DNA of 64,000 bases from Synechococcus sp. RS9909 (GTDB taxonomy: Bacteria > Cyanobacteriota > Cyanobacteriia > PCC-6307 > Cyanobiaceae). The notes under the pieces were generated by a model. That model saw only the letters and a program-made list of their open reading frames with translations. It searched no databases and had not been told where the DNA came from. The stretch spans positions 310,001 through 374,000 of the forward strand of contig NZ_CP047943.1 in NCBI RefSeq assembly GCF_014279595.1, read 5' to 3'. Below are positions 1-64,000 of this stretch, one piece after another; the stretch's first letter is position 1; each line of letters starts with the position of its first letter. Both the position numbers and the translations under genes were made by a program.

Positions 1-1122
1 GCGCTGTGGGAAGCGGCTGAGCCCCATGCCCTTGATCCCGACACGCTCGAGACCCATGGCCTCTCCCTGCTGGGCGGCGTGCTCAGCCCCGGTGAGGCCT
101 TCAGCGCCCATCCGCGGTTTGATCCCGGCCATCACGGCCGGCCGCGCCTGGTCAGCTTCGGCGTCAAGACCGGTCCGCGCAGCACGATCCGGCTGATGGA
201 GTTCGCCACGGAGGACGATGCCGCTGCCGGCATCCGCGCCGGTGATCTGCTCAGCGAGCGACGCGACAGCTTCAACGGCTTTGCCTTCCTGCACGACTTC
301 GCGATCACGCCCAACTGGGCCGTGTTCCTGCAGAACGCCGTGGCCTTCAACCCCCTGCCTTTTGTTCTCGGTCAGAAAGGTGCGGCCCAGTGTCTGCAGT
401 CCAAGCCCGGCGGCCAGGCGAAGTTCTGGTTGATTCCCCGCGATGGCGGTGTCTTCGCCGGCCAGCAGCCGCGGATCATCGACGCCCCGGAGGGCTTCGT
501 GTTTCACCACCTCAATGCCTGGGAGCAGGAGGGCGATGTGGTGGTGGAGAGCATCTACTACAGCGATTTCCCCTCGATCGGCCCGGATGTGGATTTCACG
601 GCCGTGGATTTCGACCTGATCCCCGAAGGACTGCTGGAGCAGTGCCGCATCCACCTGGAGAGCGGTCAGGTCACAACGACGCGGTTGAGCGAGCGTTGCT
701 GTGAGTTCGCGATGGTGAATCCCCACAGGGAGGGCCTGCCCTGCCGCTTCGCCTGGATGGCCGCGGCGGAGCGGGAGCGGGGCAATGATCCGCTTCAGGT
801 GATCAAGAAGCTCGATCTCCACACTGGAGACCGCCAGATCTGGAGCGCCGCGCCCCGCGGTTTTGTCAGCGAGCCGCTGATGGTGCCCAGGCCCGGTGCG
901 GAAGCTGAAGATGATGGCTGGGTGCTCGAACTGTTCTGGAACGGGGAGCGACAGGGCTCGGATCTGGTGATCCTCGATGCGGCTGACCTGCGTGAACTGG
1001 CGGCGTTTGAATTGCCCCTGGCCATCCCCCATGGCCTGCATGGCAGCTGGGTGCCTTCGCTTACGTCGGCACCTGCAGGCGGTTCACCAGATGGCGCTGC
1101 TCCACAGACGCGCGCCAGTTGA
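1..1122 (+). CDS. carotenoid oxygenase (RPE65/CCD family), 5' end outside window
   Basis: The reading frame is open from base 1, so the N-terminus lies upstream of the window and only about 373 C-terminal residues are present. The family cleaves carotenoids or apocarotenoids at a double bond using a non-haem iron held by four histidines. Candidate ligand histidines are visible in HDFAITPNW, in FHHLNAWE and in IPHGLHGSW at the C-terminus, in the family order. The gene ends convergently over the tail of the next minus-strand gene, overlapping it by about 60 bp. Substrate cannot be read from the sequence; retinal-forming and apocarotenal-cleaving members are both known in cyanobacteria. Confidence 0.9.
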   Translation, partial: ALWEAAEPHALDPDTLETHGLSLLGGVLSPGEAFSAHPRFDPGHHGRPRLVSFGVKTGPRSTIRLMEFATEDDAAAGIRAGDLLSERRDSFNGFAFLHDFAITPNWAVFLQNAVAFNPLPFVLGQKGAAQCLQSKPGGQAKFWLIPRDGGVFAGQQPRIIDAPEGFVFHHLNAWEQEGDVVVESIYYSDFPSIGPDVDFTAVDFDLIPEGLLEQCRIHLESGQVTTTRLSERCCEFAMVNPHREGLPCRFAWMAAAERERGNDPLQVIKKLDLHTGDRQIWSAAPRGFVSEPLMVPRPGAEAEDDGWVLELFWNGERQGSDLVILDAADLRELAAFELPLAIPHGLHGSWVPSLTSAPAGGSPDGAAPQTRAS

Positions 1123-1972
1123 TCTTTCGCCCCACGCGCATCCCCACGCTGGCGCCGATCTGACGCGCCGCGGGGTTGTTGCCGCCGAGCAGGGAGCCGA
1201 TCCGGGCGGCGAGCGACTCGCTCAGGGCTTCGCCGGCGCTGTCGTCCACCATGCTGTTGAACCAGCGCCGTTTCCCCACCCCCTTCCAGCCCGTGGTGAG
1301 GTCGCTGCCGAGCTGGCCACCGAGCATGCCGCCGACGGCAAAGCCAGCCAGACCACCCACGGGGCCGGCGATCGCCAGGCCCAGCGCTGTTCCGGATCGG
1401 GTGCCCATCTCTTCTCCGAGCTGGGTGGAGAGTCGGTTCCAGGTGAGGGGAATCACCTGACTGTGGACGGGGTTCTTGCCATCCGCCAGGGCGCTGCCCA
1501 GCACGGATCCGATCACTGCACCGAAGAGGGACCCCGTGGCCCCCAGGATCAGGGCGCCCTTGGGGCCGAACAGCACGGCGCCCACCGTGCCGGCGGTTCC
1601 CGCCAACAGCACCTGACCGGCCACGGCGCCGATCATGCTGCCGCCCACGTCCCGGCTCACCTGATCCCAGCCGCCGGTCGCGGGCGCGGAGGGCTCCGGC
1701 GTTGTCGCTGGGCTGGCATGGTGGCCATCGCTCAGTTGCCAGCCCATGGCGGCCAAGGCGATCTGCCAGCGCACGGCGGTGCAGCCAGCCGCCAACGTGA
1801 TCACCAGTGATCGGCTCGCGGCTGAGCAGCGCAGCGCGGCCACCCAGGGTTCCGCCAGCAGCATCGATTGCAGGCCTCGCTGCTCCTCGGCGGTCAGATC
1901 CGCCGGCCAGCGCAGCCGCAGGCGACCGGGCAGCTCATGCACCACCTGCAGGGTGTTGGATCGCGGGTTCAT
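1061..1972 (-). CDS. HMA2-like domain protein with glycine-zipper membrane region
   Basis: A 303-residue protein. The first 80 residues (VVHELPGRLRLRWP and following) resemble the HMA2-type ferredoxin-fold domain found in some cyanobacterial and P-type ATPase-associated proteins, but no CxxC metal site is present. Residues about 110-250 are dominated by Gly/Ala-rich segments (GSMIGAVAGQVLLAGTAG, FGAVIGSVLGSALADG, AGPVGGLAGFAVGGMLGG) typical of glycine zippers that pack in membranes. The C-terminal part is basic. It stands alone on the minus strand, and a 139-bp gap separates its start from the divergent SIMPL gene, where promoters for both may lie. Specific function unknown. Confidence 0.65.
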   Translation of the reverse strand: MNPRSNTLQVVHELPGRLRLRWPADLTAEEQRGLQSMLLAEPWVAALRCSAASRSLVITLAAGCTAVRWQIALAAMGWQLSDGHHASPATTPEPSAPATGGWDQVSRDVGGSMIGAVAGQVLLAGTAGTVGAVLFGPKGALILGATGSLFGAVIGSVLGSALADGKNPVHSQVIPLTWNRLSTQLGEEMGTRSGTALGLAIAGPVGGLAGFAVGGMLGGQLGSDLTTGWKGVGKRRWFNSMVDDSAGEALSESLAARIGSLLGGNNPAARQIGASVGMRVGRKINWRASVEQRHLVNRLQVPT

Positions 1973-2111
1973 GGCGCCGGTTCACCTCCCAGCATGCTGC
2001 TCGAGCCTGGATGGATCTGGTGATGATTGGCATCCGGCCGGTCATGCCTGCGTCACATCGTCGGCAGCGGAACGACCTAGACAGCCAGGGTCATCGCCGT
2101 GAGTCGCTCGG

Positions 2112-2840
2112 ATGCCTCCTCGTTCCCCCTTCTCTGCTCTGCCTCGGTTGCGCTCCTCCGGGTTCGCCGCGGTGTCGCTTCTTCCCGTGATCGCCCTGCT
2201 GCCCCTGGAGGTTCAGGCCCAGGTGCGCCCCGCCGCCTGCGCTGGCACGGTGTTGGAGCTGAGTGTGCTGGAGCGGGGGCAGACCCAAACGGATCGTTTC
2301 CGCTTTTCCCTGCGCCTGGAGGCGGAGGCGGCCACGACGGCGGCGGCACTGGATCAGCTCAACCAGCGGCTGGAGGCCACACGCACAGCGTTGCAGGGGC
2401 TGGCGCAGGGACCGCTGACGATTCCGGCACCACGTTCTTATGCCAGAGGCGGCGGCAGCCAGGGACCGCGGCGTCAGCTGGCCAGCACCAGCATCAGCGG
2501 TGAGGTGGGGCGGGGCGGCTATGACCAGCTGATTCAGGTGGCTGGCCGGTTGCCAGGTGTGCGGCTCCAGGGCATGACCTCCCTGGCCTCAACGCAGAAC
2601 CAGAACGCCCTGGCCGATCAGTTGCTGGAGTCGGCCCTGAAGCAGGGACGGGAGCAGGCCGAGCGCACGGCAGCGGCGCTCGGCCTGCGGCGGGTGACGT
2701 TGCTGCGGATCGATCAGCGCCGCAGCGGCGCGGTGCGGCCCCTGGCCTATGCCGCTAATGCGGGCCGTCAGTTCCGACCCGAGGAGGCGCCCCAACCCAG
2801 TCAATCCCTGGCGTTGAACCTGGATTACTGCCTGTCCTGA
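2112..2840 (+). CDS. SIMPL domain-containing exported protein
   Basis: A 242-residue protein with an N-terminal signal peptide: Arg-rich start, hydrophobic stretch AAVSLLPVIALLPLEV, then a probable cleavage after VQAQ. The rest matches the SIMPL (DUF541, BP26-like) family of periplasmic oligomeric proteins: an N-terminal strand region (GTVLELSVLERGQTQTDRF), a helix with DQLNQRLEATRTALQGL, and a C-terminal half with EQAERTAAALGLRRVTLLRI. SIMPL proteins have been linked to outer-membrane and oxidative-stress phenotypes but have no established enzymatic activity. ATG at 2112 is the first start compatible with the signal peptide. The next gene follows 45 bp downstream. Confidence 0.75.
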   Translation: MPPRSPFSALPRLRSSGFAAVSLLPVIALLPLEVQAQVRPAACAGTVLELSVLERGQTQTDRFRFSLRLEAEAATTAAALDQLNQRLEATRTALQGLAQGPLTIPAPRSYARGGGSQGPRRQLASTSISGEVGRGGYDQLIQVAGRLPGVRLQGMTSLASTQNQNALADQLLESALKQGREQAERTAAALGLRRVTLLRIDQRRSGAVRPLAYAANAGRQFRPEEAPQPSQSLALNLDYCLS

Positions 2841-2885
2841 TCGCTCCCGCCACAATGGTTAGCAGCGGTTCGGCTGCTGAACACC

Positions 2886-4058
2886 ATGCGCGCTCCGCTT
2901 CGCGCCCGTCTGCTCTGGTGGGTGAGTTTGGTGTTTGTGGCCTGGATGATCTGGGCGGAGACCAGCTTTCAGACCTACGACCGCTCGCTCGGGCAGGACC
3001 TGACGCTCACGCCCGCCCAGCTGGCTGTGATCGGCGGAGCTTTTCTGCTGCCTTACAGCCTGGTGCAGATTCCCGTGGGCTGGCTGCTCGATCGCTGGCC
3101 GGTGGAGCGACTGCTGCTGCTGGGCGCCTTCACGGCAGCCGCCTGCAGCCTCGGTTTCGCTCGTGCGGAAAGCTGGAACGCCCTGCTGTGGCATCGCTTC
3201 GGGCTCGGGTTGAGCTGCGCGGTGGCCTTCCCGGCCTCCGGTCTGCTGGCGCGACGCAGCCTGCCGCCTCAACGGTTTGCTCTCGCCATGGGAGCCACCG
3301 ACAGCTTGTTGGGGTTCGGTGCGGTGGTGGCCGTGCTGATGCCGTTGCTGTTCGGAGGCCTGGGGTGGCGCCAACAGGTGCTGCTGCAGGCGATCGGCCT
3401 GATCGCTCTGGTGCTGGTGCCCCTGGCTTGCCTGCAGCAGCGCACAGCGATGACCTCTGCCGCTGCGCTTGCGGCTGGGGCGGCACCAGCTCGCTGGACC
3501 TCCCGTGCCCGCCGCACGGTGGCGCATGCGGCGGCGGTGTATGCCTGGGCCGGTGGGCTGTTGTTCGGGCTCGGCCAATACGGCCTGCTCTCGCAGTTGC
3601 AGCACTGGGGTGAGACGTTGATGCTCAACGTCACCCTGCTGCTCTCGCTTGGGTTGGTGGCCGGCATGGTGCTGGCCGGTGCTCTGGGGGGTGAGCCCCG
3701 CCGCCGCCGCACCCTGTTGCTGTGCGGGGCGGTGCTCACGGCGCTGGCTCTGGGGTGGTTGATGCAAGGGGATGCTGATCCTTCGCTGCGCCTGCTGGCT
3801 GGCGCCTTGTTCGGCCTTGGGCTCGGCCCTTGCGTGCTCGCTTTCCCGATGGCGGAGGCCGCCGCACCGTCGGGACGGACCGCGATGGTGGTGGCGATGG
3901 TGAACACCGCCGGCACGTTCAGCGGGGCGGTGATGACCCTCGTGTCGGGTTGGATGCTGCAACGGGCGGCCCAGGCTGAGCCGCCGCTGCTGTTGCCGAT
4001 TTATGGCGCCCTGGCCCTGCTGGGTGTGCTGTTGGCCTGGACGGCCTCACGGCGTTGA
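2886..4058 (+). CDS. MFS transporter
   Basis: A 390-residue polytopic membrane protein with about 12 hydrophobic segments. After TM2 comes the MFS signature-like loop GWLLDRWPVERLLLLGAF (G-x-L-x-D-R-x-x-x-x-R/K), and a GLGLSCAVAFPASGLLARR segment corresponds to TM4-5. The fold resembles the nitrate/hexuronate-like half of MFS rather than multidrug DHA1, but no substrate can be given. The gene converges on the BCCT carrier gene and their 3' ends overlap by 12 bp. Confidence 0.8.
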   Translation: MRAPLRARLLWWVSLVFVAWMIWAETSFQTYDRSLGQDLTLTPAQLAVIGGAFLLPYSLVQIPVGWLLDRWPVERLLLLGAFTAAACSLGFARAESWNALLWHRFGLGLSCAVAFPASGLLARRSLPPQRFALAMGATDSLLGFGAVVAVLMPLLFGGLGWRQQVLLQAIGLIALVLVPLACLQQRTAMTSAAALAAGAAPARWTSRARRTVAHAAAVYAWAGGLLFGLGQYGLLSQLQHWGETLMLNVTLLLSLGLVAGMVLAGALGGEPRRRRTLLLCGAVLTALALGWLMQGDADPSLRLLAGALFGLGLGPCVLAFPMAEAAAPSGRTAMVVAMVNTAGTFSGAVMTLVSGWMLQRAAQAEPPLLLPIYGALALLGVLLAWTASRR

Positions 4059-5624
4059 CGCCTCTTGTTGGCGCCATTCCTTCCAGGCCAGGCGCGGGGC
4101 GCTCCAGAGACTGGTGAGCACCAGTGGCGTCACGGGGACGGCTGTGATCACGATGAAGGCCTGCAGGGCATCGATCGAGGTGCTGTCGCCCAGGCCGCTG
4201 CCGATTCGTAGCAACACCAGAGTGAGGCTGCCGATCATCAGGGCCCAGAACAGCCGCAGCAGCGCCGGCGGCGTGCGTTGACCACTCACCACCATGGCGG
4301 CGGCGTAACTCATTGAGTCGGCGCTGGTGGCCATGAACAGCACCACCAGCACCAGGCCCACCGGAATCAGCAACCAGGCCAGGGGCAGCTGACCGAGGAT
4401 CGCCAGCAGGGCGGCGGCCGCCCCGTTGTTGCTGAGCGGGCCGCTGACACTGCCGCTGTTGCTCAGCTCCAGGGCCATGCCGGTGCCCCCCAGCAGGGTG
4501 AACCAGAGATTGGTGACGATGGGGCAGAGGATGGCGACGGCCAGCACCAACTCCCGCACGCTGCGGCCGCGGCTGACGCCGGCGGTGAACAGGCCCATCA
4601 GGGGCGCGTAGCCGAGAAACCAGCCCCAATAGAAGACGGTCCAGCCGTTCACCCAGTTGTCGGGGCTGCTGTTGGCCGCCAGGGCCATCTGGGGCAGGTT
4701 GAGCAGATAGGTGCCGAAGGCGGTGAGGAAGTGGCGCATCAGCCACAGCCCCGGGCCCAGCAGCAGCAGCCCTGCGGCCATCGCCAGGGTGAGCCACACG
4801 TTCAGCTCCGAGAGCCATTTGATGCCGCGCTGAATCCCGCTCACCGTGGAGCTGGCGAAGATCGCGGTCAGCATCACCACCACCAGCGATTGCAGGCTGG
4901 CGCTGTCTTGCAGCCCAGGCAGCTGGCCGGCCGCATGGCTCAGTTGCAGGGAGAGGAAGCCGAGCGGGCCCACGGTGCCGGCGATCGCCGCCACCACCGA
5001 CACCCCATCGGCCAGATCACCCATGCCGCCTTCAACCCAGGTCCTGGGCAGCAGCCCCACCAGCAGCGATCGGGGCCGCAGCGGTTCGCCGCGACGCTCG
5101 CGGATCGAGAGGGTGATCGTGACCGTGGTCGCCACAAGCGCCCAGGCCAGAAACCCCCAGTGCAGAAAACTCACGGCCAGGGCTGGATCCACCGCCGCCG
5201 CCGTCGATCCTTCGATGCCCGCGAAATAGGGCGCCGGCGTCTGGAAATGGAACAGCGGTTCAGCTGCTGACCAGAACACGCCACCGCCGGCCAGCAGGGT
5301 GCAGATCAGAACGGCACACCAGTCGAAGAATTTCAGACTCGGCCTGGCGTCGACGCCGCCCAGGCGCAGGCGGCCGAGCGGACTGATCGCCAGCCCCACG
5401 GCGATCAGAAAGAGCACCACGGCCATCCACTGCCAGAGGCTGCCCAGCAGGGCGCTGCTGATCGCTTTGCCCGACTCGGTGAATGCTCTGGCGGCCGCCA
5501 GGTCGGCCGCCGCCAGGACCAGAAACAGCACCAGTGGAAGCGCCCCGATCCAAAGCGGGGGCTGGCGCCACCAGGGGCGCGGAGCGTTGGGGGAGGACGG
5601 CACGGCGTCAGGCGCGGACGGCAT
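4047..5624 (-). CDS. BCCT family (betaine/carnitine/choline-type) transporter
   Basis: About 525 residues starting at MPSAPDAVPSS; the longer upstream start lies deeper in the preceding gene. Twelve hydrophobic segments and the BCCT hallmark block are present: residues of the form WTVFYWGWFLGYAPLMG followed by SRGRSVREL. The hallmark in betaine carriers is usually WTxFYWAWWISWSPFxG, so two of the tryptophans that box the quaternary ammonium group appear as Phe and Tyr. That keeps an aromatic cage but suggests a different ligand. It is the last gene of the overlapping run with the oxidase, dehydrogenase and methyltransferase, so it may import or export their substrate or product. Na+ or H+ coupling cannot be told. 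Confidence 0.85.
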   Translation of the reverse strand: MPSAPDAVPSSPNAPRPWWRQPPLWIGALPLVLFLVLAAADLAAARAFTESGKAISSALLGSLWQWMAVVLFLIAVGLAISPLGRLRLGGVDARPSLKFFDWCAVLICTLLAGGGVFWSAAEPLFHFQTPAPYFAGIEGSTAAAVDPALAVSFLHWGFLAWALVATTVTITLSIRERRGEPLRPRSLLVGLLPRTWVEGGMGDLADGVSVVAAIAGTVGPLGFLSLQLSHAAGQLPGLQDSASLQSLVVVMLTAIFASSTVSGIQRGIKWLSELNVWLTLAMAAGLLLLGPGLWLMRHFLTAFGTYLLNLPQMALAANSSPDNWVNGWTVFYWGWFLGYAPLMGLFTAGVSRGRSVRELVLAVAILCPIVTNLWFTLLGGTGMALELSNSGSVSGPLSNNGAAAALLAILGQLPLAWLLIPVGLVLVVLFMATSADSMSYAAAMVVSGQRTPPALLRLFWALMIGSLTLVLLRIGSGLGDSTSIDALQAFIVITAVPVTPLVLTSLWSAPRLAWKEWRQQEASTP

Positions 5625-6795
5625 CCCGCTGATGGCTCCAGCAGGTGAGATCGACTGCCGGTGGGCGGCCCGACGCCAGTCGGGCGAGCGACTCACCGAT
5701 CAGGGGCGCAAACTTGAACGCCTGGCCGGAGCCGCCCGCGAACACACTGAGGGTCGGGGTGAGACGGTCGAGCACGAAATTCACATCACTGGCCATCGAG
5801 TAAGGGCTGATCACGGTGTCCACCCGTTCCTGCACTCCCTCCAGTGCGTTGAACAGGAAGTTGTCGAGCAGCTCCAGCAGGCGTGCCGGGACCTCTCGGG
5901 TCATCGCATTGGGGTCCTGCACCCGCAGCGCCTCGGGAGCCCAGTCGATGCCCGCCTTGATCCGGGGGCGACCATCGGCAGTGCAGCTCAACACCGGAAA
6001 GCCGTAATACAGGCCGCCGTCATCGCCCCGCTCCCGTTGGAAGCAGAACCATTGCGGGTAGCGCTCGGCCAGGGCCGGATCCACGGTGTAATGCGCCCAG
6101 AGCATGGGCCAAACCTCCAGCTTCGGGGCGAGGCCGAGGGGAGCGAGCAGCAACTGGCTCCAGATCCCGCAGGCCACCACCACCTGATCGGCGCTGATGT
6201 GGTGGCCGTTCTCCAGACTCACGCCCCCACCACGGGCATCGATGCCGGCCACCGGGCAGTGTTCGATCAGTTGATGGCCGGCAGCGCGGGCGGTGCGGAT
6301 CCAGTGGGCCACCACCTTGTCGCTGCGCACGGCCCCGGCGGTCGGTTCGAACAGACCGGTGAAGTTGGGTTTCGGGCGGAGCGGGAAGCGGGCGGCGATC
6401 GCTTCGGCGTTCAACGCTTCATAGGGAATGCCCTGGTCGTCCATCACCCGTCGGGCGCCGGGGATGGAACCCTCGATCGTTTCCTCCTCCCAGCTTTCGC
6501 CGTAAAACAGCAGGCCATGGGGTTCGCGCAGCGCTTCGCCGGCGTGGCGTTCCTCCTCGCGCCAGAGCCGGTTGGCTTCCTGCGCCAGGCGGCAGAGCAC
6601 GGGATCGGAATACATCTCCCGATACATGCGCGATTCACCGAAGCTGCTGGCGCCCGCATGGGCCAGGGTCTGTGCCTCCAGCAGCACCACGTCGCCCACG
6701 TCCTGGCGGGCCAGGGCGGCTGCGCAGCTGAGGCCTGCCATGCCGCCGCCCACGATCACAACAGCGGCGCGCTCGGGAAGCGTGGTGGTGCTCAT
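5608..6795 (-). CDS. FAD-dependent amine oxidase, sarcosine/N-methyl-amino-acid oxidase-like (DAO family)
   Basis: A 395-residue flavoprotein. The N-terminus has the dinucleotide-binding motif VVIVGGGMAGLSCAAAL. The stretch SSFGESRMYREMY matches the GSSHGxSRxxR region of monomeric sarcosine oxidase and N-methyltryptophan oxidase. The C-terminus GGSGQAFKFAPLIGESLARL matches the family's GFSGHGFKxxPxxG motif. In the segment that carries the covalent FAD cysteine in monomeric sarcosine oxidase, this protein reads VISPYSMASDVNFVLD with no Cys, so FAD is probably non-covalent. Start ATG overlaps the dehydrogenase stop (ATGA); its 3' end overlaps the carrier start by 17 bp. Likely oxidises an N-methyl or secondary amine; substrate unknown. 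Confidence 0.8.
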   Translation of the reverse strand: MSTTTLPERAAVVIVGGGMAGLSCAAALARQDVGDVVLLEAQTLAHAGASSFGESRMYREMYSDPVLCRLAQEANRLWREEERHAGEALREPHGLLFYGESWEEETIEGSIPGARRVMDDQGIPYEALNAEAIAARFPLRPKPNFTGLFEPTAGAVRSDKVVAHWIRTARAAGHQLIEHCPVAGIDARGGGVSLENGHHISADQVVVACGIWSQLLLAPLGLAPKLEVWPMLWAHYTVDPALAERYPQWFCFQRERGDDGGLYYGFPVLSCTADGRPRIKAGIDWAPEALRVQDPNAMTREVPARLLELLDNFLFNALEGVQERVDTVISPYSMASDVNFVLDRLTPTLSVFAGGSGQAFKFAPLIGESLARLASGRPPAVDLTCWSHQRDAVRA

Positions 6796-7856
6796 GCTGC
6801 CTCTCCGAAACTGAGACCGATGGGGGCACCGCCGCCACCGGCCGTGACCCGCTCCAGGGCAGCATCAACGCTGAGTCCATCCCCGCGTTGGGCCAGAAAT
6901 TCGTTGGCCCTTTGCCGCACTTCATCGCGCACAAAGCGATACACCTCATCGGCTGTGGCCGTTTTCCAGGCCTCGGGGGCGAAGCGCTCGATTGAATCGG
7001 CGATCACGGCGCCCGCATTCACCAGTGGATCCGGCAACACCCGAACGCCGCGGCGGCGCAGGTCATCCGCCAGCTGGGGCTGCTGGAAGGGGGCGTTGGC
7101 CGCCGGCACGATCGCCTTCACGGGCAGGGCCGAGGCCATCTCCGTGTTGATCAGACCGGAAATCGAGCAGGGCAGCACCAGGTCGAGCCTGAGCTCCCAC
7201 CAGGGGCAGTCAAGCGGTAGCGGCGTGGCACCGGCAAAGCTGGCGCGCTCCCGGTCCATGTCGACGGTGAACACCGTCCAGCCATGGGCGACCAGCACCC
7301 GGGCGACGGTGCCACCGACGGCGCCGCAGCCGTGCACCAGCGCGCGGCCTGGCCTGGCCTCGGCCAACGCCTCACCCAGCACCGCTTCGATGGCGCCCAG
7401 GGTTCCATGGGCCGTGGCGGCACTGGCATCCACAGGGCTGCCGACGGCGGCGAGCACATGGGGCGTCAACTCCGTCAGACGCTCCATGTCTTCCAGGCTG
7501 GTGTTGAGATCACAGCCGGTGATCATCGAGCCATCCAGAGCCTCGAGCAGCGTGGCGGTCACGCTGATCAGCTCCTCCTTCACCGCTGCAGGTTCCGCGG
7601 CGCGGGCCACGATCTTGCCGCCGGCGAAACCGGTGCCATATAAATCATGTTTGTGGGTCATCAGGCCCGCCAGGCGCTCGCCATCGGCGATGCAGGCTGC
7701 GTCGGAGGGGTAGTTGAGGAGGCGCAGGCCACCGTTGGCTGGCCGCCCGGTGCTGGTGTCTTCGGCCACCACAAACACCGAGAGATGGTCGGAGACGTGT
7801 TCAGCCAACACCGACACCGCTGGGGCGGTGGGGGCGGTGGCGATCGGGGTGCTCAT
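6792..7856 (-). CDS. Glu/Leu/Phe/Val dehydrogenase-family amino acid dehydrogenase
   Basis: A 354-residue protein of leucine-dehydrogenase length. The substrate domain contains GGLRLLNYPSDAACIADGERLAGLMTHKHDLYGTGFAGGK, where the Lys of MTHK and the Lys of GGK match the two lysines of the family active site (MTxK and GGGK). GCDLNTSLEDM matches the conserved Asp region. A Rossmann NAD domain follows (VHGCGAVGGTVARVL, with GxGxVG-like spacing). Expected reaction: reversible oxidative deamination of an aliphatic or aromatic L-amino acid, or reductive amination of its keto acid. The TGATG junction overlaps the upstream methyltransferase by 1 nt, so the two are almost certainly translated from one mRNA. 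Confidence 0.8.
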   Translation of the reverse strand: MSTPIATAPTAPAVSVLAEHVSDHLSVFVVAEDTSTGRPANGGLRLLNYPSDAACIADGERLAGLMTHKHDLYGTGFAGGKIVARAAEPAAVKEELISVTATLLEALDGSMITGCDLNTSLEDMERLTELTPHVLAAVGSPVDASAATAHGTLGAIEAVLGEALAEARPGRALVHGCGAVGGTVARVLVAHGWTVFTVDMDRERASFAGATPLPLDCPWWELRLDLVLPCSISGLINTEMASALPVKAIVPAANAPFQQPQLADDLRRRGVRVLPDPLVNAGAVIADSIERFAPEAWKTATADEVYRFVRDEVRQRANEFLAQRGDGLSVDAALERVTAGGGGAPIGLSFGEAA

Positions 7857-8893
7857 CAGGCCAGCTTCTCCATCATCTGGTGGTGCTCCACGTAATCCAG
7901 GCTCCAGTCGCTCGGGGCGTCGGCAATGCGTTGTTCCAGGCGCTGATACACCGCGTCGGCTGCGGCATCTCCAGCGGCGCTGGCGAAGCTGTGCCGGCTC
8001 CAGCTGCGGATCGTGGCCATCAGGCCGGCGGCGAAGGCGGCGGTGTCGCCATCGGTGTTCCAGCGCTGTCTGTAGGGGCAGCGCACGTGGACGGTGCGTT
8101 CATCCACCAGGCGCAGGCCGTTGCGGTAAGGGGCCGAGCTGGCGTCCTTCAGCGGCGCCATGAACTCCTCGGGCGACTTGTAGAAGTTCAGGATCGTGCC
8201 GTTGCGGTACTGCGCCTCGCTGATCACACCCTCATCGGCGAGGCTCCGCCAGATCCGGTGCAGCTCGTCGTGGACATTGCGCGTTTCGCCACCGTTGTGC
8301 CCCAGATAGCGACCCTCCGGATCGCGGGAGAGGTTCACCGTCAGCAGCCTGCCGCCCGGTTGCAGTTCGCGGCTGCGCAGCTCGAGGATCGCCGTCCAGT
8401 CCTTCAGCGCCTGGGCGGTGAAGCGCTTGATCGCCTCGGCATCACCGGACGCGAGCACGTGGGTGTGATGCGGCAGCGGGCCGGGGGATTCGCTCAGCCA
8501 GTGCATCGCCGTGGCGGAGAAGCCGAAGCTCACGCTGTTCGGCGCCACCGAGGGCTCGTAGAAGCTGCGGGCACTCACCAGCACGGTGGGCTGCGGTGGC
8601 CTGGGGATCTGCAGGGCCAGATTCGCCGCCAGGGCAACGTTGTCGTTGCTGGGCAGATCGTTGCCGATCAGCGTCAGATGGGCGTGGGGCTGGCGGCTGT
8701 GGAGGTGATCGAGCACCTGGTTCCAGAGGCCAACGGCGGTGCCGCCATCGGCAGCGCCGTAATCGATCAGAACGTGATGGTTCTGGTGGGGAAGTTGTTC
8801 AACACAAGTCAAGGCCCAGTCGGAGGCGGCATCGATGCAGAGACGTGCGCCTTCGGTCTGTGCGCTGTAACCCGTGGTCATGGCAATGGCCAT
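7856..8893 (-). CDS. SABATH-family SAM-dependent (carboxyl) methyltransferase
   Basis: A 345-residue protein with SABATH features: a SAM-binding start (VLIDYGAADGGTAV), an acidic-loop region (LIGNDLPSND), the signature FSATAMHWLSESPGPLP (compare SSYSLMWLSxxP of plant salicylate/jasmonate methyltransferases), and the C-terminal cap region. SABATH enzymes transfer a methyl group to carboxyl or ring-nitrogen atoms of small acids. An ATG at 8881 is an alternative start. It heads the four-gene overlapping unit with an amino acid dehydrogenase, an amine oxidase and a BCCT carrier, which points to metabolism of a methylated small molecule. Which molecule is not visible. Confidence 0.8.
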   Translation of the reverse strand: MAIAMTTGYSAQTEGARLCIDAASDWALTCVEQLPHQNHHVLIDYGAADGGTAVGLWNQVLDHLHSRQPHAHLTLIGNDLPSNDNVALAANLALQIPRPPQPTVLVSARSFYEPSVAPNSVSFGFSATAMHWLSESPGPLPHHTHVLASGDAEAIKRFTAQALKDWTAILELRSRELQPGGRLLTVNLSRDPEGRYLGHNGGETRNVHDELHRIWRSLADEGVISEAQYRNGTILNFYKSPEEFMAPLKDASSAPYRNGLRLVDERTVHVRCPYRQRWNTDGDTAAFAAGLMATIRSWSRHSFASAAGDAAADAVYQRLEQRIADAPSDWSLDYVEHHQMMEKLA

Positions 8894-8981
8894 GGACCTC
8901 GTCAGCGACAGGGTGCACCGTACAGGGTGGGTCTGTCAGGGCTTCGTGACAGAGAACACGCTGCGCTGCTCTCAGCAGGCT

Positions 8982-9569
8982 TCAACCCTGTTGGAGAAGT
9001 TGCTGGAGCTGGGGCTCGAGGAGGGCGAAGGCCCGGCCGCGGTGTCCGTGACGTTTCTTCTCCTCCAGGCTCATCTCGGCAAAGGTCAGTCCGGTATTGG
9101 CGACTTCAAAGATCGGGTCGTAGCCGAAGCCCTGGTCGCCCCTGGGGGCGGTCGTGATCAGTCCATGGCACTGCCCTTCCACCTCCGCCAGCACGCTTCC
9201 ATCCGGCGCGGCGATGCAGAGGGCCGCACTGAAGTGGGCGTCACGGTTTGGGTTGTCGCCCAGTTCCTGCAGCAAACGAGCGATCCGCTCGGGATCCGTG
9301 GCTGCGTAACGGGCGGAGAACACGCCTGGAGCGCCCTGCAGTGCGTCCACGCTGAGGCCGGAATCATCCGCCAGCGCCCATGCGCCTGTGGCGACTGCCA
9401 CCGCACAGGCTTTGAGGCGGGCATTGGCGGCAAAGGTGGAGCCGCTTTCCTCCACGTCCAGACCCTCGGGTTGGGGCTTCACCTCCAGCGGGACTGCGCT
9501 GAGCAGGCGGGCGAATTCGCGGATCTTGCCGGCATTGCCGCTGGCGATCACCAAGGTGCGCTGGCTCAT
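8982..9569 (-). CDS. rdgB: XTP/dITP diphosphatase (RdgB/HAM1)
   Basis: About 195 residues from ATG at 9569 (MSQRTLVIASGNAGKIREF), the canonical length. Motifs of the Ham1 NTPase family are all present: SGNAGKxxE near the N-terminus, ADDSGLSVDALQGAPGVFSARYA in the middle, and GFGYDPIFEV with MSLEEKKRHGHRGRA at the C-terminus. It hydrolyses non-canonical purine triphosphates (XTP, ITP, dITP) to the monophosphate, keeping them out of DNA and RNA. The start lies 5 bp after the phosphohexomutase stop, so the two are probably co-transcribed. Confidence 0.95.
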   Translation of the reverse strand: MSQRTLVIASGNAGKIREFARLLSAVPLEVKPQPEGLDVEESGSTFAANARLKACAVAVATGAWALADDSGLSVDALQGAPGVFSARYAATDPERIARLLQELGDNPNRDAHFSAALCIAAPDGSVLAEVEGQCHGLITTAPRGDQGFGYDPIFEVANTGLTFAEMSLEEKKRHGHRGRAFALLEPQLQQLLQQG

Positions 9570-9574
9570 TGTGT

Positions 9575-11044
9575 TCAAACCGCCGTCGCCAAGGCGCGGG
9601 CCCAGTCGAGCACCGCGGCGACCCGTGCGGCATCGGGGCCTTCGCAATAGAGGCGCAGCAAGGGTTCGGTGCCCGAGAAGCGCAGCATCAACCAGTGACT
9701 CGGTCCCAGTCGCAGTTTCACTCCATCGGTGCGGATCACCTCCTGAACGGGGGCTCCCGCCACCTCCTGCGGCGGTTCCTCTGCCAGCAGGGTCTCCAGA
9801 CGCCGGCGGCAGTCCATGTCGGCCAGGCGGAGATCGAGCCGGTCGTAGTGGCTGGCGCCGCCACAGCGCTGCTGCAGAGCATGGATTCTGGCGCCCAGGG
9901 GCTGGCCACCTTCCACCAGAGCCTCGAGCACCAGCAGGGCTGCGAACAGCGCATCCCGTTCCGGCAGATGCATGCCGAAGCCCACGCCTCCGGATTCTTC
10001 GCCACCGATCAGCACCTCGCCAGCCAGCATTTCGGCGGCGATGTATTTGAAGCCCACGGGCAGTTCAAGCACCTCGCGGCCCAGGTCTTCCGCCACCAGA
10101 CGCATCAGATCGGAACCACTCACGGTTTTCACCACGGAGCCGGGGAGTTGTCGGGCTCGGGCCAGGTGATCGATCAGCAACGGCATCAGCTGCTGGGTGC
10201 TGCAGAACCGCCCCTCTTCATCCACGGCGGCGATACGATCACCGTCGCCATCGAAGACCAGGCCAACGGCGTGCTGGCCCGCGGCGGTGGCCTGCTTCAC
10301 CGCGGCGATCAGGTCGCCCAAATAGGGGGCGAGGGGTTCGGGTGGATGACCCCCGAAGAGGGGATCGCGCTGACTGCGGATTTCCTGCACCAGCCGACGA
10401 TCATTGATCCCATCGCCGAGCAGTTCTGCCACGCAGCCCGCTGCCGAACCATGCATCGGATCCACGATCACGCGCAGGTGCATCGCCTCCAGGCCACGAC
10501 AGAGGGAGGGCAGATCCAGCTTGCGGCGCAGCCCGTCGAGATGCTCGCCTCGCCCGTCGAATCGGGAGGTTTCCCCCGCAACGGGTGGCGTGATGCCACC
10601 AACCGCCAGGCGCTGCTCCACGGCGGCAGTGAAGTCTCCCTCCACTGATCCTCCGAAGGGCCCCTTGATCTTGAGCCCCAGCCATTCCGGTGGGTTGTGG
10701 CTGGCGGTGATCACCAGGGCGCCGAGGGCCTGGCGCTGGACCACCGCCCAGCTGCACGCCGGCGTGGGAACGGGGGTGTCGGTGAGCAGGGGCTCGAGGC
10801 CGCAGCCTCGGACGGCGGCGGCGATCGCCGCCGCCAGCTCAGGGGCGAGAAAGCGGCGGTCGTAGCCGATCACCACGGTGCGACTGCGCAAGCCTTCGGG
10901 CGCCCGGGCGGCGAGTTCCTGCGCCGAGGCGGCCGCCACCGGCAACAGGCGTTCCACGCTGATGTCCACGCCGAGGATGCCGCGCCAGCCATCGGTGCCG
11001 AACTTGATCGGAGCAGCAGCCAGGGGCAGGGGAGCGGAGGCCAT
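9575..11044 (-). CDS. phosphoglucomutase/phosphomannomutase (alpha-D-phosphohexomutase family)
   Basis: About 489 residues when started at MASAPLPLAAAPIKFGTDGWRG; a further in-frame ATG 30 codons upstream would add a poorly conserved leader. All four family motifs are visible: FGTDGWRG at the N-terminus, the phosphoserine loop TASHNPPEWLGLK, the metal loop FDGDGDR, the sugar loop EESGG, and the phosphate-binding loop RFSGTEPLLRLY near the C-terminus. It interconverts 1- and 6-phosphohexoses. Whether it prefers glucose, mannose or glucosamine phosphate cannot be decided here; TDGWRG with this length is usual for cyanobacterial phosphoglucomutase/phosphomannomutase. Confidence 0.9.
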   Translation of the reverse strand: MASAPLPLAAAPIKFGTDGWRGILGVDISVERLLPVAAASAQELAARAPEGLRSRTVVIGYDRRFLAPELAAAIAAAVRGCGLEPLLTDTPVPTPACSWAVVQRQALGALVITASHNPPEWLGLKIKGPFGGSVEGDFTAAVEQRLAVGGITPPVAGETSRFDGRGEHLDGLRRKLDLPSLCRGLEAMHLRVIVDPMHGSAAGCVAELLGDGINDRRLVQEIRSQRDPLFGGHPPEPLAPYLGDLIAAVKQATAAGQHAVGLVFDGDGDRIAAVDEEGRFCSTQQLMPLLIDHLARARQLPGSVVKTVSGSDLMRLVAEDLGREVLELPVGFKYIAAEMLAGEVLIGGEESGGVGFGMHLPERDALFAALLVLEALVEGGQPLGARIHALQQRCGGASHYDRLDLRLADMDCRRRLETLLAEEPPQEVAGAPVQEVIRTDGVKLRLGPSHWLMLRFSGTEPLLRLYCEGPDAARVAAVLDWARALATAV

Positions 11045-11108
11045 GGGCTGCTGATGACAGGGAGTCTCTGACCAGGGATCTAGCAGCTGGCCGCCGTAAC
11101 GTCGCTCC

Positions 11109-12656
11109 ATGGGTGACACCCCTGCTGCTGACAAGCCCGAAGGGCAGGTGCTGAGTGATCGCCTGCTGCGCAGCTGGTTGCGCTGTCGGCGTCGCGCCTG
11201 GCTCGATCGGTATGGCGATCCCGCCGATCGTCGTTACACGGCCCATCGCACGCTCCAGCTCGATGATCAGCAGCGCTGTTTCGTGGCCCTGCTTCCGGAG
11301 AAACCCCGCCACGGCTTGCGGGCGATGGAAGCGGGCGCGGCGTCGGTGGTGGGGGTGCGTCTGCACGGTCAGGGGCCGCAGGGCTGGGCACTCGAGTGCC
11401 ACCCTGCCCTGCTGCAGCGGGTGCCGGGCCAGAGCCGCTGGGGCGATTTCGCCTACCGGCCGGTGCTGGCGCGCCAGGGGCGTCGCCTGACCCGCGAGCA
11501 TCGATTGCCTCTGGCTCTGGCCGGGCGGTTGCTGGCTCCTCTTCAAGCGGCGCCCGTACCGGAGGCGTTGGCGGTGGCCGGCGCCGGGCGCCGCCTGGAG
11601 ACCGAGCGTCTGCCCCTCAGCCATGGCCTGCAGAGTCAGTTGGATGAGGCCCTCCGCAAGCTGGCGCAGGATCTGCAGCGGGGTGCTCCGCCGCCGCTGG
11701 CGGCGGATCGGCGCAAATGCACGCTGTGCAGCTGGCGTGGCGTCTGCAATCGGGAGGCGGCAGAGCAGGGGCACCTCAGCGAGGTGAGCGGCATCGGTGC
11801 CAAGCGTCGGGAGATGCTGCAGGAGCTCGGGTTTGCCGGGCTCGCCGATCTGGCGGCTGCGGATCCGCAGCAGCTCGCGGTTCGTTTGGAGCGCTTCGGC
11901 GAGCAGCACGGTGCGATGGCCGAGCCCCTCGTCGCCCAGGCCCGGGCCCAGCGGGACGGACGGGTGGAACGTCTGGATCCCCGCCCCGCGTTGCCGGAGT
12001 TGACCCATGCCCCCGGAGTGCTGCTCTATGACATCGAATCGGATCCCGATGCCCGTGATGACTTTCTGCATGGTTTTCTGCGGCTTCCCCGCGATCCCGC
12101 CGGTGGCTGGGCACTGGAGCAGGCGCGCTATCACCCGCTGCTGACGCTTCAGGAGCAAGGGGAGCGCTCCTGCTGGCGGCGGCTCGAGCGCCTGCTCGAG
12201 CGTTACGGCGACTGGCCCGTGCTCCATTACGGCGAAACCGAATCCCTGGCTTTGAGGCGGATGGCTCAGCGTCAGGGGCTGGGGGAGGCAGGGCAGGCCG
12301 CCATCCGGGCGCGGCTGGTGGATGTGCATGAACGTGTGCGCCGCCACTGGCGCCTGCCCCTGAACAGCTATGGCCTCAAAACGGTGGCGGCCTGGCGGGG
12401 ATTCCGCTGGCGGCAGCCGGGGGTGGATGGGGCGCGGGCCCTGCTCTGGTGGCGGCAGTGGCGTGGCTCCGGTCGCCAGAACCGCGGGCACGTGCAGGCG
12501 CTGCGCTGGATCTTTGCCTACAACCACGACGACAACCTGGCCACCTGGGCCGTGGCGCAATGGCTGGCAGAGCAAGACAGCCTGTCCGATCAAGACAGCC
12601 TGCTGCGTCAGGATGATTCCCTCGGGTCGCGGAACCCCGTCGGTGGGGAGATCTGA
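11109..12656 (+). CDS. TM0106-family RecB-like putative nuclease
   Basis: A 515-residue protein. An N-terminal part (LLRSWLRCRRRAWLDRYGD, a typical opening of RecB/Cas4-like nucleases) is followed by a Cys-containing segment CTLCSWRGVCNREA, reminiscent of the Fe-S cysteines of Cas4/AddB-like nucleases, and then a helix-hairpin-helix-like stretch (LSEVSGIGAKRREMLQELGF). The C-terminal half begins LLYDIESDPD, an RNase H/DEDD-type exonuclease motif, and has HYGETESLALRRMA downstream. This two-nuclease layout is that of the TM0106 family. No biological role is established. It starts divergently from the phosphohexomutase and its 3' end overlaps the convergent ygfZ-like gene by 49 bp. Confidence 0.75.
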   Translation: MGDTPAADKPEGQVLSDRLLRSWLRCRRRAWLDRYGDPADRRYTAHRTLQLDDQQRCFVALLPEKPRHGLRAMEAGAASVVGVRLHGQGPQGWALECHPALLQRVPGQSRWGDFAYRPVLARQGRRLTREHRLPLALAGRLLAPLQAAPVPEALAVAGAGRRLETERLPLSHGLQSQLDEALRKLAQDLQRGAPPPLAADRRKCTLCSWRGVCNREAAEQGHLSEVSGIGAKRREMLQELGFAGLADLAAADPQQLAVRLERFGEQHGAMAEPLVAQARAQRDGRVERLDPRPALPELTHAPGVLLYDIESDPDARDDFLHGFLRLPRDPAGGWALEQARYHPLLTLQEQGERSCWRRLERLLERYGDWPVLHYGETESLALRRMAQRQGLGEAGQAAIRARLVDVHERVRRHWRLPLNSYGLKTVAAWRGFRWRQPGVDGARALLWWRQWRGSGRQNRGHVQALRWIFAYNHDDNLATWAVAQWLAEQDSLSDQDSLLRQDDSLGSRNPVGGEI

Positions 12657-13465
12657 AGCGTGAGCCCCTCGTCGCCCAGCTGCAGCTGCAGCTGCGGAGC
12701 CTCCAGGGCGGCTCGACGCACCAGCGCCAGCCCCTGCCAGCCACCTGGGGTGGGCAGGGCTGAGGTGATCAGCCCTGCCCGTTCGTTGCTGAGATTCAGG
12801 GGCGTGCCCGGTTCGATCGTCAAGCCGGTGGGAGCCTCGACCAGCTGCCAGTGGCGCAGTTTTTGTTTGACGCCATCGCGTGCCGTCAGCTTGGCGATCG
12901 TTTCCTGCCCCAGGTAGCAACCCTTGCTCAGGCTCAACCAGTCGCCCAGCCCCAGCTCCAGCGGATTGGTGTCTCCGTTGAGTTCGGCGGGGTGGCGTGG
13001 CAAGCCGACCCGCAGCCGCCAGGCCTCCAGGGCGCTGGCCTCGGCCCGCGGCAGCGCCTCCCATGCCGCCGGAAGGCAACTGTCGTCGCACCAGAGCACG
13101 TCGTCACTCCAGGGGCGATGGACGCCTGGGGCCTGCAGGCGCTGAAGGCGGCGTTGCTGCGCCAACGGCAACAGGCGCACCCGATCGGCCGGGAAGATCA
13201 CCCGATCAAAGCCGCTGGCCAGCGCTGCCGCCTCTCCGCTCAGCACCAGCACATCGGCGCCCTCGTCATCGAGACGCACCTCCAGCAGCGCCTGCACCCG
13301 TCCGGTGGCCGTCAGCCAGCAGCTGCGGATCAGGGCATGGTCGGCGGCCTGCTGCAGGTCGGCGCTGGTCTGCCCATGCAGGAAGTCGCGGGCGCCCACG
13401 CCCTGAAGGCGTAGCAGGGGAAAGGTGGCATCCCAGAGCAACACGTCAGCGGTTGGTGCCGTCAT
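12608..13465 (-). CDS. ygfZ: folate-binding protein YgfZ (GcvT-like)
   Basis: A 285-residue member of the YgfZ/GcvT family. The YgfZ signature KGCYLGQE (K-G-C-[FY]-x-G-Q-E) is present at about residue 180, preceded by a GcvT-like N-terminal domain ([20 protein letters not shown]). YgfZ supports assembly or repair of certain Fe-S enzymes in a tetrahydrofolate-dependent way. The start codon overlaps the pyrE stop by 4 bp (ATGA), so it is co-transcribed with pyrE. Its tail overlaps the convergent nuclease gene. Confidence 0.9.
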
Positions 13466-14046
13466 GCCATCAGCTCCTGGGCGCGGGCGGCCACCTCGCT
13501 GAGGCGAAACAGGCTCACCAACTCCAGTTCGGCGGCGGTCATGGCGGCGGCGCCCCCTTCCTCCCGGTCGACGATCGTCACCACCCGACGCACCTGATAG
13601 CCCGCCTCACGCAGTTGGGTCACCGCCTTGATCGAGGAGCCGCCGGTGGTGACCACGTCTTCGAGCACGGTCACCCTGGCGCCGGCTGCTGGCAGGGGCC
13701 CCTCCAGCCAGGCACCGGTGCCATGGCCCTTGGCTTCCTTGCGCACGATCAGGGCGTCGAGATCGCGTCCCTGCTGGGCCGCGGCCATCGCCACGCAGCT
13801 CACCAGCGGATCGGCTCCGAGGGTGAGTCCGCTGACGGCGACGGCATCGGCGTCCACCAGGTCGAGCAGAGTGGGGCCGAGCAGGGCGAGGCCGCTGCCG
13901 CTCAGAGCCACCGGCTTGCAGTTCACGTAATGGGCACTGCTGCGGCCTGAGGCAAGCGTGAACTGGCCGTGGCGGTAGGCCTCCCGGGCGAGGCGACTGA
14001 GCAGTTGATCGCGCGCCTCACGGAGGCCGGGAGATGGGGTGCTCAT
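13462..14046 (-). CDS. pyrE: orotate phosphoribosyltransferase
   Basis: A 194-residue enzyme of de novo pyrimidine synthesis that joins orotate to PRPP to give OMP. The PRPP-binding loop reads [14 protein letters not shown], and the flexible catalytic loop with Lys is RKEAKGHG. The early segment [17 protein letters not shown] matches the orotate site. Length is typical. ATG at 14046 follows a short leader, and the 4-bp overlap with ygfZ indicates translational coupling. Confidence 0.95.
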
Positions 14047-14102
14047 CAGGGCTGGTGCAGGCAGCGTTCTGTGCCTAGTTTGCGCCTAGCCATCTGTGAT
14101 CC

Positions 14103-14636
14103 GTGGCGCGGTTCTTCACGTCCCTGGCCCTGCTTCCCCTGGGCGTTGTGCTGGCAACGGCGGCCCGGGCCAACACAGTGGTCTGCACCACCACGCTGGA
14201 GGCGCCGTCAGGCCTGGCGCAGGTGGCTGCCGCTGAGCCGCCGGCCCCGGTGGAGGTGAGTCGCTGTGCCCCGGTGCAGACCACTGACGCTCTGGTGGTG
14301 AACCGCTTCTACACCTGGACCGCGCCTTATGCCCGCGGTGTCGACCTGATCCATCAGGTCACCGATCTGCTCGGCATTGCCATGGCCGGACCAGAAGGCA
14401 ATCGCCTCATGGGCCTGGGTTTCCCCGACCAGACGATCATTTGGGATGGATCGGCGCTGCAGAACACCTACCAGGTGTTGCTGGAGCAGCAGAGCGCACC
14501 GATTCCCTGGCGCACGGTCGACATCTCCAGTGGTTTCAGCGGCAGCCTCGCGGCGGAGCAGGCGCAGCCAGCCGAAAGCCTGGAGGTGCTGATCCCGGTG
14601 GAGGCTTCGGCCCAGCCGGTGCGCGGCCTGTGGTAA
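14103..14636 (+). CDS. conserved exported hypothetical protein
   Basis: A 177-residue protein starting at GTG (no in-frame ATG fits the signal peptide). The N-terminus MARFFTSLALLPLGVVLATAARA is a clear signal peptide with predicted cleavage after ARA. The mature part has two Cys residues (VVCTTTLE and SRCAPVQ) that could form a disulphide, and a conserved-looking core TNRFYTWTAPYARGVDLIHQVTDLLGI. It resembles small exported proteins found near pyrE in picocyanobacteria, but I cannot assign a function. It ends 14 bp before the tRNA. Confidence 0.65.
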   Translation: MARFFTSLALLPLGVVLATAARANTVVCTTTLEAPSGLAQVAAAEPPAPVEVSRCAPVQTTDALVVNRFYTWTAPYARGVDLIHQVTDLLGIAMAGPEGNRLMGLGFPDQTIIWDGSALQNTYQVLLEQQSAPIPWRTVDISSGFSGSLAAEQAQPAESLEVLIPVEASAQPVRGLW

Positions 14637-14650
14637 TCCTGTGGCGAGCC

Positions 14651-14723
14651 GGGGGTCTAGCAATCTGGTGAATGCAGCGAACTCATAATTCGCCTAAGGC
14701 GAGTTCGATCCTCGCGACCCCCA
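14651..14723 (+). tRNA. tRNA-Met (anticodon CAT), integration site
   Basis: A 73-nt cloverleaf: acceptor GGGGGTC (14651-14657) pairs with GACCCCC (14716-14722), anticodon stem GCGAA/TTCGC encloses the loop CTCATAA with anticodon CAT at 14684-14686, and the T arm GCGAG-TTCGATC-CTCGC is perfect. No CCA is encoded. It lacks the C1-A72 mismatch of initiators, so it is elongator Met; a lysidine-type tRNA-Ile(CAT) is not excluded. The integrase of the neighbouring element begins 132 bp downstream, so the 3' half of this tRNA is the likely attachment site. No second copy of the 3' end was seen in the window. Confidence 0.92.
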
Positions 14724-14788
14724 TCACCAAAACCCTTTCCAGGACAAGGCTTTTCAAGGATTCTCCCTCCCTCGCACTCCGCTCCGTT

Positions 14789-14849
14789 TAGGCACCGATT
14801 AGGCACAAAAGGGCGCATTTCGGGGCAGAGTAGGCACGCTTTTAGGCAC
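14789..14849 (+). repeat. four TAGGCAC direct repeats before the integrase
   Basis: TAGGCAC occurs at 14789-14795, 14800-14806, 14831-14837 and 14843-14849, spaced 11, 31 and 12 bp start to start, all in the same orientation. They fill the gap between the tRNA attachment site and the integrase start at 14856. Pairs one helical turn apart next to attL are what arm-type binding sites for a tyrosine recombinase, or sites for its regulator, look like. Role is inferred from position and spacing only. Confidence 0.6.
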
Positions 14850-14855
14850 GCCTGC

Positions 14856-15959
14856 ATGGCCACCAGGGACCCCTATCTGGCACGCATCAACCGGGCTCTG
14901 CGGGACCTCGGGTCTGCCGTCAGCCTGGAGGTGTCCCCCTCCGGCGGCCGCCTCAGGCTGCGGGCGTCATTGCCGATGCCGGATGGCAGCTGGAAGCAGA
15001 AGCGAATCAGTACTGCCTGCCCCTATCCCGCCGGAGTCGATCAGGCACGCCAACTGGCTGAGGAGCTCGGTCGGGATCTTGAGCTGCATCGCCGGGGCTT
15101 GGAGGTGTTCCCAATCGAGCGATGGCTGCAGCCCAGCAAACCGCCGGGAGAATCCTCTGATGCAGTCAGCGGCCAGGAAGCCGTCAGCCGCACCGAGACC
15201 TGGTGGAGACAACAACGCAAGCGTGGCCCCAGTGCCGATGTCACCTGGTCGACCACCTACGCAGCTCCATTGCGCCCTCTACTGGGCCAACGCGCCGTCA
15301 CGATGGACACCCTGCGTGCGGTGGTGGAGGGCAAGCCGGTCGGGAGCTGCAGTCGTCGCAAAGCAGCCTTGGCGGCCACGGCTGTGGCCCAGGCGCTGGA
15401 CATGGGTGGGGAAGCCGTTCAGGAGCTCCGGGCGCTAGGCAAGGGCTATAGCCCTCTGAAAGATGCGGCGCCTCGGGACCTGCCAAGCGATGAGGCGATC
15501 GTCGAAGTCATTGATGCCCTGCCATCGGGGTGGCAATGGGTCGCTGGAATCTGCGCTACCTACGGGGCCAGGCCCCATGAGGCGCTGCTGATGGCCACCG
15601 TCGAAGGCAACGGCCTCGTAGTCATCCGTGGCGGCAAAACAGGCGCCCGGCAGGGAATGCCGCTACCGAAAGCGTGGATTGAACGCTGGGACCTGGAGGC
15701 CAAGCGTTTGCCTGCGATCAATCTCGAACGGGATCACCGTACGGTTGGCTCTCAGCTTGGGGTGGCTCTGCGGCGTCACCAAGCTCCCTTTCTGCCCTAC
15801 GACCTGCGCCATGCCTGGGCCGTACGAGCGATCCATAACCCGCAAATCAGCCCATCGCTTGCCGCCAAAAGCCTGGGGCACTCGCTGATGGTTCACACCT
15901 CCCTGTACCAACGCTGGTTCGATAGCGCCTCCATGGCGTCACTTGTTGCGCAGATGTGA
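14856..15959 (+). CDS. int: tyrosine-type site-specific integrase
   Basis: A 367-residue phage-type integrase. The catalytic domain (about residues 190-367) contains the first Arg in YGARPHEALL, a Lys candidate in RGGKTGAR, the second Arg in YDLRHAWAVR, a His in SLGHS, and the nucleophile Tyr in HTSLYQRW. In the HxLRH box the first His is Tyr (YDLRH). The N-terminal part is an arm/core-binding region. Its location directly after the tRNA, reading away from it, identifies it as the enzyme that inserted the element here. The last 21 bp overlap the convergent excisionase-like gene. Confidence 0.92.
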   Translation: MATRDPYLARINRALRDLGSAVSLEVSPSGGRLRLRASLPMPDGSWKQKRISTACPYPAGVDQARQLAEELGRDLELHRRGLEVFPIERWLQPSKPPGESSDAVSGQEAVSRTETWWRQQRKRGPSADVTWSTTYAAPLRPLLGQRAVTMDTLRAVVEGKPVGSCSRRKAALAATAVAQALDMGGEAVQELRALGKGYSPLKDAAPRDLPSDEAIVEVIDALPSGWQWVAGICATYGARPHEALLMATVEGNGLVVIRGGKTGARQGMPLPKAWIERWDLEAKRLPAINLERDHRTVGSQLGVALRRHQAPFLPYDLRHAWAVRAIHNPQISPSLAAKSLGHSLMVHTSLYQRWFDSASMASLVAQM

Positions 15960-16238
15960 GGCAAAGCCTTCGACATCGACATAAAGAGTGCGGCGCTTCC
16001 CGGTATCGCCAACGGTCGCACTCACAAATTGAGGGGGAATCCGGCCACGATCAATCGCGGTGCGCAAGGCGCGACTGCTCGGGAAATGCAGTGCTTTGGC
16101 GGCTTCAGATAAGGGCAGCCAGGGACTGCTGCTGAGCGTTGGCTTGAGTTCAAGACGTGCCTGAATCACATTGAGTTGGGCAGATATGAGATTCAGCTGC
16201 TGCTTGATGTCTTCTGTGGCTATAGGCGATGTGGTCAT
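15939..16238 (-). CDS. small helix-turn-helix protein, excisionase-like
   Basis: A 99-residue protein. An N-terminal helix (EDIKQQLNLISAQLNVIQARLEL) could form a short coiled coil. Residues about 40-99 read WLPLSEAAKALHFPSSRALRTAIDRGRIPPQFV, then KRRTLYVDVEGFASHL: a MerR/excisionase-type winged helix that picks an HTH then an arginine-rich wing. It lies tail-to-tail with the integrase and divergently from the primase gene, facing the inverted-repeat control region at 16296-16348, which it may bind. Excision directionality factor is the most likely role; a simple repressor is the alternative. Confidence 0.6.
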   Translation of the reverse strand: MTTSPIATEDIKQQLNLISAQLNVIQARLELKPTLSSSPWLPLSEAAKALHFPSSRALRTAIDRGRIPPQFVSATVGDTGKRRTLYVDVEGFASHLRNK

Positions 16239-16295
16239 GGCAATTGGATTCGCACAAGACCATTTGAATCTCTAAAACACACGAAAGGGCGTATC

Positions 16296-16348
16296 TAAAC
16301 CGTGCAAACCGTGCGGGTCTGGGGATTGCGCACGGTTTGCACGGTTTA
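16296..16348. promoter_or_regulatory. perfect 20-bp inverted repeat built from two 9-bp iterons per arm
   Basis: Bases 16296-16315 and 16329-16348 are exact reverse complements, separated by 13 bp. Each arm is itself a tandem duplication of AAACCGTGC (16297-16305 and 16306-16314; reverse complements at 16330-16338 and 16339-16347). The element sits in the 290-bp gap between the divergent excisionase-like gene and the primase. It is best read as an operator for the island's control protein or as iterons of a replication origin for the adjacent PrimPol protein. Confidence 0.7.
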
Positions 16349-16383
16349 CGGATGTCTCATTCAGTCGATTACAGGCTCAAATG

Positions 16384-16410
16384 AAAAAGCCGCAGCGAAG
16401 TCGCCGCGGC
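16384..16410 (-). terminator. hairpin with T-run on the minus strand
   Basis: Stem halves GCCGCAGCGA (16389-16398) and TCGCCGCGGC (16401-16410) pair with one G-T wobble and, on the minus strand, run into five T residues. This has the form of a rho-independent terminator for leftward transcription, or of an attenuator in the leader of the primase mRNA. No leftward gene is seen immediately upstream of it. The rest of the gap 16239-16528 holds the inverted repeat and no ORF. Confidence 0.4.
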
Positions 16411-16528
16411 CTTGGTGTTTCTGTAGATCAATTATGGCATCTCCGGCGACTGTCACGGCTTCTTTCTGCTGCACTGTTCCACAACAGAAAGGTGCAATCC
16501 GGGCTGCCTACTGCCAGGGGGATCGCCC

Positions 16529-19324
16529 ATGACCCCTTGCGATTACGGCGCGATCAGGGAAGCGGCTGGTCATCTGGCCCAGCTGGGGCTCAGTCTGCAG
16601 ACGGTGATCCCGGTGGAGCTGCCAACGGAGCTATACCCGAAGAGCCGCAAGAACCAGGCCACCGGCGAGTGGGAGCCTGTTCTCAAGAACGGGGCCTTGC
16701 AGCCTGCGATCACGGGCAAGAACCCATCGTTCTGGCGTGCCGATGGAAAGCCCCAGTTGATCAGCCATGCGCGCCTCGTTCAACCGAAGGTGCTGCTGGA
16801 GCGGATCGCGATCGCTGAGCGCCTAGGGAAGGAACTGGGGCTGGCGATCATCCCATCGAAGGACGTGGTTTCGATCGACTTCGATACCAAGAACTACGAC
16901 AGTGTCCAGCATCTAGAAGCTGACTGGATGGCGCTGCTGGACAGGTTTCCAGTGCTCACCGGCACGCGCATGGAGCGCACCCCCAGCGGCGGGCTGCACA
17001 TTTATGTCCGGGTCACGGATCGGATGGCCAGCTGGCAGCGACCAGGAGGTGGCCTGTACTGCCAATTCACGACCAAGCAGGGCGATGACGATCCGCATCG
17101 CGGCGAAGTGCTTGCTGGCACGCGGGTATCGGTCTGCGCTCCGACTCGCAATGGCAAAGGCCCCTATGAGCTGATCAACCCCGAGGCGGCCTATTGCTTC
17201 GTGGAGGTGCCTGATCTGGCCTCAATCGGCATCTACCCGAAGGTCAAAGCAGCGCCCGAGCCTGCCGCGCCGCAGCAATCGTTGCCATCGCCGCCGGCCA
17301 GTGCGCGGCAAGCAGCGACGGGTGAGAGCACCATTCCGCAGTTGGCCGACCTGATCGGTAGCAAGGCGCAGGAGGTGCTGCGGGGAGGACGGCCCTATGG
17401 CGGTGATGGATCGGCCGCGGCTGATCGGAGCCTCCAGCTCACCGGCTTCGTGAAGGAGCTCTGGAGCTGGCACAACCTACTGCTGGAGCAAGGGTGGAGG
17501 TTTGAGGGTGATCCCGATCAGCTGCTGGCGCAGGCGATCGCCGCCCTCGACATCGGCGACAAGGCGGAGCGGGTTCTGGCGTCGATCATTCGGGCGGATT
17601 GTCGCCATCGGGATCCCAACCGGGCGCAGCGTCATTACGCCTGGCTGGCCGGTAATCGCTCTCACCATTGGGGCGGCCGCGGCGATGGCTACAGCACGAA
17701 CAGCAGCGCACGGGATGGTGATGTCTCTGATCCCAAGAAGCCGCCGCCGCTGAGCCGCGAGGAGTGTCGCGATCGGTTGCGGGATGCAGTTGCCGCCCAT
17801 CGCTCGCCCACCGAACTGGAGCTGCTGCTCGGGAAGCTGGTGGATGAATCCCAGCTCCATCCCCAGGAACTACGCCAGCTGCTGGCCGCTGTTCGACTGG
17901 AGGATGAGCAGCGGGATGTCCTGCGGCAGGAAGCCAGCGCCCTGGAAGAGAATCTGGCTCGGCAGCAGGCCCGCGCACCCATCACCCTGGATCGCCTGTT
18001 CCCACCACCGTTGGCGGAGGCGATCCGGAGGATCACAGAACACCTGCCGTACTGCGATCACGTGGTGGCGACGGCCTACCTGGCTGGCGTGAGCGGCCTG
18101 GTAAAGCTGGGCACGAGCATCTGCGGTAACCCCTACACCGATTTCGTCACCCCGGCCAACCTCTACGTGGCCACAGTGGGGCGCTCCGGTCAGAAGAAAA
18201 CGCCCCTAGAGAAGCTGCTGGTGCGCCGACCGGCGCAGGAACTCAAACAGGAAATGGCAGCCGCCAATACCCGTGCGATGGAAAGCTGGCGTGAGCAATG
18301 CAAAAGCTGCAAGAACAAGGACGAGCGACCACCCAAGCCGGTAGCGATCTACCTGCAGATTCAGGACTACACCGGGGAGGCCTTCGTTCAGCAGCTGCAG
18401 GAGCTCGATAAACGAGGCCTGAGTGTGCTGGTGCTGCGCGATGAGTTGTCGGGCCTGTTCGGTGCGATGAATGCCTACCGATCCGGCCGCGGGTCCGATG
18501 AACAGCAGCTGCTGGAGCTGTTTGACGGGCAGGCCTACACCTCGCTGCGGGTGTCAGCCGGCGATCGCAGTTATGAACGCTGTCAGGTGAGCATCTACGG
18601 AGCCATTCAGCCCGGCGTGCTGCGGGAGCTGATCAAGGGCGGCGACCCCTCAGGCAAATGGGCGCGATTCCTTTTTTCTCCCTTGCCGGAGAACACGGTG
18701 CCCCTGCCCACCGCGGTCAGTGCGGAGGGCGTGGCGGCCGTGAACAGGGCCAATGAGGATCTGCAGGCCTATGCCCGCCGGATCTACACGATGCCGCCGC
18801 AGCGCTATCAGCTCGATCTTGATGCGATCGTGGCCTTCAGTGCCTACGAGCACGACAAGCAGATCCAGGCCCAGCAGGCCCGACTGGATGCGCAGGGTGC
18901 GCTCTATGGCAAGTCAGCGGGCAAGGTGTTGCGGGTCGCGGTGTTGCTGCACCTGCTGGAGCTGGCGGTGCTCAACGAGCCTGGTGCGGTGGAGGTTCCG
19001 GTGGCCACGCTGCAGCGGGCCATCGAGTTGGTCGATGCCATGGATGACTGGGCCCTTGGCTTCCATGAGCAGGCTGCGGCGGTTGAGGAGGAAGGAGGCG
19101 TTTCGTCGCTGATGCGGCGCATCCACACCCTGGCCCGCAATGCCAAGGGGGCGGCGAGTTGGACGCAGCTGCGTCAGCAGATGAGCGGCCGCGAAAAGAG
19201 AGGCATTAACGCCGCTCTGGCTGATCAGGCGATGCGGGCCCTGGATCAACTGGGTGTCGGCAAAGTCTGCAAGGGGCCCCGTGGGGGCCTGCTGTACCGG
19301 GCCACAGCAGACCTGCCCATGTGA
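16529..19324 (+). CDS. PrimPol / DUF3987 phage-type replication protein
   Basis: A 931-residue protein. Residues about 90-220 carry the bifunctional primase-polymerase domain: VVSIDFDTKNYD (acidic metal-binding pair) and RTPSGGLHIYVRV (the SxH-type motif). A linker to about residue 480 includes a charged region. From about residue 490 the DUF3987 domain starts (LDRLFPPPLAEAIRRITEHLPY) with a degenerate P-loop GRSGQKKTPLEKLL, where the usual GKT is KKT, and LRDELSGLFG as an acidic Walker B candidate. The C-terminus has a winged-helix-like end. Such proteins prime and possibly unwind DNA in phages and satellites. It follows the iteron-like region at 16296. Confidence 0.75.
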   Translation: MTPCDYGAIREAAGHLAQLGLSLQTVIPVELPTELYPKSRKNQATGEWEPVLKNGALQPAITGKNPSFWRADGKPQLISHARLVQPKVLLERIAIAERLGKELGLAIIPSKDVVSIDFDTKNYDSVQHLEADWMALLDRFPVLTGTRMERTPSGGLHIYVRVTDRMASWQRPGGGLYCQFTTKQGDDDPHRGEVLAGTRVSVCAPTRNGKGPYELINPEAAYCFVEVPDLASIGIYPKVKAAPEPAAPQQSLPSPPASARQAATGESTIPQLADLIGSKAQEVLRGGRPYGGDGSAAADRSLQLTGFVKELWSWHNLLLEQGWRFEGDPDQLLAQAIAALDIGDKAERVLASIIRADCRHRDPNRAQRHYAWLAGNRSHHWGGRGDGYSTNSSARDGDVSDPKKPPPLSREECRDRLRDAVAAHRSPTELELLLGKLVDESQLHPQELRQLLAAVRLEDEQRDVLRQEASALEENLARQQARAPITLDRLFPPPLAEAIRRITEHLPYCDHVVATAYLAGVSGLVKLGTSICGNPYTDFVTPANLYVATVGRSGQKKTPLEKLLVRRPAQELKQEMAAANTRAMESWREQCKSCKNKDERPPKPVAIYLQIQDYTGEAFVQQLQELDKRGLSVLVLRDELSGLFGAMNAYRSGRGSDEQQLLELFDGQAYTSLRVSAGDRSYERCQVSIYGAIQPGVLRELIKGGDPSGKWARFLFSPLPENTVPLPTAVSAEGVAAVNRANEDLQAYARRIYTMPPQRYQLDLDAIVAFSAYEHDKQIQAQQARLDAQGALYGKSAGKVLRVAVLLHLLELAVLNEPGAVEVPVATLQRAIELVDAMDDWALGFHEQAAAVEEEGGVSSLMRRIHTLARNAKGAASWTQLRQQMSGREKRGINAALADQAMRALDQLGVGKVCKGPRGGLLYRATADLPM

Positions 19325-19631
19325 GGGAGAGGGACACCATGGGGGAGGCGGATGTGTCCCCCTGACGAGTCCAGTGGCCACAAGGGGAGAGAAGGAAGGG
19401 GGGAGAGGGAAACCTGTTGTTGCTCTTTCTTGGCTGCTGCTCCCCTTTCTGTGGGCGTGATCGAAAAAACACGACTCCTGCTCCCTCCTGTCCCCCCATG
19501 GAGAGAGCCCAGTCAGGCAGAGCGTTCTGGTGGAGGAGCGTGGTGCGTCCCCTGGGCCGTCCCCCCACTGCTTTGCGACGAAAAGGGCATGACTGAGCCT
19601 CAATGTGCAGGTTTTGTCGCATGATTGGTTC
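19325..19631. other. non-coding gap between primase and abiE pair
   Basis: No convincing gene. A 7-bp stem GGGACAC (19331-19337) / GTGTCCC (19354-19360) with a 16-nt loop lies just after the primase stop; it lacks a T-run. Downstream is a purine-rich G/A tract on the plus strand to about 19410. The promoter of the abiE pair should be in this interval but no clear -35/-10 was found. Confidence 0.5.
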
Positions 19632-20240
19632 ATGCTCCCCGTCCTGGACAGGAAAGAAACGGCCCTCAAGCTGGCCCGCAGCCGCGGCCTCCTACGCGCC
19701 AGGGAGGCCGCGGCGGCTGGCGTTGATCGTTCGACCCTGGCGCGGCTGTGCGACAGCGGCCTGCTGGAGCGGCTGGAGCGGGGGCTTTACGGCCTGCCGG
19801 CCGCGGCCGTTCGCGAGCACGTTGACCTGGAGATCGTCGCTAAGCGGGTGCCCCAGGCGGTGTTCTGCCTGCTCACGGCCCTGAGGCTGCACGGTCTGGG
19901 GACGCAGCAGCCCCGCCGGGTCTGGATCAGCCTGCCGCGGGGCGTCCATCGCCCCACCCTGCAGTTCCCCCCACTGGAGGTGATCCATGTGCAGCCGGAG
20001 CTGCATCGCCTGCAGGTGGAATCACGGCGCTCCGGTCCGATCCGGCTGAAGATCTACGGGGTGGAGAAGACCCTGGTCGACTGCTTCCGCCATCGCCGCA
20101 GGCTCGGCATGGAGCCGGTGCTCGAGGCCCTGAAGGATGCGATCAGCCAGAGGCGGCTGAACGTCGATGAGCTCTGGCGTCAGGCGCAGGCGCAGCGCAT
20201 GCAGCGGGTGATGACTCCGTACCTGGAAGCACTGCTGTGA
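19632..20240 (+). CDS. abiEi: AbiEi-family antitoxin (type IV toxin-antitoxin)
   Basis: 202 residues from ATG at 19632; a GTG at 19605 would add nine residues. The N-terminal winged helix is typical of AbiEi: RKETALKLARSRGLLRAREAAAAGVDRSTLARLCDSGLLERLERGLYGLP. The C-terminal domain contains VEKTLVDCFRHRRRLG, a conserved AbiEi segment. AbiEi binds operator DNA to repress its own operon and counteracts the AbiEii nucleotidyltransferase. The stop overlaps the toxin's GTG start by 4 bp, the standard arrangement. Confidence 0.85.
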   Translation: MLPVLDRKETALKLARSRGLLRAREAAAAGVDRSTLARLCDSGLLERLERGLYGLPAAAVREHVDLEIVAKRVPQAVFCLLTALRLHGLGTQQPRRVWISLPRGVHRPTLQFPPLEVIHVQPELHRLQVESRRSGPIRLKIYGVEKTLVDCFRHRRRLGMEPVLEALKDAISQRRLNVDELWRQAQAQRMQRVMTPYLEALL

Positions 20241-21091
20241 AGGCCAACAGGGCCGCCTCCATCCGCCAGCGGTTGCTGAACCGGTCCCGGCAGGAGCAGG
20301 AGACCTTCGATGCGGTGCTGAACCGTTTCGGCAGGGAGCGGCTGCTGTATCGGATCGGGATCTCGGAGTACTGCGACCGGTTCCTGCTCAAGGGGGCAAT
20401 GCTCTTCGCCCTTTGGTACGACATGCCGCACCGGCCCACGCGGGACATGGACCTGCTGGGCTTCGGGCCGGGAGAGCTGTTCGTGCTGGAGCGGGTCTTC
20501 CGGGAGATCGCCCAGCAGCGGGTGGATGACGGCCTGGCCTTCTCCGAGACCGTCACGGCAGCAGAGATCCGCAATGAGGCCAACTACGCCGGTGCCAGGG
20601 TCACGTTGCTGGCCACCCTGGAGCAGGCCCGCATTCCCCTGCAGGTCGACATCGGCTTCGGAGATCCGGTGACGCCTGAGGCTGAGCAGATCGACTACCC
20701 GGTGCTGCTGGAAGACCTGCCCCCTCCGCGTCTGGGGGCCTATCCCGTGTACACGGTGATCGCCGAGAAGCTGCAGGCGATCGTCAGCCTCGGCATGGTC
20801 AACAGCCGCCTGAAGGACTACTTCGACCTGCAGGTTCTGCTGGTGCGAGAGGAGCTCGATGCGCAGGTGCTGGCGGAAGCCGTGCGGCGCACCTTTGCCG
20901 TGCGCTCCACACCGTTGCCGCAGCAGGTTCCCCTGGGGCTGAGCAGTGAGTTTGGCGAGGATCCGGATAAGCAGGCCCAGTGGCGGGCCTTCCTGCAGCG
21001 CAACGAGCTTGCCGAAATACCACTGCCTGCGGTGGTGTCGCAGATCCGGGAGGGCCTGGTGCCTGTGTTGTTCCAAGCAGGAGAGCTGTAA
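20237..21091 (+). CDS. abiEii: AbiEii/AbiGii-family nucleotidyltransferase toxin
   Basis: 284 residues from GTG at 20237. The nucleotidyltransferase core is visible: FLLKGAMLFALWYDMPHRPTRDMDLLGFG, where the KGAM(L/F) helix and the RDMDLL metal-binding D-x-D match family motifs, then LQVDIGFGDPV and EKLQAIVSLGMVNSRLKDYFDL. AbiEii toxins transfer nucleotides to RNA targets, reported for related MenT toxins as tRNA acceptor ends, and cause abortive infection or dormancy. It is coupled to the antitoxin by a 4-bp overlap and forms one of several defence modules carried by the element. Confidence 0.88.
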   Translation: MKANRAASIRQRLLNRSRQEQETFDAVLNRFGRERLLYRIGISEYCDRFLLKGAMLFALWYDMPHRPTRDMDLLGFGPGELFVLERVFREIAQQRVDDGLAFSETVTAAEIRNEANYAGARVTLLATLEQARIPLQVDIGFGDPVTPEAEQIDYPVLLEDLPPPRLGAYPVYTVIAEKLQAIVSLGMVNSRLKDYFDLQVLLVREELDAQVLAEAVRRTFAVRSTPLPQQVPLGLSSEFGEDPDKQAQWRAFLQRNELAEIPLPAVVSQIREGLVPVLFQAGEL

Positions 21092-21631
21092 CGCCGTAGA
21101 GGCAGCACCCGTCATCGGCATCTGCTTGCCGCTGGGTTCCGGCTGCGCTGACGATCCGCTGCGGTCGTCGTCGGCCGTCCTGAACTTGCCACGGCTACGC
21201 CGTGGCTGACGTCAGACGTCCGCCGCCGCCCTCCGCTCCGGGGCCGGTGTTGGGGTGGCAGGCAGAGCTGCTCTCCCGCGGCTGCGGTGCCGCCAATGCT
21301 CTGTAGCGAGAGGAGTGAATCAGAGAGGGGCCTGATTGCAGGGGCTGCCTCGCGCGGCTGCGCGGCCGAGTGATGATTCAAAGCTGAATCTGATGGATCT
21401 TGTTGTGAATGTTTGGGTCTGCTAGCGGATGGCTTTGATGCGCTTGGATCCATTGCCCTGCAACCAGTCTGGAGGGTCAAAGAGTGCATCTCTACTGGTA
21501 GAATAAGGGCTGCGCCAAAGGCCACGAGCCCATCGCCTGCGGCATTGTCATCCCCTGATCTCGCCATCGCTGTCGCACTCTCATCAGCGGCATGATGCCC
21601 CGGTCAGTTGTCCTTCAAGGCAGCTGATTTC
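21092..21631. other. 540-bp intergenic region with a perfect small palindrome
   Basis: No supported gene. GCCACGGC (21188-21195) and GCCGTGGC (21199-21206) form an 8-bp stem with a 3-nt loop, about 95 bp after the abiEii stop; it could end the abiE transcript although no T-run follows. A TAGAAT -10-like hexamer lies at 21499-21504, about 128 bp upstream of the next gene, with no good -35. Base composition becomes visibly less GC-rich after about 21360. Confidence 0.45.
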
Positions 21632-22108
21632 ATGGTTTTTTGTCATTTGTCTCAGCCAGGCTCGGGCCCCGCTCGTTCGCTTGTGATCGCCGCCGGTGGC
21701 GGTCGTGATCTGGCCTGGTCTCATCAGCGGGTTGCCGCTGAGCTGCTGGCCCGCAGCGGTGGCCGGTTGGTTCATCTGCTCCTTCACGGCGGCGCCCGCG
21801 GCGCCGATGCCGCCATTGCTCGGGCCGCTCATCAGCTGGGCTGGCCCTCTTGTGTGATGCAAGCCGAGTGGCAGCGGCATGGGCGTGCCGCTGGGCCGAT
21901 CCGCAATCGCGAGCTGCTCGAACAGGCCATCGCCCAGGCCGTGCTCCACACCTCCCCCGGCTCGATCGCCTCGGTGCTGGTGGTGGCCTTCCCCGGTGGT
22001 GCCGGCACCGCCTCACTCGTGCAGCAGGCGCGGCGCATGGCGTCCCGCTCGCCGGTGCCGATCTCCGTGGCTGAGGTCCAGCCGCCATGCGCCTGCCCCA
22101 TCCCTTGA
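21632..22108 (+). CDS. SLOG/YspA-like (DUF2493-type) nucleotide-binding protein
   Basis: About 158 residues from ATG at 21632; a TTG eight codons upstream is the only other start. The opening RSLVIAAGGGRDLAWSHQRV, the central LVHLLLHGGARGADAAIARAAHQLGW, and LVVAFPGGAGTASLVQQARRMA follow the pattern of DUF2493/YspA and lysine-decarboxylase-like SLOG folds, with glycine-rich loops that bind nucleotides. Such proteins are common in phages and next to defence genes, where some sense ADP-ribose-type signals. Its specific role here is unknown. It precedes the recombination pair at close distance. Confidence 0.55.
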   Translation: MVFCHLSQPGSGPARSLVIAAGGGRDLAWSHQRVAAELLARSGGRLVHLLLHGGARGADAAIARAAHQLGWPSCVMQAEWQRHGRAAGPIRNRELLEQAIAQAVLHTSPGSIASVLVVAFPGGAGTASLVQQARRMASRSPVPISVAEVQPPCACPIP

Positions 22109-22169
22109 AGCCTTCTGCGCCTGCTGGCGCTGCCTGTTCCTTTTTTCTCCTTCTCTTCATCGAATCGTC

Positions 22170-22799
22170 ATGACCGTTCTGATTCCCAATCCCGCAGCTC
22201 CAGCCGATGCCCCAGCGCCAGGCCCCTCGGCAGGAGGCCCTGCCTGTTCGCTGCAGCGGTCCGGTTCCCTCTGGCAGCTGGGCATCGAGGCCCAGGAGCT
22301 CACCGCTGCCATCGGCCAACTGGCCCAGCAGCTGGAAGCTGATGACCCCGAACAGCGGGCCTCAGCCCTCGCTGAGCTGGAGGCCGCCCTGCTGGCAGAA
22401 GAGGGCAACAAGAAAGCCCTTGCCGCCAAGGCCGATGCCACCTGCTGGGTGATCGAGCACCTGCGCGGCCAGGCCGCTTACCGGCAGCAGCAGGCCAAGC
22501 GCCTTGCGGCCCTGGCCACTGGTGACGCCAGCCGTGCCGATGCGCTGGAGGAGTCGCTGCTGTTTGTCCTCACCCAACTGCAGCCGGCGGCCACCCGCTT
22601 CTCCTTCCCCAATCACGAGCTCAGCAGCCGCAAGTCCCAGGCCGTTGTGATCGACGACGAGGAAGCCCTCGATCCCGAGTGGCTCGCCGTCACCACCAGC
22701 AGCAAGCCGGACAAGAACGCCATCAAAGAAGCCCTCAAGGCCGGCCGGCAGATCACCGGCGCCCAGCTGCTCTTCCGCCGCTCCTGGCGCATCCACTGA
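22170..22799 (+). CDS. Gp157-like phage protein
   Basis: 209 residues from ATG at 22170. The order LWQLGIEAQELTAAIGQLAQQLE, then EEGNKKALAAKADATCWVIEHLRGQAAYRQQQAKRLAALA, matches the Siphovirus Gp157 family, helical proteins linked in streptococcal phages to resistance functions and in many phages encoded beside single-strand annealing recombinases. The C-terminal half is acidic then basic. The gene lies 61 bp after the SLOG-like gene and 86 bp before the Rad52-like gene, so the three are probably one early operon. Confidence 0.65.
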   Translation: MTVLIPNPAAPADAPAPGPSAGGPACSLQRSGSLWQLGIEAQELTAAIGQLAQQLEADDPEQRASALAELEAALLAEEGNKKALAAKADATCWVIEHLRGQAAYRQQQAKRLAALATGDASRADALEESLLFVLTQLQPAATRFSFPNHELSSRKSQAVVIDDEEALDPEWLAVTTSSKPDKNAIKEALKAGRQITGAQLLFRRSWRIH

Positions 22800-22885
22800 G
22801 GGGCAGAGCCCCCTTCGAAATCGGCCTGCGCCATCGGCAGGCCCTCTTCTCCAAACCCCATCCCTCCTCACTCCTGAGCACTGTT

Positions 22886-23785
22886 ATGACGTGCACCTTC
22901 TCCGCCGAGCAGATCACAGCCCTCTCTGCCCCTCTGGATCGCGCCAAGGTGCGTCAGCGGGAGCAGGGCCGCAGCCAGGTGAGTTACCTGGAGGGGTGGC
23001 AGGTGATCGCCGAGGCCAACCGCATCTTTGGTTTTGACGGCTGGCAGCGGGAAACCGTTGCTCTCCGGTGCGTCAACCAGAGCGAACGCACCATCGGTGC
23101 CAGGGGCACGAGCCGGGACCAGAAACCCGGCTGGGGTGTGACGTACATCGCCCGGGTGCGCATCAGCGTCAGCAGCGCCGGTCAGCCCGCCTTGATCCGC
23201 GAGGGCTGTGGCGCCGGCCACGGCATTGATGTGGATCTGGGTCAGGCCCATGAATCGGCCCTCAAAGAAGCTGAGACCGACGCCATGAAACGCGCCCTGA
23301 TGACCTTCGGGAACCCGTTCGGCTTGGCGCTCTATGACAAGCGCCAGCGGGAAGTAACAGGAGCGTCGGAGTCGAGGGAACAGCCCCGTTCCAGGCCGGC
23401 CAGCAGCGTCAGGCCCTCGTCGCTGCGGGTGGTGGCTGCACCGGCCTCCAGGCATCAGCCTGGTCAGGAGCCCGAGGCGGAGGCGACATCGAAAACTGAG
23501 CCACCCAGATCAGACAGGTCAGCAGCTCCAGAGGATCCAGGCCTGGCGCCCCTCGATTCAGCCACCATCCACCAGCTCTGCGACACGATCCGGGCCCTCC
23601 CCCGGCCAGCTCTGGAGGGCTTCACCAAGGCCTTCCGCAAGCGGTTCCAGGTGCCGCCGGAAGTCACGACGATCGCTGATCGGATCTGCGAACGCAGGCA
23701 TCACGACTGGATCGAGGCGTTTCTGGTGCAGCGCCGTGCCAGCTTCTCGACTCAAGAAAGTCGCATCCAAGGAGCTTGTGACTGA
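22886..23785 (+). CDS. Rad52/Rad22-family single-strand annealing protein
   Basis: 299 residues from ATG at 22886. Residues 1-165 form the Rad52 annealing domain: FSAEQITALSAPLDRAKVRQREQG, VSYLEGWQVIAEANRIFGFDGW (a hallmark of the family), and HESALKEAETDAMKRALMTFGNPFGLALYDK. A Pro/Ser-rich linker follows (about 175-225), then a helical C-terminal region. Phage Rad52-like proteins anneal complementary single strands during recombination-dependent replication and genome shuffling. It marks the right end of the early module; sequence composition changes sharply after its stop. Confidence 0.85.
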   Translation: MTCTFSAEQITALSAPLDRAKVRQREQGRSQVSYLEGWQVIAEANRIFGFDGWQRETVALRCVNQSERTIGARGTSRDQKPGWGVTYIARVRISVSSAGQPALIREGCGAGHGIDVDLGQAHESALKEAETDAMKRALMTFGNPFGLALYDKRQREVTGASESREQPRSRPASSVRPSSLRVVAAPASRHQPGQEPEAEATSKTEPPRSDRSAAPEDPGLAPLDSATIHQLCDTIRALPRPALEGFTKAFRKRFQVPPEVTTIADRICERRHHDWIEAFLVQRRASFSTQESRIQGACD

Positions 23786-24161
23786 TCGGTAGCTGCTGAC
23801 CAAGCTGGGAAGTGGTCAATGGATGTAGATCGGCGAAAAGTTTCTGGCGGATGGAAGGTGGATTTGTGAAGCGAGCAAGAGAATTCATTTCCTGAGCAAA
23901 AAGATTTTGAACATGGCGCTCGAGTCAGTTCATTGTCTGCCACACAGCGGGCTCTCTGTTGCGGATTGCCTCTTGAGTGGTTTGGCTTGGATGCCTGAGA
24001 ACCCCTGCGCTACATGCGTTTACGAGATTTCTGCATGTAATCTTTAGGCCTAATAAATGAATCGTTCTTGTCATTAAATGAATTTCCTGTTTATCGATTT
24101 TCGGGCTATTGCACTATCCGGCTATGTCGGTTCATTGTGTGGAAGTTGATGCGGTTTAGCT
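23786..24161. other. AT-richer intergenic junction
   Basis: 376 bp without a convincing gene and clearly lower in GC than both sides. It contains AT-rich words such as TAATAAATGAATC and CATTAAATGAATTTCC. The drop coincides with the switch from the phage replication/recombination block to the defence cargo, so this is a likely boundary of a later insertion. No inverted or direct repeat marking the boundary was found. Confidence 0.5.
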
Positions 24162-24353
24162 ATGCGTTCGCTCCTGAGAGAGGCTGAGTGCCTTGGGTGG
24201 GTGATTTCCCGAGGCTCGAAGCATTGGAAGCTACGTCATCCTGTTAGTGGTGGCACAACGATCCTTCCTTATGGGTCGCGTATTTCAACTTCGAGTGTCA
24301 GGAATATCCGCTCTCGCCTGCGCTCTGCTGCGCGACTTGAGCTGAATCGTTGA
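24162..24353 (+). CDS. HicA-like small protein
   Basis: 63 residues. The pattern LLREAECLGWVISRGSKHWKLRHPVSGGTTILPYGSRISTSSVRNIRSRL fits the HicA mRNA-interferase fold: helix, GW strand, GS-H turn, RHP, a T-x-L-P strand, then a helix of the form KGTLRSIL. The catalytic His is expected right after GS; here it is GSKH, shifted by one, so activity is uncertain. No HicB antitoxin ORF is adjacent. Lower GC than the flanks suggests recent acquisition. Confidence 0.45.
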   Translation: MRSLLREAECLGWVISRGSKHWKLRHPVSGGTTILPYGSRISTSSVRNIRSRLRSAARLELNR

Positions 24354-24411
24354 AGTGGCTCTCAAGGTTCACCTCGTGTCGACGTCCATGTACATCCTGC
24401 GCATTCCTTCA

Positions 24412-25113
24412 ATGAACGACATCTCCACCCTTCTTGAGCAAGCTCTTCAGGAACACACGCTGGAACGCGAACGCGCCATTGCCGAGGCTGCCTCAGGTCG
24501 AGGCCCTCAGCCGTGGGAACGAGACTGGCCTTTGGGAGAGTTTGATCTTGCGGAGCATCTCTCCTCTGCTGCGTTCAATCCTGACGACGAGGTGTTGAGA
24601 CATCTCCTAACCATGGTGAGCTGGGCGTTGGAGTCCCCGTTGGGCCGGAAGGCCCTGATTGCAGACGGTGTTGCCACCAACCCCGGCCAGCACACCCTGG
24701 ATACCTTGCGTGTCTTCCGATCCGCCTTGGTTTCACGCCGGCGCCAGCTGCTTGCTTCACGCTTGGAGCAGGACGCTGAGGGCTGGGTGGAGAGTTACCC
24801 TGTGGGCGAGTTCAACCTCTTTGAGTACATCGCCACCTGCCAAGACTTCAAGCCTGACTGGTTCACAACCGGAGAGCTGCTTGAGATGGCTGATTGGGCT
24901 CTTGCCTCACATCACGCCCAGCAGGGAACTTTCGAAGATCTCCTCGACTGGCAGAAGAAGAAGCCTGTTCTTCAAGTCATTCGACAGTTTGGTGAGGGCC
25001 TCGGCATTCACCGGCGGCGTTTATTGCTGGAGCAAGCTCATCTCAGTCTGGGCTATTCCGGGCAGGCGTTGGCATGCCTCAAGCGCTGTCTGGAGGAACA
25101 GCATTCAGCGTGA
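24412..25113 (+). CDS. hypothetical protein with two similar halves
   Basis: 233 residues from ATG at 24412; ATG 24388 and GTG 24355 are upstream alternatives. The halves repeat a pattern: WPLGEFDLAEHLSSAAFNPDDEVLRHLLTMVSWALESPLG and YPVGEFNLFEYIATCQDFKPDWFTTGELLEMADWALASHHA, each followed by a helix ending in RRR-Q/L-LL. This internal duplication (about residues 35-110 and 118-190) suggests a pseudo-dimeric alpha-helical protein. No family recognised. It begins 58 bp after the HicA-like ORF and could be its partner, though it is not HicB-like. Confidence 0.5.
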   Translation: MNDISTLLEQALQEHTLERERAIAEAASGRGPQPWERDWPLGEFDLAEHLSSAAFNPDDEVLRHLLTMVSWALESPLGRKALIADGVATNPGQHTLDTLRVFRSALVSRRRQLLASRLEQDAEGWVESYPVGEFNLFEYIATCQDFKPDWFTTGELLEMADWALASHHAQQGTFEDLLDWQKKKPVLQVIRQFGEGLGIHRRRLLLEQAHLSLGYSGQALACLKRCLEEQHSA

Positions 25114-25343
25114 GATCGCCAATATCAAAGCATTGATGAGCCAGGTGTCGTTGGATGGCTGTTGAAGATGCTCTGGGCAGGCCCTGCATGCCCTCCTCCC
25201 TTTATGGGGCGTCAAGGAATGCCGATACATCCATGGCGGGGATGTATCGGCGAAGGTGAGAAACACTGAGTCGCCGTTGGGATGCAGAGCATCTGCAGTG
25301 TGCATAGAACCAACAACCTGGTGGACAGCACCCGGGGAAGCCT

Positions 25344-25895
25344 TCACCACCCCTCCAGCAACCGCTCTGCGTCCCGGGCCGACTGCTCGAGTGCATTAAA
25401 CCAGTACTCCTGAAGCATGGGCTTGAGTTCGCTGGCTACCACGTCGGTGAACCAGTTTCGGCTGGAGCGGCCCGCCAGGCTCTGGTGGGGGGGGTGGCGT
25501 AGCTGTGACCAATGCAGAAGGCCTGACCGATGCGGCTGTCGGCGCTGATGATGGCGTTGAGCTGCTTCAGGCGCTGCCCGATCTCCCGGGCGGCGCTTTC
25601 CTCCATCTGCTTCTGGTTCACCACCCAGGTGCCCCAGGGCTCGCTTCGGCTGGGCTCGAGGTCGATGAAGGCGAAGCGGCGGCGCAGGGTCAGATCCACC
25701 ATGGCCAGGGAGCGGTCGGCGGTGTTCATGGTGCCGATCACAAACAGGTTTTCAGGCACGTGCACGGGGCGGTTTACGCCATCGACATCGTGGTAGCAGA
25801 GCTCCATCGCCTCAAAGAGGGGTGCGCTTGACGGCCTCAAGGAGGGTGAGCAGCTCCCCAAAGATTTGGGCGGGGTTGCCGCGGTTGCCGCTGGC
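25344..25895 (-). pseudogene. McrB-type AAA+ ATPase remnant, truncated and frameshifted
   Basis: Three frames together reconstruct the C-terminal part of an McrB-like GTPase: NRGNPAQIFGELLTLLEA (about 25840-25895), then after a frame change MELCYHDVDGVNRPVHVPENLFVIGTMNTADRSLAMVDLTLRRRFAF, and after a second change at an eight-base C tract (25484-25493 region) HQSLAGRS through RDAERLLEGW, ending at the stop 25344-25346. Adding one C to the tract restores the last junction. The P-loop and N-terminal half are absent. McrB works with McrC in type IV restriction; no mcrC is seen. Non-functional remnant. Confidence 0.75.
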
Positions 25896-26126
25896 CTGTC
25901 CCATGACCTGATCGTCGGTCTGCTGGATCGCCATGCCGCCCGCGACTGGGGCGACCTCGATGCCGAGGACAAGGCGGCCAATGACTCCGATCACAGCTAC
26001 GCAGAAGGGCGCCTGTTCTCCAGCTACGACATCCCCGAGCACGGAACCATTTGGGTGATCACGGAAGACCTGCGCAGCGAAGGCGGCGGCCCGATCACCA
26101 CCGCGCTGTTCCCCGAGGACTACTGA
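25866..26126 (+). CDS. small protein like plasmid/RM-associated 'subunit M' ORFans, N-terminus lost
   Basis: The recognisable part is LLDRHAARDWGDLDAEDKAANDSDHSYAEGRLFSSYDIPEHGTIWVITEDLRSEGGGPITTALFPEDY. This matches the C-terminal two thirds of a widespread small protein often labelled type I restriction subunit M, whose real role is unknown. The usual beginning (a TPGA-type segment) is missing; upstream sequence belongs to the McrB remnant on the other strand. It therefore looks like a 5'-truncated gene; any start (TTG 25866) would be accidental. The two broken genes meet at about 25866-25920. Confidence 0.5.
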   Translation: MGGVAAVAAGLSHDLIVGLLDRHAARDWGDLDAEDKAANDSDHSYAEGRLFSSYDIPEHGTIWVITEDLRSEGGGPITTALFPEDY

Positions 26127-26193
26127 GCACCGGGAAGCCTGGGCAGCACCAAAACAACCGTGCTAGTACAGGTGTACGCATCTGAAGCGGTTC

Positions 26194-26478
26194 ATGGGTG
26201 TCCCTCTGCCCCGGCCAGCGGCCCTGGTCGCCCGACTCAAAACCCCACCCGAAGAGTGGCCCTACCTCGATGAGGGCACCCTGGTGAAAACCCGCAGCCG
26301 CAAGGTCTGCATGACCTGCCACTGGTTCAGGCATCACGCCGGCGTCAACTGCATCCCGGTGCTGACCTGCCAGCTGCACCAGGGTCTGATCGCCCATGGC
26401 GAGCACCTGTTGAGCCGCTGCCAGGGCTGGACTGACGACATGGTCCGCCAGAACGGCTGGGCGCCGGAGGTGTCCTGA
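26194..26478 (+). CDS. small Cys-rich picocyanobacterial protein
   Basis: 94 residues from ATG 26194. Four cysteines are arranged VCMTCHWFRHHAGVNCIPVLTC (C-x2-C, 11 residues, C-x5-C) with several His, like a small zinc-binding knuckle. The N-terminus is proline-rich. Proteins of this type are annotated in picocyanobacteria as hypothetical (sometimes mislabelled galactose oxidase). Function unknown. It is followed 10 bp later by the DUF1651 gene in the same direction. Confidence 0.55.
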   Translation: MGVPLPRPAALVARLKTPPEEWPYLDEGTLVKTRSRKVCMTCHWFRHHAGVNCIPVLTCQLHQGLIAHGEHLLSRCQGWTDDMVRQNGWAPEVS

Positions 26479-26488
26479 GCAGCGCTCA

Positions 26489-26779
26489 ATGGACGTCGTC
26501 GACCGGCCCGGTCGTCCGCCGCTCTCGCCTCAGGAGGGCTGGATCAGCGATGGCCGGCAGGTGCTCCACTTCAAGCCGCTCCGCTACGACCGCTGGAGCC
26601 AGGCCCTTGAGGTGACACTCGGGGAGGAGATGCCTGCCGGGGAGCCACCGCTGCTGAAGAGCAGTAAGGAGATCACCCGTGAGCAGGCCATCAAGCTGTG
26701 GAGGCAAAAGCGCCAGCAAGGCTGGTGGACCAGTGGGCCGCAGTGGCAGCTGCAGAAGAGATGCCAAGGCACGAGCTAG
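26489..26779 (+). CDS. DUF1651 family protein
   Basis: 96 residues. The family pattern is clear: EGWISDGRQVLHFKPLRYD near the start, GEPPLLKSSKEITREQAIKLWRQKRQQGW in the second half and a final W-x2-GPQW. DUF1651 proteins are small, multicopy and, to my knowledge, typical of Synechococcus and Prochlorococcus, so this is a good host marker. No molecular function is known. Confidence 0.75.
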   Translation: MDVVDRPGRPPLSPQEGWISDGRQVLHFKPLRYDRWSQALEVTLGEEMPAGEPPLLKSSKEITREQAIKLWRQKRQQGWWTSGPQWQLQKRCQGTS

Positions 26780-26815
26780 CTAGCACTGCCTTGCAATAAG
26801 CAAGTTGGCTCTACA

Positions 26816-27691
26816 GTGAATCATTGTCCATTGATAAGTGACTTGGAAAAAGATCGTATCGAGAGCCTCATGAGCGAATTCGAGCTCCATGCGCAGTGTC
26901 ACGAGGATGGTGTGGAGTATTGGCTAGCACGAGATCTGCAGCACCTTCTTGGCTATGGCGAATGGCGAAGCTTCTGCGGTGTAATGTCAAAGGCAAGGAC
27001 AGCATGCGAAATATCTGGCAAGGCGGTAAAAGACCATTTTGTTGAAGTCACCAAAATGGTCAAACTTGGGTCTGGCAGCGAGCGGCAGATTGACGATCTC
27101 ATGCTGACCCGACTTGCCTGTTATCTCATTGCGCAAAACGGAGATAGCAGCAAGCCGCAGATCGCATTTGCCCAAAGCTACTTTGCAGCTCAAACCCGTC
27201 GGGCCGAGTTGATCGAAAAGCGGCTCTTAGAATCTGAGCGGTTGACGGCTCGCCAAAAGCTTAGCTCGACCGAGAAAGAGCTTTCTCAAATTATATTTGA
27301 ACAGACAGGCGACGAGAAGGGGTTTGCCCTTATCAGGAGCAAAGGTGATCAGGCCCTTTTCGGGAAGAACACCAAAGCCATGAAATCCCAGTGGAAAGTC
27401 CCCGAAGGGCGACCTTTAGCGGACTTTGCGCCTACAATTATCCTCAAGGCCAAAGACTTTGCGGCTGAAATAACGATATTTAATTCAAAGGCTAACGATC
27501 TAAAGACAGAGCCGGAGATCTCTTCAGAGCATGTTACCAATAACAGTGCGGTGCGCGAGACTCTGCTTCAGAGGGGTATTCGGCCTGAAGCCTTGCCAGC
27601 AGAAGAAGATATCAGGAAGGTAGAGCGTCGTATTGCTTCGGAAGACAAAAGCATCGTCAAGACAGCCGAATCCTTGCCTGGTGATCAATAA
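26816..27691 (+). CDS. dinD: DNA damage-inducible protein D homologue
   Basis: 291 residues from GTG 26816; an ATG at 26870 (MSEFELHAQCHEDG) would shorten it by 18 residues. The BRO/DinD-like N-terminus (HEDGVEYWLARDLQHLLGYGEWRSF) is followed by ARTACEISGKAVKDHFVEVTKMVKLGSGSERQIDDLMLTRLACYLIAQNGD and AQSYFAAQTRRAELIEKR, all characteristic of DinD. E. coli DinD is SOS-induced and inhibits RecA filament function. GC is lower than in neighbours. No clear LexA box was identified upstream. It may act as a RecA modulator in the element's own recombination or defence. Confidence 0.85.
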   Translation: MNHCPLISDLEKDRIESLMSEFELHAQCHEDGVEYWLARDLQHLLGYGEWRSFCGVMSKARTACEISGKAVKDHFVEVTKMVKLGSGSERQIDDLMLTRLACYLIAQNGDSSKPQIAFAQSYFAAQTRRAELIEKRLLESERLTARQKLSSTEKELSQIIFEQTGDEKGFALIRSKGDQALFGKNTKAMKSQWKVPEGRPLADFAPTIILKAKDFAAEITIFNSKANDLKTEPEISSEHVTNNSAVRETLLQRGIRPEALPAEEDIRKVERRIASEDKSIVKTAESLPGDQ

Positions 27692-27871
27692 GGGTTTTTG
27701 CGATGCAGTCTGTTGGCTCCAGAGCCTGCCGGGCGTTTGGCACGACCTGCCGATGACCTCCCTGATCCACGTGGGCATGAAGCTGCTGACGCCCGATCAG
27801 GACTCAGGGCTGGGGATCGAGGCGGAGTACCAGGAGGCGGTGCGGTTGCATGGTGCCGGAGGTAGGAAGCC

Positions 27872-28930
27872 ATGACCCTCTGGCTGATCCGCGCCGGATC
27901 CCGCGGCGAACACGAACAGAAGTTCCTTGATGAAGGCAGGGTCTATGTGGCCTGGGACGGCCTGGACGCTGATCTTGGAGCTTTACCTGATCGCGAGGGT
28001 TTGATCCGCGAATTAGAGGTGCGCTTCCCAGACGAGAAGGCCAAGGCGCTGATGAATTGGTCATCCCAGATCTGGCCGTTTGCCCATGGGATGCAAAGCG
28101 GCGACTGGGTGGTGATGCCCTCGAAGCTGCAATCCGGTCTCTACTTCGGGGAGCTGACTGGGGACTATCACTTTGAGGCGGCAGGACCGAATCCTTACTA
28201 CCACTGGCGATCGATCAATTGGTTCAGCGGCCTGATCCCCCGCAGCGTCTTCCCCCAGGACCTCCTCTATTCCTTCGGGGCGTTCATGACGATCTGCCGG
28301 GTGCAACGTAATGACGCTGAGGCCAGGGTCAAGGCGATGGCCGCAACCAACTGGCAGGCCGAGGGTGTTGCAGCCTCTGCTCCCCGCATGCCGCAGACAC
28401 TTCAGGAAGGTTCTGATCGTGCAGGGGTTCCAGAAACCGGTGACGTCAATCTCGAAGAGCTGGCCGGTGATCAGATTGAGCGTTTGATCGAGGCGCGCTT
28501 CAAGGGGCACGAACTGGCAACGTTGGTGGAAGCGATTCTCCAGGCGGAGGGCTACGCCACCTATCGCAGCCCGGCAGGTGCCGATGGCGGTGCCGACATC
28601 CTTGCCGGGGGTGGGGAACTGGGTTTCGAGAAGCCGCAGATCTGCATCGAGGTCAAGTCAGGCTCCGATCCAGTGGATCGCCCGACGGTCGACAAGCTGA
28701 TCGGCGCCGGACAGAAGTTCGGGGCGGAGACCTGCCTGTTCGTGAGCTGGGGTGGCTTCAAGCCGAATGTCCAGAAGGAGCTGGCACGGGACTTTTTCCG
28801 CGTTCGGCTGTGGAGTCGCAAGGAGCTGCTCGAGAAGCTCTTTGCTCATTACGACAAGCTCCCTGAAGACCTTCGCCTGGCGTTGCCACTGAAGAGGGTC
28901 TGGATGGTGGCCAATCAGGGGCTGGATTGA
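27872..28930 (+). CDS. Mrr-type restriction endonuclease
   Basis: 352 residues. Residues 1-150 form an EVE/PUA-like or winged N-terminal domain (TLWLIRAGSRGEHEQKFLDEGRVYVAWDGLD, then GDWVVMPSKLQSGLYFGELTGDYHF) that may read modified bases. The C-terminal Mrr_cat domain (about 195-330) has GADGGADILAGGG and CIEVKSGSDPVDRPTVDKLIGAGQKFGAETCLFVSWGGF: the D...(E)xK residues of the PD-(D/E)xK site are intact. Mrr enzymes cut DNA bearing foreign methylation. It is co-directional with, and 211 bp upstream of, the BREX operon, and may complement it by attacking modified phage DNA. Confidence 0.8.
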   Translation: MTLWLIRAGSRGEHEQKFLDEGRVYVAWDGLDADLGALPDREGLIRELEVRFPDEKAKALMNWSSQIWPFAHGMQSGDWVVMPSKLQSGLYFGELTGDYHFEAAGPNPYYHWRSINWFSGLIPRSVFPQDLLYSFGAFMTICRVQRNDAEARVKAMAATNWQAEGVAASAPRMPQTLQEGSDRAGVPETGDVNLEELAGDQIERLIEARFKGHELATLVEAILQAEGYATYRSPAGADGGADILAGGGELGFEKPQICIEVKSGSDPVDRPTVDKLIGAGQKFGAETCLFVSWGGFKPNVQKELARDFFRVRLWSRKELLEKLFAHYDKLPEDLRLALPLKRVWMVANQGLD

Positions 28931-29141
28931 GCTGGTCTGGCCGAAATCGTCATCCAGCAACAATGCATCTATGCATGCGCTGCATAAAACCAGTGCCGAC
29001 AGATTCTTCCGGTGGCTGGGCTCACTACACCGGCTGCCAGAAGGTGCAAACTGATGAAGACTGCTGCTGAGCTGCATGCGCACCCAATCGCAGTGCGGCC
29101 TTCACCAGGGCCTTCCCAGGGCAGCCCAGACCATCAGCTGC
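28931..29141 (+). promoter_or_regulatory. leader region of the BREX operon with ATGCAT palindromes
   Basis: The 211-bp gap before the BrxA-like gene contains ATGCAT at 28963-28968 and 28971-28976 followed by TGCATAAAA at 28981, giving a dense cluster of dyad symmetry and the only AT-rich spot in the gap. It could be the operator/promoter of the BREX operon. No WYL-type BrxR regulator gene is found nearby. Assignment is positional; no confident -35/-10 pair was found. Confidence 0.3.
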
Positions 29142-29954
29142 ATGCCTGCCCGCCGTTCAAAACCCAAGCCCCCAAAGGCCCAAAACGCCAAAGGCGACCT
29201 GACGGCCCAGGGCTTCCGGGTGGCCGACAGCGGCCCCCACACCAGCAAGACGCTGATGCTCCAGGAACTGGAGACCCTTCTGGCGGCGGTCCCGGATGAC
29301 GCTCCGGCCAAGGCCTACCGAGCAGCAATCGTGGAGGAGAACGTGCTGGGCAAGCGCACCCTCTCCACGCGCAAGGAAACCGCCTCCCGGCTGACGGCCC
29401 TGCACGCCCTTGACCCCACCAAGCCCCTGTTTCGGGTGCTGCGCCGGCTCTGGGACGTGGAACCCGCTGCCCGGCCCCAGCTGGCACTGCTCAATGGCCT
29501 GGCCCGCGACCCGCTGCTGATGGCAACCAGAGAGCAGGTGATGGGGATGGCCGCGGGCCAACAGGTCCAGCGCTCCGAGATGGTGGCGGCGGTACAGGGT
29601 TTCACCCACGACCGCCTCAGCGCCAAGGTGCTCGATGCGGTAGCCCGCAACACCGCCAGCAGCTGGACCCAGAGCGGCCACCTCAAGGGCAAGGTCAAAA
29701 AGCTGCGCCAGCCCCTCCAGCCTCACCCCGTCGCCCTCGCTCTGGCGATGTGGCTGGGCTACGCCAGCGGCAAACGCGGCAAGGCGCTGCTCAACACCCC
29801 CTGGGCCAGGGCGCTCGACACTTCAAACTCAGGGCTGCTGGAACTGGCGGAGCAGGCCAAACGCCTCGGACTACTCAAGCTCTCGCATGGAGCTGGGGTG
29901 GTGTCGATCGATCCCAGTGGCTTGGATCCACTCCACGGAGGCCAGCAGTCATGA
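29142..29954 (+). CDS. brxA: BrxA-like BREX protein (DUF1819-type, by position)
   Basis: 270 residues from ATG 29142, chosen because the codons upstream show no conserved character. It is basic, mostly helical: an extended N-tail (RSKPKPPKAQNAKGDL), then TSKTLMLQELETLLAAVP, RKETASRLTALHALDP and LFRVLRRLWDVEPAARPQLALLNGLARDPLLMATR. This pattern of helices followed by a small winged end agrees with BrxA, a DNA-binding BREX component. The family assignment leans on position immediately before brxB; it is longer than the roughly 200-residue E. coli protein. Its stop overlaps the brxB start (ATGA). Confidence 0.7.
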   Translation: MPARRSKPKPPKAQNAKGDLTAQGFRVADSGPHTSKTLMLQELETLLAAVPDDAPAKAYRAAIVEENVLGKRTLSTRKETASRLTALHALDPTKPLFRVLRRLWDVEPAARPQLALLNGLARDPLLMATREQVMGMAAGQQVQRSEMVAAVQGFTHDRLSAKVLDAVARNTASSWTQSGHLKGKVKKLRQPLQPHPVALALAMWLGYASGKRGKALLNTPWARALDTSNSGLLELAEQAKRLGLLKLSHGAGVVSIDPSGLDPLHGGQQS

Positions 29955-30508
29955 GCCGGATCGATGAACTGGCGGCGCAGTACGCAGACCACATCACCGT
30001 GCCCTGGCAGCAGGGCCTACCCGCTGCCAACCGGGTGGTGATGCTCGTTTACGAGAAGGAGCTGGAGCGGCACCTGCGGGCCAAGCTGCTCGAGTTCGAG
30101 CAGGCCACCAAGACCGCCGGGCATGGCTGGCAGTTGGTCGACCTCACCACCGCCTTCGCGGAGTGGATGGGGGCAATGAAGTACCGCGACGAGTACTTCG
30201 AGCGGCCCGATGACATCCGCCTCAAGCTCGATTCCAGCTTCCTGCGCCACGTGGCGGACCTGATCAAAGCCCAGCTCAGCCAGGCGAGTGAGAACGACGT
30301 GGTGGCGCTACTCGGGGCCGGGAGCCTGTTTGGCTTCCTGCGGCTCTCGGATGTGATCAAAGAAGTGGAACGCGAGATCCAGGGCCGTCTGGTCGTGTTC
30401 TTCCCCGGTCAGAAAGACGGCAACAACTACCGGCTGCTCGATGCCCGAGACGGCTGGAACTACATGGCGGTGGGCATCTCCCGTCATCACACAGGAGCGG
30501 TGGCATGA
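29951..30508 (+). CDS. brxB: BrxB (DUF1788) BREX protein
   Basis: 185 residues. The opening RIDELAAQYADHITVPWQQGLPAANRVVMLVYEKELERHLRAKLLEFEQATKTAGHGWQLVDLT and the end IQGRLVVFFPGQKDGNNYRLLDARDGWNYMAVGI are typical of DUF1788/BrxB. BrxB is essential for BREX in several systems and associates with PglZ and BrxC, but its activity is not defined. Four-base ATGA overlaps on both sides couple it to brxA and brxC. Confidence 0.88.
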   Translation: MSRIDELAAQYADHITVPWQQGLPAANRVVMLVYEKELERHLRAKLLEFEQATKTAGHGWQLVDLTTAFAEWMGAMKYRDEYFERPDDIRLKLDSSFLRHVADLIKAQLSQASENDVVALLGAGSLFGFLRLSDVIKEVEREIQGRLVVFFPGQKDGNNYRLLDARDGWNYMAVGISRHHTGAVA

Positions 30509-33500
30509 GCCAAAAAATCTTTGAGACCCTGCAGCGCGACCCGCGCTCCAGCCCGCTGGCCAACAACGGCCAGGCACGCATCACCACACTCGACGACGAC
30601 AACTCCCGCATCGAGCTGGAAGGTGAGCTGACCACCTTCGTCTGCGACGGCCAGTACGGCCAGGCGATGGAGCGGATCCTGCAGAGCTACCTGGCGCAGC
30701 AGGGCCAGGCCCGCCAGAACTGTGCCTGGGTATCGGGGTTCTTCGGGAGCGGTAAGTCGCACCTGCAGAAGATGCTCGGCCACCTCTGGGCCAACACCGA
30801 GGTGAGCTCGGGCAAGCGAGCTCGCGATCTGGTTCTGGAACTCCCAGATGGCGTGAGGGACCAGTTCCGCGAGCTCGACACGCTCGCCGCAAGAAGTGGC
30901 AAGCCGCTGATGGCGGCCAGTGGCGCCATGCCCTCCGGAGCCAAGGACGCGGTGCGCAAGACCGTGCTGGCGATCCTGCTCAAAGCGGTGGGCATGCCCG
31001 AGAAGGTGCCCCAGGCACGCTTCTGTTTCTGGCTGCGGGAGAAGGGCTACCTCGATGCCGTTAAATCCACCGTCGAGGCAGATGGAACTCTTTGGCTGGA
31101 AGAGCTTGATGAGCTCTACGTCAGCCCGTTGATCGCTGGGGCTGTGCTGGAGCAAGACCCCGACTTCGCTGCTGGCAATCGGGAAGCCCGCGATGTGATC
31201 CGCCAGCAGTTCCCCAACAGCGACGGCGACATCACCACCGCCGAATTCGTGCAGCTGGCCCGTAAGGCCTTGTCGCCCGATGGCGGCGAGCTGCCCCACA
31301 CGATGCTCGTGCTCGATGAGGTGCAGCAGTACATCGGCGACTCCAACGACCGTGCCACCGACTTCGTGGAACTGGCCGAGGCACTGCAGACCGAACTCGA
31401 TAGCCGCGTGATGTTGGTTGCCTCCGGGCAGTCGGCGCTGTCGTCGGAAACGCCACAGCTGCAGAAGCTCAAAGACCGCTTCCGCGTCACGGTGCAGCTC
31501 TCAGACACCGACGTGGAAACGGTGATCCGCAAGGTGATCCTGCAGAAGCGGGCCGATGCCCAGGCCGATGTGCAGCAGGTGCTGGAGACCAATGCCGGCG
31601 AGGTGTCCAAGCAGCTGGAAGGCAGCCTGATCAAGGAGCGCTCGGAGGACCGCCAGGTGGCCGTTGCCGACTACCCGCTGCTGCCCACCCGCCGCCGCTT
31701 CTGGGAGGAATGCTTCCGCAGCGTCGATGTGGCCGGCACCAACAGCCAGCTGCGCTCCCAGCTGCGCATCATTTTTGACGCGGTCAAAGACATCGCCGAG
31801 GAAGACCTGGGCCGGGTGATCACCGGCGATGTGTTGTTCCAAGCGATGGGGCCCGACCTGGTGAACTCGGGTGTGCTGCTCAACGAGCTCAACAACCGCA
31901 TCTCCGGGCTGGATGACGGCAGCGAGGAGGGCAAACTCAAGCAGAGCCTCTGCGGCTTGGCCTTCCTGATCAGCCGGCTGCCGCGGGAGCAGGGGGCCGA
32001 CAAGGGCATCCGAGCCACGGCCCGCACCCTGGGCGATCTAATGGTGCCCGACCTGCGCAAGGACAGCGGCCCGCTGCGCAATCAGATCGCCGGCCTGCTG
32101 GAGGCGATGGCAGAAGACGGCACCTTGATGAAGGTGGGTGAGCAGCCGGGGCTGGAGGAATACCGCCTCCAGACCACTGAGGGTGCCCAGTGGCAGCGCT
32201 TGTTTGACGAGAAGCGCCAGGCGGTCCGCAGTGACACCAACGAGGTGAACACGTTCCGTGAGCAGCTCCTGGGGGCTGAACTGCAGAAGGAACTCAAGGC
32301 TGTGCGCCTCCTACATGGCGACGCCAAGATTTCCCGTTCGATCGTTCCATGGGTCAATCCTGAGCCCCCTGCGCCATCGAATGAGCAGGTGGTGGTGTGG
32401 GTACGCGACGGCTGGGGCTGCAGTGAGAAGGAGGTGCGAGAAGCAGCTCGCGAGGCCGGAACCGATGACCCCGTGCTCCACGTGTTCCTGCCACGCCGCA
32501 ATGCGGAGGAACTCAGGAGCCGGATCATCGACGCCACGGCGGCCAGGCGGGTGCTTGGTCACTACAACCCGACAACACCAGAGGGCAAAGAAGCACGGCA
32601 GGCGATGCAGAGCCGCCTGAGCCGGGCAGAGGAAGACTGCAACGAGCTGATCGCTGATGTGATCGCCAATGCGCTGGTGCTCAAGGGCGGCGGCATCGAG
32701 GAGTACGGCACCAAGCTGGGCGAAAAATTGCAGGCGGCAGCGAACGAGTCATCGCTCGCCAGGCTGTTCCCGGAGTTCCCCAAAGCCGATCACGGCAGCT
32801 GGGGCACAGCCGTCAAGCGCGCCAAGGAGGGCAGCGACTCGCCGCTGGGCGTCGTCGGCCACCAGGGCAGCAACGACAGTCACCCAGTGGCTCGCCAGGT
32901 GATTAATTCCATTGGTGGCGGAAAGGAGGGAACCAACATCCGCGTCGAGCTACGCATCGCCCCGTTCGGCTGGCCGCAGGATGCGATCGATGCGGTGCTG
33001 CTGGCGTTGCATCGCGATGGCACCCTCAGCGCCAAAGACAGCCAGAACAACCCGATCGCAGTCGGCCAGCTCGATCAGCAGAGCCTGGGCAAGGCTCGCT
33101 TTTACCTGCAGGAGGTGCGCCTCACCACCCGCGAAAAGCTGGCGGTACGTGGCGTCTTTGGCATCGCCAGCGTCAGCGCCAATCAGGGGCAAGAGGAAGC
33201 CAAGGCAGTCGAGTTCCTCGATGCCATCGAGAACCAGGTGGCGCAATCCGGGGGTGAGCCGCCCCTGCCGCAACCGGTCAGCGCTGGCCTGATTAAGCAA
33301 CTGCGCAGCCTCAGCGGCGCGGAGCAGCTCAAGGCGATCCTGGATGCCAAGGAGCAGTTGCAGGAGCTGTGGGATCAAGCCTGCAGCCTGGTGGACCGCA
33401 AGCAGAAGCGTTGGCCCAGTTGGGAGAGCCTGACTGGTCTGCTTCATCAAGCCCAAGGTCTTGAGATCCATGGGGAGCTGGCCCCCCAGGTGGAAGCGAT

Positions 33501-33990
33501 CCGTTCCCATCGCTCATTGCTCGACCCCACCACCGACTTTGTGGCCCCGCTGCTGCAGCAACTGGAGCAGGCGCTGGCCGTTGAACTGGAGCAGGCCCAG
33601 CAACAGTTCAGCCAGGTGGTGGCAGCTGAGCTGCAACAGCTGCAAGCCAGTGCCGAATGGCAGGGCCTGCCGGAAGCGGAGCGCGACCGCATCAGCCAGA
33701 GCCTGCAGTTACCGGCCACGGCTCCGGCGGCTGAGCCTGTTGAGCGGAGCCAGTTGCTGGAAGCGCTCCAGCAACGTTCCATCACTGGACGCAAAGAGCA
33801 GGCCGAGAGCGTGCCCACGCGTTTTGCCAAGGCCCGCACGGCAGCGGCCAAGGCACTGGAGCCCTCCACCCAGGCCCTCAGGCTCAATAGCGGGGTGATC
33901 AAAGACGCAGCAGCACTCGATGCCTGGTGGGCGGCTGAGCGTCAGAAGCTCGCTACCGCTCTCGAAAACGGTCCGATCCAGATCAACTGA
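30505..33990 (+). CDS. brxC: BrxC, BREX P-loop ATPase
   Basis: 1161 residues, normal for type 1 BREX BrxC (about 1200). Walker A is GFFGSGKS at residues 78-85; Walker B MLVLDE at 267-272 is followed by VQQYIGDSNDRATDFVELAEAL. An arginine-rich AAA+ part (RRRFWEECFRSVDVAG) and a long helical C-terminal half rich in Gln/Glu (about 900-1110) follow. BrxC is an AAA+ NTPase required for both host methylation and phage exclusion. It starts within the brxB stop (ATGA) and ends 5 bp before the first pglX. Confidence 0.93.
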   Translation: MSQKIFETLQRDPRSSPLANNGQARITTLDDDNSRIELEGELTTFVCDGQYGQAMERILQSYLAQQGQARQNCAWVSGFFGSGKSHLQKMLGHLWANTEVSSGKRARDLVLELPDGVRDQFRELDTLAARSGKPLMAASGAMPSGAKDAVRKTVLAILLKAVGMPEKVPQARFCFWLREKGYLDAVKSTVEADGTLWLEELDELYVSPLIAGAVLEQDPDFAAGNREARDVIRQQFPNSDGDITTAEFVQLARKALSPDGGELPHTMLVLDEVQQYIGDSNDRATDFVELAEALQTELDSRVMLVASGQSALSSETPQLQKLKDRFRVTVQLSDTDVETVIRKVILQKRADAQADVQQVLETNAGEVSKQLEGSLIKERSEDRQVAVADYPLLPTRRRFWEECFRSVDVAGTNSQLRSQLRIIFDAVKDIAEEDLGRVITGDVLFQAMGPDLVNSGVLLNELNNRISGLDDGSEEGKLKQSLCGLAFLISRLPREQGADKGIRATARTLGDLMVPDLRKDSGPLRNQIAGLLEAMAEDGTLMKVGEQPGLEEYRLQTTEGAQWQRLFDEKRQAVRSDTNEVNTFREQLLGAELQKELKAVRLLHGDAKISRSIVPWVNPEPPAPSNEQVVVWVRDGWGCSEKEVREAAREAGTDDPVLHVFLPRRNAEELRSRIIDATAARRVLGHYNPTTPEGKEARQAMQSRLSRAEEDCNELIADVIANALVLKGGGIEEYGTKLGEKLQAAANESSLARLFPEFPKADHGSWGTAVKRAKEGSDSPLGVVGHQGSNDSHPVARQVINSIGGGKEGTNIRVELRIAPFGWPQDAIDAVLLALHRDGTLSAKDSQNNPIAVGQLDQQSLGKARFYLQEVRLTTREKLAVRGVFGIASVSANQGQEEAKAVEFLDAIENQVAQSGGEPPLPQPVSAGLIKQLRSLSGAEQLKAILDAKEQLQELWDQACSLVDRKQKRWPSWESLTGLLHQAQGLEIHGELAPQVEAIRSHRSLLDPTTDFVAPLLQQLEQALAVELEQAQQQFSQVVAAELQQLQASAEWQGLPEAERDRISQSLQLPATAPAAEPVERSQLLEALQQRSITGRKEQAESVPTRFAKARTAAAKALEPSTQALRLNSGVIKDAAALDAWWAAERQKLATALENGPIQIN

Positions 33991-33995
33991 TCCCC

Positions 33996-36900
33996 ATGCC
34001 CACTCTCGCCTCCGATCTGCGCAAGACCCTGGAAAACACCGTGGTGAAGGCCAGGGATCTGGCCGAGCGCGGTGCACGCGATGCCCTCACGGCCCTGGCG
34101 GTGGGAGCCAGCGAGCCGTTCTCGTCGATGAGCGATGAGGAACGCAAACTTCGCAACCGCCTGCGCGCCCGCGGCCGCCAGCTGGGGGATCAGCGCGATC
34201 CCCAGAAAGGCACGCAAAGCATTGAGCGGCTGGTGCGGGAGATGGCCTACGAGCACTGGCACCGCATGCTGTTTGCTCGCTTCCTGGCCGAAAACCAGCT
34301 GCTCATCGAGCCCACGTCCGGGGTTGCGATCAGCCTTGATGAATGCGAAGAACTGGCAGCAGAGGAAGGAATAGATCTTTGGGAGTTGGCTGCGCAATTT
34401 GCTCAGGAGATGCTGCCGCAGATCTTCCGGGTTGATGATCCGGTGCTGGCAGCCAAGTTGCCACTGGAGATCCGCCAACTGCTGCAGGGGTTGGTGGCCG
34501 GCCTAGAGGTGGAGGTGTTCACCGCCAGCGACAGCCTTGGGTGGACCTACCAGTTCTGGCAGACGAAGCGCAAAAAAGAGGTCAATGACTCCGGCGTCAA
34601 GATCGGCGCCGATGAGCTGTCCCCGGTGACACAGCTGTTCACCGAGGACTACATGGTGGACTTCCTGCTGGACAACACCCTCGGTGCCTGGCACGCCGGC
34701 AAAGTGTTTGCGGCTAATCCCCAGCTGGCTGCCTCAGCCGAGAGCGAGGATGAACTCCGCAAGGCCGTATCTCTACCTGGCTGCCCGTGGGCCTATCTGC
34801 GTTTTATTCAGACAAAAGAAGGTGCCTGGACTCCTGCTGCTGGCATCTTTGAGGGCTGGCCGAAAACAGCGGCAGAGCTGAAGTGCCTCGACCCCTGCAT
34901 GGGGAGTGGACATTTTGTTGTCGCGATGTTTGAGCGTCTGGTGGCTCTTCGTATAGCGGAAGAGGGGCTTGCTGAAAAGGCAGCATTGGCGACGGTCATC
35001 GAGGACAACCTGTTCGGATTGGAGATCGACACGCGCTGCACGCAGATTGCCGCGTTCAACCTGGCGCTGGCCGCGTGGCGGCGAGTGGGACACTGCAAGC
35101 TGCCCGCCATGAACCTGGCTTGCTCAGGCTTGGCGCCCAATAGCAGTGAGTCCGCTTGGCTGGCCTTGGCTGGCGATAACGAGCGACTCAGGAATGGAAT
35201 GGAGAGGCTTTACAGGCTGTTCCAAAAGGCTGCGGTGCTGGGCAGCCTGATCAACCCGCGCGCTGCTGAGGGCGATCTGCTGGTAGCCGCGTTCCATGAA
35301 CTCCAGCCGCTGCTGGAACAGGCACTGGTGCAGGAGGTCCATGACTACTCCACACTTGAAATGGCCGTGGCTGCGCGCGGCCTAGCCAAGGCGGCTGAGA
35401 TTCTTGCAGGCCAATTCACGCTCGTCGCCACCAATGTTCCTTACCTCGGACGACGCAAACAGGACGAAGTACTCAAAAACTACTGCGGGCGCTTTCACCC
35501 CGATGCAAAGACAGAACTCGCAACATGCTTCATTGAACGTTCCTTGGCCTTCTGCGCCAGCAGTGGCTCTGCCGCTCTTCTTGTTCCGCAGAATTGGCTC
35601 TTTCTTGGGACATTTCAAGCACTCAGAGAAAAGCTACTCAGGAGCGCCAACTGGGATTTCGCCTGCCGGATGGGCTCAAAGGCATTTCAGACACCCATGT
35701 ACGACTTTGGGGTGGTCATGCATTCTTTCACGAAAAGGCTTCCCCAAATATCTTCGAGCCTCGTTGGCCTAGATGTGGGCTCTGAATTATCACCTGAGAG
35801 CAAATTGGAGGTTTTGCCAGATTGCTCAATCTCCGTTGTCAACCAGCTTGGACAGCTCAGCAATCCTGATACAGCGATTGTTTTTGAAGAAGCCTCTAAA
35901 TTACCTCTCCTTCAAAACTACGCCGATTCCCTGCAAGGCTGTGGTCTGGCGGACATCGTGATCTTCAGAAAGTTGTTTTGGGAGATTAAGGCGCTCACAA
36001 ACGGATGGGTTGCACATCAAAGCTCACCAGATGGGGTCGGGCTCTACACCGGGTTGCACTTTGCTGTGAAATGGGACGATGGAAAGGGCGCTCTTGCCAA
36101 TACGCCTGAAGCCACGATTCGGGGACGCTCCGCTTGGGGTAAGAATGGGATTGCTTGTGCATGGCTGGGTCGTCTGCCCGCCGGACTTTATATTGGTACA
36201 CTTTATGACAATAGTGCGGCTGCAATAATTCCAAAGAATCCAGCCCATCTCGGTGCAATTTGGTGCTTTATTTCATCCCCTGAATTTGCGCGAGAGGTTC
36301 GAAAGATTAATCAGAAAGCTCAAGTCGCCAATGCCACGTTGGTCAAAGTTCCATTTGACCTCGCGCTCTGGCAGAAGGTGGCGGCGGAGAAATATCCGGA
36401 AGGACTACCCAAGCCGTTCTCCAGCGACGCTACCCAATGGCTATTCAACGGCCACCCTGCTGGTGCAGACCAGCCATTGCATGTGGCAGTGGCGCGACTT
36501 GTTGGTTACCTTTGGCCGCGCCAGACAGGCTCAAGTTTCCCCGATTGCCCCGCCCTCGGACCCGATGGCCTGGAATCCATGGCCGATGAAGATGGCATCG
36601 TCTGCCTCGCGCCCGTTCGAGGCGAAGCCTCCGCCGTTGAGCGTCTGCGCAAGCTGCTCGCCGCTGCATTTGGAGATGAGTGGTCTGCGGCCAAAGAACG
36701 CGAACTGCTGTTGGCAACAGCCGTGGATAACAACGCCAAAAATGCTGACCCGGATCTATGCACTTGGCTGCGCAATTCCTTCTTCAGCGAGCACTGCAAG
36801 CTGTTCCTCAGTCGGCCCTTCATCTGGCAGATCTGGGATGGGCACCCACAAGGCTTTAGCGCCCTGGTCAATTACCACAAGCTCGCCGCTCCTAATGGTG

Positions 36901-37454
36901 AGGGCCGCAAAGCCCTTGAGCTGCTTACCTTCACCTATCTAGGTGATTGGATCGATCGCCAGAAGCTAGATCAGGTAGAAGGTGTCAATGGCGCGGATGA
37001 TCGCCTTGCTGCAGCGCTTGATCTGCAAGGCCAGCTCAAGAAGATCCTCGAAGGAGAACCGCCCTACGACATTTTTGTGCGCTGGAAGCCTCTGCAGCAG
37101 CAACCAATCGGCTGGGAGCCCGACATCAACGATGGCGTACGCCTCCACATCCGCCCGTTCCTGAATGCCCAGCTACGCAAGGGTGGTAAAGCCGGTGCTG
37201 GAATACTCCGCGCCAAGCCCGGCAGCATCAAGTGGACCAAGGACCGCGGTAAGGAGCCGATGCGGTCCAAAGAGGAGTTTCCCTGGTTCTGGGGGATGGA
37301 TGAAGACAACCATGCCACGGTCATGGATTTCGGAGCTCCGATTCCTGGTGCACCGCCTGTAGGCGAAAGCTTCGATGGCAACCGCTGGAACGACCTGCAC
37401 TACTCCCGTGCGGCCAAGGAAGAAGCCCGGATAAAGCAGCAAGGAAGGAACTGA
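33996..37454 (+). CDS. pglX: PglX adenine-specific DNA methyltransferase, first copy
   Basis: 1152 residues. Catalytic motifs of class I N6-adenine methyltransferases: motif I DPCMGSGHF at residues 299-307 (SAM binding) and motif IV NVPY at 480-483 (N-x-P-Y form of the NPPY site). The N-terminal 260 residues and the C-terminal 400 are very similar to the second copy; residues about 500-740 are not, and the DNA there is richer in AT. That central part corresponds to the target recognition region. PglX marks host DNA at a non-palindromic site and sets the specificity of BREX. It begins 5 bp after brxC and ends 2 bp before the second pglX. Confidence 0.93.
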   Translation: MPTLASDLRKTLENTVVKARDLAERGARDALTALAVGASEPFSSMSDEERKLRNRLRARGRQLGDQRDPQKGTQSIERLVREMAYEHWHRMLFARFLAENQLLIEPTSGVAISLDECEELAAEEGIDLWELAAQFAQEMLPQIFRVDDPVLAAKLPLEIRQLLQGLVAGLEVEVFTASDSLGWTYQFWQTKRKKEVNDSGVKIGADELSPVTQLFTEDYMVDFLLDNTLGAWHAGKVFAANPQLAASAESEDELRKAVSLPGCPWAYLRFIQTKEGAWTPAAGIFEGWPKTAAELKCLDPCMGSGHFVVAMFERLVALRIAEEGLAEKAALATVIEDNLFGLEIDTRCTQIAAFNLALAAWRRVGHCKLPAMNLACSGLAPNSSESAWLALAGDNERLRNGMERLYRLFQKAAVLGSLINPRAAEGDLLVAAFHELQPLLEQALVQEVHDYSTLEMAVAARGLAKAAEILAGQFTLVATNVPYLGRRKQDEVLKNYCGRFHPDAKTELATCFIERSLAFCASSGSAALLVPQNWLFLGTFQALREKLLRSANWDFACRMGSKAFQTPMYDFGVVMHSFTKRLPQISSSLVGLDVGSELSPESKLEVLPDCSISVVNQLGQLSNPDTAIVFEEASKLPLLQNYADSLQGCGLADIVIFRKLFWEIKALTNGWVAHQSSPDGVGLYTGLHFAVKWDDGKGALANTPEATIRGRSAWGKNGIACAWLGRLPAGLYIGTLYDNSAAAIIPKNPAHLGAIWCFISSPEFAREVRKINQKAQVANATLVKVPFDLALWQKVAAEKYPEGLPKPFSSDATQWLFNGHPAGADQPLHVAVARLVGYLWPRQTGSSFPDCPALGPDGLESMADEDGIVCLAPVRGEASAVERLRKLLAAAFGDEWSAAKERELLLATAVDNNAKNADPDLCTWLRNSFFSEHCKLFLSRPFIWQIWDGHPQGFSALVNYHKLAAPNGEGRKALELLTFTYLGDWIDRQKLDQVEGVNGADDRLAAALDLQGQLKKILEGEPPYDIFVRWKPLQQQPIGWEPDINDGVRLHIRPFLNAQLRKGGKAGAGILRAKPGSIKWTKDRGKEPMRSKEEFPWFWGMDEDNHATVMDFGAPIPGAPPVGESFDGNRWNDLHYSRAAKEEARIKQQGRN
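34092..34162 (+). repeat. 71-bp perfect repeat between the pglX copies, block A (copy 1)
   Basis: Identical over 71 bp to 37553-37623 in the second pglX, beginning GCCCTGGCGGTGGG and ending CGCAACCGCCT. Surrounding sequence differs at synonymous sites, so the perfect block stands out as a probable gene-conversion or crossover tract. Confidence 0.8.
34632..34702 (+). repeat. 71-bp perfect repeat between the pglX copies, block B (copy 1)
   Basis: Identical over 71 bp to 38093-38163, beginning CAGCTGTTCACCGAGG and ending GCACGCCGGCAA. It lies upstream of methyltransferase motif I, so exchange here and in the shared C-terminal region could swap the recognition region between copies. Confidence 0.8.
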
Positions 37455-37456
37455 CC

Positions 37457-40400
37457 ATGCCCGCTCTCGCTTCCGATCTGCGCAAGGCCCTCGAAGCCAC
37501 AGTGGTTGATGCACGCGACAAGGCCGAGCGAGGCGCTCGTGATGCCCTCACCGCCCTGGCGGTGGGAGCCAGCGAGCCGTTCTCGTCGATGAGCGATGAG
37601 GAACGCAAACTTCGCAACCGCCTTCGCGCCCGCGGCCGCCAGCTCGGCGATCAACGCGACGCCCAGAAGGGCACGCAGAGCATCGAGCGGCTGGTACGCG
37701 AGATGGCCTATGAGCACTGGCACCGCATGTTGTTTGCCCGCTTTCTGGCGGAGAACCAGCTACTGATCGAACCCAGCTCAGGGGTGTCAATCACGCTCAA
37801 TGAATGCGAAGAACTAGCTGCAGAAGAGGGAACCGATCTCTGGGGAATGGCTGCGCAATTCGCGCAAGGGATGTTGCCGCAGATCTTTCGCACGGACGAT
37901 CCGGTGTTGGCGTTGAGCTTGCCCCTGGAGATCCGCCAACAACTGCAGGCTCTGGTGGCGGGGTTGGATGCCGAGGTGTTCACCGCCAGCGACAGCCTGG
38001 GTTGGACCTACCAGTTCTGGCAGACAAAGCGCAAAAAAGAGGTCAACGACTCCGGCGTGAAGATCGGCGCCGATGAACTCTCCCCGGTCACGCAGCTGTT
38101 CACCGAGGACTACATGGTGGACTTCCTGCTGGACAACACCCTCGGTGCCTGGCACGCCGGCAAGATACTTGCCGCCAATCCTGAGCTAGCCAGCAAGGCC
38201 CAAACCGAGGACGAACTGCGCCAGGCAGTAGCTCTTCCCGGTTGCCCCTGGAATTACCTGCGGCTTATCAAGTCAGACGATGGTGTGTGGGCACCGGCGG
38301 CTGGAACCTTTGAAGGTTGGCCCAGAGCTGCAGCAGATCTGAAGTGCCTGGATCCCTGTATGGGTAGCGGGCACTTCGTTGTCGCGATGTTCGAGCGGCT
38401 GGTGGCATTGCGCCTGGCCGAAGGCGATCAGATGGAAGCGGCGGCTATGGCGGCTGTGATCAAGAGCAATCTTTTCGGCTTGGAGATCGACCCGCGCTGT
38501 ACACAGATAGCCGCATTCAACCTGGCTCTGGCTGCATGGCGCCGCGTTGGCCATTGCAAGTTGCCTGCGATGAACCTGGCCTGCTCTGGCCTGGCGCCGA
38601 ACACAAGAAAAGCAGACTGGATTGCGATAGCTGGTAACAACGAGCGGCTCACCAATGGGATGGAGCGGCTTTATTGGCTGTTCCAGAAAGCTTCTGTGCT
38701 GGGCAGCTTGATCAACCCACGCGCTGCTGAGGGCGATTTGCTTGTGGCCGATTTCCATGAACTGCAGCCGTTGTTGGAACAGGCGCTGGCGCAGGAGAGC
38801 CAAGACGACAACGCGCATGAAATTGCCGTGACTGCGCGGGGCTTAACCAAGGCGGCGGAGATGCTTGCAGGCCACTTCACACTTGTAGCAACAAATGTGC
38901 CATACCTCGGTCGAGGCAAGCATTCTGAGGCGATCAAAGAATACTGCGATCGAGCTCACCCGGAAGCGAAGGCAGACCTAGCAACCTGCTTCGCTGAAAG
39001 GTGTCTTCATCTGTGCTCAATTGGGGGATGCAGTGCGCTCGTAACACCCCAAAACTGGTGGTTCTCTGGAACTTACTCCAAGTTCCGCGCTTCCATACTT
39101 CAGGAATTTAGTTTTAGTTGTGTCGCCGCTCTTGGAGAGGAAGCCTGGCAAAGCTTTGGCGACAGAGGGCCAGCGGCCGCCTTGATGGTCGTTCAAAAAC
39201 GGAAACCTGATAACGACCAAGAAATAATCGGAATAAATGCGTTACCCAGGAAGACAATATCCGAAAAGGCTCGAGAAATGGCAAGTGGCGAGTTCTGCTG
39301 CCTGAGCCAGCGCGATCAGCAAAAAAATCCCGACCATCGAATCACGATTGAAAAAATAATCGATGGCGTACTTTTGCAGAACTATGCCGAATCCCCGAAT
39401 GGCTCTCACGGAGGAGACGCCTTCAGGCATCGCAGAGCTTTCTGGGAGTTCCCCTGGATAAATGAAAACTGGCGCTTTTTTCAAGGAACCGTAGACAAGA
39501 CTCAATACTACGGCGGCCGCGAATCCGTCTTCTCCTGGTTCGCAGATGGCAGAGAGCACAAGGAAAATCCCAGCGCTTACATCAAGGGAGAGCACGTAGC
39601 AGGAAAGATGGGTGTTGCCATAAGCATGATGCGCGAGCTTCCGACAACCCTTTACTCTGGCGAGCTCTTCGACATAAGTTGCACTCCCATTGTCCCTAAG
39701 TCGCCAGGCGACTTGACTGCAATCTGGGCCTTTTGCTCTTCGCCCGAATACTGTACCGCGGTCAGAAAAATTGACCAGAAGGTCAAAGTAACCAATGCAA
39801 CGCTGACAAAAATCCCCTTCGATTTAGCACACTGGCAGAGAGTTGCCGCCGAGAAATATCCCCAGGGACTGCCGAAGCCGTTTTCAAGCGATTCCACGCA
39901 ATGGCTTTTTGACGGCAACCCGGCTGGTGCAAGCCAGCCATTGCATGTAGTAATTCCTCGGCTTGTTGGTTACCAGTGGCCGCGCCAGACCGGTTCCAGT
40001 TTTCCCGATTGCCCAGCCCTCGCCTCTGATGGCCTAGAAGCATTGGCAGATGGCGATGGCATCGTATGCCTATCGCCTATCCGCGGAGAAGCAGCTGCTG
40101 CTGATCGACTACGCGGCCTGTTAGCCGCAGCCTTCGGTGATGAGTGGAGCAATTCGAAAGAACGTGAGCTGCTACTAGAAACCGCCGTGGCCAATGACAC
40201 CAAGAAAGCCGCTGCCGACTTAAGTGAGTGGCTGCGTCAGAGCTTCTTTACTGAGCACTGCAAGCTCTTTCAATCGAGGCCTTTTGTCTGGCAAATCTGG
40301 GATGGCAATCCCCACGGATTCAGTGCCTTGGTGAACTACCACAAACTTGCTGCGCCCAACGGCCAAGGCCGCAAAACTCTGGAGCTGCTCGCCTACACCT

Positions 40401-40918
40401 ATCTGGGCGACTGGATCGATCGCCAGAAGCTAGATCAAGCAGAAGGTGTCAATGGTGCGGATGATCGTCTGGCTGCAGCTCTCGATCTGCAGGGGCAACT
40501 TAAGAAGATCCTCGAAGGTGAGCCGCCCTACGACATCTTTGTACGTTGGAAGCCACTGCATCAACAATCAATCGGTTGGGATCCCGACATCAACGACGGG
40601 GTACGCCTCAACATCCGCCCCTTCCTCAATGCCCAGCTGCGCAAAGGGGGCAAAGCCGGGGCCGGCATTCTTCGCGCCAAGCCCGGCACCATCAAGTGGA
40701 AAAAAGATCGCGGCAAGGAGCCAATACGCTCCAAAGACGACTTCCCATGGTTCTGGGGTTGGGACGAGAACAACACATCCCTGGCCATCGACTATGGAGC
40801 TCCGATCTCTGAAGCTCCCGCTGCAGGCGACAGCTTTGATGGCAACCGCTGGAATGACTTGCACTACACCCGAGCTGCCAAGGAAGCCGCCAGGGCTCGG
40901 CACCGAGGAGAGGCTTAA
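37457..40918 (+). CDS. pglX: PglX adenine-specific DNA methyltransferase, second copy
   Basis: 1153 residues, a tandem paralogue of the preceding gene. Motif I DPCMGSGHF and motif IV NVPY fall at the same residue numbers (299-307 and 480-483), so both copies should be catalytically competent. Between about residues 500 and 740 the sequence diverges, for example TPQNWWFSGTYSKFRASIL against VPQNWLFLGTFQALREKLL, then largely unrelated stretches, before returning to near identity at PFSSD-TQWLF. A second methylation specificity is the simplest reading. PglZ starts 3 bp after its TAA. Confidence 0.93.
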   Translation: MPALASDLRKALEATVVDARDKAERGARDALTALAVGASEPFSSMSDEERKLRNRLRARGRQLGDQRDAQKGTQSIERLVREMAYEHWHRMLFARFLAENQLLIEPSSGVSITLNECEELAAEEGTDLWGMAAQFAQGMLPQIFRTDDPVLALSLPLEIRQQLQALVAGLDAEVFTASDSLGWTYQFWQTKRKKEVNDSGVKIGADELSPVTQLFTEDYMVDFLLDNTLGAWHAGKILAANPELASKAQTEDELRQAVALPGCPWNYLRLIKSDDGVWAPAAGTFEGWPRAAADLKCLDPCMGSGHFVVAMFERLVALRLAEGDQMEAAAMAAVIKSNLFGLEIDPRCTQIAAFNLALAAWRRVGHCKLPAMNLACSGLAPNTRKADWIAIAGNNERLTNGMERLYWLFQKASVLGSLINPRAAEGDLLVADFHELQPLLEQALAQESQDDNAHEIAVTARGLTKAAEMLAGHFTLVATNVPYLGRGKHSEAIKEYCDRAHPEAKADLATCFAERCLHLCSIGGCSALVTPQNWWFSGTYSKFRASILQEFSFSCVAALGEEAWQSFGDRGPAAALMVVQKRKPDNDQEIIGINALPRKTISEKAREMASGEFCCLSQRDQQKNPDHRITIEKIIDGVLLQNYAESPNGSHGGDAFRHRRAFWEFPWINENWRFFQGTVDKTQYYGGRESVFSWFADGREHKENPSAYIKGEHVAGKMGVAISMMRELPTTLYSGELFDISCTPIVPKSPGDLTAIWAFCSSPEYCTAVRKIDQKVKVTNATLTKIPFDLAHWQRVAAEKYPQGLPKPFSSDSTQWLFDGNPAGASQPLHVVIPRLVGYQWPRQTGSSFPDCPALASDGLEALADGDGIVCLSPIRGEAAAADRLRGLLAAAFGDEWSNSKERELLLETAVANDTKKAAADLSEWLRQSFFTEHCKLFQSRPFVWQIWDGNPHGFSALVNYHKLAAPNGQGRKTLELLAYTYLGDWIDRQKLDQAEGVNGADDRLAAALDLQGQLKKILEGEPPYDIFVRWKPLHQQSIGWDPDINDGVRLNIRPFLNAQLRKGGKAGAGILRAKPGTIKWKKDRGKEPIRSKDDFPWFWGWDENNTSLAIDYGAPISEAPAAGDSFDGNRWNDLHYTRAAKEAARARHRGEA
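37553..37623 (+). repeat. 71-bp perfect repeat between the pglX copies, block A (copy 2)
   Basis: Second copy of the identical 71-bp block at 34092-34162, offset by 3461 bp. Unequal crossover between the two would delete or duplicate one complete pglX reading frame. Confidence 0.8.
38093..38163 (+). repeat. 71-bp perfect repeat between the pglX copies, block B (copy 2)
   Basis: Second copy of the block at 34632-34702, again offset by 3461 bp, showing the two genes are collinear with no net indel before this point. Confidence 0.8.
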
Positions 40919-40921
40919 AGC

Positions 40922-43264
40922 ATGGCACCACAGTCCCTGCTGGATGCACTAATTCAGAAACTGCATGGCTGCAACGTCAGCGGAGATGCAGAGGAGGCAC
41001 CAGTTGCTGTCATCTGGACCGATCCCCGCAGCGAGTGGAAACCACTGATACCTCTGTTGCGGCAGCAGCTTCCTGAACTGCTCTGCCTGGGCGACTACGC
41101 CCCAGAACAGCAGCAAGGCCCATCGCTATGGCTGCGCTGGGTCGTTGATCGCAGCCTTCCTTCTGAAGTTGACGCCGCCAAGCAAATCCCAGTGATCTAT
41201 CTGCCGGGGATCAGCCGGCAGGAATTGCGGGCTGGTGAAGGTTGCCCCTGGGAGTTGGAGCCACTGATCGAGCTGATGTTCCGCGGCACCCCATGGCTGC
41301 AACGCAATGGGCGCGATTGGACCCTTGCTGCTTTCCTCGGCTCTGCCGATGCGCTGAATCTCGACCTCGCCGCTGATCAGAACACCAAGGCAGCCCTCAG
41401 CCGAGCCCTCACCGAACTGGCCACCGTGCCCTTAGATCAGCTGCGCGGCAAGCGTTTGGAAGCAGAAGACTTCGACGCCTTGCTGGCCGACGACCCAACC
41501 CGAGACCTGCTGCAGTGGATGGCGGATCCCCAGCCGTTCCAATTGCGTTGCGGTGAGGAGCGCTGGAGCGCACTCACCTCCATCTGGAAGAAAGAGCTCA
41601 AGTTCGATCCCGCCAAAGATGGCGAGCTCTCTGCCGCTGAACGGCTGGCCAAGGGGCATGGCAACTGGGCCAAGGTTTGGCAACGCTTTGCCGACACGCC
41701 TGCAGCGTTTCCGGGCCTCCCAGATCTGCTGAGGAGGGCTGCCCCTGCCGACATCCAGGGTGATCTTCTTGGCAGCAAAAACGATCTATCGCGCTGGCCG
41801 ACCCATAACGAGGCTCGCGAGCTCGAAGTGCTCGAAGCACTCAAATCCCTGCCTGGCAAATCCCACCCCGACGCCTGCCGTTGCGTTCGCGAGCTGGAGG
41901 CCCAGCACAGCGAGCGGCGCAGCTGGATCTGGGCCCGGCTGGGCCTGTCACCGCTGGCACTGGTGCTCGAACCGCTCGGCCGCCTGGCCCAGCGAGCGGA
42001 TCAAACACTGGTGGGGTCCACGCCGGAAGAGTTCATCGCGCCCTACACAGCCGATGGCTGGGAGGCCGATCTCTCCGCCTGGCAGGCGATGGCCATGGCC
42101 CAGACCGCCCAGGAGGAGCTGGTGCGCAAGGGGGTGGCGGCCCTGCTGCGCCCCTGGCTGGATGACACCGCCAGCCGCTTCCAGAAAGCTGTGGCAAGTA
42201 GTGGCCTGCCGACCCCAGCAGAGCAAGGCGCCATCACCGCCGAACCAGGCGAAGTGCTGTTGTTTGCCGATGGCCTCCGCTACGACGTAGCCCGCCAACT
42301 GCAGAAAGAGCTGGAGGTGATGGCGATCACCGGCAGCCTCAACACCCGTTGGGCGGGGCTGCCCACGGTCACCGCCACAGCCAAACCCGCCATCACGCCC
42401 CTCATCGGTGACATCCAGGGCCAGGCTCTTCCAGACGATTTCGCTCCAGCCTTCCGCTCCGGCAAGCCCACCAGTGCCGCCGAGCTTCGCAAGGCCCTCA
42501 CCGCCCAGGGCTACACCGTCCTGGGCGATGGGGAGCTGAACATTCCGTCCAGCCCGGAAGCGCGTGGCTGGCTGGAGATCGGCGACCTCGATCACCGCGG
42601 CCACCAGCTGCAGAACGATCTGCCCCAGGTGATCCACGCCGAAATCGATCGGCTGGCGCTTCGGATCCAGAAGCTGCTCGATGTCGGTTGGCGCTCCGTG
42701 AAGGTCGTCACCGACCACGGCTGGCTGTTCTGCCCTGATGGTCTGCCCACAGCTGAGTTGCCCAAGCACCTCACCGCCAGCAAGTGGGCCCGTTGCGCCG
42801 CCATCAAGGGCGAGTCCCAAGTTCCGGTGCCCACCGCCGCCTGGAGCTGGAACCCAAGCGAGCAGTTCGCCACACCCACTGGCGCCGCCTGCTTCAACAC
42901 AGGGGGCACTAACGCCTATGCCCACGGCGGCATCAGCCTGCAGGAGTGCCTCACGCCTGTGCTCGTCGTCTCCGGTGGGGAGAACAAAGCACCAGCTGCG
43001 ACCATCACCGAGGTCAGCTGGAAGGGTTTGCGCTGCAACCTTGAGGTCAACGGTGCCACCACTGATCTGAAGGCTGACCTGCGCCGCGACACAGCCAATG
43101 GCCCTTCAGTGGCCACCACCGCCAAACCCATCGACGATGGTGCTGCCCGTTTGCTGGTCGAGGATGACGAGTTGGAAGGAGCTGTGGTGATGGCCGTGTT
43201 GATCAGCCCTGAAGGGCGCGTGATCGCCCAGCGCCGCACCCTGGTTGGAGGAGAGTCCGAATGA
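40922..43264 (+). CDS. pglZ: PglZ, BREX alkaline-phosphatase-superfamily protein
   Basis: 780 residues. The PglZ core (alkaline phosphatase superfamily metal sites) is visible as VLLFADGLRYDVARQL with D450, and KVVTDHGWLFCP with D598 and H599; ITPLIGDIQGQALP and RGHQLQNDL lie between. The shorter length and this sequence suggest the form called type B in BREX-1 systems, though I could not compare it. PglZ is needed for restriction and often for methylation; its substrate is unknown. It lies between pglX and brxL with 3-bp spacing and a 4-bp overlap. Confidence 0.9.
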   Translation: MAPQSLLDALIQKLHGCNVSGDAEEAPVAVIWTDPRSEWKPLIPLLRQQLPELLCLGDYAPEQQQGPSLWLRWVVDRSLPSEVDAAKQIPVIYLPGISRQELRAGEGCPWELEPLIELMFRGTPWLQRNGRDWTLAAFLGSADALNLDLAADQNTKAALSRALTELATVPLDQLRGKRLEAEDFDALLADDPTRDLLQWMADPQPFQLRCGEERWSALTSIWKKELKFDPAKDGELSAAERLAKGHGNWAKVWQRFADTPAAFPGLPDLLRRAAPADIQGDLLGSKNDLSRWPTHNEARELEVLEALKSLPGKSHPDACRCVRELEAQHSERRSWIWARLGLSPLALVLEPLGRLAQRADQTLVGSTPEEFIAPYTADGWEADLSAWQAMAMAQTAQEELVRKGVAALLRPWLDDTASRFQKAVASSGLPTPAEQGAITAEPGEVLLFADGLRYDVARQLQKELEVMAITGSLNTRWAGLPTVTATAKPAITPLIGDIQGQALPDDFAPAFRSGKPTSAAELRKALTAQGYTVLGDGELNIPSSPEARGWLEIGDLDHRGHQLQNDLPQVIHAEIDRLALRIQKLLDVGWRSVKVVTDHGWLFCPDGLPTAELPKHLTASKWARCAAIKGESQVPVPTAAWSWNPSEQFATPTGAACFNTGGTNAYAHGGISLQECLTPVLVVSGGENKAPAATITEVSWKGLRCNLEVNGATTDLKADLRRDTANGPSVATTAKPIDDGAARLLVEDDELEGAVVMAVLISPEGRVIAQRRTLVGGESE

Positions 43265-45336
43265 GCCCCGCCGACATCGCCACCACCAGCGAGATGGACC
43301 AGCTCGACCAGCTCGGCGCCAAGGCCTTTGATGGCTTCCTGGTCCGCAAGGACCTGGTGCGCAAGTACTCCCGCCAGTACCCGGTGCCCACCTACGTGGT
43401 GGAGTTCCTCCTCGGCCGCTACTGCGCCAGCACCGATCCGGCCGAAATCGAAGAAGGGCTGCAGATCGTGGAAAAGCAGCTCCAGGGCCGAACGGTGCGC
43501 ACCGGCGAGGAGGAGCTGTTCAAAGCCAGGGCCCGGGATCAGGGCAGCGTCAAGATCATCGACATCGTGCGAGCTCGACTCGACACCCGCAGCGACTCCT
43601 ACATGGCTGAGGTGCCCAGCCTCGCCATCCGCGATGCCCAGATCGACGACGAGCTGGTGCGCGCCAACGAGCGCATGCTCACCGATGGCTTTTACGCCGA
43701 GGTGTCGCTCGAATACGACCCGGTGATCGCTCAGGAGCGCAACGGCCGGCCCTTCCGCATCGCCGGGCTGCGTCCGATTCAGATGTCCAACCCCAACGTG
43801 CTGGGGATCCTGGCCAAGGGCCGGGCAGCGTTCACCACCGATGAGTGGCGCGATTTCCTGATCCGCTCCATCGGCCTGGAACCGAGTGCCCTCGATGAGC
43901 GGGCCAAGATGGTGGTGTTGCTGCGCATGGCTCCCTTCGTGGAGCGCAACTTCAACCTGGTAGAGCTGGGCCCGCGCGGTACGGGCAAGAGCCACCTGTT
44001 CCAGCAGATCTCCCCCTACTCCCACCTGATATCGGGCGGCAAAGCCACCGTCGCCAAGATGTTCGTCAACAACAGCAATGGCCAGCGCGGCCTCGTCTGC
44101 CAGTACGACGTGGTCTGCTTCGACGAGGTGGGTGGGGTGTCCTTCGATCAGAAGGACGGCGTCAACATCCTTAAGGGCTACATGGCCTCCGGCGAGTTCA
44201 GCCGCGGCAAGGAGAGCATCCGCGCTGAAGGCGGCGTGGTGATGGTCGGCAACTTCGATGTCGATGTGGAGCAGCAGCAGCGCATCGGCCACCTGCTAAG
44301 TCCCTTGCCGCGTGAGATGCGTGACGACACGGCCTTCCAGGACCGCATCCACGCCTACGCACCCGGCTGGGATTTCCCCAAGCTCAACCCCAACGAGCAC
44401 CTCACCAGCCACTTCGGCCTGGTCAGCGATTTCCTCAGCGAGTGCTGGAGCCGCCTGCGCGATGGCAGCCGCCTGGCGGCAATGCAGAACCGCATCCACC
44501 TGGGCGGTGCCCTCAGTGGCCGCGACATCGAGGGCGTCAACAAAACGGTCAGCGCCCTGATCAAGCTGCTGTTCCCCGATCCCGAGATGGAGATCCCCGA
44601 CGAGGATCTCGAATGGATCGTGCGCCTGGCGCTCGAATCACGCCGCCGGGTGAAGGAGCAGCAGAAGCGCTGCCTCAAGAGCGAGTTCCGCAACACCCAC
44701 TTCAGCTACACCCTCGGCCTCGACGGGGTGGAGAAGTTCGTGGCTACGCCCGAGCTCCACAGCGACGACGCCATTGATGGCGATCCCCTGCCGCCCGGCC
44801 AGGTCTGGGCGATCAGTCCCGGCACGGGTGAAACCGGCCCCAGCCTCTACCGGATCGAAGTGGCCGTAGGCCCGGGCAGCGGCGTCAAGATCCTGAATCA
44901 GCCCGTACCGCCGGCCTTCCGCGAGAGCACCAAGGTGGGCGAGCAGAACCTCTATTCCCGCGCCAAGGGCCTGGTGGGCGACCGTGATCCTCGCGGCCAC
45001 GAGTTTTCCATGCAAATGCGCGCGATGGACAACGACCGCAGCGGCGCTGGCCTCGGCCTTCCGGTGATGGTTGCCCTGGTCGGTGGCCTGCTTGACCGCA
45101 ACACCCGCGGCAGCACCATCGTTGTGGGTTCACTGAACCTGGGCGGCTCCGTCGAGATGATCCCCAACGCCGTCGCCATTGCCGAACTGGCCGTGGAGAA
45201 GCAAGCCAAGGTGTTGCTGATGCCCGTTTCAGCTCGCCGCGGGCTGAACGACCTACCCGATGACCTCTGGACCAAGATCTCGATTGAGTTCTACAAGGAT
45301 CCGGAGGATGCGGTGTTTAAGGGGTTGGAGGAGTAA
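43261..45336 (+). CDS. brxL: BrxL, BREX Lon-like AAA+ protein
   Basis: 691 residues. Walker A GPRGTGKS at 237-244 with FQQISPYSHLISGGKATVAKMF after it, and Walker B DVVCFDEVGG. The C-terminal Lon-like domain has NDRSGAGLGLPVMVALVGGLLDR at about 591 onward and NLGGSVEMIPNAVAIAELAVE at about 626. Aligned to Lon, the catalytic Ser position is Gly597 and the Lys position is Val631, so proteolysis is not expected. BrxL is the phage restriction factor of type 1 BREX and forms DNA-binding barrels. It ends the operon; the brxL type defines this as BREX type 1. Confidence 0.93.
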   Translation: MSPADIATTSEMDQLDQLGAKAFDGFLVRKDLVRKYSRQYPVPTYVVEFLLGRYCASTDPAEIEEGLQIVEKQLQGRTVRTGEEELFKARARDQGSVKIIDIVRARLDTRSDSYMAEVPSLAIRDAQIDDELVRANERMLTDGFYAEVSLEYDPVIAQERNGRPFRIAGLRPIQMSNPNVLGILAKGRAAFTTDEWRDFLIRSIGLEPSALDERAKMVVLLRMAPFVERNFNLVELGPRGTGKSHLFQQISPYSHLISGGKATVAKMFVNNSNGQRGLVCQYDVVCFDEVGGVSFDQKDGVNILKGYMASGEFSRGKESIRAEGGVVMVGNFDVDVEQQQRIGHLLSPLPREMRDDTAFQDRIHAYAPGWDFPKLNPNEHLTSHFGLVSDFLSECWSRLRDGSRLAAMQNRIHLGGALSGRDIEGVNKTVSALIKLLFPDPEMEIPDEDLEWIVRLALESRRRVKEQQKRCLKSEFRNTHFSYTLGLDGVEKFVATPELHSDDAIDGDPLPPGQVWAISPGTGETGPSLYRIEVAVGPGSGVKILNQPVPPAFRESTKVGEQNLYSRAKGLVGDRDPRGHEFSMQMRAMDNDRSGAGLGLPVMVALVGGLLDRNTRGSTIVVGSLNLGGSVEMIPNAVAIAELAVEKQAKVLLMPVSARRGLNDLPDDLWTKISIEFYKDPEDAVFKGLEE

Positions 45337-45419
45337 GCGAGAGCTCTAAGTATCAAGAATGCCATGTTGTCGTCCTGTCAGCTTGATTACTCGGAGCCTG
45401 CTGCCGCCAAGAAGGCTGC

Positions 45420-45914
45420 ATGAACACCCCTTGGTCAGACCCGCTTCCACTTTGTCGATACCGTGAGGCCCCGCGGGAGAAAGGCCTCTATCTCATAGGT
45501 ACCAGCAATATCGACTCGCTGCCAGTAAAGGCGGGGGACTCTTCTGATCTGTATCTCGGAGAAAACTTTCCCGACAACTTCTTCATGCTCTACGTCGGCC
45601 AGTCCATCGACGGGAAGAGCACCATAAGAAAAAGGCTCTCCGATCATGCATGCGGACGAGGCAACAAGCACATCGGAGCGTTGGCGAGGATCAACTACCC
45701 TTTATTCTTTGCAACCAGGGCAGGCAGGGAGGAAGCAGGTCTTGAAGTCACCTTCCTGATCGGGATCGACCCTCCACCTATATTTAATAAAAGAGATGAA
45801 AGAACGAGGTCGTCTCTGCGCCTTTGCAGAGAGGTGTGGGAAAGCGTTTCTCAAGCCGAAAAAGACCACATATCTCGTCAGGTCGCTCTAGACGATGAGT
45901 TTGATCCCTATTGA
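45420..45914 (+). CDS. GIY-YIG-like nuclease-fold protein
   Basis: 164 residues. KGLYLIGTSN (GIY-like strand), FFMLYVGQSIDGKSTIRKRLSDHACGRGNK (YIG strand as YVG, then the basic helix with R and the following H) follow the GIY-YIG order; GREEAGLEVTFLIG could carry the glutamate. The spacing between the two strands is long (about 30 residues), so this is a divergent member. GC is low compared with brxL. It follows the BREX operon by 83 bp in the same direction and may be an accessory nuclease or a separate acquisition. Confidence 0.55.
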   Translation: MNTPWSDPLPLCRYREAPREKGLYLIGTSNIDSLPVKAGDSSDLYLGENFPDNFFMLYVGQSIDGKSTIRKRLSDHACGRGNKHIGALARINYPLFFATRAGREEAGLEVTFLIGIDPPPIFNKRDERTRSSLRLCREVWESVSQAEKDHISRQVALDDEFDPY

Positions 45915-46061
45915 ATGAGTCACAACGAGAATCTCTAGGAAGACTTTCCGAAAGTTTCGCGTTATTTCCGTCCTTGGTTCATGCGAAAACTGTGAAAGAT
46001 CTCTCGCATCTTCAGACTGCGGGGCGGCGGCAAGGATCGGAGCCGCGCCCGCGGCTGGCTG

Positions 46062-46304
46062 ATGGTGGTGCCGCATGACGCTGCACACCACAACGCGGCG
46101 CTTGGGGGAACACTGAGAGCAGATGCTCATGCCGCCATGGACTATCGCTATCAGCGGCTGGCTGTGCTGCGCAGAGAGTTGGCTCAGCTCACTGCCCAGA
46201 TATGCGCCACTCCCGTGGGCTCACCCGAGCGGGATGTCTTGCTGATCCCGATGGAGCCTCTGATGGACACGGTTCTGGCGCTTGCCGACGAGCTGCACTG
46301 TTGA
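46062..46304 (+). CDS. small hypothetical protein
   Basis: Up to 80 residues; ATG 46137 (MDYRYQRLAVLRRELAQLTAQIC) is a better start than ATG 46062, whose leader is His/Ala-rich and unlike a protein core. The short form is a helical hairpin with ERDVLLIPMEPLMDTVLALADELHC. No family recognised. The stretch 45915-46061 before it shows no gene. Confidence 0.4.
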   Translation: MVVPHDAAHHNAALGGTLRADAHAAMDYRYQRLAVLRRELAQLTAQICATPVGSPERDVLLIPMEPLMDTVLALADELHC

Positions 46305-46526
46305 GCGGCTAGCTCCCAAGGCCACAGACCAGACCCCCGCATCGGGGCTGGGCTTGATCCTGCGTGGTGGCATCGGAGCGGGCTGCTTCCTGCAGGCCCG
46401 ATCTCACGGCCCTGGGCAGAGGGCGTAGCAGCTCTGGCTTGGCTGCTGTTCGTCAGGAGTGGAGGTGGGATCGCCATCAGTGCAGCGCACACCCACCGCA
46501 TCCCTCGGCCAGTCCTTACGCCGCGT

Positions 46527-46563
46527 CAAGGATCAGGCCAGGCGCCCCTGCGGGGCGTCCTTG
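46527..46563. repeat. bulged hairpin, copy 1
   Basis: CAAGGA (46527-46532) pairs with TCCTTG (46558-46563); inside, after ten unpaired bases TCAGGCCAGG, CGCCCC pairs with GGGGCG around TGC. A near copy at 58329-58379 has CGCCTC/GAGGCG in the inner stem, a compensated change. It overlaps the possible 5' end of the sigma-factor gene, which argues that the true start of that gene lies downstream. Confidence 0.5.
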
Positions 46564-47188
46564 TCATGGCGCTGCGGCCGGCCGGTGGGGGTGGGGTTCT
46601 TCGCCGTCCTCAAGGTGGCTTCCCCGCTTTCCCCCTCCCGCCGCCGCCAGTCAGCTGCAGCCCTCAGCCGCTCGGCCCTCAAGGCCCGTAATGCTCTGGT
46701 GCTGGAGCACCTGCCCCTGGCCGATGCCATCGCCTCCGTCATGGCCCGGCGCTTGTTCCCGCTGGTGGAGCGGGAGGATCTGATCCAGGTGGCCCGAGAA
46801 GCTCTGATTCGCTCAGCTCCACTGTGCAGAGCCGGCTCGCCGGCTGCGCCCTATCTGCGCCGTTGCATCAGCGGGGCTCTGCAACACCACCTGCGCGATC
46901 GGGTGCGCCTGGTGCGGGTGCCGCGCCGCCTTCATGAGCAGGGCCAATGCCCACTGGGGCACGCCAGCCTCGATGCCAGCCTTGATGGCGAGCAGTGCCG
47001 GCTCGATCAGCTGGCTTCCCCCGAGCCCGAGATTCCAGCCAGCGGCGTTGAGCAGGGGCTGGCGCTGGAGCAGCTGGTCGATCAGCTGCCCGCCGCCCAG
47101 GCCACGGCCCTGAGGCTCACAGTCCTGGAGGGCCTGTCGCTGCGGGCTGCGGCTGAGCGGCTTGAGATCAGCTGCATGTCGGTGCAGC

Positions 47189-47194
47189 GAGCTC
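47189..47194. repeat. target site duplication GAGCTC, left
   Basis: GAGCTC directly precedes the TGT end of the IS21-family element and recurs directly after its right end at 49824-49829. Six bases is within the 4-8 bp usual for this family. Confidence 0.85.
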
Positions 47195-47448
47195 TGTCAG
47201 ATGTCAATCAGGTTGATGTGTGGCGTCAATCAGGTTGACCGGTGAATGAGCTTGGTTTCGGGACCTGCTTCTGGCTTGAAATCCAGTTGGGATCTGGATC
47301 GTGACCAGGCCTGTCGCGGCGCGTCAATTCGGTTGTCCTGGTGGGCTTACTGATTGGGTGGGTGGGCCAGTTTTCGTGTCGCCGCCTTGGTTCTGTTTGC
47401 TTAGGCCGATGGTGGTTGTGATCGTGCCGGCGATGACGCTCGCGTCAA

Positions 47449-48252
47449 TTACGTTGGCGGGTTGCTCTGATCACTGGAAACCCTTGCAGCAGCTGCTTTC
47501 TGCCGGTAGCTCTCGCCTTTGATGCCGATGATGTGGCAGTGGTGCACCAGCCGGTCTACCGCCGCCACAGTCATCGATCCGTTGGGAAAGATGTCGTCCC
47601 ACTCCCGGAACGGTTGGTTGCTGGTCACCAGCAACGAACGGCGCTCATAGCGGTGGCAGATCAGCTCAAACAGCACCGAGGTCTCCAGTTCGCTGCGGCG
47701 CACGTAGGAGATGTCGTCGATCACCAGCAGGCTGTAGCGGTCCAGCTTTTGCAGAATTGCCGGCAGGTCATAGGCCGCCTTGGCCTTCTGCAGCAGCTGC
47801 ACAAGCGCCGTGGCCGGGAAGAAGCGGCAGGCCTGGTCCTGCGCAGCCATCGCCATCGTGATCGCAATCGCCAGGTGGGTCTTGCCCACGCCGCTAGGGC
47901 CAAACAGCAACAGGTTTTCCGCCTGCAGCAGCCAGGTGGTCTGCTGCGTCAGGCCTTGCAGCTCCTGCCATTGACGCGGGTCGAGATGCTGGTGGTCAAA
48001 CCCGTCGAGCCCTTTCTGCCAAGGGAGATGGGCGCCGCGCAGCAGGCGCTGCTGGCGGGCGATTTGCCGCTGCTCCAGCTCCAGTTCACAGAGCGAGTAG
48101 AGGAACTGGCCAGGGCTCCAGCCCTGGGCCTCAGCCTGCTCGGCCAGCGGCTGCCAGTGGCTGCGAAAGCGCGCGAGTTTCAGCTGTTTGAGCAGCAACG
48201 GCAAGGTCGCTTCCACCGCCTGAGAGCGAGGAACCGGTAAGGAGGTGGTCAT
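47449..48252 (-). CDS. istB: IstB-like helper ATPase of IS21 element
   Basis: 267 residues. Walker A LLLFGPSGVGKTHLAIAI and Walker B LLVIDDISYVRRSELE are present, with the conserved end FPNGSMTVAAVDRLVHHCHIIGIKGESYRQK found in IstB and DnaC-like ATPases. It selects targets and activates the IstA transposase. The reading frame overlaps the 3' end of istA by about 120 bp, and its stop lies within the element's terminal repeat region. Confidence 0.93.
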   Translation of the reverse strand: MTTSLPVPRSQAVEATLPLLLKQLKLARFRSHWQPLAEQAEAQGWSPGQFLYSLCELELEQRQIARQQRLLRGAHLPWQKGLDGFDHQHLDPRQWQELQGLTQQTTWLLQAENLLLFGPSGVGKTHLAIAITMAMAAQDQACRFFPATALVQLLQKAKAAYDLPAILQKLDRYSLLVIDDISYVRRSELETSVLFELICHRYERRSLLVTSNQPFREWDDIFPNGSMTVAAVDRLVHHCHIIGIKGESYRQKAAAARVSSDQSNPPT

Positions 48253-49726
48253 AGGAAGCCAGCAGGTGTTGAGGAATCACGGGATCAGGCAGGGCGCTCC
48301 GCCGCGGCGGCAGCCGGAAGCGTTGCTGCAACAGCGAGAGCGACAGGGCCTTGCGTTGGTGGGCTTGCTGCAGGAAGCTGAGCACAAGCTCAAAAGACGC
48401 CACCCGCACGGCGACATACAGTGCCTCGACCATCAACCGGGCCGCGCCGTCACGGTCACCGCCGGCCAAGAGCTGTTGCCACAAGCCCCACCAGCGCTCA
48501 TCGGGGAACAGGTGGCGCTGGTAGCGGCAATGGAGCAGAGCCCGCGGCTTGGCACGTAGGCCATCGATCAGGTGCTCCAGATCGATGCACCAGGCTCGCT
48601 TCTCGCCAGAAGCGCCATAAGCGCGTGGGAGCTGGCAAACCCAGTCGCGACCGAGGTAAACGACCAGTCGGTCATGGTGCAAGCGCACCGCAACCTGGCG
48701 ACCGATCAGGCTCGGCGGCACCGAGTAGACGACCTGGCGCACCTCGATCGTGCTGGTGCTCCGCACCCGCACCGTGAGCAGCTCGTAGTCGGCAAAGCGA
48801 AAGGCCGGCAGCGGGCTGAGCACCTCCAATTCCTGTTCGTAGCGCCGTTGCCGCGGGGCATTGAGCGTGCTGAACACCTCAGCGACCAGCTTGCCGTATT
48901 CGGCGGGTTCCTCGAAATCGCAGCTGCCGCGCAGGATCAGCTTCTGCTCCAGCCGCCGTTTCACGTGGCCATGGGGTGCCTCGACGATGCCGTTCTCATG
49001 GGCCACACCACGGTTATTGCGGCTGGGGCTCAGGCCGTAGTGGCTGCAGAGCGCCTGGTAGCGGGGCGTGATGTCGAGGGCGTAGCTGCCGTCACGGTTG
49101 CGGCTGGCGGCCGATAAGCGATCAGTACGCAGTTCTTTTGGCACCCCACCGCAGGCAGCCAGGGCGTTCTGCAAGCCCTCGGAAAGGGCCACAAAGCTCT
49201 CGCCGCCATGGATCACCTGCCCGTAAGCCCAGCCACTCCAGGCCAGGCGGTAATGGAACAGCAGGTGCGGGAATGGTTCTCCCCGCAGGGTGATCTCCAC
49301 GCGCTTGACCTTGGTGAAATCACAGAAGCCGATCTCGCCGGGCTGGTACGCCAGCGGGAACATCACCTCAGGCGTTTGGCCATGGAGGGTCTTCCAGTGC
49401 TGAACCCGCCGCTGCAGGGTGCGTTTGACAGAACTCCAGTCCTGATCAGGATTTTGCTCCTGCAGGTGCTCCAGCAGCGTGGTGGGCGTGAGGGCTGGAT
49501 GGCGTTCAAGCAGGGGAAGCAGCAACGGCTCCCACACCGCCGCCAATGGGTCAGGGCGTCGTCTACTGCGGGGCTTGGCGGCTTTGGGTTGCAAGCGACC
49601 GGAGTCGATCCGGTGGGCACTGCTCACCGAGATGCCCGCCGCAGCGGCAGCCACCTCCTGGCGGCTGCCGGCTCGTCGTTTGGACATGTACAGCGAAATC
49701 TGTTGAGCGGTGAGGGGAGCAGGCAT
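48131..49726 (-). CDS. istA: IstA transposase of IS21 element
   Basis: 531 residues from MPAPLTAQQISLYMSKRRAG; an ATG eight codons upstream is also in frame. The N-terminal HTH (SRQEVAAAAAGISVSSAHRIDSG) binds the ends. The DDE catalytic core shows D in GEIGFCDFTKVKRVE, D in PKELRTDRLSAASR and E in RGVAHENGIVEAPHGHVKRRLEQ. The C-terminal region mediates contact with IstB. All three acidic residues are intact. Confidence 0.92.
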   Translation of the reverse strand: MPAPLTAQQISLYMSKRRAGSRQEVAAAAAGISVSSAHRIDSGRLQPKAAKPRSRRRPDPLAAVWEPLLLPLLERHPALTPTTLLEHLQEQNPDQDWSSVKRTLQRRVQHWKTLHGQTPEVMFPLAYQPGEIGFCDFTKVKRVEITLRGEPFPHLLFHYRLAWSGWAYGQVIHGGESFVALSEGLQNALAACGGVPKELRTDRLSAASRNRDGSYALDITPRYQALCSHYGLSPSRNNRGVAHENGIVEAPHGHVKRRLEQKLILRGSCDFEEPAEYGKLVAEVFSTLNAPRQRRYEQELEVLSPLPAFRFADYELLTVRVRSTSTIEVRQVVYSVPPSLIGRQVAVRLHHDRLVVYLGRDWVCQLPRAYGASGEKRAWCIDLEHLIDGLRAKPRALLHCRYQRHLFPDERWWGLWQQLLAGGDRDGAARLMVEALYVAVRVASFELVLSFLQQAHQRKALSLSLLQQRFRLPPRRSALPDPVIPQHLLASYDHLLTGSSLSGGGSDLAVAAQTAETRALSQPLAAAGRAG

Positions 49727-49823
49727 GTCCCGGTGCCCTGCGCATGGCAACCGGATTCAGCAGAACCCCTCAAGAGCGGTCAACCAGATTGGCGTGACCC
49801 CTCAACCAGATTGTCGTCGAACA

Positions 49824-49829
49824 GAGCTC
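49824..49829. repeat. target site duplication GAGCTC, right
   Basis: Right copy of the 6-bp duplication bounding the IS21-family element. Removing the element and one copy restores the sigma-factor frame exactly. Confidence 0.85.
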
Positions 49830-49879
49830 AAAAGAAAGCCCTGGCAGCTCTGCGCCAGCAACTCACTGATGGGGGCTGA
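49830..49879 (+). pseudogene. sigma factor 3' fragment beyond the IS21 insertion
   Basis: The last 16 codons and stop of the interrupted sigma-factor gene. Read in frame with the 5' part they give ...QRAQKKALAALRQQLTDGG and TGA, completing the recognition helix end of region 4. Confidence 0.75.
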
Positions 49880-50002
49880 GGCCCCTTTCGCTTCACGCGC
49901 AGCGGTGTGGCTTGCTCGGGTCCTCTCCAGTCTGAGGCCCTCCTGGTGTCGGGCCTCCCCTGGGATCGGTCCCGTCGCTGCGCCGCTCTCGGCGCCGATT
50001 CC

Positions 50003-50287
50003 ATGGCCATGCTCTCTGCTGCTGCCTCGCCGTTCTGCCGGCCAGAAGAGGATCCGTTCCTGCTGCTTGAATCCAGCCTCAAGGCGATCGAGCGGATCCT
50101 GCAGTTGCGGCGGGGGCTGCCGCTGCGCCGCACCTGGATTGATTATCCCTACGGAGAAGAAGAAATTACCCGGCTGGAGGAGGAGGTGATCCCGGCGATC
50201 CAGCGGTGTCTGGCGCGTGTGGATGAGCTCGATGAGCGGCTTCTCGCCCAGCAGGAGCGGCTGCAGCGCTGGCAGCCGATGGCCTGA
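50003..50287 (+). CDS. small coiled-coil hypothetical protein
   Basis: 94 residues from ATG 50003. After a short N-terminus comes LLLESSLKAIERILQLRRGLPLRRTWIDYPYGEEEITRLEEEVIPAIQRCLARVDELDERLLAQQERLQRW, two amphipathic helices separated by a YPYGEEE turn. Family not recognised. It is co-directional with the sigma-factor gene and 124 bp downstream of it, and converges on the virion block. Confidence 0.5.
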   Translation: MAMLSAAASPFCRPEEDPFLLLESSLKAIERILQLRRGLPLRRTWIDYPYGEEEITRLEEEVIPAIQRCLARVDELDERLLAQQERLQRWQPMA

Positions 50288-50774
50288 GGCCCAGGGCCCG
50301 CCGGGAGCCCTGATCCCGGCATCAAGGCCCAGCCAGCTCGTCTGGCCATGCCGGCGGTGGCGGAGCGCACTAGCTGGTCAGTGCGGGTGTTGCGGTGGTC
50401 CTTGAGCGCAGGAGAACACGGCCCCGATGATCCGCCTCTCGGTCAGGAACCACCCGTAGCGGTGGGCTGGCCGCACCACAGCGTCAAGGCCAAGGCGAGC
50501 ACCGAGCGGTGACCTTGACCCCGTGGCTCAGGGGCGTGGAGGGGGGCGTTTCTTCTCCCATGCGCAATGGAAGCCACCACCAACGCTCCCTGCCGGTCCC
50601 GCCTAACACACCAGAGCACGCCCCTGCGGTGTCATCCCGTGCAGGTCGCCCGTCAGCTCGTGTTGTTCTCACTGCCGGATCTGCAGCCAAACGGCAGCTG
50701 CTGGGATCTGATCTGCCCAGAAACGGGCTGGGAGGAGCCTTTGCCCTGGGGCGTTTGACAAGCGTGTCAACAGA
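50288..50774. other. convergent intergenic region, left end of the virion block
   Basis: 487 bp with no supported gene. TTGACA-AGCG-TGTCAA, a 6-bp inverted repeat, is at about 50756-50771, immediately after the stop of the last minus-strand virion gene, and may end or regulate that transcript. GTTCTCACTGCCGGATCTGC-type coding-like stretches are present but too short to call. Confidence 0.4.
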
Positions 50775-52019
50775 TCAGGTCCACCGCGGCCAGAGCAGAC
50801 CGCTGCTGGGGCGCATCGAGCCGTTGCCGTTACCGCTGCCGCTGCCATCCCCACCTGGTTCGCCTCCCCCACCGCCACCAGCACCGGAGAGCAGAGGCCC
50901 CTGCTGCGGATGCTGACGGGCGCCCACCGCGCTCAGGGACGGGAAGTGATTGATGAAGTCAGCCGAAAGCGGCAGGAATTGCACATCGCTGGCGTGAGCG
51001 CCGACCACAAAGTTGAGTTCATTGCATTCCTGCCAGTCACTGAACAGCAGCGGGTTGATCCAGGGGCTGCTATGGCTGTGGCTCGTGCCGGTGGGCATCC
51101 ACAACCAGACGTCGTAGCTGCTGGAGCGCTGGCCCAGTTGCAGCATGACGCCATCGGCAAAGGTCACCTTCCCGAACTGGATGGTGGGACCGCCCTTGCT
51201 GGTGTTGCCGATGAACAGCTTGGGCGGCAACTGCACCAGTGGCAGAGGAGCCTGTAGCAGGCCCTGGGCTGCGAGGGTGTTGTCGTAGAAGCCCAGATGC
51301 AGGCCGCTGCGGAGCTGCTGGGTGTAGGTGGGCAACGCTGCCGCAAAGGGTGAGGCAAAAGCGGAGAACTCCATGCCGGTGTAACCAGCCAGCACCGACT
51401 GCCCGTAGAACTGCCTGGCAGTCCTGGGAAAAATGGCGATCGAATGCCAGCCCTGACTGCCGGGACTTTTGTAGAGGGCATGGCAGCAGTCGCGGTGCAG
51501 GTCCTCGTTACCGCCTGTGGTCTTGAGCGCCCAACAGAACCATTCCGCTCCTGGAGTGGTGTCCTGGGCGATCAGCAGCAGCGCTCCGACGCTGGAGTAC
51601 AGGCCGGTGGTGGTGTCGAGATAGGCCAGCGCTGTCATCCAGCTGCTGGAGTTGCTGTAGGAGCCGTAACCACCGTTGCTGCTGGTGTCTGAGAAGGTGC
51701 TCGCCTTGGCGTAGCCAAAGCGGGCGCTGCTACTCGATTGGCTGTCACCTTGGGCGGTGAGGCTTTCGGTGATCAGCCAGATGTGAGCAGGATCGGTGGG
51801 ATGGCCCAGCTGCCAGGTGTAACCCCAGCGATTGCTGCTGGCATCGGCATGGCTGCGGATCACCGCAAGGGGGAAGGCCGCGTTGCTGGGATGGGCGTTG
51901 ACCGCATCTGCAAAGGAGCGGAAGGCCCCATCCAGTTGCAGGCCGACTCCGGCCGGCTCTTTACCGGTCCACTTCCAGCTGCCGGGAGCAAAGACCTGGG
52001 CGAACACCTGAAAGGTCAT
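50775..52019 (-). CDS. predicted virion/tail surface protein
   Basis: 414 residues from ATG 52019, which overlaps the stop of the preceding gene (ATGA). The sequence is rich in Ser, aromatic residues and short beta-like stretches (WKWTGKEPAGVGLQLDGAFRSF, LGFYDNTLAAQGLLQ, YDVWLWMPTGTSHSHSSPWINPLL) and ends in a Gly/Asn/Ser low-complexity tail (GGGGGGEPGGDGSGSGNGNG). No enzyme motif. Position at the distal end of the structural operon after the tail fibre suggests a tail or receptor-contact component. No database family recognised. Confidence 0.5.
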   Translation of the reverse strand: MTFQVFAQVFAPGSWKWTGKEPAGVGLQLDGAFRSFADAVNAHPSNAAFPLAVIRSHADASSNRWGYTWQLGHPTDPAHIWLITESLTAQGDSQSSSSARFGYAKASTFSDTSSNGGYGSYSNSSSWMTALAYLDTTTGLYSSVGALLLIAQDTTPGAEWFCWALKTTGGNEDLHRDCCHALYKSPGSQGWHSIAIFPRTARQFYGQSVLAGYTGMEFSAFASPFAAALPTYTQQLRSGLHLGFYDNTLAAQGLLQAPLPLVQLPPKLFIGNTSKGGPTIQFGKVTFADGVMLQLGQRSSSYDVWLWMPTGTSHSHSSPWINPLLFSDWQECNELNFVVGAHASDVQFLPLSADFINHFPSLSAVGARQHPQQGPLLSGAGGGGGGEPGGDGSGSGNGNGSMRPSSGLLWPRWT

Positions 52020-52903
52020 GGGCCCGTCGCCTCTTCCTTGGTGCGGAGCAGCAGGCCATGGCCGCCGAGGGCCAGCCATTCGCTGCCATCAGCGGCCTTG
52101 TAGTAACTCAGTGCGGCGCTGCTGAGGTTCACCGCCGCGAAATCCGGCGGCAGGATCAGCGGGTCAAAGCGATAGGCCGGCACGTTGACATTGGCTGCAT
52201 AGCCCCAGTCCGTCATGGCAAGCACCAGTCCGGCCGGTCGCTGGATGCGCACGGTGGTGAGCAGGGTGTCGCGCAGCAGGCCGCGGGAGCCGATGGGTTG
52301 GCCGGATTTCTTGTCCCAGCTCACTGCCCGCAGGCCATCGGCGGCGGCAGTTGATGCTGGCGTCGCCGCCAGGATCCAGTGGCCCGACACCTGATCGCGG
52401 GCGATCAGCAACGGCACCGCCTGACGGTTGGTGTAGCGGTGCTGGCTGTAGGCAAAGACGAAATATTCCTGCCCTGACTGCAGTGACCAGCCCACCTGGG
52501 CCGTGAACGGCAGTGGGTTGCTGCTCCAGGTGCCATGGGCAGGGCCCACCTCGCGACTGGGGAAGATCCAGCCGTTTGCATCCTCATCACCGAGGAGGGG
52601 TTCGCTGTTGCCGATGCCCGGCAGGATCTGCAGCGCTGTGCCGGTGACCATCACCTCAAGGATCAGCACCGCCGGATGGCCAGCGGGGGTGAGCTGCGCG
52701 AGGGCCGCCTCGAGGCGCCAGCCGCAGGGATCGGTGGCGGTGGCCTCCGGGTTGGGCGGCGTGACGATGCGCAGCTCATGCTCGTTCACCTGGGCATTGG
52801 CCGCAGCGATCCAGGTCTGCAGGTAGCCGTTCACCTCTGTGGCGACAGAAGGCCAGGTGGTGCCGGTGCCGAGGCGGCTGATGTCGAGCAGGGTGCGGCT
52901 CAT
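52016..52903 (-). CDS. predicted phage structural protein, unknown family
   Basis: 295 residues. N-terminus SRTLLDISRLGTGTTWPSVATEVNGYLQTWIAAANAQV is helical; the rest resembles a beta-rich particle protein (GNSEPLLGDEDANGWIFPS, LQSGQEYFVFAYSQHRYTNRQAVPLLIARD, SAALSYYKAADGSEWLALGGHGLLLRTKEE). Gene order and ATGA coupling to the next gene support a shared structural role. Not otherwise recognised. Confidence 0.5.
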   Translation of the reverse strand: MSRTLLDISRLGTGTTWPSVATEVNGYLQTWIAAANAQVNEHELRIVTPPNPEATATDPCGWRLEAALAQLTPAGHPAVLILEVMVTGTALQILPGIGNSEPLLGDEDANGWIFPSREVGPAHGTWSSNPLPFTAQVGWSLQSGQEYFVFAYSQHRYTNRQAVPLLIARDQVSGHWILAATPASTAAADGLRAVSWDKKSGQPIGSRGLLRDTLLTTVRIQRPAGLVLAMTDWGYAANVNVPAYRFDPLILPPDFAAVNLSSAALSYYKAADGSEWLALGGHGLLLRTKEEATGP

Positions 52904-52913
52904 GGGCTGGTCC

Positions 52914-53339
52914 TCATGGCGCCAGCACCACCGCGGTGACGGTGACGGCGATGGCGGCCTGGCTGCTGCCGGTGTTGCGCACCAGCGCCCGCAGCGGCGG
53001 TAAAGGCAAGGCGGTGGTCACCTCGCTGGTGAAGTAGGTGCCGCCCGGTGGTGCTGTGATCGAGAGGGCCTCGGCGGTGGTGGCCAGATCGAGCAGCACG
53101 CCGCTGCCGGCTGCCGGGTCCTGGCTGATGGGGCGGCTGCCATCGGCCTCGCGGGCAGCGGCCGAGCTGTAGAAGCTCACCCAGGCGGGTGCATCGGTGC
53201 TGATGCTGAGGAAATGCCCCAATCGCCCCAGGCCAGGCAGATTCAGCAGGGCGCTGGCTGCCGGCAGCAGGGGCGTGGTGGTGGCACGCACGCTCACCTG
53301 CTGGCCTGGGAGCTGGGTGCGCGGCAGCCAGTTGGCCAT
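52914..53339 (-). CDS. small phage structural protein, unknown family
   Basis: 141 residues. Beta-rich, hydrophobic: TPLLPAASALLNLPGLGRLGHFLSISTDAPAWVSFYSSAAARE, ending LRALVRNTGSSQAAIAVTVTAVVLAP. The composition fits a small tail or head-decoration protein, and the sequence resembles the small protein encoded at 55033-55419 in overall style (a C-terminal strand of the form ALTVSVQFS/AIAVTVTAV). It lies 10 bp upstream of the next structural gene. Confidence 0.45.
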   Translation of the reverse strand: MANWLPRTQLPGQQVSVRATTTPLLPAASALLNLPGLGRLGHFLSISTDAPAWVSFYSSAAAREADGSRPISQDPAAGSGVLLDLATTAEALSITAPPGGTYFTSEVTTALPLPPLRALVRNTGSSQAAIAVTVTAVVLAP

Positions 53340-53380
53340 CAGCCGATCCCCATCAGCTCAGCAGCTCCGTCGACGCCGCA

Positions 53381-54625
53381 TCAGGGCACCACCTCGATGC
53401 GACGGATCGCCCGCACCTGGTTGGTGAAGGTGCTGGTCTTGCTGCCCGAGAACTGATCGCCCGTGTAGGTCGTCCGTTGGTAGGCGGCACTGCTGGTGGC
53501 CTGCGTCGAGGTCCAGTGGAAAAACGCCTCATCACCAACGTTCTCATCGAAGTGATAGAGCGATTCAGCACCACCAGCCAGGAAGGCGGTCAAGGGTGTA
53601 CGGGCCGGGTTGCTGTCGGTGTAATCATCGCCCTGGGGAACGGCATAGGGGTTGGCCCCAAAGCCCGTCCCGGAGTAGGTGCCGTTCGCGGTCGTCTCCG
53701 GCTTGAAGGCCCGCCAGAGGATGTCCCACTCCTGGGTGGCGGGGAGATACCAGTCGTCGTAGCCGGCGATGCTCAAGCCACGGCAGAACTGCGCCGCCGG
53801 ATGGCTGGTGTTGTTCATCGCCTCGCTGTTCGCCCACCCATCGAAGACGCTGGTGGTGCCAGCGCTGGAGGTGTTGGCCGTCTTCCAGGCCAGGTTGAGG
53901 GCCGAGCCCGAGGCCTTGGGCGAAATGATCAGCGCATGGGTGGCGACGCCATTGGCGGTGTGGCTGATCAGACCGGCGTAGTAGCCACCCTCAAAGACAG
54001 CACCGATCGCTGGCAGGTCCGCCACCCGGATGGGACCGAGCTGATAGACGGTGCCGGTGAGCAGATCGAGGTAGAGGTCGCCATCCATCGCGCCTGGGAT
54101 GGAGGAGGGCGGAGCACCGCTGCCGGTGAACCAGCCCGTGCCGCGTGGACCGATCAGGCCATCGGCGCCAGCAGGACCCTGAATGCCTTGCGGTCCCTGC
54201 GGGCCAGCAGGTCCCTGGGGACCGGCAGCACCCTGAGCACCCGCTGGGCCAGCCGGACCCTGGGGCCCCTGGATCGAGCCGCCATCCACCCAGCTGCTGC
54301 TCGCGCTGTCCCAGACCCGCAGCGAGTCATCGCTCTGCACGATGTAGGCATCGCCCTGATCCGGGTTGGCCGGCAGGTCATTGACCGTCGCCACCGAACC
54401 CTTGAAGTTGATGCCGATACCGGCCGGGCCCTGGATGCCCTGGGCACCGGTCGGGCCCGTGGGACCGGAGGGTCCCGCCGGACCTTCTGGCCCTTGCAGG
54501 CCGGCAGGTCCTTGCTGTCCCTGCGGACCAGCAGGGCCTTGAGAGCCTTGAACCCCAGGTGAACCCTGCGGGCCGGCAGGTCCCTCAGGACCGCGAATGG
54601 AACCGGTGGAACTCCAGGACCCCAT
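53381..54625 (-). CDS. collagen-like tail fibre with C-terminal Lcl/DUF1566 domain
   Basis: 414 residues from ATG 54625. Two blocks of Gly-X-Y triplets (about residues 7-62 and 110-155) flank a spacer with [39 protein letters not shown], a common tail-fibre linker. Then [17 protein letters not shown], and a C-terminal domain with [35 protein letters not shown] and [14 protein letters not shown]: the Lcl/DUF1566 fold, related to C-type-lectin-like receptor-binding domains. It is therefore the likely host-recognition fibre. A repeated leader element lies just upstream at 54653-54673. Confidence 0.8.
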
Positions 54626-54652
54626 AGCAGCCAGTGGGCGGTTTGCCCGTCG

Positions 54653-54673
54653 CGTCACCAGCTATTGCCATGC
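54653..54673 (-). promoter_or_regulatory. repeated leader element, copy 1 (before the tail fibre)
   Basis: On the minus strand it reads GCATGGCAATAGCTGGTGAC-G. Its ATG opens a 28-codon frame (MAIAGDATGK...) that overlaps the tail-fibre start out of frame. Nearly the same 21 bases occur before the capsid gene and at the start of the scaffold-like gene. Function unknown; leader peptide, translation enhancer or late-transcription site are options. Confidence 0.55.
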
Positions 54674-54816
54674 GGTTGTGCAGGGGCTGTCGAGCCTGGT
54701 TGGCCACACCCCGTGAAGGACTGTTGAGGCAGCGGTTTCGCTCCATTCAGCAGATCTATGAAGGATGTAGAGACCAAGACCGGGGCGGTGTCAGCCGAAA
54801 GCCTCGCAACAGGTCC

Positions 54817-54842
54817 AAGGGCGCTCCCTACGGGGCGCCCTT
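54817..54842 (-). terminator. GC-rich hairpin between virion transcription units
   Basis: AAGGGCGC (54817-54824) pairs with GCGCCCTT (54835-54842) around a 10-nt loop, in the 407-bp gap 54626-55032 between the small structural gene and the tail fibre. It may end the capsid-region transcript before a separate tail-fibre promoter. No T-run, so strength is uncertain; the rest of the gap holds no gene. Confidence 0.45.
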
Positions 54843-55032
54843 CCCATTGATGGGGGTACTCGTCGGGGCTGAGAAGCCGCTCCGTCATGCTGTGGAGCAG
54901 AGAGAGCGCTTGATGCCCCAGTCCACCCTTGAGCGACCTGCCGCCCTGCTGAGCACCATCCCGACCGTGGCGGCGAGCACGACACGATGCAGCTGGTGAA
55001 TGGGGCGCGGGATCTGTTGCTGGGCCGCAGCC

Positions 55033-55419
55033 TCAGCTGAACTGCACAGACACCGTCAAGGCCTGAGGCGAGCCGGATGAGGCCGTGACCTCGAGCCACA
55101 ACCACTGGCCCTCAGGGATAGCCGGGACTTGGAAGCTGGTGATCACGCTGCCGCTGGTGGTGCTGGCGGTGGTGATCGGATCGGTTGTGACTGCCGTGCC
55201 CGCAGCGGAGACATCGGCGCCATGGCGCAACGAAAAACTGATGCTCGGACTGGTGCCGCCAGTGAGCACGGCATCGACGCGGCCGATGGTCAGGGTCTGG
55301 GGGGCGTGCAGCAGGATGCGCCGGTCATTGGCCTGGGGATTGGCCAGCCAGACCAGCTGGGGCGGCATCGGTCCAGGAGGTCCGATCAGAGAGGCCAGTT
55401 GTCGCCAGGAGAGGGGCAT
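55033..55419 (-). CDS. small beta-rich virion protein
   Basis: 128 residues. Beta-sandwich-like: QLVWLANPQANDRRILLHAPQTLTIGRVDAVLTGGTSPSISFSLRHGADVSAAG, then TTSGSVITSFQVPAIPEGQWLWLEVTASSGSPQALTVSVQF. It looks like a small tail or decoration protein. The WLWLEV-x-SG end is common in proteins of this type that sit near phage fibres. No family name can be given. Confidence 0.5.
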   Translation of the reverse strand: MPLSWRQLASLIGPPGPMPPQLVWLANPQANDRRILLHAPQTLTIGRVDAVLTGGTSPSISFSLRHGADVSAAGTAVTTDPITTASTTSGSVITSFQVPAIPEGQWLWLEVTASSGSPQALTVSVQFS

Positions 55420-55451
55420 CGTTCAACAGGGGCCTTTCTCTGCTTTTGCCA

Positions 55452-56228
55452 TCAAGGCGAGAGCTCATAGACCTGGCCGCTCAACCGATCCAGGTAGAAG
55501 TCACCCACCGCCGGTGGTGGCTGCAGGGTTGATGGCGGCGGGCCATCGCCCGAATACCAGCGGGTGGCGCGGCTGCCGACGCCCGATTCCTGCACCACCG
55601 CCAAGGCCGGCTCACCGCTGGTGGGGTCTGGCATGAAGCCCAGTCCCCCATTCGGATGCAGCCTGAGCTTCCAGACGACGGCATGGCGGCCGTCGTAGGG
55701 CTCACCGCTGATGCCAGCACTGGGGATCAGCGGCTGGATCACACCGCCAGTGCCACCACCACCATCGCGGTTGTTCAGCAGCTGCTGCGGCGGCACCGGG
55801 CAGCCCACCAGGGCGACACTCAGCGTGGCGATCAGCATCCCCAGCTGCACCTGCACCGTCACATCGGAGCGCTGGGCATAGACATGCCGCAGGCGGGGCG
55901 CCTGCCTGGAAACGGCAGGCCAGGGCACGATGTTGCTGCTGCCATCACCCCAGCTCACCGAGATCGGTGATGGGATGCTCTGGCGTGGGTTGATCACCAG
56001 CTCGATGGCGGCCGAGCCGATCGGTTCGCTCCAGCGGCTATCAGCCGGCAGCCAGAACAGCTCAAGGTCATCAGCTGGGATTGGGCCTCTGCGATAACCG
56101 AGCTCGGCCCAGCGAGCGAACTCCATCGGCAGCACCCATTGCTCCACGCCTGGACAGCCGAGCGGGGGAAGCAGCCTTACGCGCTGACCGCCCACGGTCC
56201 GTGGTTGCTGGGGCAGGGGATAGGCCAT
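55452..56228 (-). CDS. virion protein with PKD-like region and GDxYLD tail motif
   Basis: 258 residues from ATG 56228 (a TTG two codons earlier is less likely). The middle has ISVSWGDGSSNIVPWPAVSRQAPRLRHVYA, a PKD-like WGDG...HxY pattern. The end GDGPPPSTLQPPPAVGDFYLDRLSGQVYELSP matches the tail-fibre sequence [31 protein letters not shown] nearly position by position, so the two share a small module, probably a trimerisation or attachment segment. Tail-associated structural role inferred. Confidence 0.55.
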   Translation of the reverse strand: MAYPLPQQPRTVGGQRVRLLPPLGCPGVEQWVLPMEFARWAELGYRRGPIPADDLELFWLPADSRWSEPIGSAAIELVINPRQSIPSPISVSWGDGSSNIVPWPAVSRQAPRLRHVYAQRSDVTVQVQLGMLIATLSVALVGCPVPPQQLLNNRDGGGGTGGVIQPLIPSAGISGEPYDGRHAVVWKLRLHPNGGLGFMPDPTSGEPALAVVQESGVGSRATRWYSGDGPPPSTLQPPPAVGDFYLDRLSGQVYELSP

Positions 56229-56246
56229 GGCCAAGAGGCGGGTGGA

Positions 56247-56696
56247 TCAGAGCAGCGGGTCGTCGAGCAGGTCCTCCGGCAGCGCGGTGAGCGCAACCTC
56301 CTCCACTGCGCTGGGGTCGTCACCTGGCTCGGTGGTGGGCGCCGCTGCCACTGCCAGGTCATCGGTGCTGATCGCAGAGGGTTCTGGCGTGGACTCTGTG
56401 GCTGCAGGAGGCTGCTCCTGGTCCTGCTCCTGCTTCCGCTCCTGCTCGTTCCTGCGGCGCTTGCCGCGCCTGCTGCGGCTTGATGCAGGTTTTGCATCAT
56501 CCGGCTCAGGGAGTGCAGCAGCAGCTGCGGCGATCGGTGCCGGCGGCTCTGCCCCGGCCACACGCCAGCCGAGCGCCAACCAGCCGGGCAGGTGCACGGG
56601 CCAGATGTAGCGCTCCTCGCTGCCCTGGCGGATGCGCAGCATCCCGGCCGGCAGCGGTCCCTGGGCGGCCATTCCCGTCATCTGCGCTCCTGTCAT
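56247..56696 (-). CDS. basic-to-acidic low-complexity virion protein
   Basis: 149 residues. An ordered start (LRIRQGSEERYIWPVHLPGWLALGWRVAG) is followed by Ala/Pro linker, a strongly basic patch SSRSRRGKRRRNEQERKQEQ and an acidic tail. The N-terminal segment has the look of the short head-tail or tail-accessory proteins encoded after capsid genes. No family recognised. It starts 2 bp after the previous stop. Confidence 0.45.
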   Translation of the reverse strand: MTGAQMTGMAAQGPLPAGMLRIRQGSEERYIWPVHLPGWLALGWRVAGAEPPAPIAAAAAALPEPDDAKPASSRSRRGKRRRNEQERKQEQDQEQPPAATESTPEPSAISTDDLAVAAAPTTEPGDDPSAVEEVALTALPEDLLDDPLL

Positions 56697-56698
56697 GG

Positions 56699-57136
56699 TC
56701 AGGCTGGCAGGGTGGCGGTGAGACCGACAACCATCCCCTCGGGAGTGGAGGGGGTGACGACCGCCTTGGCAAAGCAGAGCGCCGGCAGATCGGCGTTATC
56801 GACATCGGCGGTGTCCAGCAGGATGTCGTGACCGGAGATGTAGGCCTCCACCCGGCCGCCTTCTGCTGGGACGGCGACAGTGGCGACGGGGACAAAGGTG
56901 CCCATCGTGCCGTCCCGCAGCTGCGGTGCGAGATGCAGCACCACCGTCACCGCATCGCTGTGGCCAGGGTGGGAGACGAGCAGGGAGAAGCGTGCGGCGG
57001 CATCAAGCTTGGTGTTGAGCTTGACCACCTCCCCGCTGCTGAACACCTTCTCGGTGTCGCGGGTGGCGGAGCGGTTGGTCCAGCCCACCAGCAGGGTGGC
57101 GGCATCAATGAGGGGATTGGCTTTGAGGCGAGTCAT
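56699..57136 (-). CDS. predicted small capsid-associated protein
   Basis: 145 residues from ATG 57136 (MTRLKANPLIDAATLLVGWTNRS); the longer frame to 57244 lies inside the capsid gene's 3' end. Beta-rich with FSLLVSHPGHSDAVTVVLHLAPQLRDGTMGTFVPVATVAVPAEGGRVEAYISGHDILLDTADVDNADLPALCFA. The size, beta content and position directly after the capsid gene fit a head-decoration or head-closure protein. Not assigned to a named family. Confidence 0.5.
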   Translation of the reverse strand: MTRLKANPLIDAATLLVGWTNRSATRDTEKVFSSGEVVKLNTKLDAAARFSLLVSHPGHSDAVTVVLHLAPQLRDGTMGTFVPVATVAVPAEGGRVEAYISGHDILLDTADVDNADLPALCFAKAVVTPSTPEGMVVGLTATLPA

Positions 57137-57171
57137 CGGTCGGTCTCCAAGGAATGGGTACGGAATGGCGA

Positions 57172-58089
57172 TCAGGAGATCGGAGCAATCGAGTGCAGCC
57201 GGCCTGCAGCACGGGGGTGCATGACGCCAAAGCCGACGTACCAATCGATGCGAGTGCGGAACACCGGTGCATCGGGCACCTCACCGAGGTCACGGACGGA
57301 GATGCCGTAGCGGCCTTGGAAGGGGCCCTGCAGACCGGTCACCGCCTGATCGCCAAAGGTGCAGCAGTAGATCGAGCTGGTGCCACCCGCTTCCCCGTAG
57401 CCGAGCACTTCCAAACCCTGGGCGTCGCGATCGACGGTGAGGATCTGGCACTCCTGGTAGTGATGCACCATCACCCCCAGGTTGTTGGTCGAGACGTTGT
57501 AGACGCCCTGGCCAACGGTCTGGCGAGCGAGGGCATTGAGCTGGCGGCGCATCGCCTTGCTCATCACCAGATACTTCCTGCCGCCGTAGGAGTTCACCGA
57601 GTCGATCAGCTCATCGAGCTTGTCGAAATCGAGGGCGCCGCCACCGTTGTTGAGCGCCATCTCAGTGCCAGGGGCAAGGCGTTTGGCGAGGCCGTCAAAG
57701 CCACGGCCCTGGCTGGCGGTGGCATCACCGTTGATCAGTGCCGCTTCCAGCGTCAGCCGCATCGAGCGCACCTTCATCTCGGTCTGAGCAGCACGGGCTT
57801 CCGGGCCCTGCAGGTCAACGATCGAGCGGTCCACGTCGACATCACCCCCGAAGAGGTGCACGGCTTCTGACTGGGGATCGACAACGCCGTAGCTCTGCTT
57901 GTAGCCCTCGTTCACCGCCCGAAAGCCCACCGAGGGGAGCTCTTTCTCGACGGAATAGAAGAGGCCGCCGCCGGCGATGTTCATGAACGGCAGCCAGCTG
58001 AGCAGTTCGCCCTCAGCGAAGGTCTTGATCACCGCCAGGTGCTCCAAGCGGGTCTCGTACTTGGCTGCCTCGATCAGGGTGAGGCCCAT
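57172..58089 (-). CDS. phage major capsid protein
   Basis: 305 residues. Features of HK97-fold capsid proteins that lack a large prodomain: an N-terminal arm (ETRLEHLAVIKTFAEGELLSWLPFMNIAGGGLFYSVEKELPSVGFRAVNEGY), a P-domain/spine region with ARAAQTEMKVRSMRLTLEAALINGD, GGGALDFDKLDELIDSVNSYGGRKYLVMSKAMRRQLNALAR, and the A-domain end FGDQAVTGLQGPFQGRYGISVRDLGEVPDAPVFRTRIDWYVGFGVMHPRAAGRL. The C-terminal GF-x-V-x-HP-x-A-x-x-L is characteristic. A repeated leader element ends about 35 bp before its start. Confidence 0.8.
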   Translation of the reverse strand: MGLTLIEAAKYETRLEHLAVIKTFAEGELLSWLPFMNIAGGGLFYSVEKELPSVGFRAVNEGYKQSYGVVDPQSEAVHLFGGDVDVDRSIVDLQGPEARAAQTEMKVRSMRLTLEAALINGDATASQGRGFDGLAKRLAPGTEMALNNGGGALDFDKLDELIDSVNSYGGRKYLVMSKAMRRQLNALARQTVGQGVYNVSTNNLGVMVHHYQECQILTVDRDAQGLEVLGYGEAGGTSSIYCCTFGDQAVTGLQGPFQGRYGISVRDLGEVPDAPVFRTRIDWYVGFGVMHPRAAGRLHSIAPIS

Positions 58090-58123
58090 CGGTGCTGCAC
58101 TCCCGGGGCCCGGCCCCAGTTGA

Positions 58124-58144
58124 CGTCACCAGCTATTGCCATGC
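58124..58144 (-). promoter_or_regulatory. repeated leader element, copy 2 (before the capsid gene)
   Basis: Same 21-base element as at 54653-54673 (identical over at least 20 bases). Its ATG opens a 22-codon frame (MAIAGDVNWGRAPGVQ...) whose stop overlaps the beginning of the capsid gene, an arrangement suitable for translational coupling of the most highly made virion protein. Confidence 0.55.
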
Positions 58145-58328
58145 GAGCAGACAGCCGATGCGATCCATCTGGCCGCCGCCATGCACGGGGGCTGTGATGC
58201 GCTGCCTTGCGCCTGATTGTCCGGGTGCAAGCCGCCAGCTGGCAGATCACAGCGGGCCTGTGCAGGACATCGGTGGCCATCCAAGTCGGCGCGGGAAAGA
58301 ACGGATGCACCGCTGCCCCAGCCGTCTC

Positions 58329-58379
58329 GCCCTGGCAAGGATCAGGCCGGGCGCCTCTGCGAGGCGTCCTTGCCAGGGC
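58329..58379. terminator. bulged hairpin, copy 2
   Basis: GCCCTGGCAAGGA (58329-58341) pairs with TCCTTGCCAGGGC (58367-58379). Inside are ten unpaired bases TCAGGCCGGG, and CGCCTC pairs with GAGGCG around TGC. It lies in the divergent gap (58090-58423) between the capsid gene and a small plus-strand gene. A bidirectional terminator or structured RNA element are both possible. Confidence 0.5.
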
Positions 58380-58423
58380 GCTACAGCCGGGGCTGATCGC
58401 GGTTGTCCCTCGCCTCCTCTGTG

Positions 58424-58648
58424 ATGGCCTCCTCCTTTCTCTGCTCTCCGGCCGCTGTTGAAATCCGCCAGCTGATGGTGCACGTCTATCCCGGCGGGAT
58501 CAAGGCTCCTGATGCCGAGCGCATCACGGTCTTCTATGGCCGCCAGGGCAAGCCGGTGAAAAAGCCCCGCTTCCTGCCGGCTGAGCTGGCCCACAAGCTG
58601 GCCCGCAAGCTGCAGGCCAAGCGCATCGGCACCGTCTCAGTGCTCTGA
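58424..58648 (+). CDS. small basic hypothetical protein
   Basis: 74 residues from ATG 58424 (MASSFLCSPAAVEIRQLMVHVYPGG). The C-terminal half is basic: FYGRQGKPVKKPRFLPAELAHKLARKLQAKRIGTVSVL. No family recognised. Together with the DoxX-like gene it interrupts the minus-strand structural block with plus-strand genes, so both may be cargo. Confidence 0.5.
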   Translation: MASSFLCSPAAVEIRQLMVHVYPGGIKAPDAERITVFYGRQGKPVKKPRFLPAELAHKLARKLQAKRIGTVSVL

Positions 58649-58753
58649 GCCTGGGGCCACGGGCCCGCCCCGGTGGAGCTCCTGGCTCCACCGGGCTTTG
58701 TGCTGCTCTGCTCTGGGCATGGCCAGACTGGCGCCAGTGGCCACGTTGTGTTG

Positions 58754-59128
58754 ATGACGGTGCAGACCGCACGCCTGTCGCTGCTGAACCGCATCGCCAG
58801 GGTGCTCCTGTGCCTGGTGTTTGTGCATGCCGTGATCGGCAAGCTGACGGGCTTTGCAGGTCCAGCAGCTGCAATTGCGGCTAAGGGACTGCCGTTGGCG
58901 CCCGTGCTGCTGGTGGCGGCGATGGCCTTGATGGCGGTGGGCTCAGCCCTGGTGATCAGCGGCTGGAAGTCCCGTCTCGGAGCCGTGCTGCTGCTGGTGT
59001 TCCTGGTGCCCACCACCCTGCTGTTCCACGCTGATGTAGCCGATGCCGGTGAGCGGATTCAGCTGTTCAAGAACCTGGCGATCATCGGCGGCTTATTGCT
59101 GATTGCCGATCAGGACAGCAGGGCTTGA
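58754..59128 (+). CDS. DoxX-like small membrane protein
   Basis: 124 residues from ATG 58754. Four hydrophobic segments: VLLCLVFVHAVIGKLTGF, LPLAPVLLVAAMALMAVGSALVI, LGAVLLLVFLVPTTLLFH, and FKNLAIIGGLLLIAD. This order with FKNLAIIGGLLLIA near the end is the DoxX family pattern (putative quinol- or redox-linked membrane proteins). It is probably host-derived cargo rather than a virion component. Confidence 0.7.
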   Translation: MTVQTARLSLLNRIARVLLCLVFVHAVIGKLTGFAGPAAAIAAKGLPLAPVLLVAAMALMAVGSALVISGWKSRLGAVLLLVFLVPTTLLFHADVADAGERIQLFKNLAIIGGLLLIADQDSRA

Positions 59129-59180
59129 AAAAGGGGATTTTCCAGAAGCTGAGAAATTTTCGAGGCACCCTGCCCAGCTT

Positions 59181-59912
59181 CTACGTTTTTGGGGGAATAC
59201 CCCCTTTATTTGAGTCTTGATTCGTTCCCGTCTGTGAATGGTCGGGGATCGGGCTTGATTGATTGGCACGCACCACCGGCAGGTCTTGCCAGTCCTTCCA
59301 ATCGAAGTGCCACCACTCGGTGGGGAAGGCGCGGAAGCCATGGCGCTCCATGGCCTTGCGCAGTCGGCGGGCATTGCTGGCTCGATCGTTGCTGATGCCA
59401 GGGGCATCCACATGTGCGGCTGCGGAGAAGTCATCGAAATCCGTGGGCATCGGCAGCTCCTTGCCGCGTCGGTCCACCAAGGTCACATCCACCGCTGTCC
59501 CGCGGGTATGGCGGCCAGCATTCATTGCAGGGTCGGAGACGTAGCGCGGGTCGCGGATGGCATCCCACATGCGCTGCTGCACCGCCAGCGGGCGATAGGC
59601 ATCCCAGACCTTGAGGCCCAGACCCTCGCGCGCTAGATCGCGTTGCACCCGTTGCAGGGCGAGAGCGACTGGGCAGCGCAGCTGGGGATCAAGCCGTGGG
59701 TAAAGGGTGGCGCCCAGAAAGTTGTAGGGACTGGCGTAGCGCAGCTCCAGCAATGGCCTGGGCTGCAGCGCCAGCAACGACACCAACCCATCGCCGCTGC
59801 AACGCAAACCGGATGGGGCCGACGTGCTGGCTGGAGCGGCCACTGTTGCTGCGCTGATCACTGGGGCAACTGCGGCCAGCAGAGCAATCGCTGTGCGCAA
59901 ACCAGAAGACAT
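59181..59912 (-). CDS. D-alanyl-D-alanine dipeptidase-like (peptidase M15D, VanX family)
   Basis: 243 residues with an N-terminal signal peptide (MSSGLRTAIALLAAVAPVISAATVAAPA). The M15 zinc site is intact: GRHTRGTAVDVTLVD gives the His and Asp of H-x6-D, and EWWHFDW gives the Glu and third His. KVWDAYRPLAVQQRMWDAI is the substrate-binding segment. It should cleave D-Ala-D-Ala or a related peptidoglycan dipeptide in the periplasm. Located in the virion block but with its own signal peptide, so it could be a lysis helper or host cargo. Confidence 0.8.
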   Translation of the reverse strand: MSSGLRTAIALLAAVAPVISAATVAAPASTSAPSGLRCSGDGLVSLLALQPRPLLELRYASPYNFLGATLYPRLDPQLRCPVALALQRVQRDLAREGLGLKVWDAYRPLAVQQRMWDAIRDPRYVSDPAMNAGRHTRGTAVDVTLVDRRGKELPMPTDFDDFSAAAHVDAPGISNDRASNARRLRKAMERHGFRAFPTEWWHFDWKDWQDLPVVRANQSSPIPDHSQTGTNQDSNKGGIPPKT

Positions 59913-59972
59913 GACGATCGCTCGCCAGATCGAGCCATGACCTTAGGGAGTCGTCCTGGCCGTGGATCTTGA

Positions 59973-60368
59973 TCATCGCTGCCGCTGCCGGCGGTCGCGA
60001 TTCGTGGTTCGTTGGGCTGCTCGCTCGGCTGCATTCATCCGGCGTGCGAGTGCTGTGGCCCAGCGGCGGCCGGGGTCACCGCCCCAGCCATCCCAGGCCT
60101 GCCGTCCTTTGCCGTACTGGTGCCAGGTTGAGCCCTGCTTGTCCACCTCGTGCCGCGAGAAGAAGCGCACCATTCGATCGATGGTGGTGGGTGAGAGCTC
60201 CTGTCTGTTGCGCAGTTGCCGCGCCCGGGCCAGCCCCACCGGCGTCATGCCGCGCTTGGAAGGCGGCTGCTGGGCCCGGCGCTCCAGGGCGCGATCGGCT
60301 GCAGCAGCCACAGCGGCAGGGGGTCGGAAGGAGAGTCCGGCGTAAAAGCGGCGCGGTCGTCGTGCCAT
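59973..60368 (-). CDS. phage head-morphogenesis-associated conserved domain protein
   Basis: 131 residues from ATG 60368. The conserved stretch RGMTPVGLARARQLRNRQELSPTTIDRMVRFFSRHEVDKQGSTWHQYGKGRQAWDGWGGDPGRRWATAL matches a domain seen in many phages and prophages, sometimes fused to prohead proteases: GxARARxLxNxxxLSPxTIxRMxxFFxRHEVDK...WGGDxGxxWA. Its exact job is unknown. It is encoded between the scaffold-like protein and the capsid, consistent with head assembly. Confidence 0.6.
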   Translation of the reverse strand: MARRPRRFYAGLSFRPPAAVAAAADRALERRAQQPPSKRGMTPVGLARARQLRNRQELSPTTIDRMVRFFSRHEVDKQGSTWHQYGKGRQAWDGWGGDPGRRWATALARRMNAAERAAQRTTNRDRRQRQR

Positions 60369-60395
60369 CAGCATCAGGTGTGTGAGCAGGTGGAG

Positions 60396-61325
60396 TCAGC
60401 GGCGAGCACTGCGGCCGTTGACTGCAAAGGACGCCCGGTAGAGCTCAGAAGCACTCATCGCCTGCGGGTTGATCGGTTCACCGTTGCTGCCGATCCCAGA
60501 CACCGTCAGCCCAGCAGCGGCCTGCATGCCGGCCGGACCTCGCTGTTGGAACAGGAAGCCGTAGACGGGATGCACACGCATCTGATCGAGAAATTCGCTG
60601 GTGGTCATCGGCCGGCCGTCATCGCCGAGCAGCGGCTTGCCCTGGCTGTCCAGCGGTTCGAGCACGTCCTTGCCATCGCTGCCGCTGCTGAGCCGGAAGC
60701 ACGCCCCCAGCTGACCCTTGAAGATGTCAAAGAACGTGCCGCGTGCATCACCACCAGTGCGGCCCTCGGCTTCTGAGAAAGCCCGCTCGAGCAGGCTGTC
60801 TTTGCGCAGCTGCAGGATCTGCTGCTTGGCCTCATCGCGCTCGGCTGCAACAGCAGCCACCTTCTGGGCGGAGGCCTCTTCCATCTGGCGTTCGCGCAGT
60901 TCCATCTGCTGTTCCAGCACCTGCTTCTGGCGTTCGGCCTCCTGCAGCCGGGCGTATTCCTCGGGGTTGATTTCCGAGAAGCGGTTCAGCTGCTGCCGCA
61001 GGGTGCGGATTTCTTTTTCGAGCTGGTTGGTCTTGCGACGCTCATCCCGCAGTGGATCTGAACTGCGGCTCTCGGCTGCAGGAGCTGACGTTGTTTCGGC
61101 TGCCGTAGCCGGCGCTTTGTCGGCTTCATCGGTGTTGGCCGAGGCCTCTACCGCTGTGGTCTCGCCAGGGATTGACGTAGCGGCATAGAGGTCATTAGCG
61201 CTTGGGCCGCTGGGGGCGGCAGGCGCAGTGGTGGACGTGGAGGAAACAGGGGAAGTGGCCATGACCCATCGCGGCTGTCGTGGAGTGAGCACCCCATCCG
61301 GGCTGTGCTCACCAGCTGTTGCCAT
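60396..61325 (-). CDS. scaffold-like coiled-coil protein
   Basis: 309 residues if started at the ATG inside the repeated element at 61325 (MATAGEHSPDG); ATG 61262 (MATSPVSSTST) is the alternative. A Ser/Thr/Ala-rich N-terminus precedes a long charged coiled coil (about 100-190: RRKTNQLEKEIRTLRQQLNR, EEYARLQEAERQKQVLEQQMELRERQMEEASAQ), then a globular end with GTFFDIFKGQLGACFRLSSGSDGKDVLEPLDSQGKPLLGDDGRPMTTSEFLDQMRV. Coiled-coil proteins between portal and capsid genes are usually scaffolds. It ends before the head-domain gene. Confidence 0.6.
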   Translation of the reverse strand: MATAGEHSPDGVLTPRQPRWVMATSPVSSTSTTAPAAPSGPSANDLYAATSIPGETTAVEASANTDEADKAPATAAETTSAPAAESRSSDPLRDERRKTNQLEKEIRTLRQQLNRFSEINPEEYARLQEAERQKQVLEQQMELRERQMEEASAQKVAAVAAERDEAKQQILQLRKDSLLERAFSEAEGRTGGDARGTFFDIFKGQLGACFRLSSGSDGKDVLEPLDSQGKPLLGDDGRPMTTSEFLDQMRVHPVYGFLFQQRGPAGMQAAAGLTVSGIGSNGEPINPQAMSASELYRASFAVNGRSARR

Positions 61326-61327
61326 GC
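61307..61327 (-). promoter_or_regulatory. repeated leader element, copy 3 (start of the scaffold-like gene)
   Basis: On the minus strand it reads GCATGGCAACAGCTGGTGAG-C, three bases different from the other two copies. Here the ATG frame (MATAGEHSPDG) is continuous with the scaffold-like protein, so the element encodes its N-terminus rather than an overlapping leader. Confidence 0.55.
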
Positions 61328-61337
61328 CGCCGCTGGC

Positions 61338-62405
61338 TTACAGATCGAGCGCCGGAGCAGCACTGGCCGCCGCTCGTCGCCTGGGCAGGAACAACCAGCT
61401 GCCGGCCGGTAGGGGTGTGGAAGGCCGATACAGCGGCACCACCAGGGCTTCTCCAACCGGCAAAGCTGTGGAGGGCCTGATCGCGAACAGGTTCAACACC
61501 TCCCCCAGCGGTAGCGGTGCATCACCGGGCCACTCGCGGAAGTCGCTGTAGGCAGGGTTGAGCTTGCGCAGGGTGGTGCGGGTGGTGCCGTACAGCTGGG
61601 CAATGAAGGTGAGCGTTTCGCCCTCGGTGACTGTGTGGCCCTCAGGCCTGAGCAGCCAGGCATTCTCCGGTTGGTCTCGCAGCCAGCTCACGCTGGTGCC
61701 GTGCAGCTGGGCCAGGCCGTTGAGCGTGTCGCCCTCGGCGGTGCTGATCTCGGTGATAGCGCTGATGTCGTTGTTGAGCGCGCGCAGGGTGTCGACGGTG
61801 GTGCCGTAGCGCTCGGCGAGCGACAGCAGCGTGTCATCGTCCTGCACCACGGCGATGCGGTTGGGTTTGAGCACCAGCTCCAGCCGCTCACCGAGCAGTG
61901 GTTGGGCCAGCGAACCAATGCCACCGGCGCCAAAGGGTCCGGCGAACTCGGTGACGGTGAGGCCGGCCAGTTGGCCTCGGCTGATTGGTGGCAGCAGACC
62001 AGGGGATTGAAGCTGCGCCAGCGACCCGAGCCAGATGGCACCAGCGGCCGGCGCCTCGCAGAAACGGCCATCGGCCAGGGGCGGCCGGTAGCCCACCTGA
62101 CTCCATGTCATCTCAGCGTTCAGCCAGTCCCAGGGATCGCTGGGTGATGGATCCAGCAGGGCGGAGCGGCAGAGATAGCCCGTGTATGTGAAGTCACCGC
62201 TATCGATGCCCAGATTGCCGCTGCTCACGCTCACTATGCGGCCACGCTTGAGAAAGGCCTCGCAGACCATTCGTCCGAGGCGTGGTGAATCAAAACGGCC
62301 AGGCAGTTGGTGGATGAACAGCAGCAGGCGGGCGTTGGCGTAGGGCTGCAGCACTGAAGGAGGCAACGCCCCAGACGGTGTCCCCGGGGCAGGGGTGAGC
62401 GTCAT
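61338..62405 (-). CDS. LysM-repeat phage protein
   Basis: 355 residues. The N-terminal 140 residues (ARLLLFIHQLPGRFDSPRLGRMVCEAFLKRGRIV) are of unknown fold. Three LysM-like repeats follow: RIAVVQDDDTLLSLAERYGTTVDTLRALN, SPRxEG-like AEGDTLNGLAQLHGTSVSWLRDQ, and HTVTEGETLTFIAQLYGTTRTTLRKLNPAY. LysM binds peptidoglycan, so this could be a tail or injection-linked protein or a wall-binding factor. Position among head genes is unusual for that role. It lies 3 bp after the preceding stop and shares the operon. Confidence 0.6.
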   Translation of the reverse strand: MTLTPAPGTPSGALPPSVLQPYANARLLLFIHQLPGRFDSPRLGRMVCEAFLKRGRIVSVSSGNLGIDSGDFTYTGYLCRSALLDPSPSDPWDWLNAEMTWSQVGYRPPLADGRFCEAPAAGAIWLGSLAQLQSPGLLPPISRGQLAGLTVTEFAGPFGAGGIGSLAQPLLGERLELVLKPNRIAVVQDDDTLLSLAERYGTTVDTLRALNNDISAITEISTAEGDTLNGLAQLHGTSVSWLRDQPENAWLLRPEGHTVTEGETLTFIAQLYGTTRTTLRKLNPAYSDFREWPGDAPLPLGEVLNLFAIRPSTALPVGEALVVPLYRPSTPLPAGSWLFLPRRRAAASAAPALDL

Positions 62406-62408
62406 GGT

Positions 62409-62927
62409 TCAGCCCCGCTCCAGCGCGGCGGTGAACCCACTGCCCTGGCCGCCCAGCTGCGGGTCGCGGCTCCAGCCCGCCAAGGTGGGCAGCATCAGCA
62501 GCAACGCCTGGGCATGGCTGGAGCGCTGACGCCGCAGCGCCTGCTCGATCGAGAGGCCACTGCCGTAGCGAGTGACCGTTTCCTCGCGCAGCAGCTCGGT
62601 GTCGAACTCGATCACGTCCGCCTTCTTGATCGGCAGCGTCCCGTCCTCCGGCAGAGCATCGGGGCTGGCGGCCTTGCGGCGGGTCTCGATCGGTGCCTGC
62701 AGCTGCTCGGGGCCAAGCCCCGCCAGCTCGGTGTCGATGGCGCTGATCGCATCCAACTCGCGGCGAGCGGTGGGGATCGCGTCGGGGTAGAGCTGCTCGA
62801 GATCGACCATCGCGTCATTGATGGCGCGGATCGCCGCCATGTGCGCCGGGACCTGGAGGGCAATGCGGATGCCCTCCAGGTCAGCAGCGCGCCAGCGGTA
62901 GGGCGAGTCGGTGGGGGTCTGGCTCAT
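62409..62927 (-). CDS. hypothetical protein following the portal
   Basis: 172 residues. Helical N-terminus (YRWRAADLEGIRIALQVPAHMAAIRAINDAMVDLEQLYPDAIPTARRELDAISAIDTELAGL), then a basic linker and EFDTELLREETVTRYGSGLSIEQALRRQRSSHAQALLLMLPTLAG. Head-tail connector or adaptor proteins have this size and helical character, but no family was recognised. The start overlaps the portal stop by 4 bp (ATGA), so it is co-translated with it. Confidence 0.5.
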   Translation of the reverse strand: MSQTPTDSPYRWRAADLEGIRIALQVPAHMAAIRAINDAMVDLEQLYPDAIPTARRELDAISAIDTELAGLGPEQLQAPIETRRKAASPDALPEDGTLPIKKADVIEFDTELLREETVTRYGSGLSIEQALRRQRSSHAQALLLMLPTLAGWSRDPQLGGQGSGFTAALERG

Positions 62928-64000
62928 GCGGCTGCAGCTGCGGCGTCTGTCTCCTCTTGCCTTGGAGGCAGCAGTGGCGATAACGCTGCCGCTGCTGCGC
63001 TTCCCTCCCCAGCCTTGGTCGCCGGGCTGTCATCCAGCGTCGGGCTGCTGATCGCATTGGCCGTCGCCAGCGCCAACTGGTGTCGCAACTCCTCCCGGCT
63101 GATCACCCCCTTGTCGAACAGCTCGATCCATTCCTTGACCTGGGGCTGGGGCTGGATCGGTGGGGTGAGCGGGCTCACCGTCACCTGCAAGCCAGCACCC
63201 GGATCGAGGGGTTCACCGGTCAGCGCACACCAGTGCTGCAGCAGGGTCGAGAACAGCGATGCCTTCTGAATCGCCATCGCCTGCAGCAGCGCATAGCTCT
63301 GAGAGGCCGTGAGGCTGATCTCCATCTCGGTGCGGGCCGCCCCGCGGTTCTGGGATGGGATCAGCGCATCGCGGCGCATGGTGTCATCGAGGATCTGCAG
63401 CCAGGCCCGGTGCTCCGCAAGCGACCGTGCCCGGATCTCCACGAACTCAAAGGACGCATCGGCCGGCAGGTCCATGCAGGTGTTGGGGCCCAGCACCACG
63501 GGGCCGGCCTGGCTGTTGCCCATGGCGTCGACCATTCCCTTGCGCACGCCGACAGGGAGAGCCGTGCGGCTCAGCAGTTCCTCGTATTCGCTCTTGCAGC
63601 GGAAGTGGTTGAGGTACTGGTGCGCCAGGCCCAGGTGCGGCAGGTCGCCCTCGCCAAACCCGGAGCCATCGGAGGTGTACCAGCAGGCCGGCAGGCTGTG
63701 GATGCCCTCGTAGGTCGTCACCACCGGCTCATCGCAGCGCCAACCGCTGCTGGCCTGGGGGTCAGCGCAGACCGGGTGATGGGCCAGCTGCAAGCCGGTA
63801 ATGCTTTCGCCAGCGGTGAGCAACTGCAGGCTGCGGTAGTGCCAACGGTCGGGGCCATCGGCATCGCCCAGCAGGGCGTTGATCTGGTCGGTGACAGCAA
63901 CCTCGCTGCCTGGAGCCTCGGTGCTGATCGGCCTGTTCACCGGCTCCCGCCAGATGATCCGGCCCGGCGGGCCATACGAAACCGGCAGCTCCCAGTTCAG
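62924..64000 (-). CDS. DUF4055-type phage portal protein, 5' end outside window
   Basis: The frame is open through base 64000 (LNWELPVSYGPPGRIIWREPVNRP...), so the GTG at 63940 is probably internal and the N-terminus is missing; at least 358 residues are present. The region IHSLPACWYTSDGSGFGEGDLPHLGLAHQYLNHFRCKSEYEELLSRTALPVGV, then VVLGPNTCMDLPADASFEFVEIRARSLAEHRAWLQILDDTMRRDALIP, matches DUF4055, a portal-protein family of tailed phages. The C-terminus has ISREELRHQLALATANA and an Ala-rich end. Portal proteins form the DNA entry ring of the head. Terminase genes should lie just beyond the window. Confidence 0.7.
   Translation of the reverse strand: MNWELPVSYGPPGRIIWREPVNRPISTEAPGSEVAVTDQINALLGDADGPDRWHYRSLQLLTAGESITGLQLAHHPVCADPQASSGWRCDEPVVTTYEGIHSLPACWYTSDGSGFGEGDLPHLGLAHQYLNHFRCKSEYEELLSRTALPVGVRKGMVDAMGNSQAGPVVLGPNTCMDLPADASFEFVEIRARSLAEHRAWLQILDDTMRRDALIPSQNRGAARTEMEISLTASQSYALLQAMAIQKASLFSTLLQHWCALTGEPLDPGAGLQVTVSPLTPPIQPQPQVKEWIELFDKGVISREELRHQLALATANAISSPTLDDSPATKAGEGSAAAAALSPLLPPRQEETDAAAAAA

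What the first reader, a model, noticed from the sequence alone, without database searches (positions are those of the whole stretch)
33996..40918. Two tandem pglX genes with shared ends and different centres
Both copies (1152 and 1153 residues) keep motif I at residues 299-307 and NVPY at 480-483. Two 71-bp stretches are perfectly identical at a constant 3461-bp offset, yet residues about 500-740 diverge strongly and are AT-richer. This is what gene conversion plus selection for different target recognition would leave. The canonical type 1 locus has one pglX.
Basis: partly seen in the sequence, partly recalled or inferred. Interest (0 to 1): 0.7.

Follow-up and report, generated by a model that had tools for sequence, protein, structure and literature searches.

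The report
BREX operon with two specificity genes
A bacterial anti-phage operon that normally holds one DNA-reading methyltransferase holds two intact ones back to back, with very different DNA-reading centres, so the same machinery probably guards against phages at two DNA motifs instead of one.

Summary
In detail: two intact, co-directional pglX genes (1152 and 1153 aa) lie seamlessly between brxC and pglZ in a complete type 1 BREX operon. The divergent centre is the end of the methyltransferase fold plus an HsdS-like target recognition domain in both predicted models, so two specificities are likely. But "like ends, unlike AT-rich centre" separates single-copy pglX genes of this family too. 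A and B are no more alike than either is to pglX of other picocyanobacteria (flank synonymous codon identity 0.575, against 0.53-0.66 for the five closest relatives). An A+B clade is rejected for residues 1-500 (p-AU 0.0004), not for 791-1152 (p 0.165). B's recognition domain groups with a Verrucomicrobial pglX (100/98): it behaves as a module independent of the ends. Gene conversion explains at most short tracts such as the 71-bp runs. The operon sits on a 58.5-kb tRNA-Met island that also carries phage genes. pglX duplications have been mentioned before (PMC11842806). Methylation of two motifs is untested.

The parts
29076..29954 (+). brxA (292-aa ORF)
   Evidence: PADLOC BrxA 1.4e-83
29750..30508 (+). 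brxB; the ORF as listed overlaps brxA, the real start is probably near 29950
   Evidence: PADLOC BrxB 1.7e-71 over residues 68-246
30505..33990 (+). brxC, 1161 aa
   Evidence: PADLOC BrxC 1259 bits; NCBIfam BREX_BrxC 670 bits, cut-off 400
33996..37454 (+). pglX-A (brxX-A), 1152 aa
   Evidence: PADLOC PglX 1490 bits; model matches E. coli and Salmonella BrxX, VIA Z about 20
37457..40918 (+). pglX-B (brxX-B), 1153 aa; two bases lie between the stop of pglX-A and its ATG
   Evidence: PADLOC PglX 1483 bits; model matches BrxX, VIA Z about 22
34092..34162 (+). first 71-bp run, identical to 37553-37623
34632..34702 (+). second 71-bp run, identical to 38093-38163
34890..34916 (+). pglX-A motif I DPCMGSGHF (residues 299-307)
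35433..35444 (+). pglX-A motif IV NVPY (480-483); NVPY or NVPF in 75 of 76 family rows
35556..36275 (+). pglX-A divergent centre, residues about 521-760
35886..36410 (+). pglX-A target recognition domain, residues about 631-805, HsdS-like in the model
   Evidence: 1yf2 Z 10.0, 2y7c Z 9.4
38351..38377 (+). pglX-B motif I
38894..38905 (+). pglX-B motif IV NVPY
39350..39874 (+). pglX-B target recognition domain, about residues 632-806 (placed by alignment to A; the model matches HsdS from residue 637)
   Evidence: 1yf2 Z 10.6
40922..43264 (+). pglZ
   Evidence: NCBIfam BREX_PglZ_1_B 811 bits, cut-off 400
43261..45336 (+). brxL, overlaps the pglZ stop
   Evidence: PADLOC BrxL 952 bits; TIGR02688 442 bits, cut-off 329
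27872..28930 (+). neighbour: Mrr-type endonuclease (PADLOC candidate PDC-S02)
26816..27691 (+). neighbour: BRO-N protein (PADLOC candidate PDC-S13)
14682..14724 (+). left attachment repeat in tRNA-Met (14651-14723); the same 43 bp lie at genome position 383188, 58.5 kb away

Best explanation
This is a type 1 BREX operon (the branch with type-B PglZ) with two complete PglX/BrxX subunits. Shown: both genes are intact, follow each other with two bases between them, keep every residue that is invariant in 68 aligned relatives, and have the BrxX fold in predicted models. Shown: their ends differ with dN/dS near 0.1, while their centres, which include the target recognition domain, are only 27% identical. 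Inferred: each PglX joins the common BrxB/BrxC/PglZ complex, methylates its own short non-palindromic motif in the host, and triggers exclusion of phages that carry that motif unmethylated, so one set of parts serves two specificities. Inferred origin: the second copy was recruited, or long retained, from a pool of picocyanobacterial pglX alleles whose recognition domains behave as modules; it is not a recent duplicate kept alike by gene conversion.
For: Complete brxA-brxL set. Both copies full length, with all invariant columns of alignment A1, which contains both. Flank dN 0.115, dS 1.01. Both models match E. coli BrxX and Salmonella PglX over about residues 5-1082 (best Z 20.6 for A, 21.8 for B) and the centre matches HsdS recognition domains. 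PglX sets specificity in Salmonella BREX and changes in the E. coli TRD change the site (PMC11341690 abstract and passages; PMC11842806 passages). On the printed profile alignment, counted by hand, the residues at the places of E. coli BrxX K681, D684 and N823 are Q, G, Q in A and N, H, K in B (columns). Recognition-domain tree: B with Verrucomicrobial L027 at 100/98, A far away. The domain groups across phyla elsewhere too, e.g. L023/L033 81% in the centre against 63% in the ends. An independent tandem pair in Botrimarina, also between brxC and pglZ, shows the same pattern (91, 62, 50, 28, 31, 38, 67, 82% by region).
Against: No methylation or expression data. The residue mapping in the recognition domain rests on 16-20% identity and one profile alignment; the place of E. 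coli G785 is Ser in both copies, so the motifs could overlap. In L. paracasei Zhang only one of two BREX methyltransferases gives 6mA and the other is called regulatory (PMC10164179 passage). No sigma-70-like promoter was found on the operon strand over 28900-46500, so co-expression is inferred from spacing. Both PglX fall below NCBIfam's cut-off for BREX-1 PglX (276 and 306 of 500). Tandem pairs are rare: one complete pair (L047) in the 80 loci, so how well such pairs persist is not established.
Confidence: 0.74

Rival explanations
1. Gene conversion keeps the ends of two duplicate genes alike while selection diversifies the centres.
For: Two exact 71-bp runs, beyond a synonymous shuffle (p 0.002). 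In 4 of 41 windows of 25 codons (26-50, 176-200, 451-475, 626-650) A-B synonymous identity exceeds every value of A or B with seven relatives, about 2.7 being expected if all pairs were alike; the clearest is 26-50, 0.83 against at most 0.67 (the expectation is my estimate).
Against: Whole-flank synonymous identity and dS equal those between genomes; A+B clade rejected for residues 1-500; the same ends/centre profile separates single-copy genes; exact runs of 72-81 bp also join pglX genes of other contigs.
Confidence: 0.08
2. A recent tandem duplication in this lineage whose copies diverged fast in the centre.
For: Seamless head-to-tail arrangement and similar lengths. For residues 791-1152 an A+B clade is not rejected (p-AU 0.165).
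Against: Flank dS about 1; B's first 500 residues group with L003 and L034 at 99/96; B's centre is 59% identical to a Verrucomicrobial pglX and 27% to A.
Confidence: 0.05
3. Only one copy methylates and the other is a regulatory, weak or silent reserve, or both read the same motif.
For: Precedent in L. paracasei Zhang (PMC10164179 passage); no expression data here; the place of E. coli G785 is Ser in both.
Against: Both copies keep motif I, motif IV and all invariant columns, and the ends are under purifying selection; no strong inverted repeats and no invertase among the operon genes; three other recognition residues differ.
Confidence: 0.2

Closest known systems
Type 1 BREX with PglX/BrxX of Salmonella D23580 and E. 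coli (PMC11341690, PMC11842806; passages seen)
   Same: Same gene set brxA-B-C-pglX-pglZ-brxL; same fold; PglX carries both the methyltransferase and the recognition domain
   Different: One pglX there, two here; NVPY instead of NPPY in motif IV; 16-20% identical in structure alignments; PglZ of type B
BREX clusters with duplicated or phase-variable pglX (mentioned in PMC11842806; Goldfarb 2015 itself not held, recalled) and L. paracasei Zhang (PMC10164179, passages)
   Same: More than one pglX-type gene in one BREX cluster
   Different: Here both copies are full length, co-directional and in one operon, without strong inverted repeats or an invertase among the operon genes
BREX type 1 of the Antarctic picocyanobacterium Ca. 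Regnicoccus frigidus (PMC9716671, passages)
   Same: Type 1 BREX in a picocyanobacterium; some MAGs have two pglX pieces
   Different: There the two pieces are truncated and together make one gene; here both are complete
Type I restriction-modification systems with exchangeable HsdS recognition domains (recalled)
   Same: One catalytic set with exchangeable specificity; HsdS-like fold of the recognition domain
   Different: Here recognition and methylation are on one polypeptide and there is no HsdR/M/S set
Type IIL enzymes such as MmeI
   Same: N6-adenine methyltransferase fused to a recognition domain (5hr4, Z 10.4 for B)
   Different: MmeI also has a nuclease domain (PMC11341690 passage) and needs no BREX partners (recalled)

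Membership tests
Type 1 BREX | brxA, brxB, brxC, pglX, pglZ, brxL in one cluster | tested here: met
   PADLOC hits to all six; PglZ_1_B, BrxC and BrxL (TIGR02688) above NCBIfam cut-offs; no NCBIfam hit for brxA or brxB
Type 1 BREX | PglX above the NCBIfam BREX_1_MTaseX cut-off | tested here: not met
   276 and 306 bits against 500, though it is the best NCBIfam model. The copies belong to a separate PglX branch (PADLOC PDLC02528, 1490 and 1483 bits), so they are not members of that NCBIfam family
Type 1 BREX | a single pglX, as in the canonical six-gene locus | tested here: not met
   two full-length pglX
Type 1 BREX | 6mA at the fifth base of a non-palindromic 6-bp motif; phage exclusion | not testable with these tools
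   needs methylation calling and plaque assays
Phase-variable pglX cassettes | inverted copy or inverted repeats with an invertase beside pglX | tested here: not met
   both copies co-directional; only three weak inverted pairs (21-24 nt, 79-82% complementary) over 24000-47500; no invertase among the operon genes. Integrase genes exist elsewhere on the island
Type I restriction-modification | separate HsdR, HsdM, HsdS genes | tested here: not met
   the operon genes match BREX families best; the neighbour 26816-27691 has a weaker hit to a type I specificity model beside its better PDC-S13 hit
BrxX/PglX fold | NTD, methyltransferase, recognition domain and CTD as in 9ewz and 8c45 | tested here: met
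   to 9ewz Z 20.2, rmsd 6.7 over 950 residues (A) and Z 21.8, rmsd 8.2 over 940 (B); predicted models, pLDDT 85.5 and 84.8; residues after about 1082 not aligned

The most novel reading that the evidence does not exclude
PglX-A and PglX-B work as a pair in one BREX complex that reads two different motifs on the same DNA. Exclusion would be set off by an unmethylated copy of either motif, or only by the pair, and the second slot would be a standing docking place in which recognition modules from other lineages are tried without losing the resident specificity.
Probability: 0.12. Interest if true: 0.8.

Novelty: new member of a known kind. Interest (0 to 1): 0.45.

Why it matters
In BREX one protein sets both what is protected and what is attacked. 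A locus with two such proteins on one set of partners lets one ask directly whether the complex can serve two motifs at once, whether the subunits compete or combine, and how a new specificity is taken up without killing the cell. The family data also show recognition domains grouping across phyla independently of the rest of the protein, which predicts shared or related motifs (L023 with L033 most clearly; B with L027 less so, since they differ at two of the mapped recognition positions) that methylation calling can check.

Tried and rejected
Gene conversion as the main cause of the shared ends: rejected. AT-rich centre as a mark of foreign origin in this strain: rejected, 68 of 68 family members show it. 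NVPY as a sign of inactivity: rejected, NVPY or NVPF in 75 of 76 rows; the other, L054, is a broken frame of 86 aa. Phase variation: no support. Tandem pairs elsewhere in the window's own group: none seen in 31 genomes of the genus, 400 of the family (G163 has two copies on separate contigs) or 386 of the phylum at E 1e-60; many of these genomes are fragmentary and at most two candidates per genome were scored. Phylum of L027's genome: 11 of 387 genomes match at E 1e-60, none in tandem. Phages: 5 of 50,697 records match at E 1e-10, none over 80% of the query. Viral contigs: no stretch matched the peptide patterns. Plasmids: 7 of 72,556 records at E 1e-50, one place each. In the recognition-domain tree the tests that hold B with L003, and A with B, did not finish and were not repeated. 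No methylation motif was predicted: the mapping is too weak.

A point against my own lead: B and L027 share a recognition-domain clade, but at the places of E. coli G785 and N823 B has S and K, L027 has A and M, so an identical motif is doubtful.

Rows dropped: one search kept the best 80 of 141 relatives. Of 76 family rows, L001 and L002 (the window itself) and nine partial or broken rows (L012, L030, L036, L050, L054, L061, L067, L071, L081) were left out of alignments A1 and A2; A, B and L085 were added (the last four codons of L085 were cut by my coordinates); A1 holds 68 rows. L034 and L052 are partial and were left out of the C-terminal tree. The trees used 19 and 17 chosen rows. L003, L005 and L055 come from one MAG and may be strains of one population or one genome with several loci.
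Full report
Check of the observation. The operon around them is a full type 1 BREX set: brxA, brxB, brxC, pglX-A, pglX-B, pglZ, brxL. From brxB on, the genes follow one another within a few bases or overlap. PglZ is NCBIfam's type-B BREX-1 PglZ, 811 bits against a cut-off of 400; BrxC passes its cut-off and BrxL passes one of two. The two PglX score best against BREX-1 PglX but below its cut-off (276 and 306 of 500), so they belong to a separate branch; a PADLOC model matches both almost end to end (1490 and 1483 bits).

What the contrast between ends and centre means. I fetched the best 80 of 141 related loci from genome contigs and more from the window's family. By region (1-240, 241-500, 501-560, 561-740, 741-790, 791-970, 971-1152), A against B gives (aa identity / identity of synonymous codons) 90/68, 76/52, 43/28, 27/39, 60/34, 78/46, 81/60. 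A against the pglX of contig L005 gives 91/65, 78/52, 52/31, 26/29, 42/35, 85/57, 81/59, and B against L003 gives 91/67, 84/62, 55/29, 45/41, 48/22, 67/47, 89/61. So the profile that drew attention also separates genes that never shared an operon. Flank synonymous codon identity is 0.575 (CI 0.537-0.610) for A-B, 0.583 for A-L005, 0.609 for B-L003, 0.655 for B-L034 and 0.525 for B-L005. Flank dS is 1.01 for A-B and 0.93, 0.96, 1.05 and 1.25 for four pairs with other contigs. On residues 1-500 a careful tree of 19 proteins places B with L003 and L034 (99/96), leaves A unresolved among the picocyanobacterial copies and rejects A+B as one clade (p-AU 0.0004). On residues 791-1152 (17 proteins) these copies are unresolved and A+B is not rejected (p-AU 0.165). 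The 71-bp runs do exceed a shuffle of synonymous states (p 0.002), yet runs of 74 and 81 bp join pglX genes of different records, and one of 72 bp joins two contigs of one MAG. Short recombination tracts thus seem common in this gene, inside and outside the pair.

What the centre is. AlphaFold2 models of A and B (mean pLDDT 85.5 and 84.8) match E. coli BrxX and Salmonella PglX over about residues 5-1082 (9ewz: Z 20.2, rmsd 6.7 over 950 residues for A; Z 21.8, rmsd 8.2 over 940 for B). The large rmsd fits a hinged two-jawed protein, as BrxX is described (PMC11842806 passage). Residues from about 631 to 805 match HsdS recognition domains (1yf2: Z 10.0, rmsd 3.9 over 153 residues for A; Z 10.6, rmsd 5.5 over 157 for B). 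The divergence begins at about residue 521, so it also takes in the last part of the methyltransferase fold. Counting by hand on the printed profile alignment, the places of E. coli BrxX K681 and D684 (second base) and N823 (fourth base; PMC11842806 passages) hold Q, G, Q in A and N, H, K in B; the place of G785 is Ser in both. These columns vary across the 68 sequences.

The recognition domain behaves as a module. In the tree of residues 561-745 of 68 proteins, B is sister to L027, a Verrucomicrobiaceae MAG (100/98), with 59% identity over 561-740 against 27% to A and 45% to L003. B, L003 and L005 lie in one wider starred clade of 11 rows (99/94) that also holds other phyla. A falls among long branches with L053 and L066 (94/96), and L055, L021 and L085 lie elsewhere, each beside other phyla. 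L023 (Verrucomicrobiota) and L033 (Armatimonadota) are 81% identical in the centre and 63% in the ends. Exchange of the domain, or long retention of old alleles, would both give this; the data do not separate them. B and L027 differ at the places of G785 and N823 (S, K against A, M), so they need not read the same motif.

How rare is the pair. Of the 80 loci, 56 show pglX with a pglZ start downstream; the space between them is at most 400 bp in 17, 400-3000 bp in 29 and over 3000 bp in 10. One complete tandem pair was seen, in Botrimarina hoheduenensis (L047, L132), again between brxC and pglZ and again with like ends and unlike centres; a second (L056) is cut by a contig end. In two picocyanobacterial loci (L005, L131) the slot between pglX and pglZ holds the PADLOC candidate pair PDC-M28B/C, and in L003 it is empty. 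Here a pglX lies in that slot. None of 30 sister genomes of the genus has a match. In the family sample 7 of 400 genomes, the window's own included, have a close match (59% identity or more, my count from the rows); three of the seven are partial.

Mechanism. Shown: gene set, intactness, predicted fold, divergent recognition domains, purifying selection on the ends. From the literature: PglX is the specificity factor (PMC11341690, abstract and passages), and methylation and defence need a BrxB-BrxC-BrxX-PglZ complex (PMC11842806, passages). Inferred: the two PglX share these partners and give two motifs. The main doubt is whether both are active: in L. paracasei Zhang only one of two BREX methyltransferases gives 6mA (PMC10164179, passage).

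Setting. The operon lies on an island bounded by 43-bp direct repeats, one in tRNA-Met at window 14682-14724 and one at genome position 383188, 58.5 kb apart; a sister genome, G018, reads straight across the empty site at 95.5 and 96.1% identity. The island also encodes phage portal, major head, scaffolding, tail-fibre and terminase proteins, Rad52 and Gam-like proteins, a weak and a clear integrase match, and transposases. The head protein is 47% identical to that of cyanophage PSS2. It looks like a phage-derived island; I did not establish whether it can move, or whether BREX and the phage genes arrived together.

Novelty. I searched the paper library for duplicated, two, second, additional, tandem or phase-variable pglX. 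Among the listings and the passages that I opened I saw no description of two full-length co-directional pglX with different recognition domains; but PMC11842806 mentions earlier observed duplications and phase variation of pglX, citing work that I could not read. A review table lists seven validated type 1 systems with one PglX entry each (PMC12707154, passage). I file the locus as a new member of a known kind.

Noticed in passing
L046 1706-5749; L082 10001-14470; L121/L128 and L124/L127 (minus strand): pglX relatives from four genomes carry an in-frame insert of about 200-250 aa at nearly the same place (after residue about 272, before motif I) that looks like a REP-associated or IS200-type transposase (Pfam Y1_Tnp in L046); the inserts are 39-58% alike, and L046, L082 and L121 read through without a stop. 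A recurrent in-frame home for a transposase inside a BREX methyltransferase would be odd.
   Followed up: partly
window 14682-64000 and 9.2 kb beyond: 58.5-kb tRNA-Met island with phage packaging, capsid and tail-fibre genes, integrases, Rad52, an Mrr endonuclease, a BRO protein and the whole BREX operon; empty site in sister genome G018.
   Followed up: partly
L053 9709-10758 and 16253-17077; L130 10371-11126: Pieces matching only the PglX C-terminal domain: two downstream of a full pglX (L053), and a 252-aa frame alone in a picocyanobacterial genome (L130, 71% identical).
   Followed up: no
G733 (L060, L065, L133-L136): One deltaproteobacterial MAG holds pglX matches on five contigs; in four of the five no brx gene was seen in the stretch fetched.
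   Followed up: no
L023 10001-13372 and L033 2231-5605: pglX from two phyla with centres 81% identical but ends 63% identical; they should share a methylation motif.
   Followed up: no
L005 7525-10403; L131 10123-13016: The pglX-pglZ slot holds the PADLOC candidate pair PDC-M28B/C in two picocyanobacterial BREX loci.
   Followed up: no
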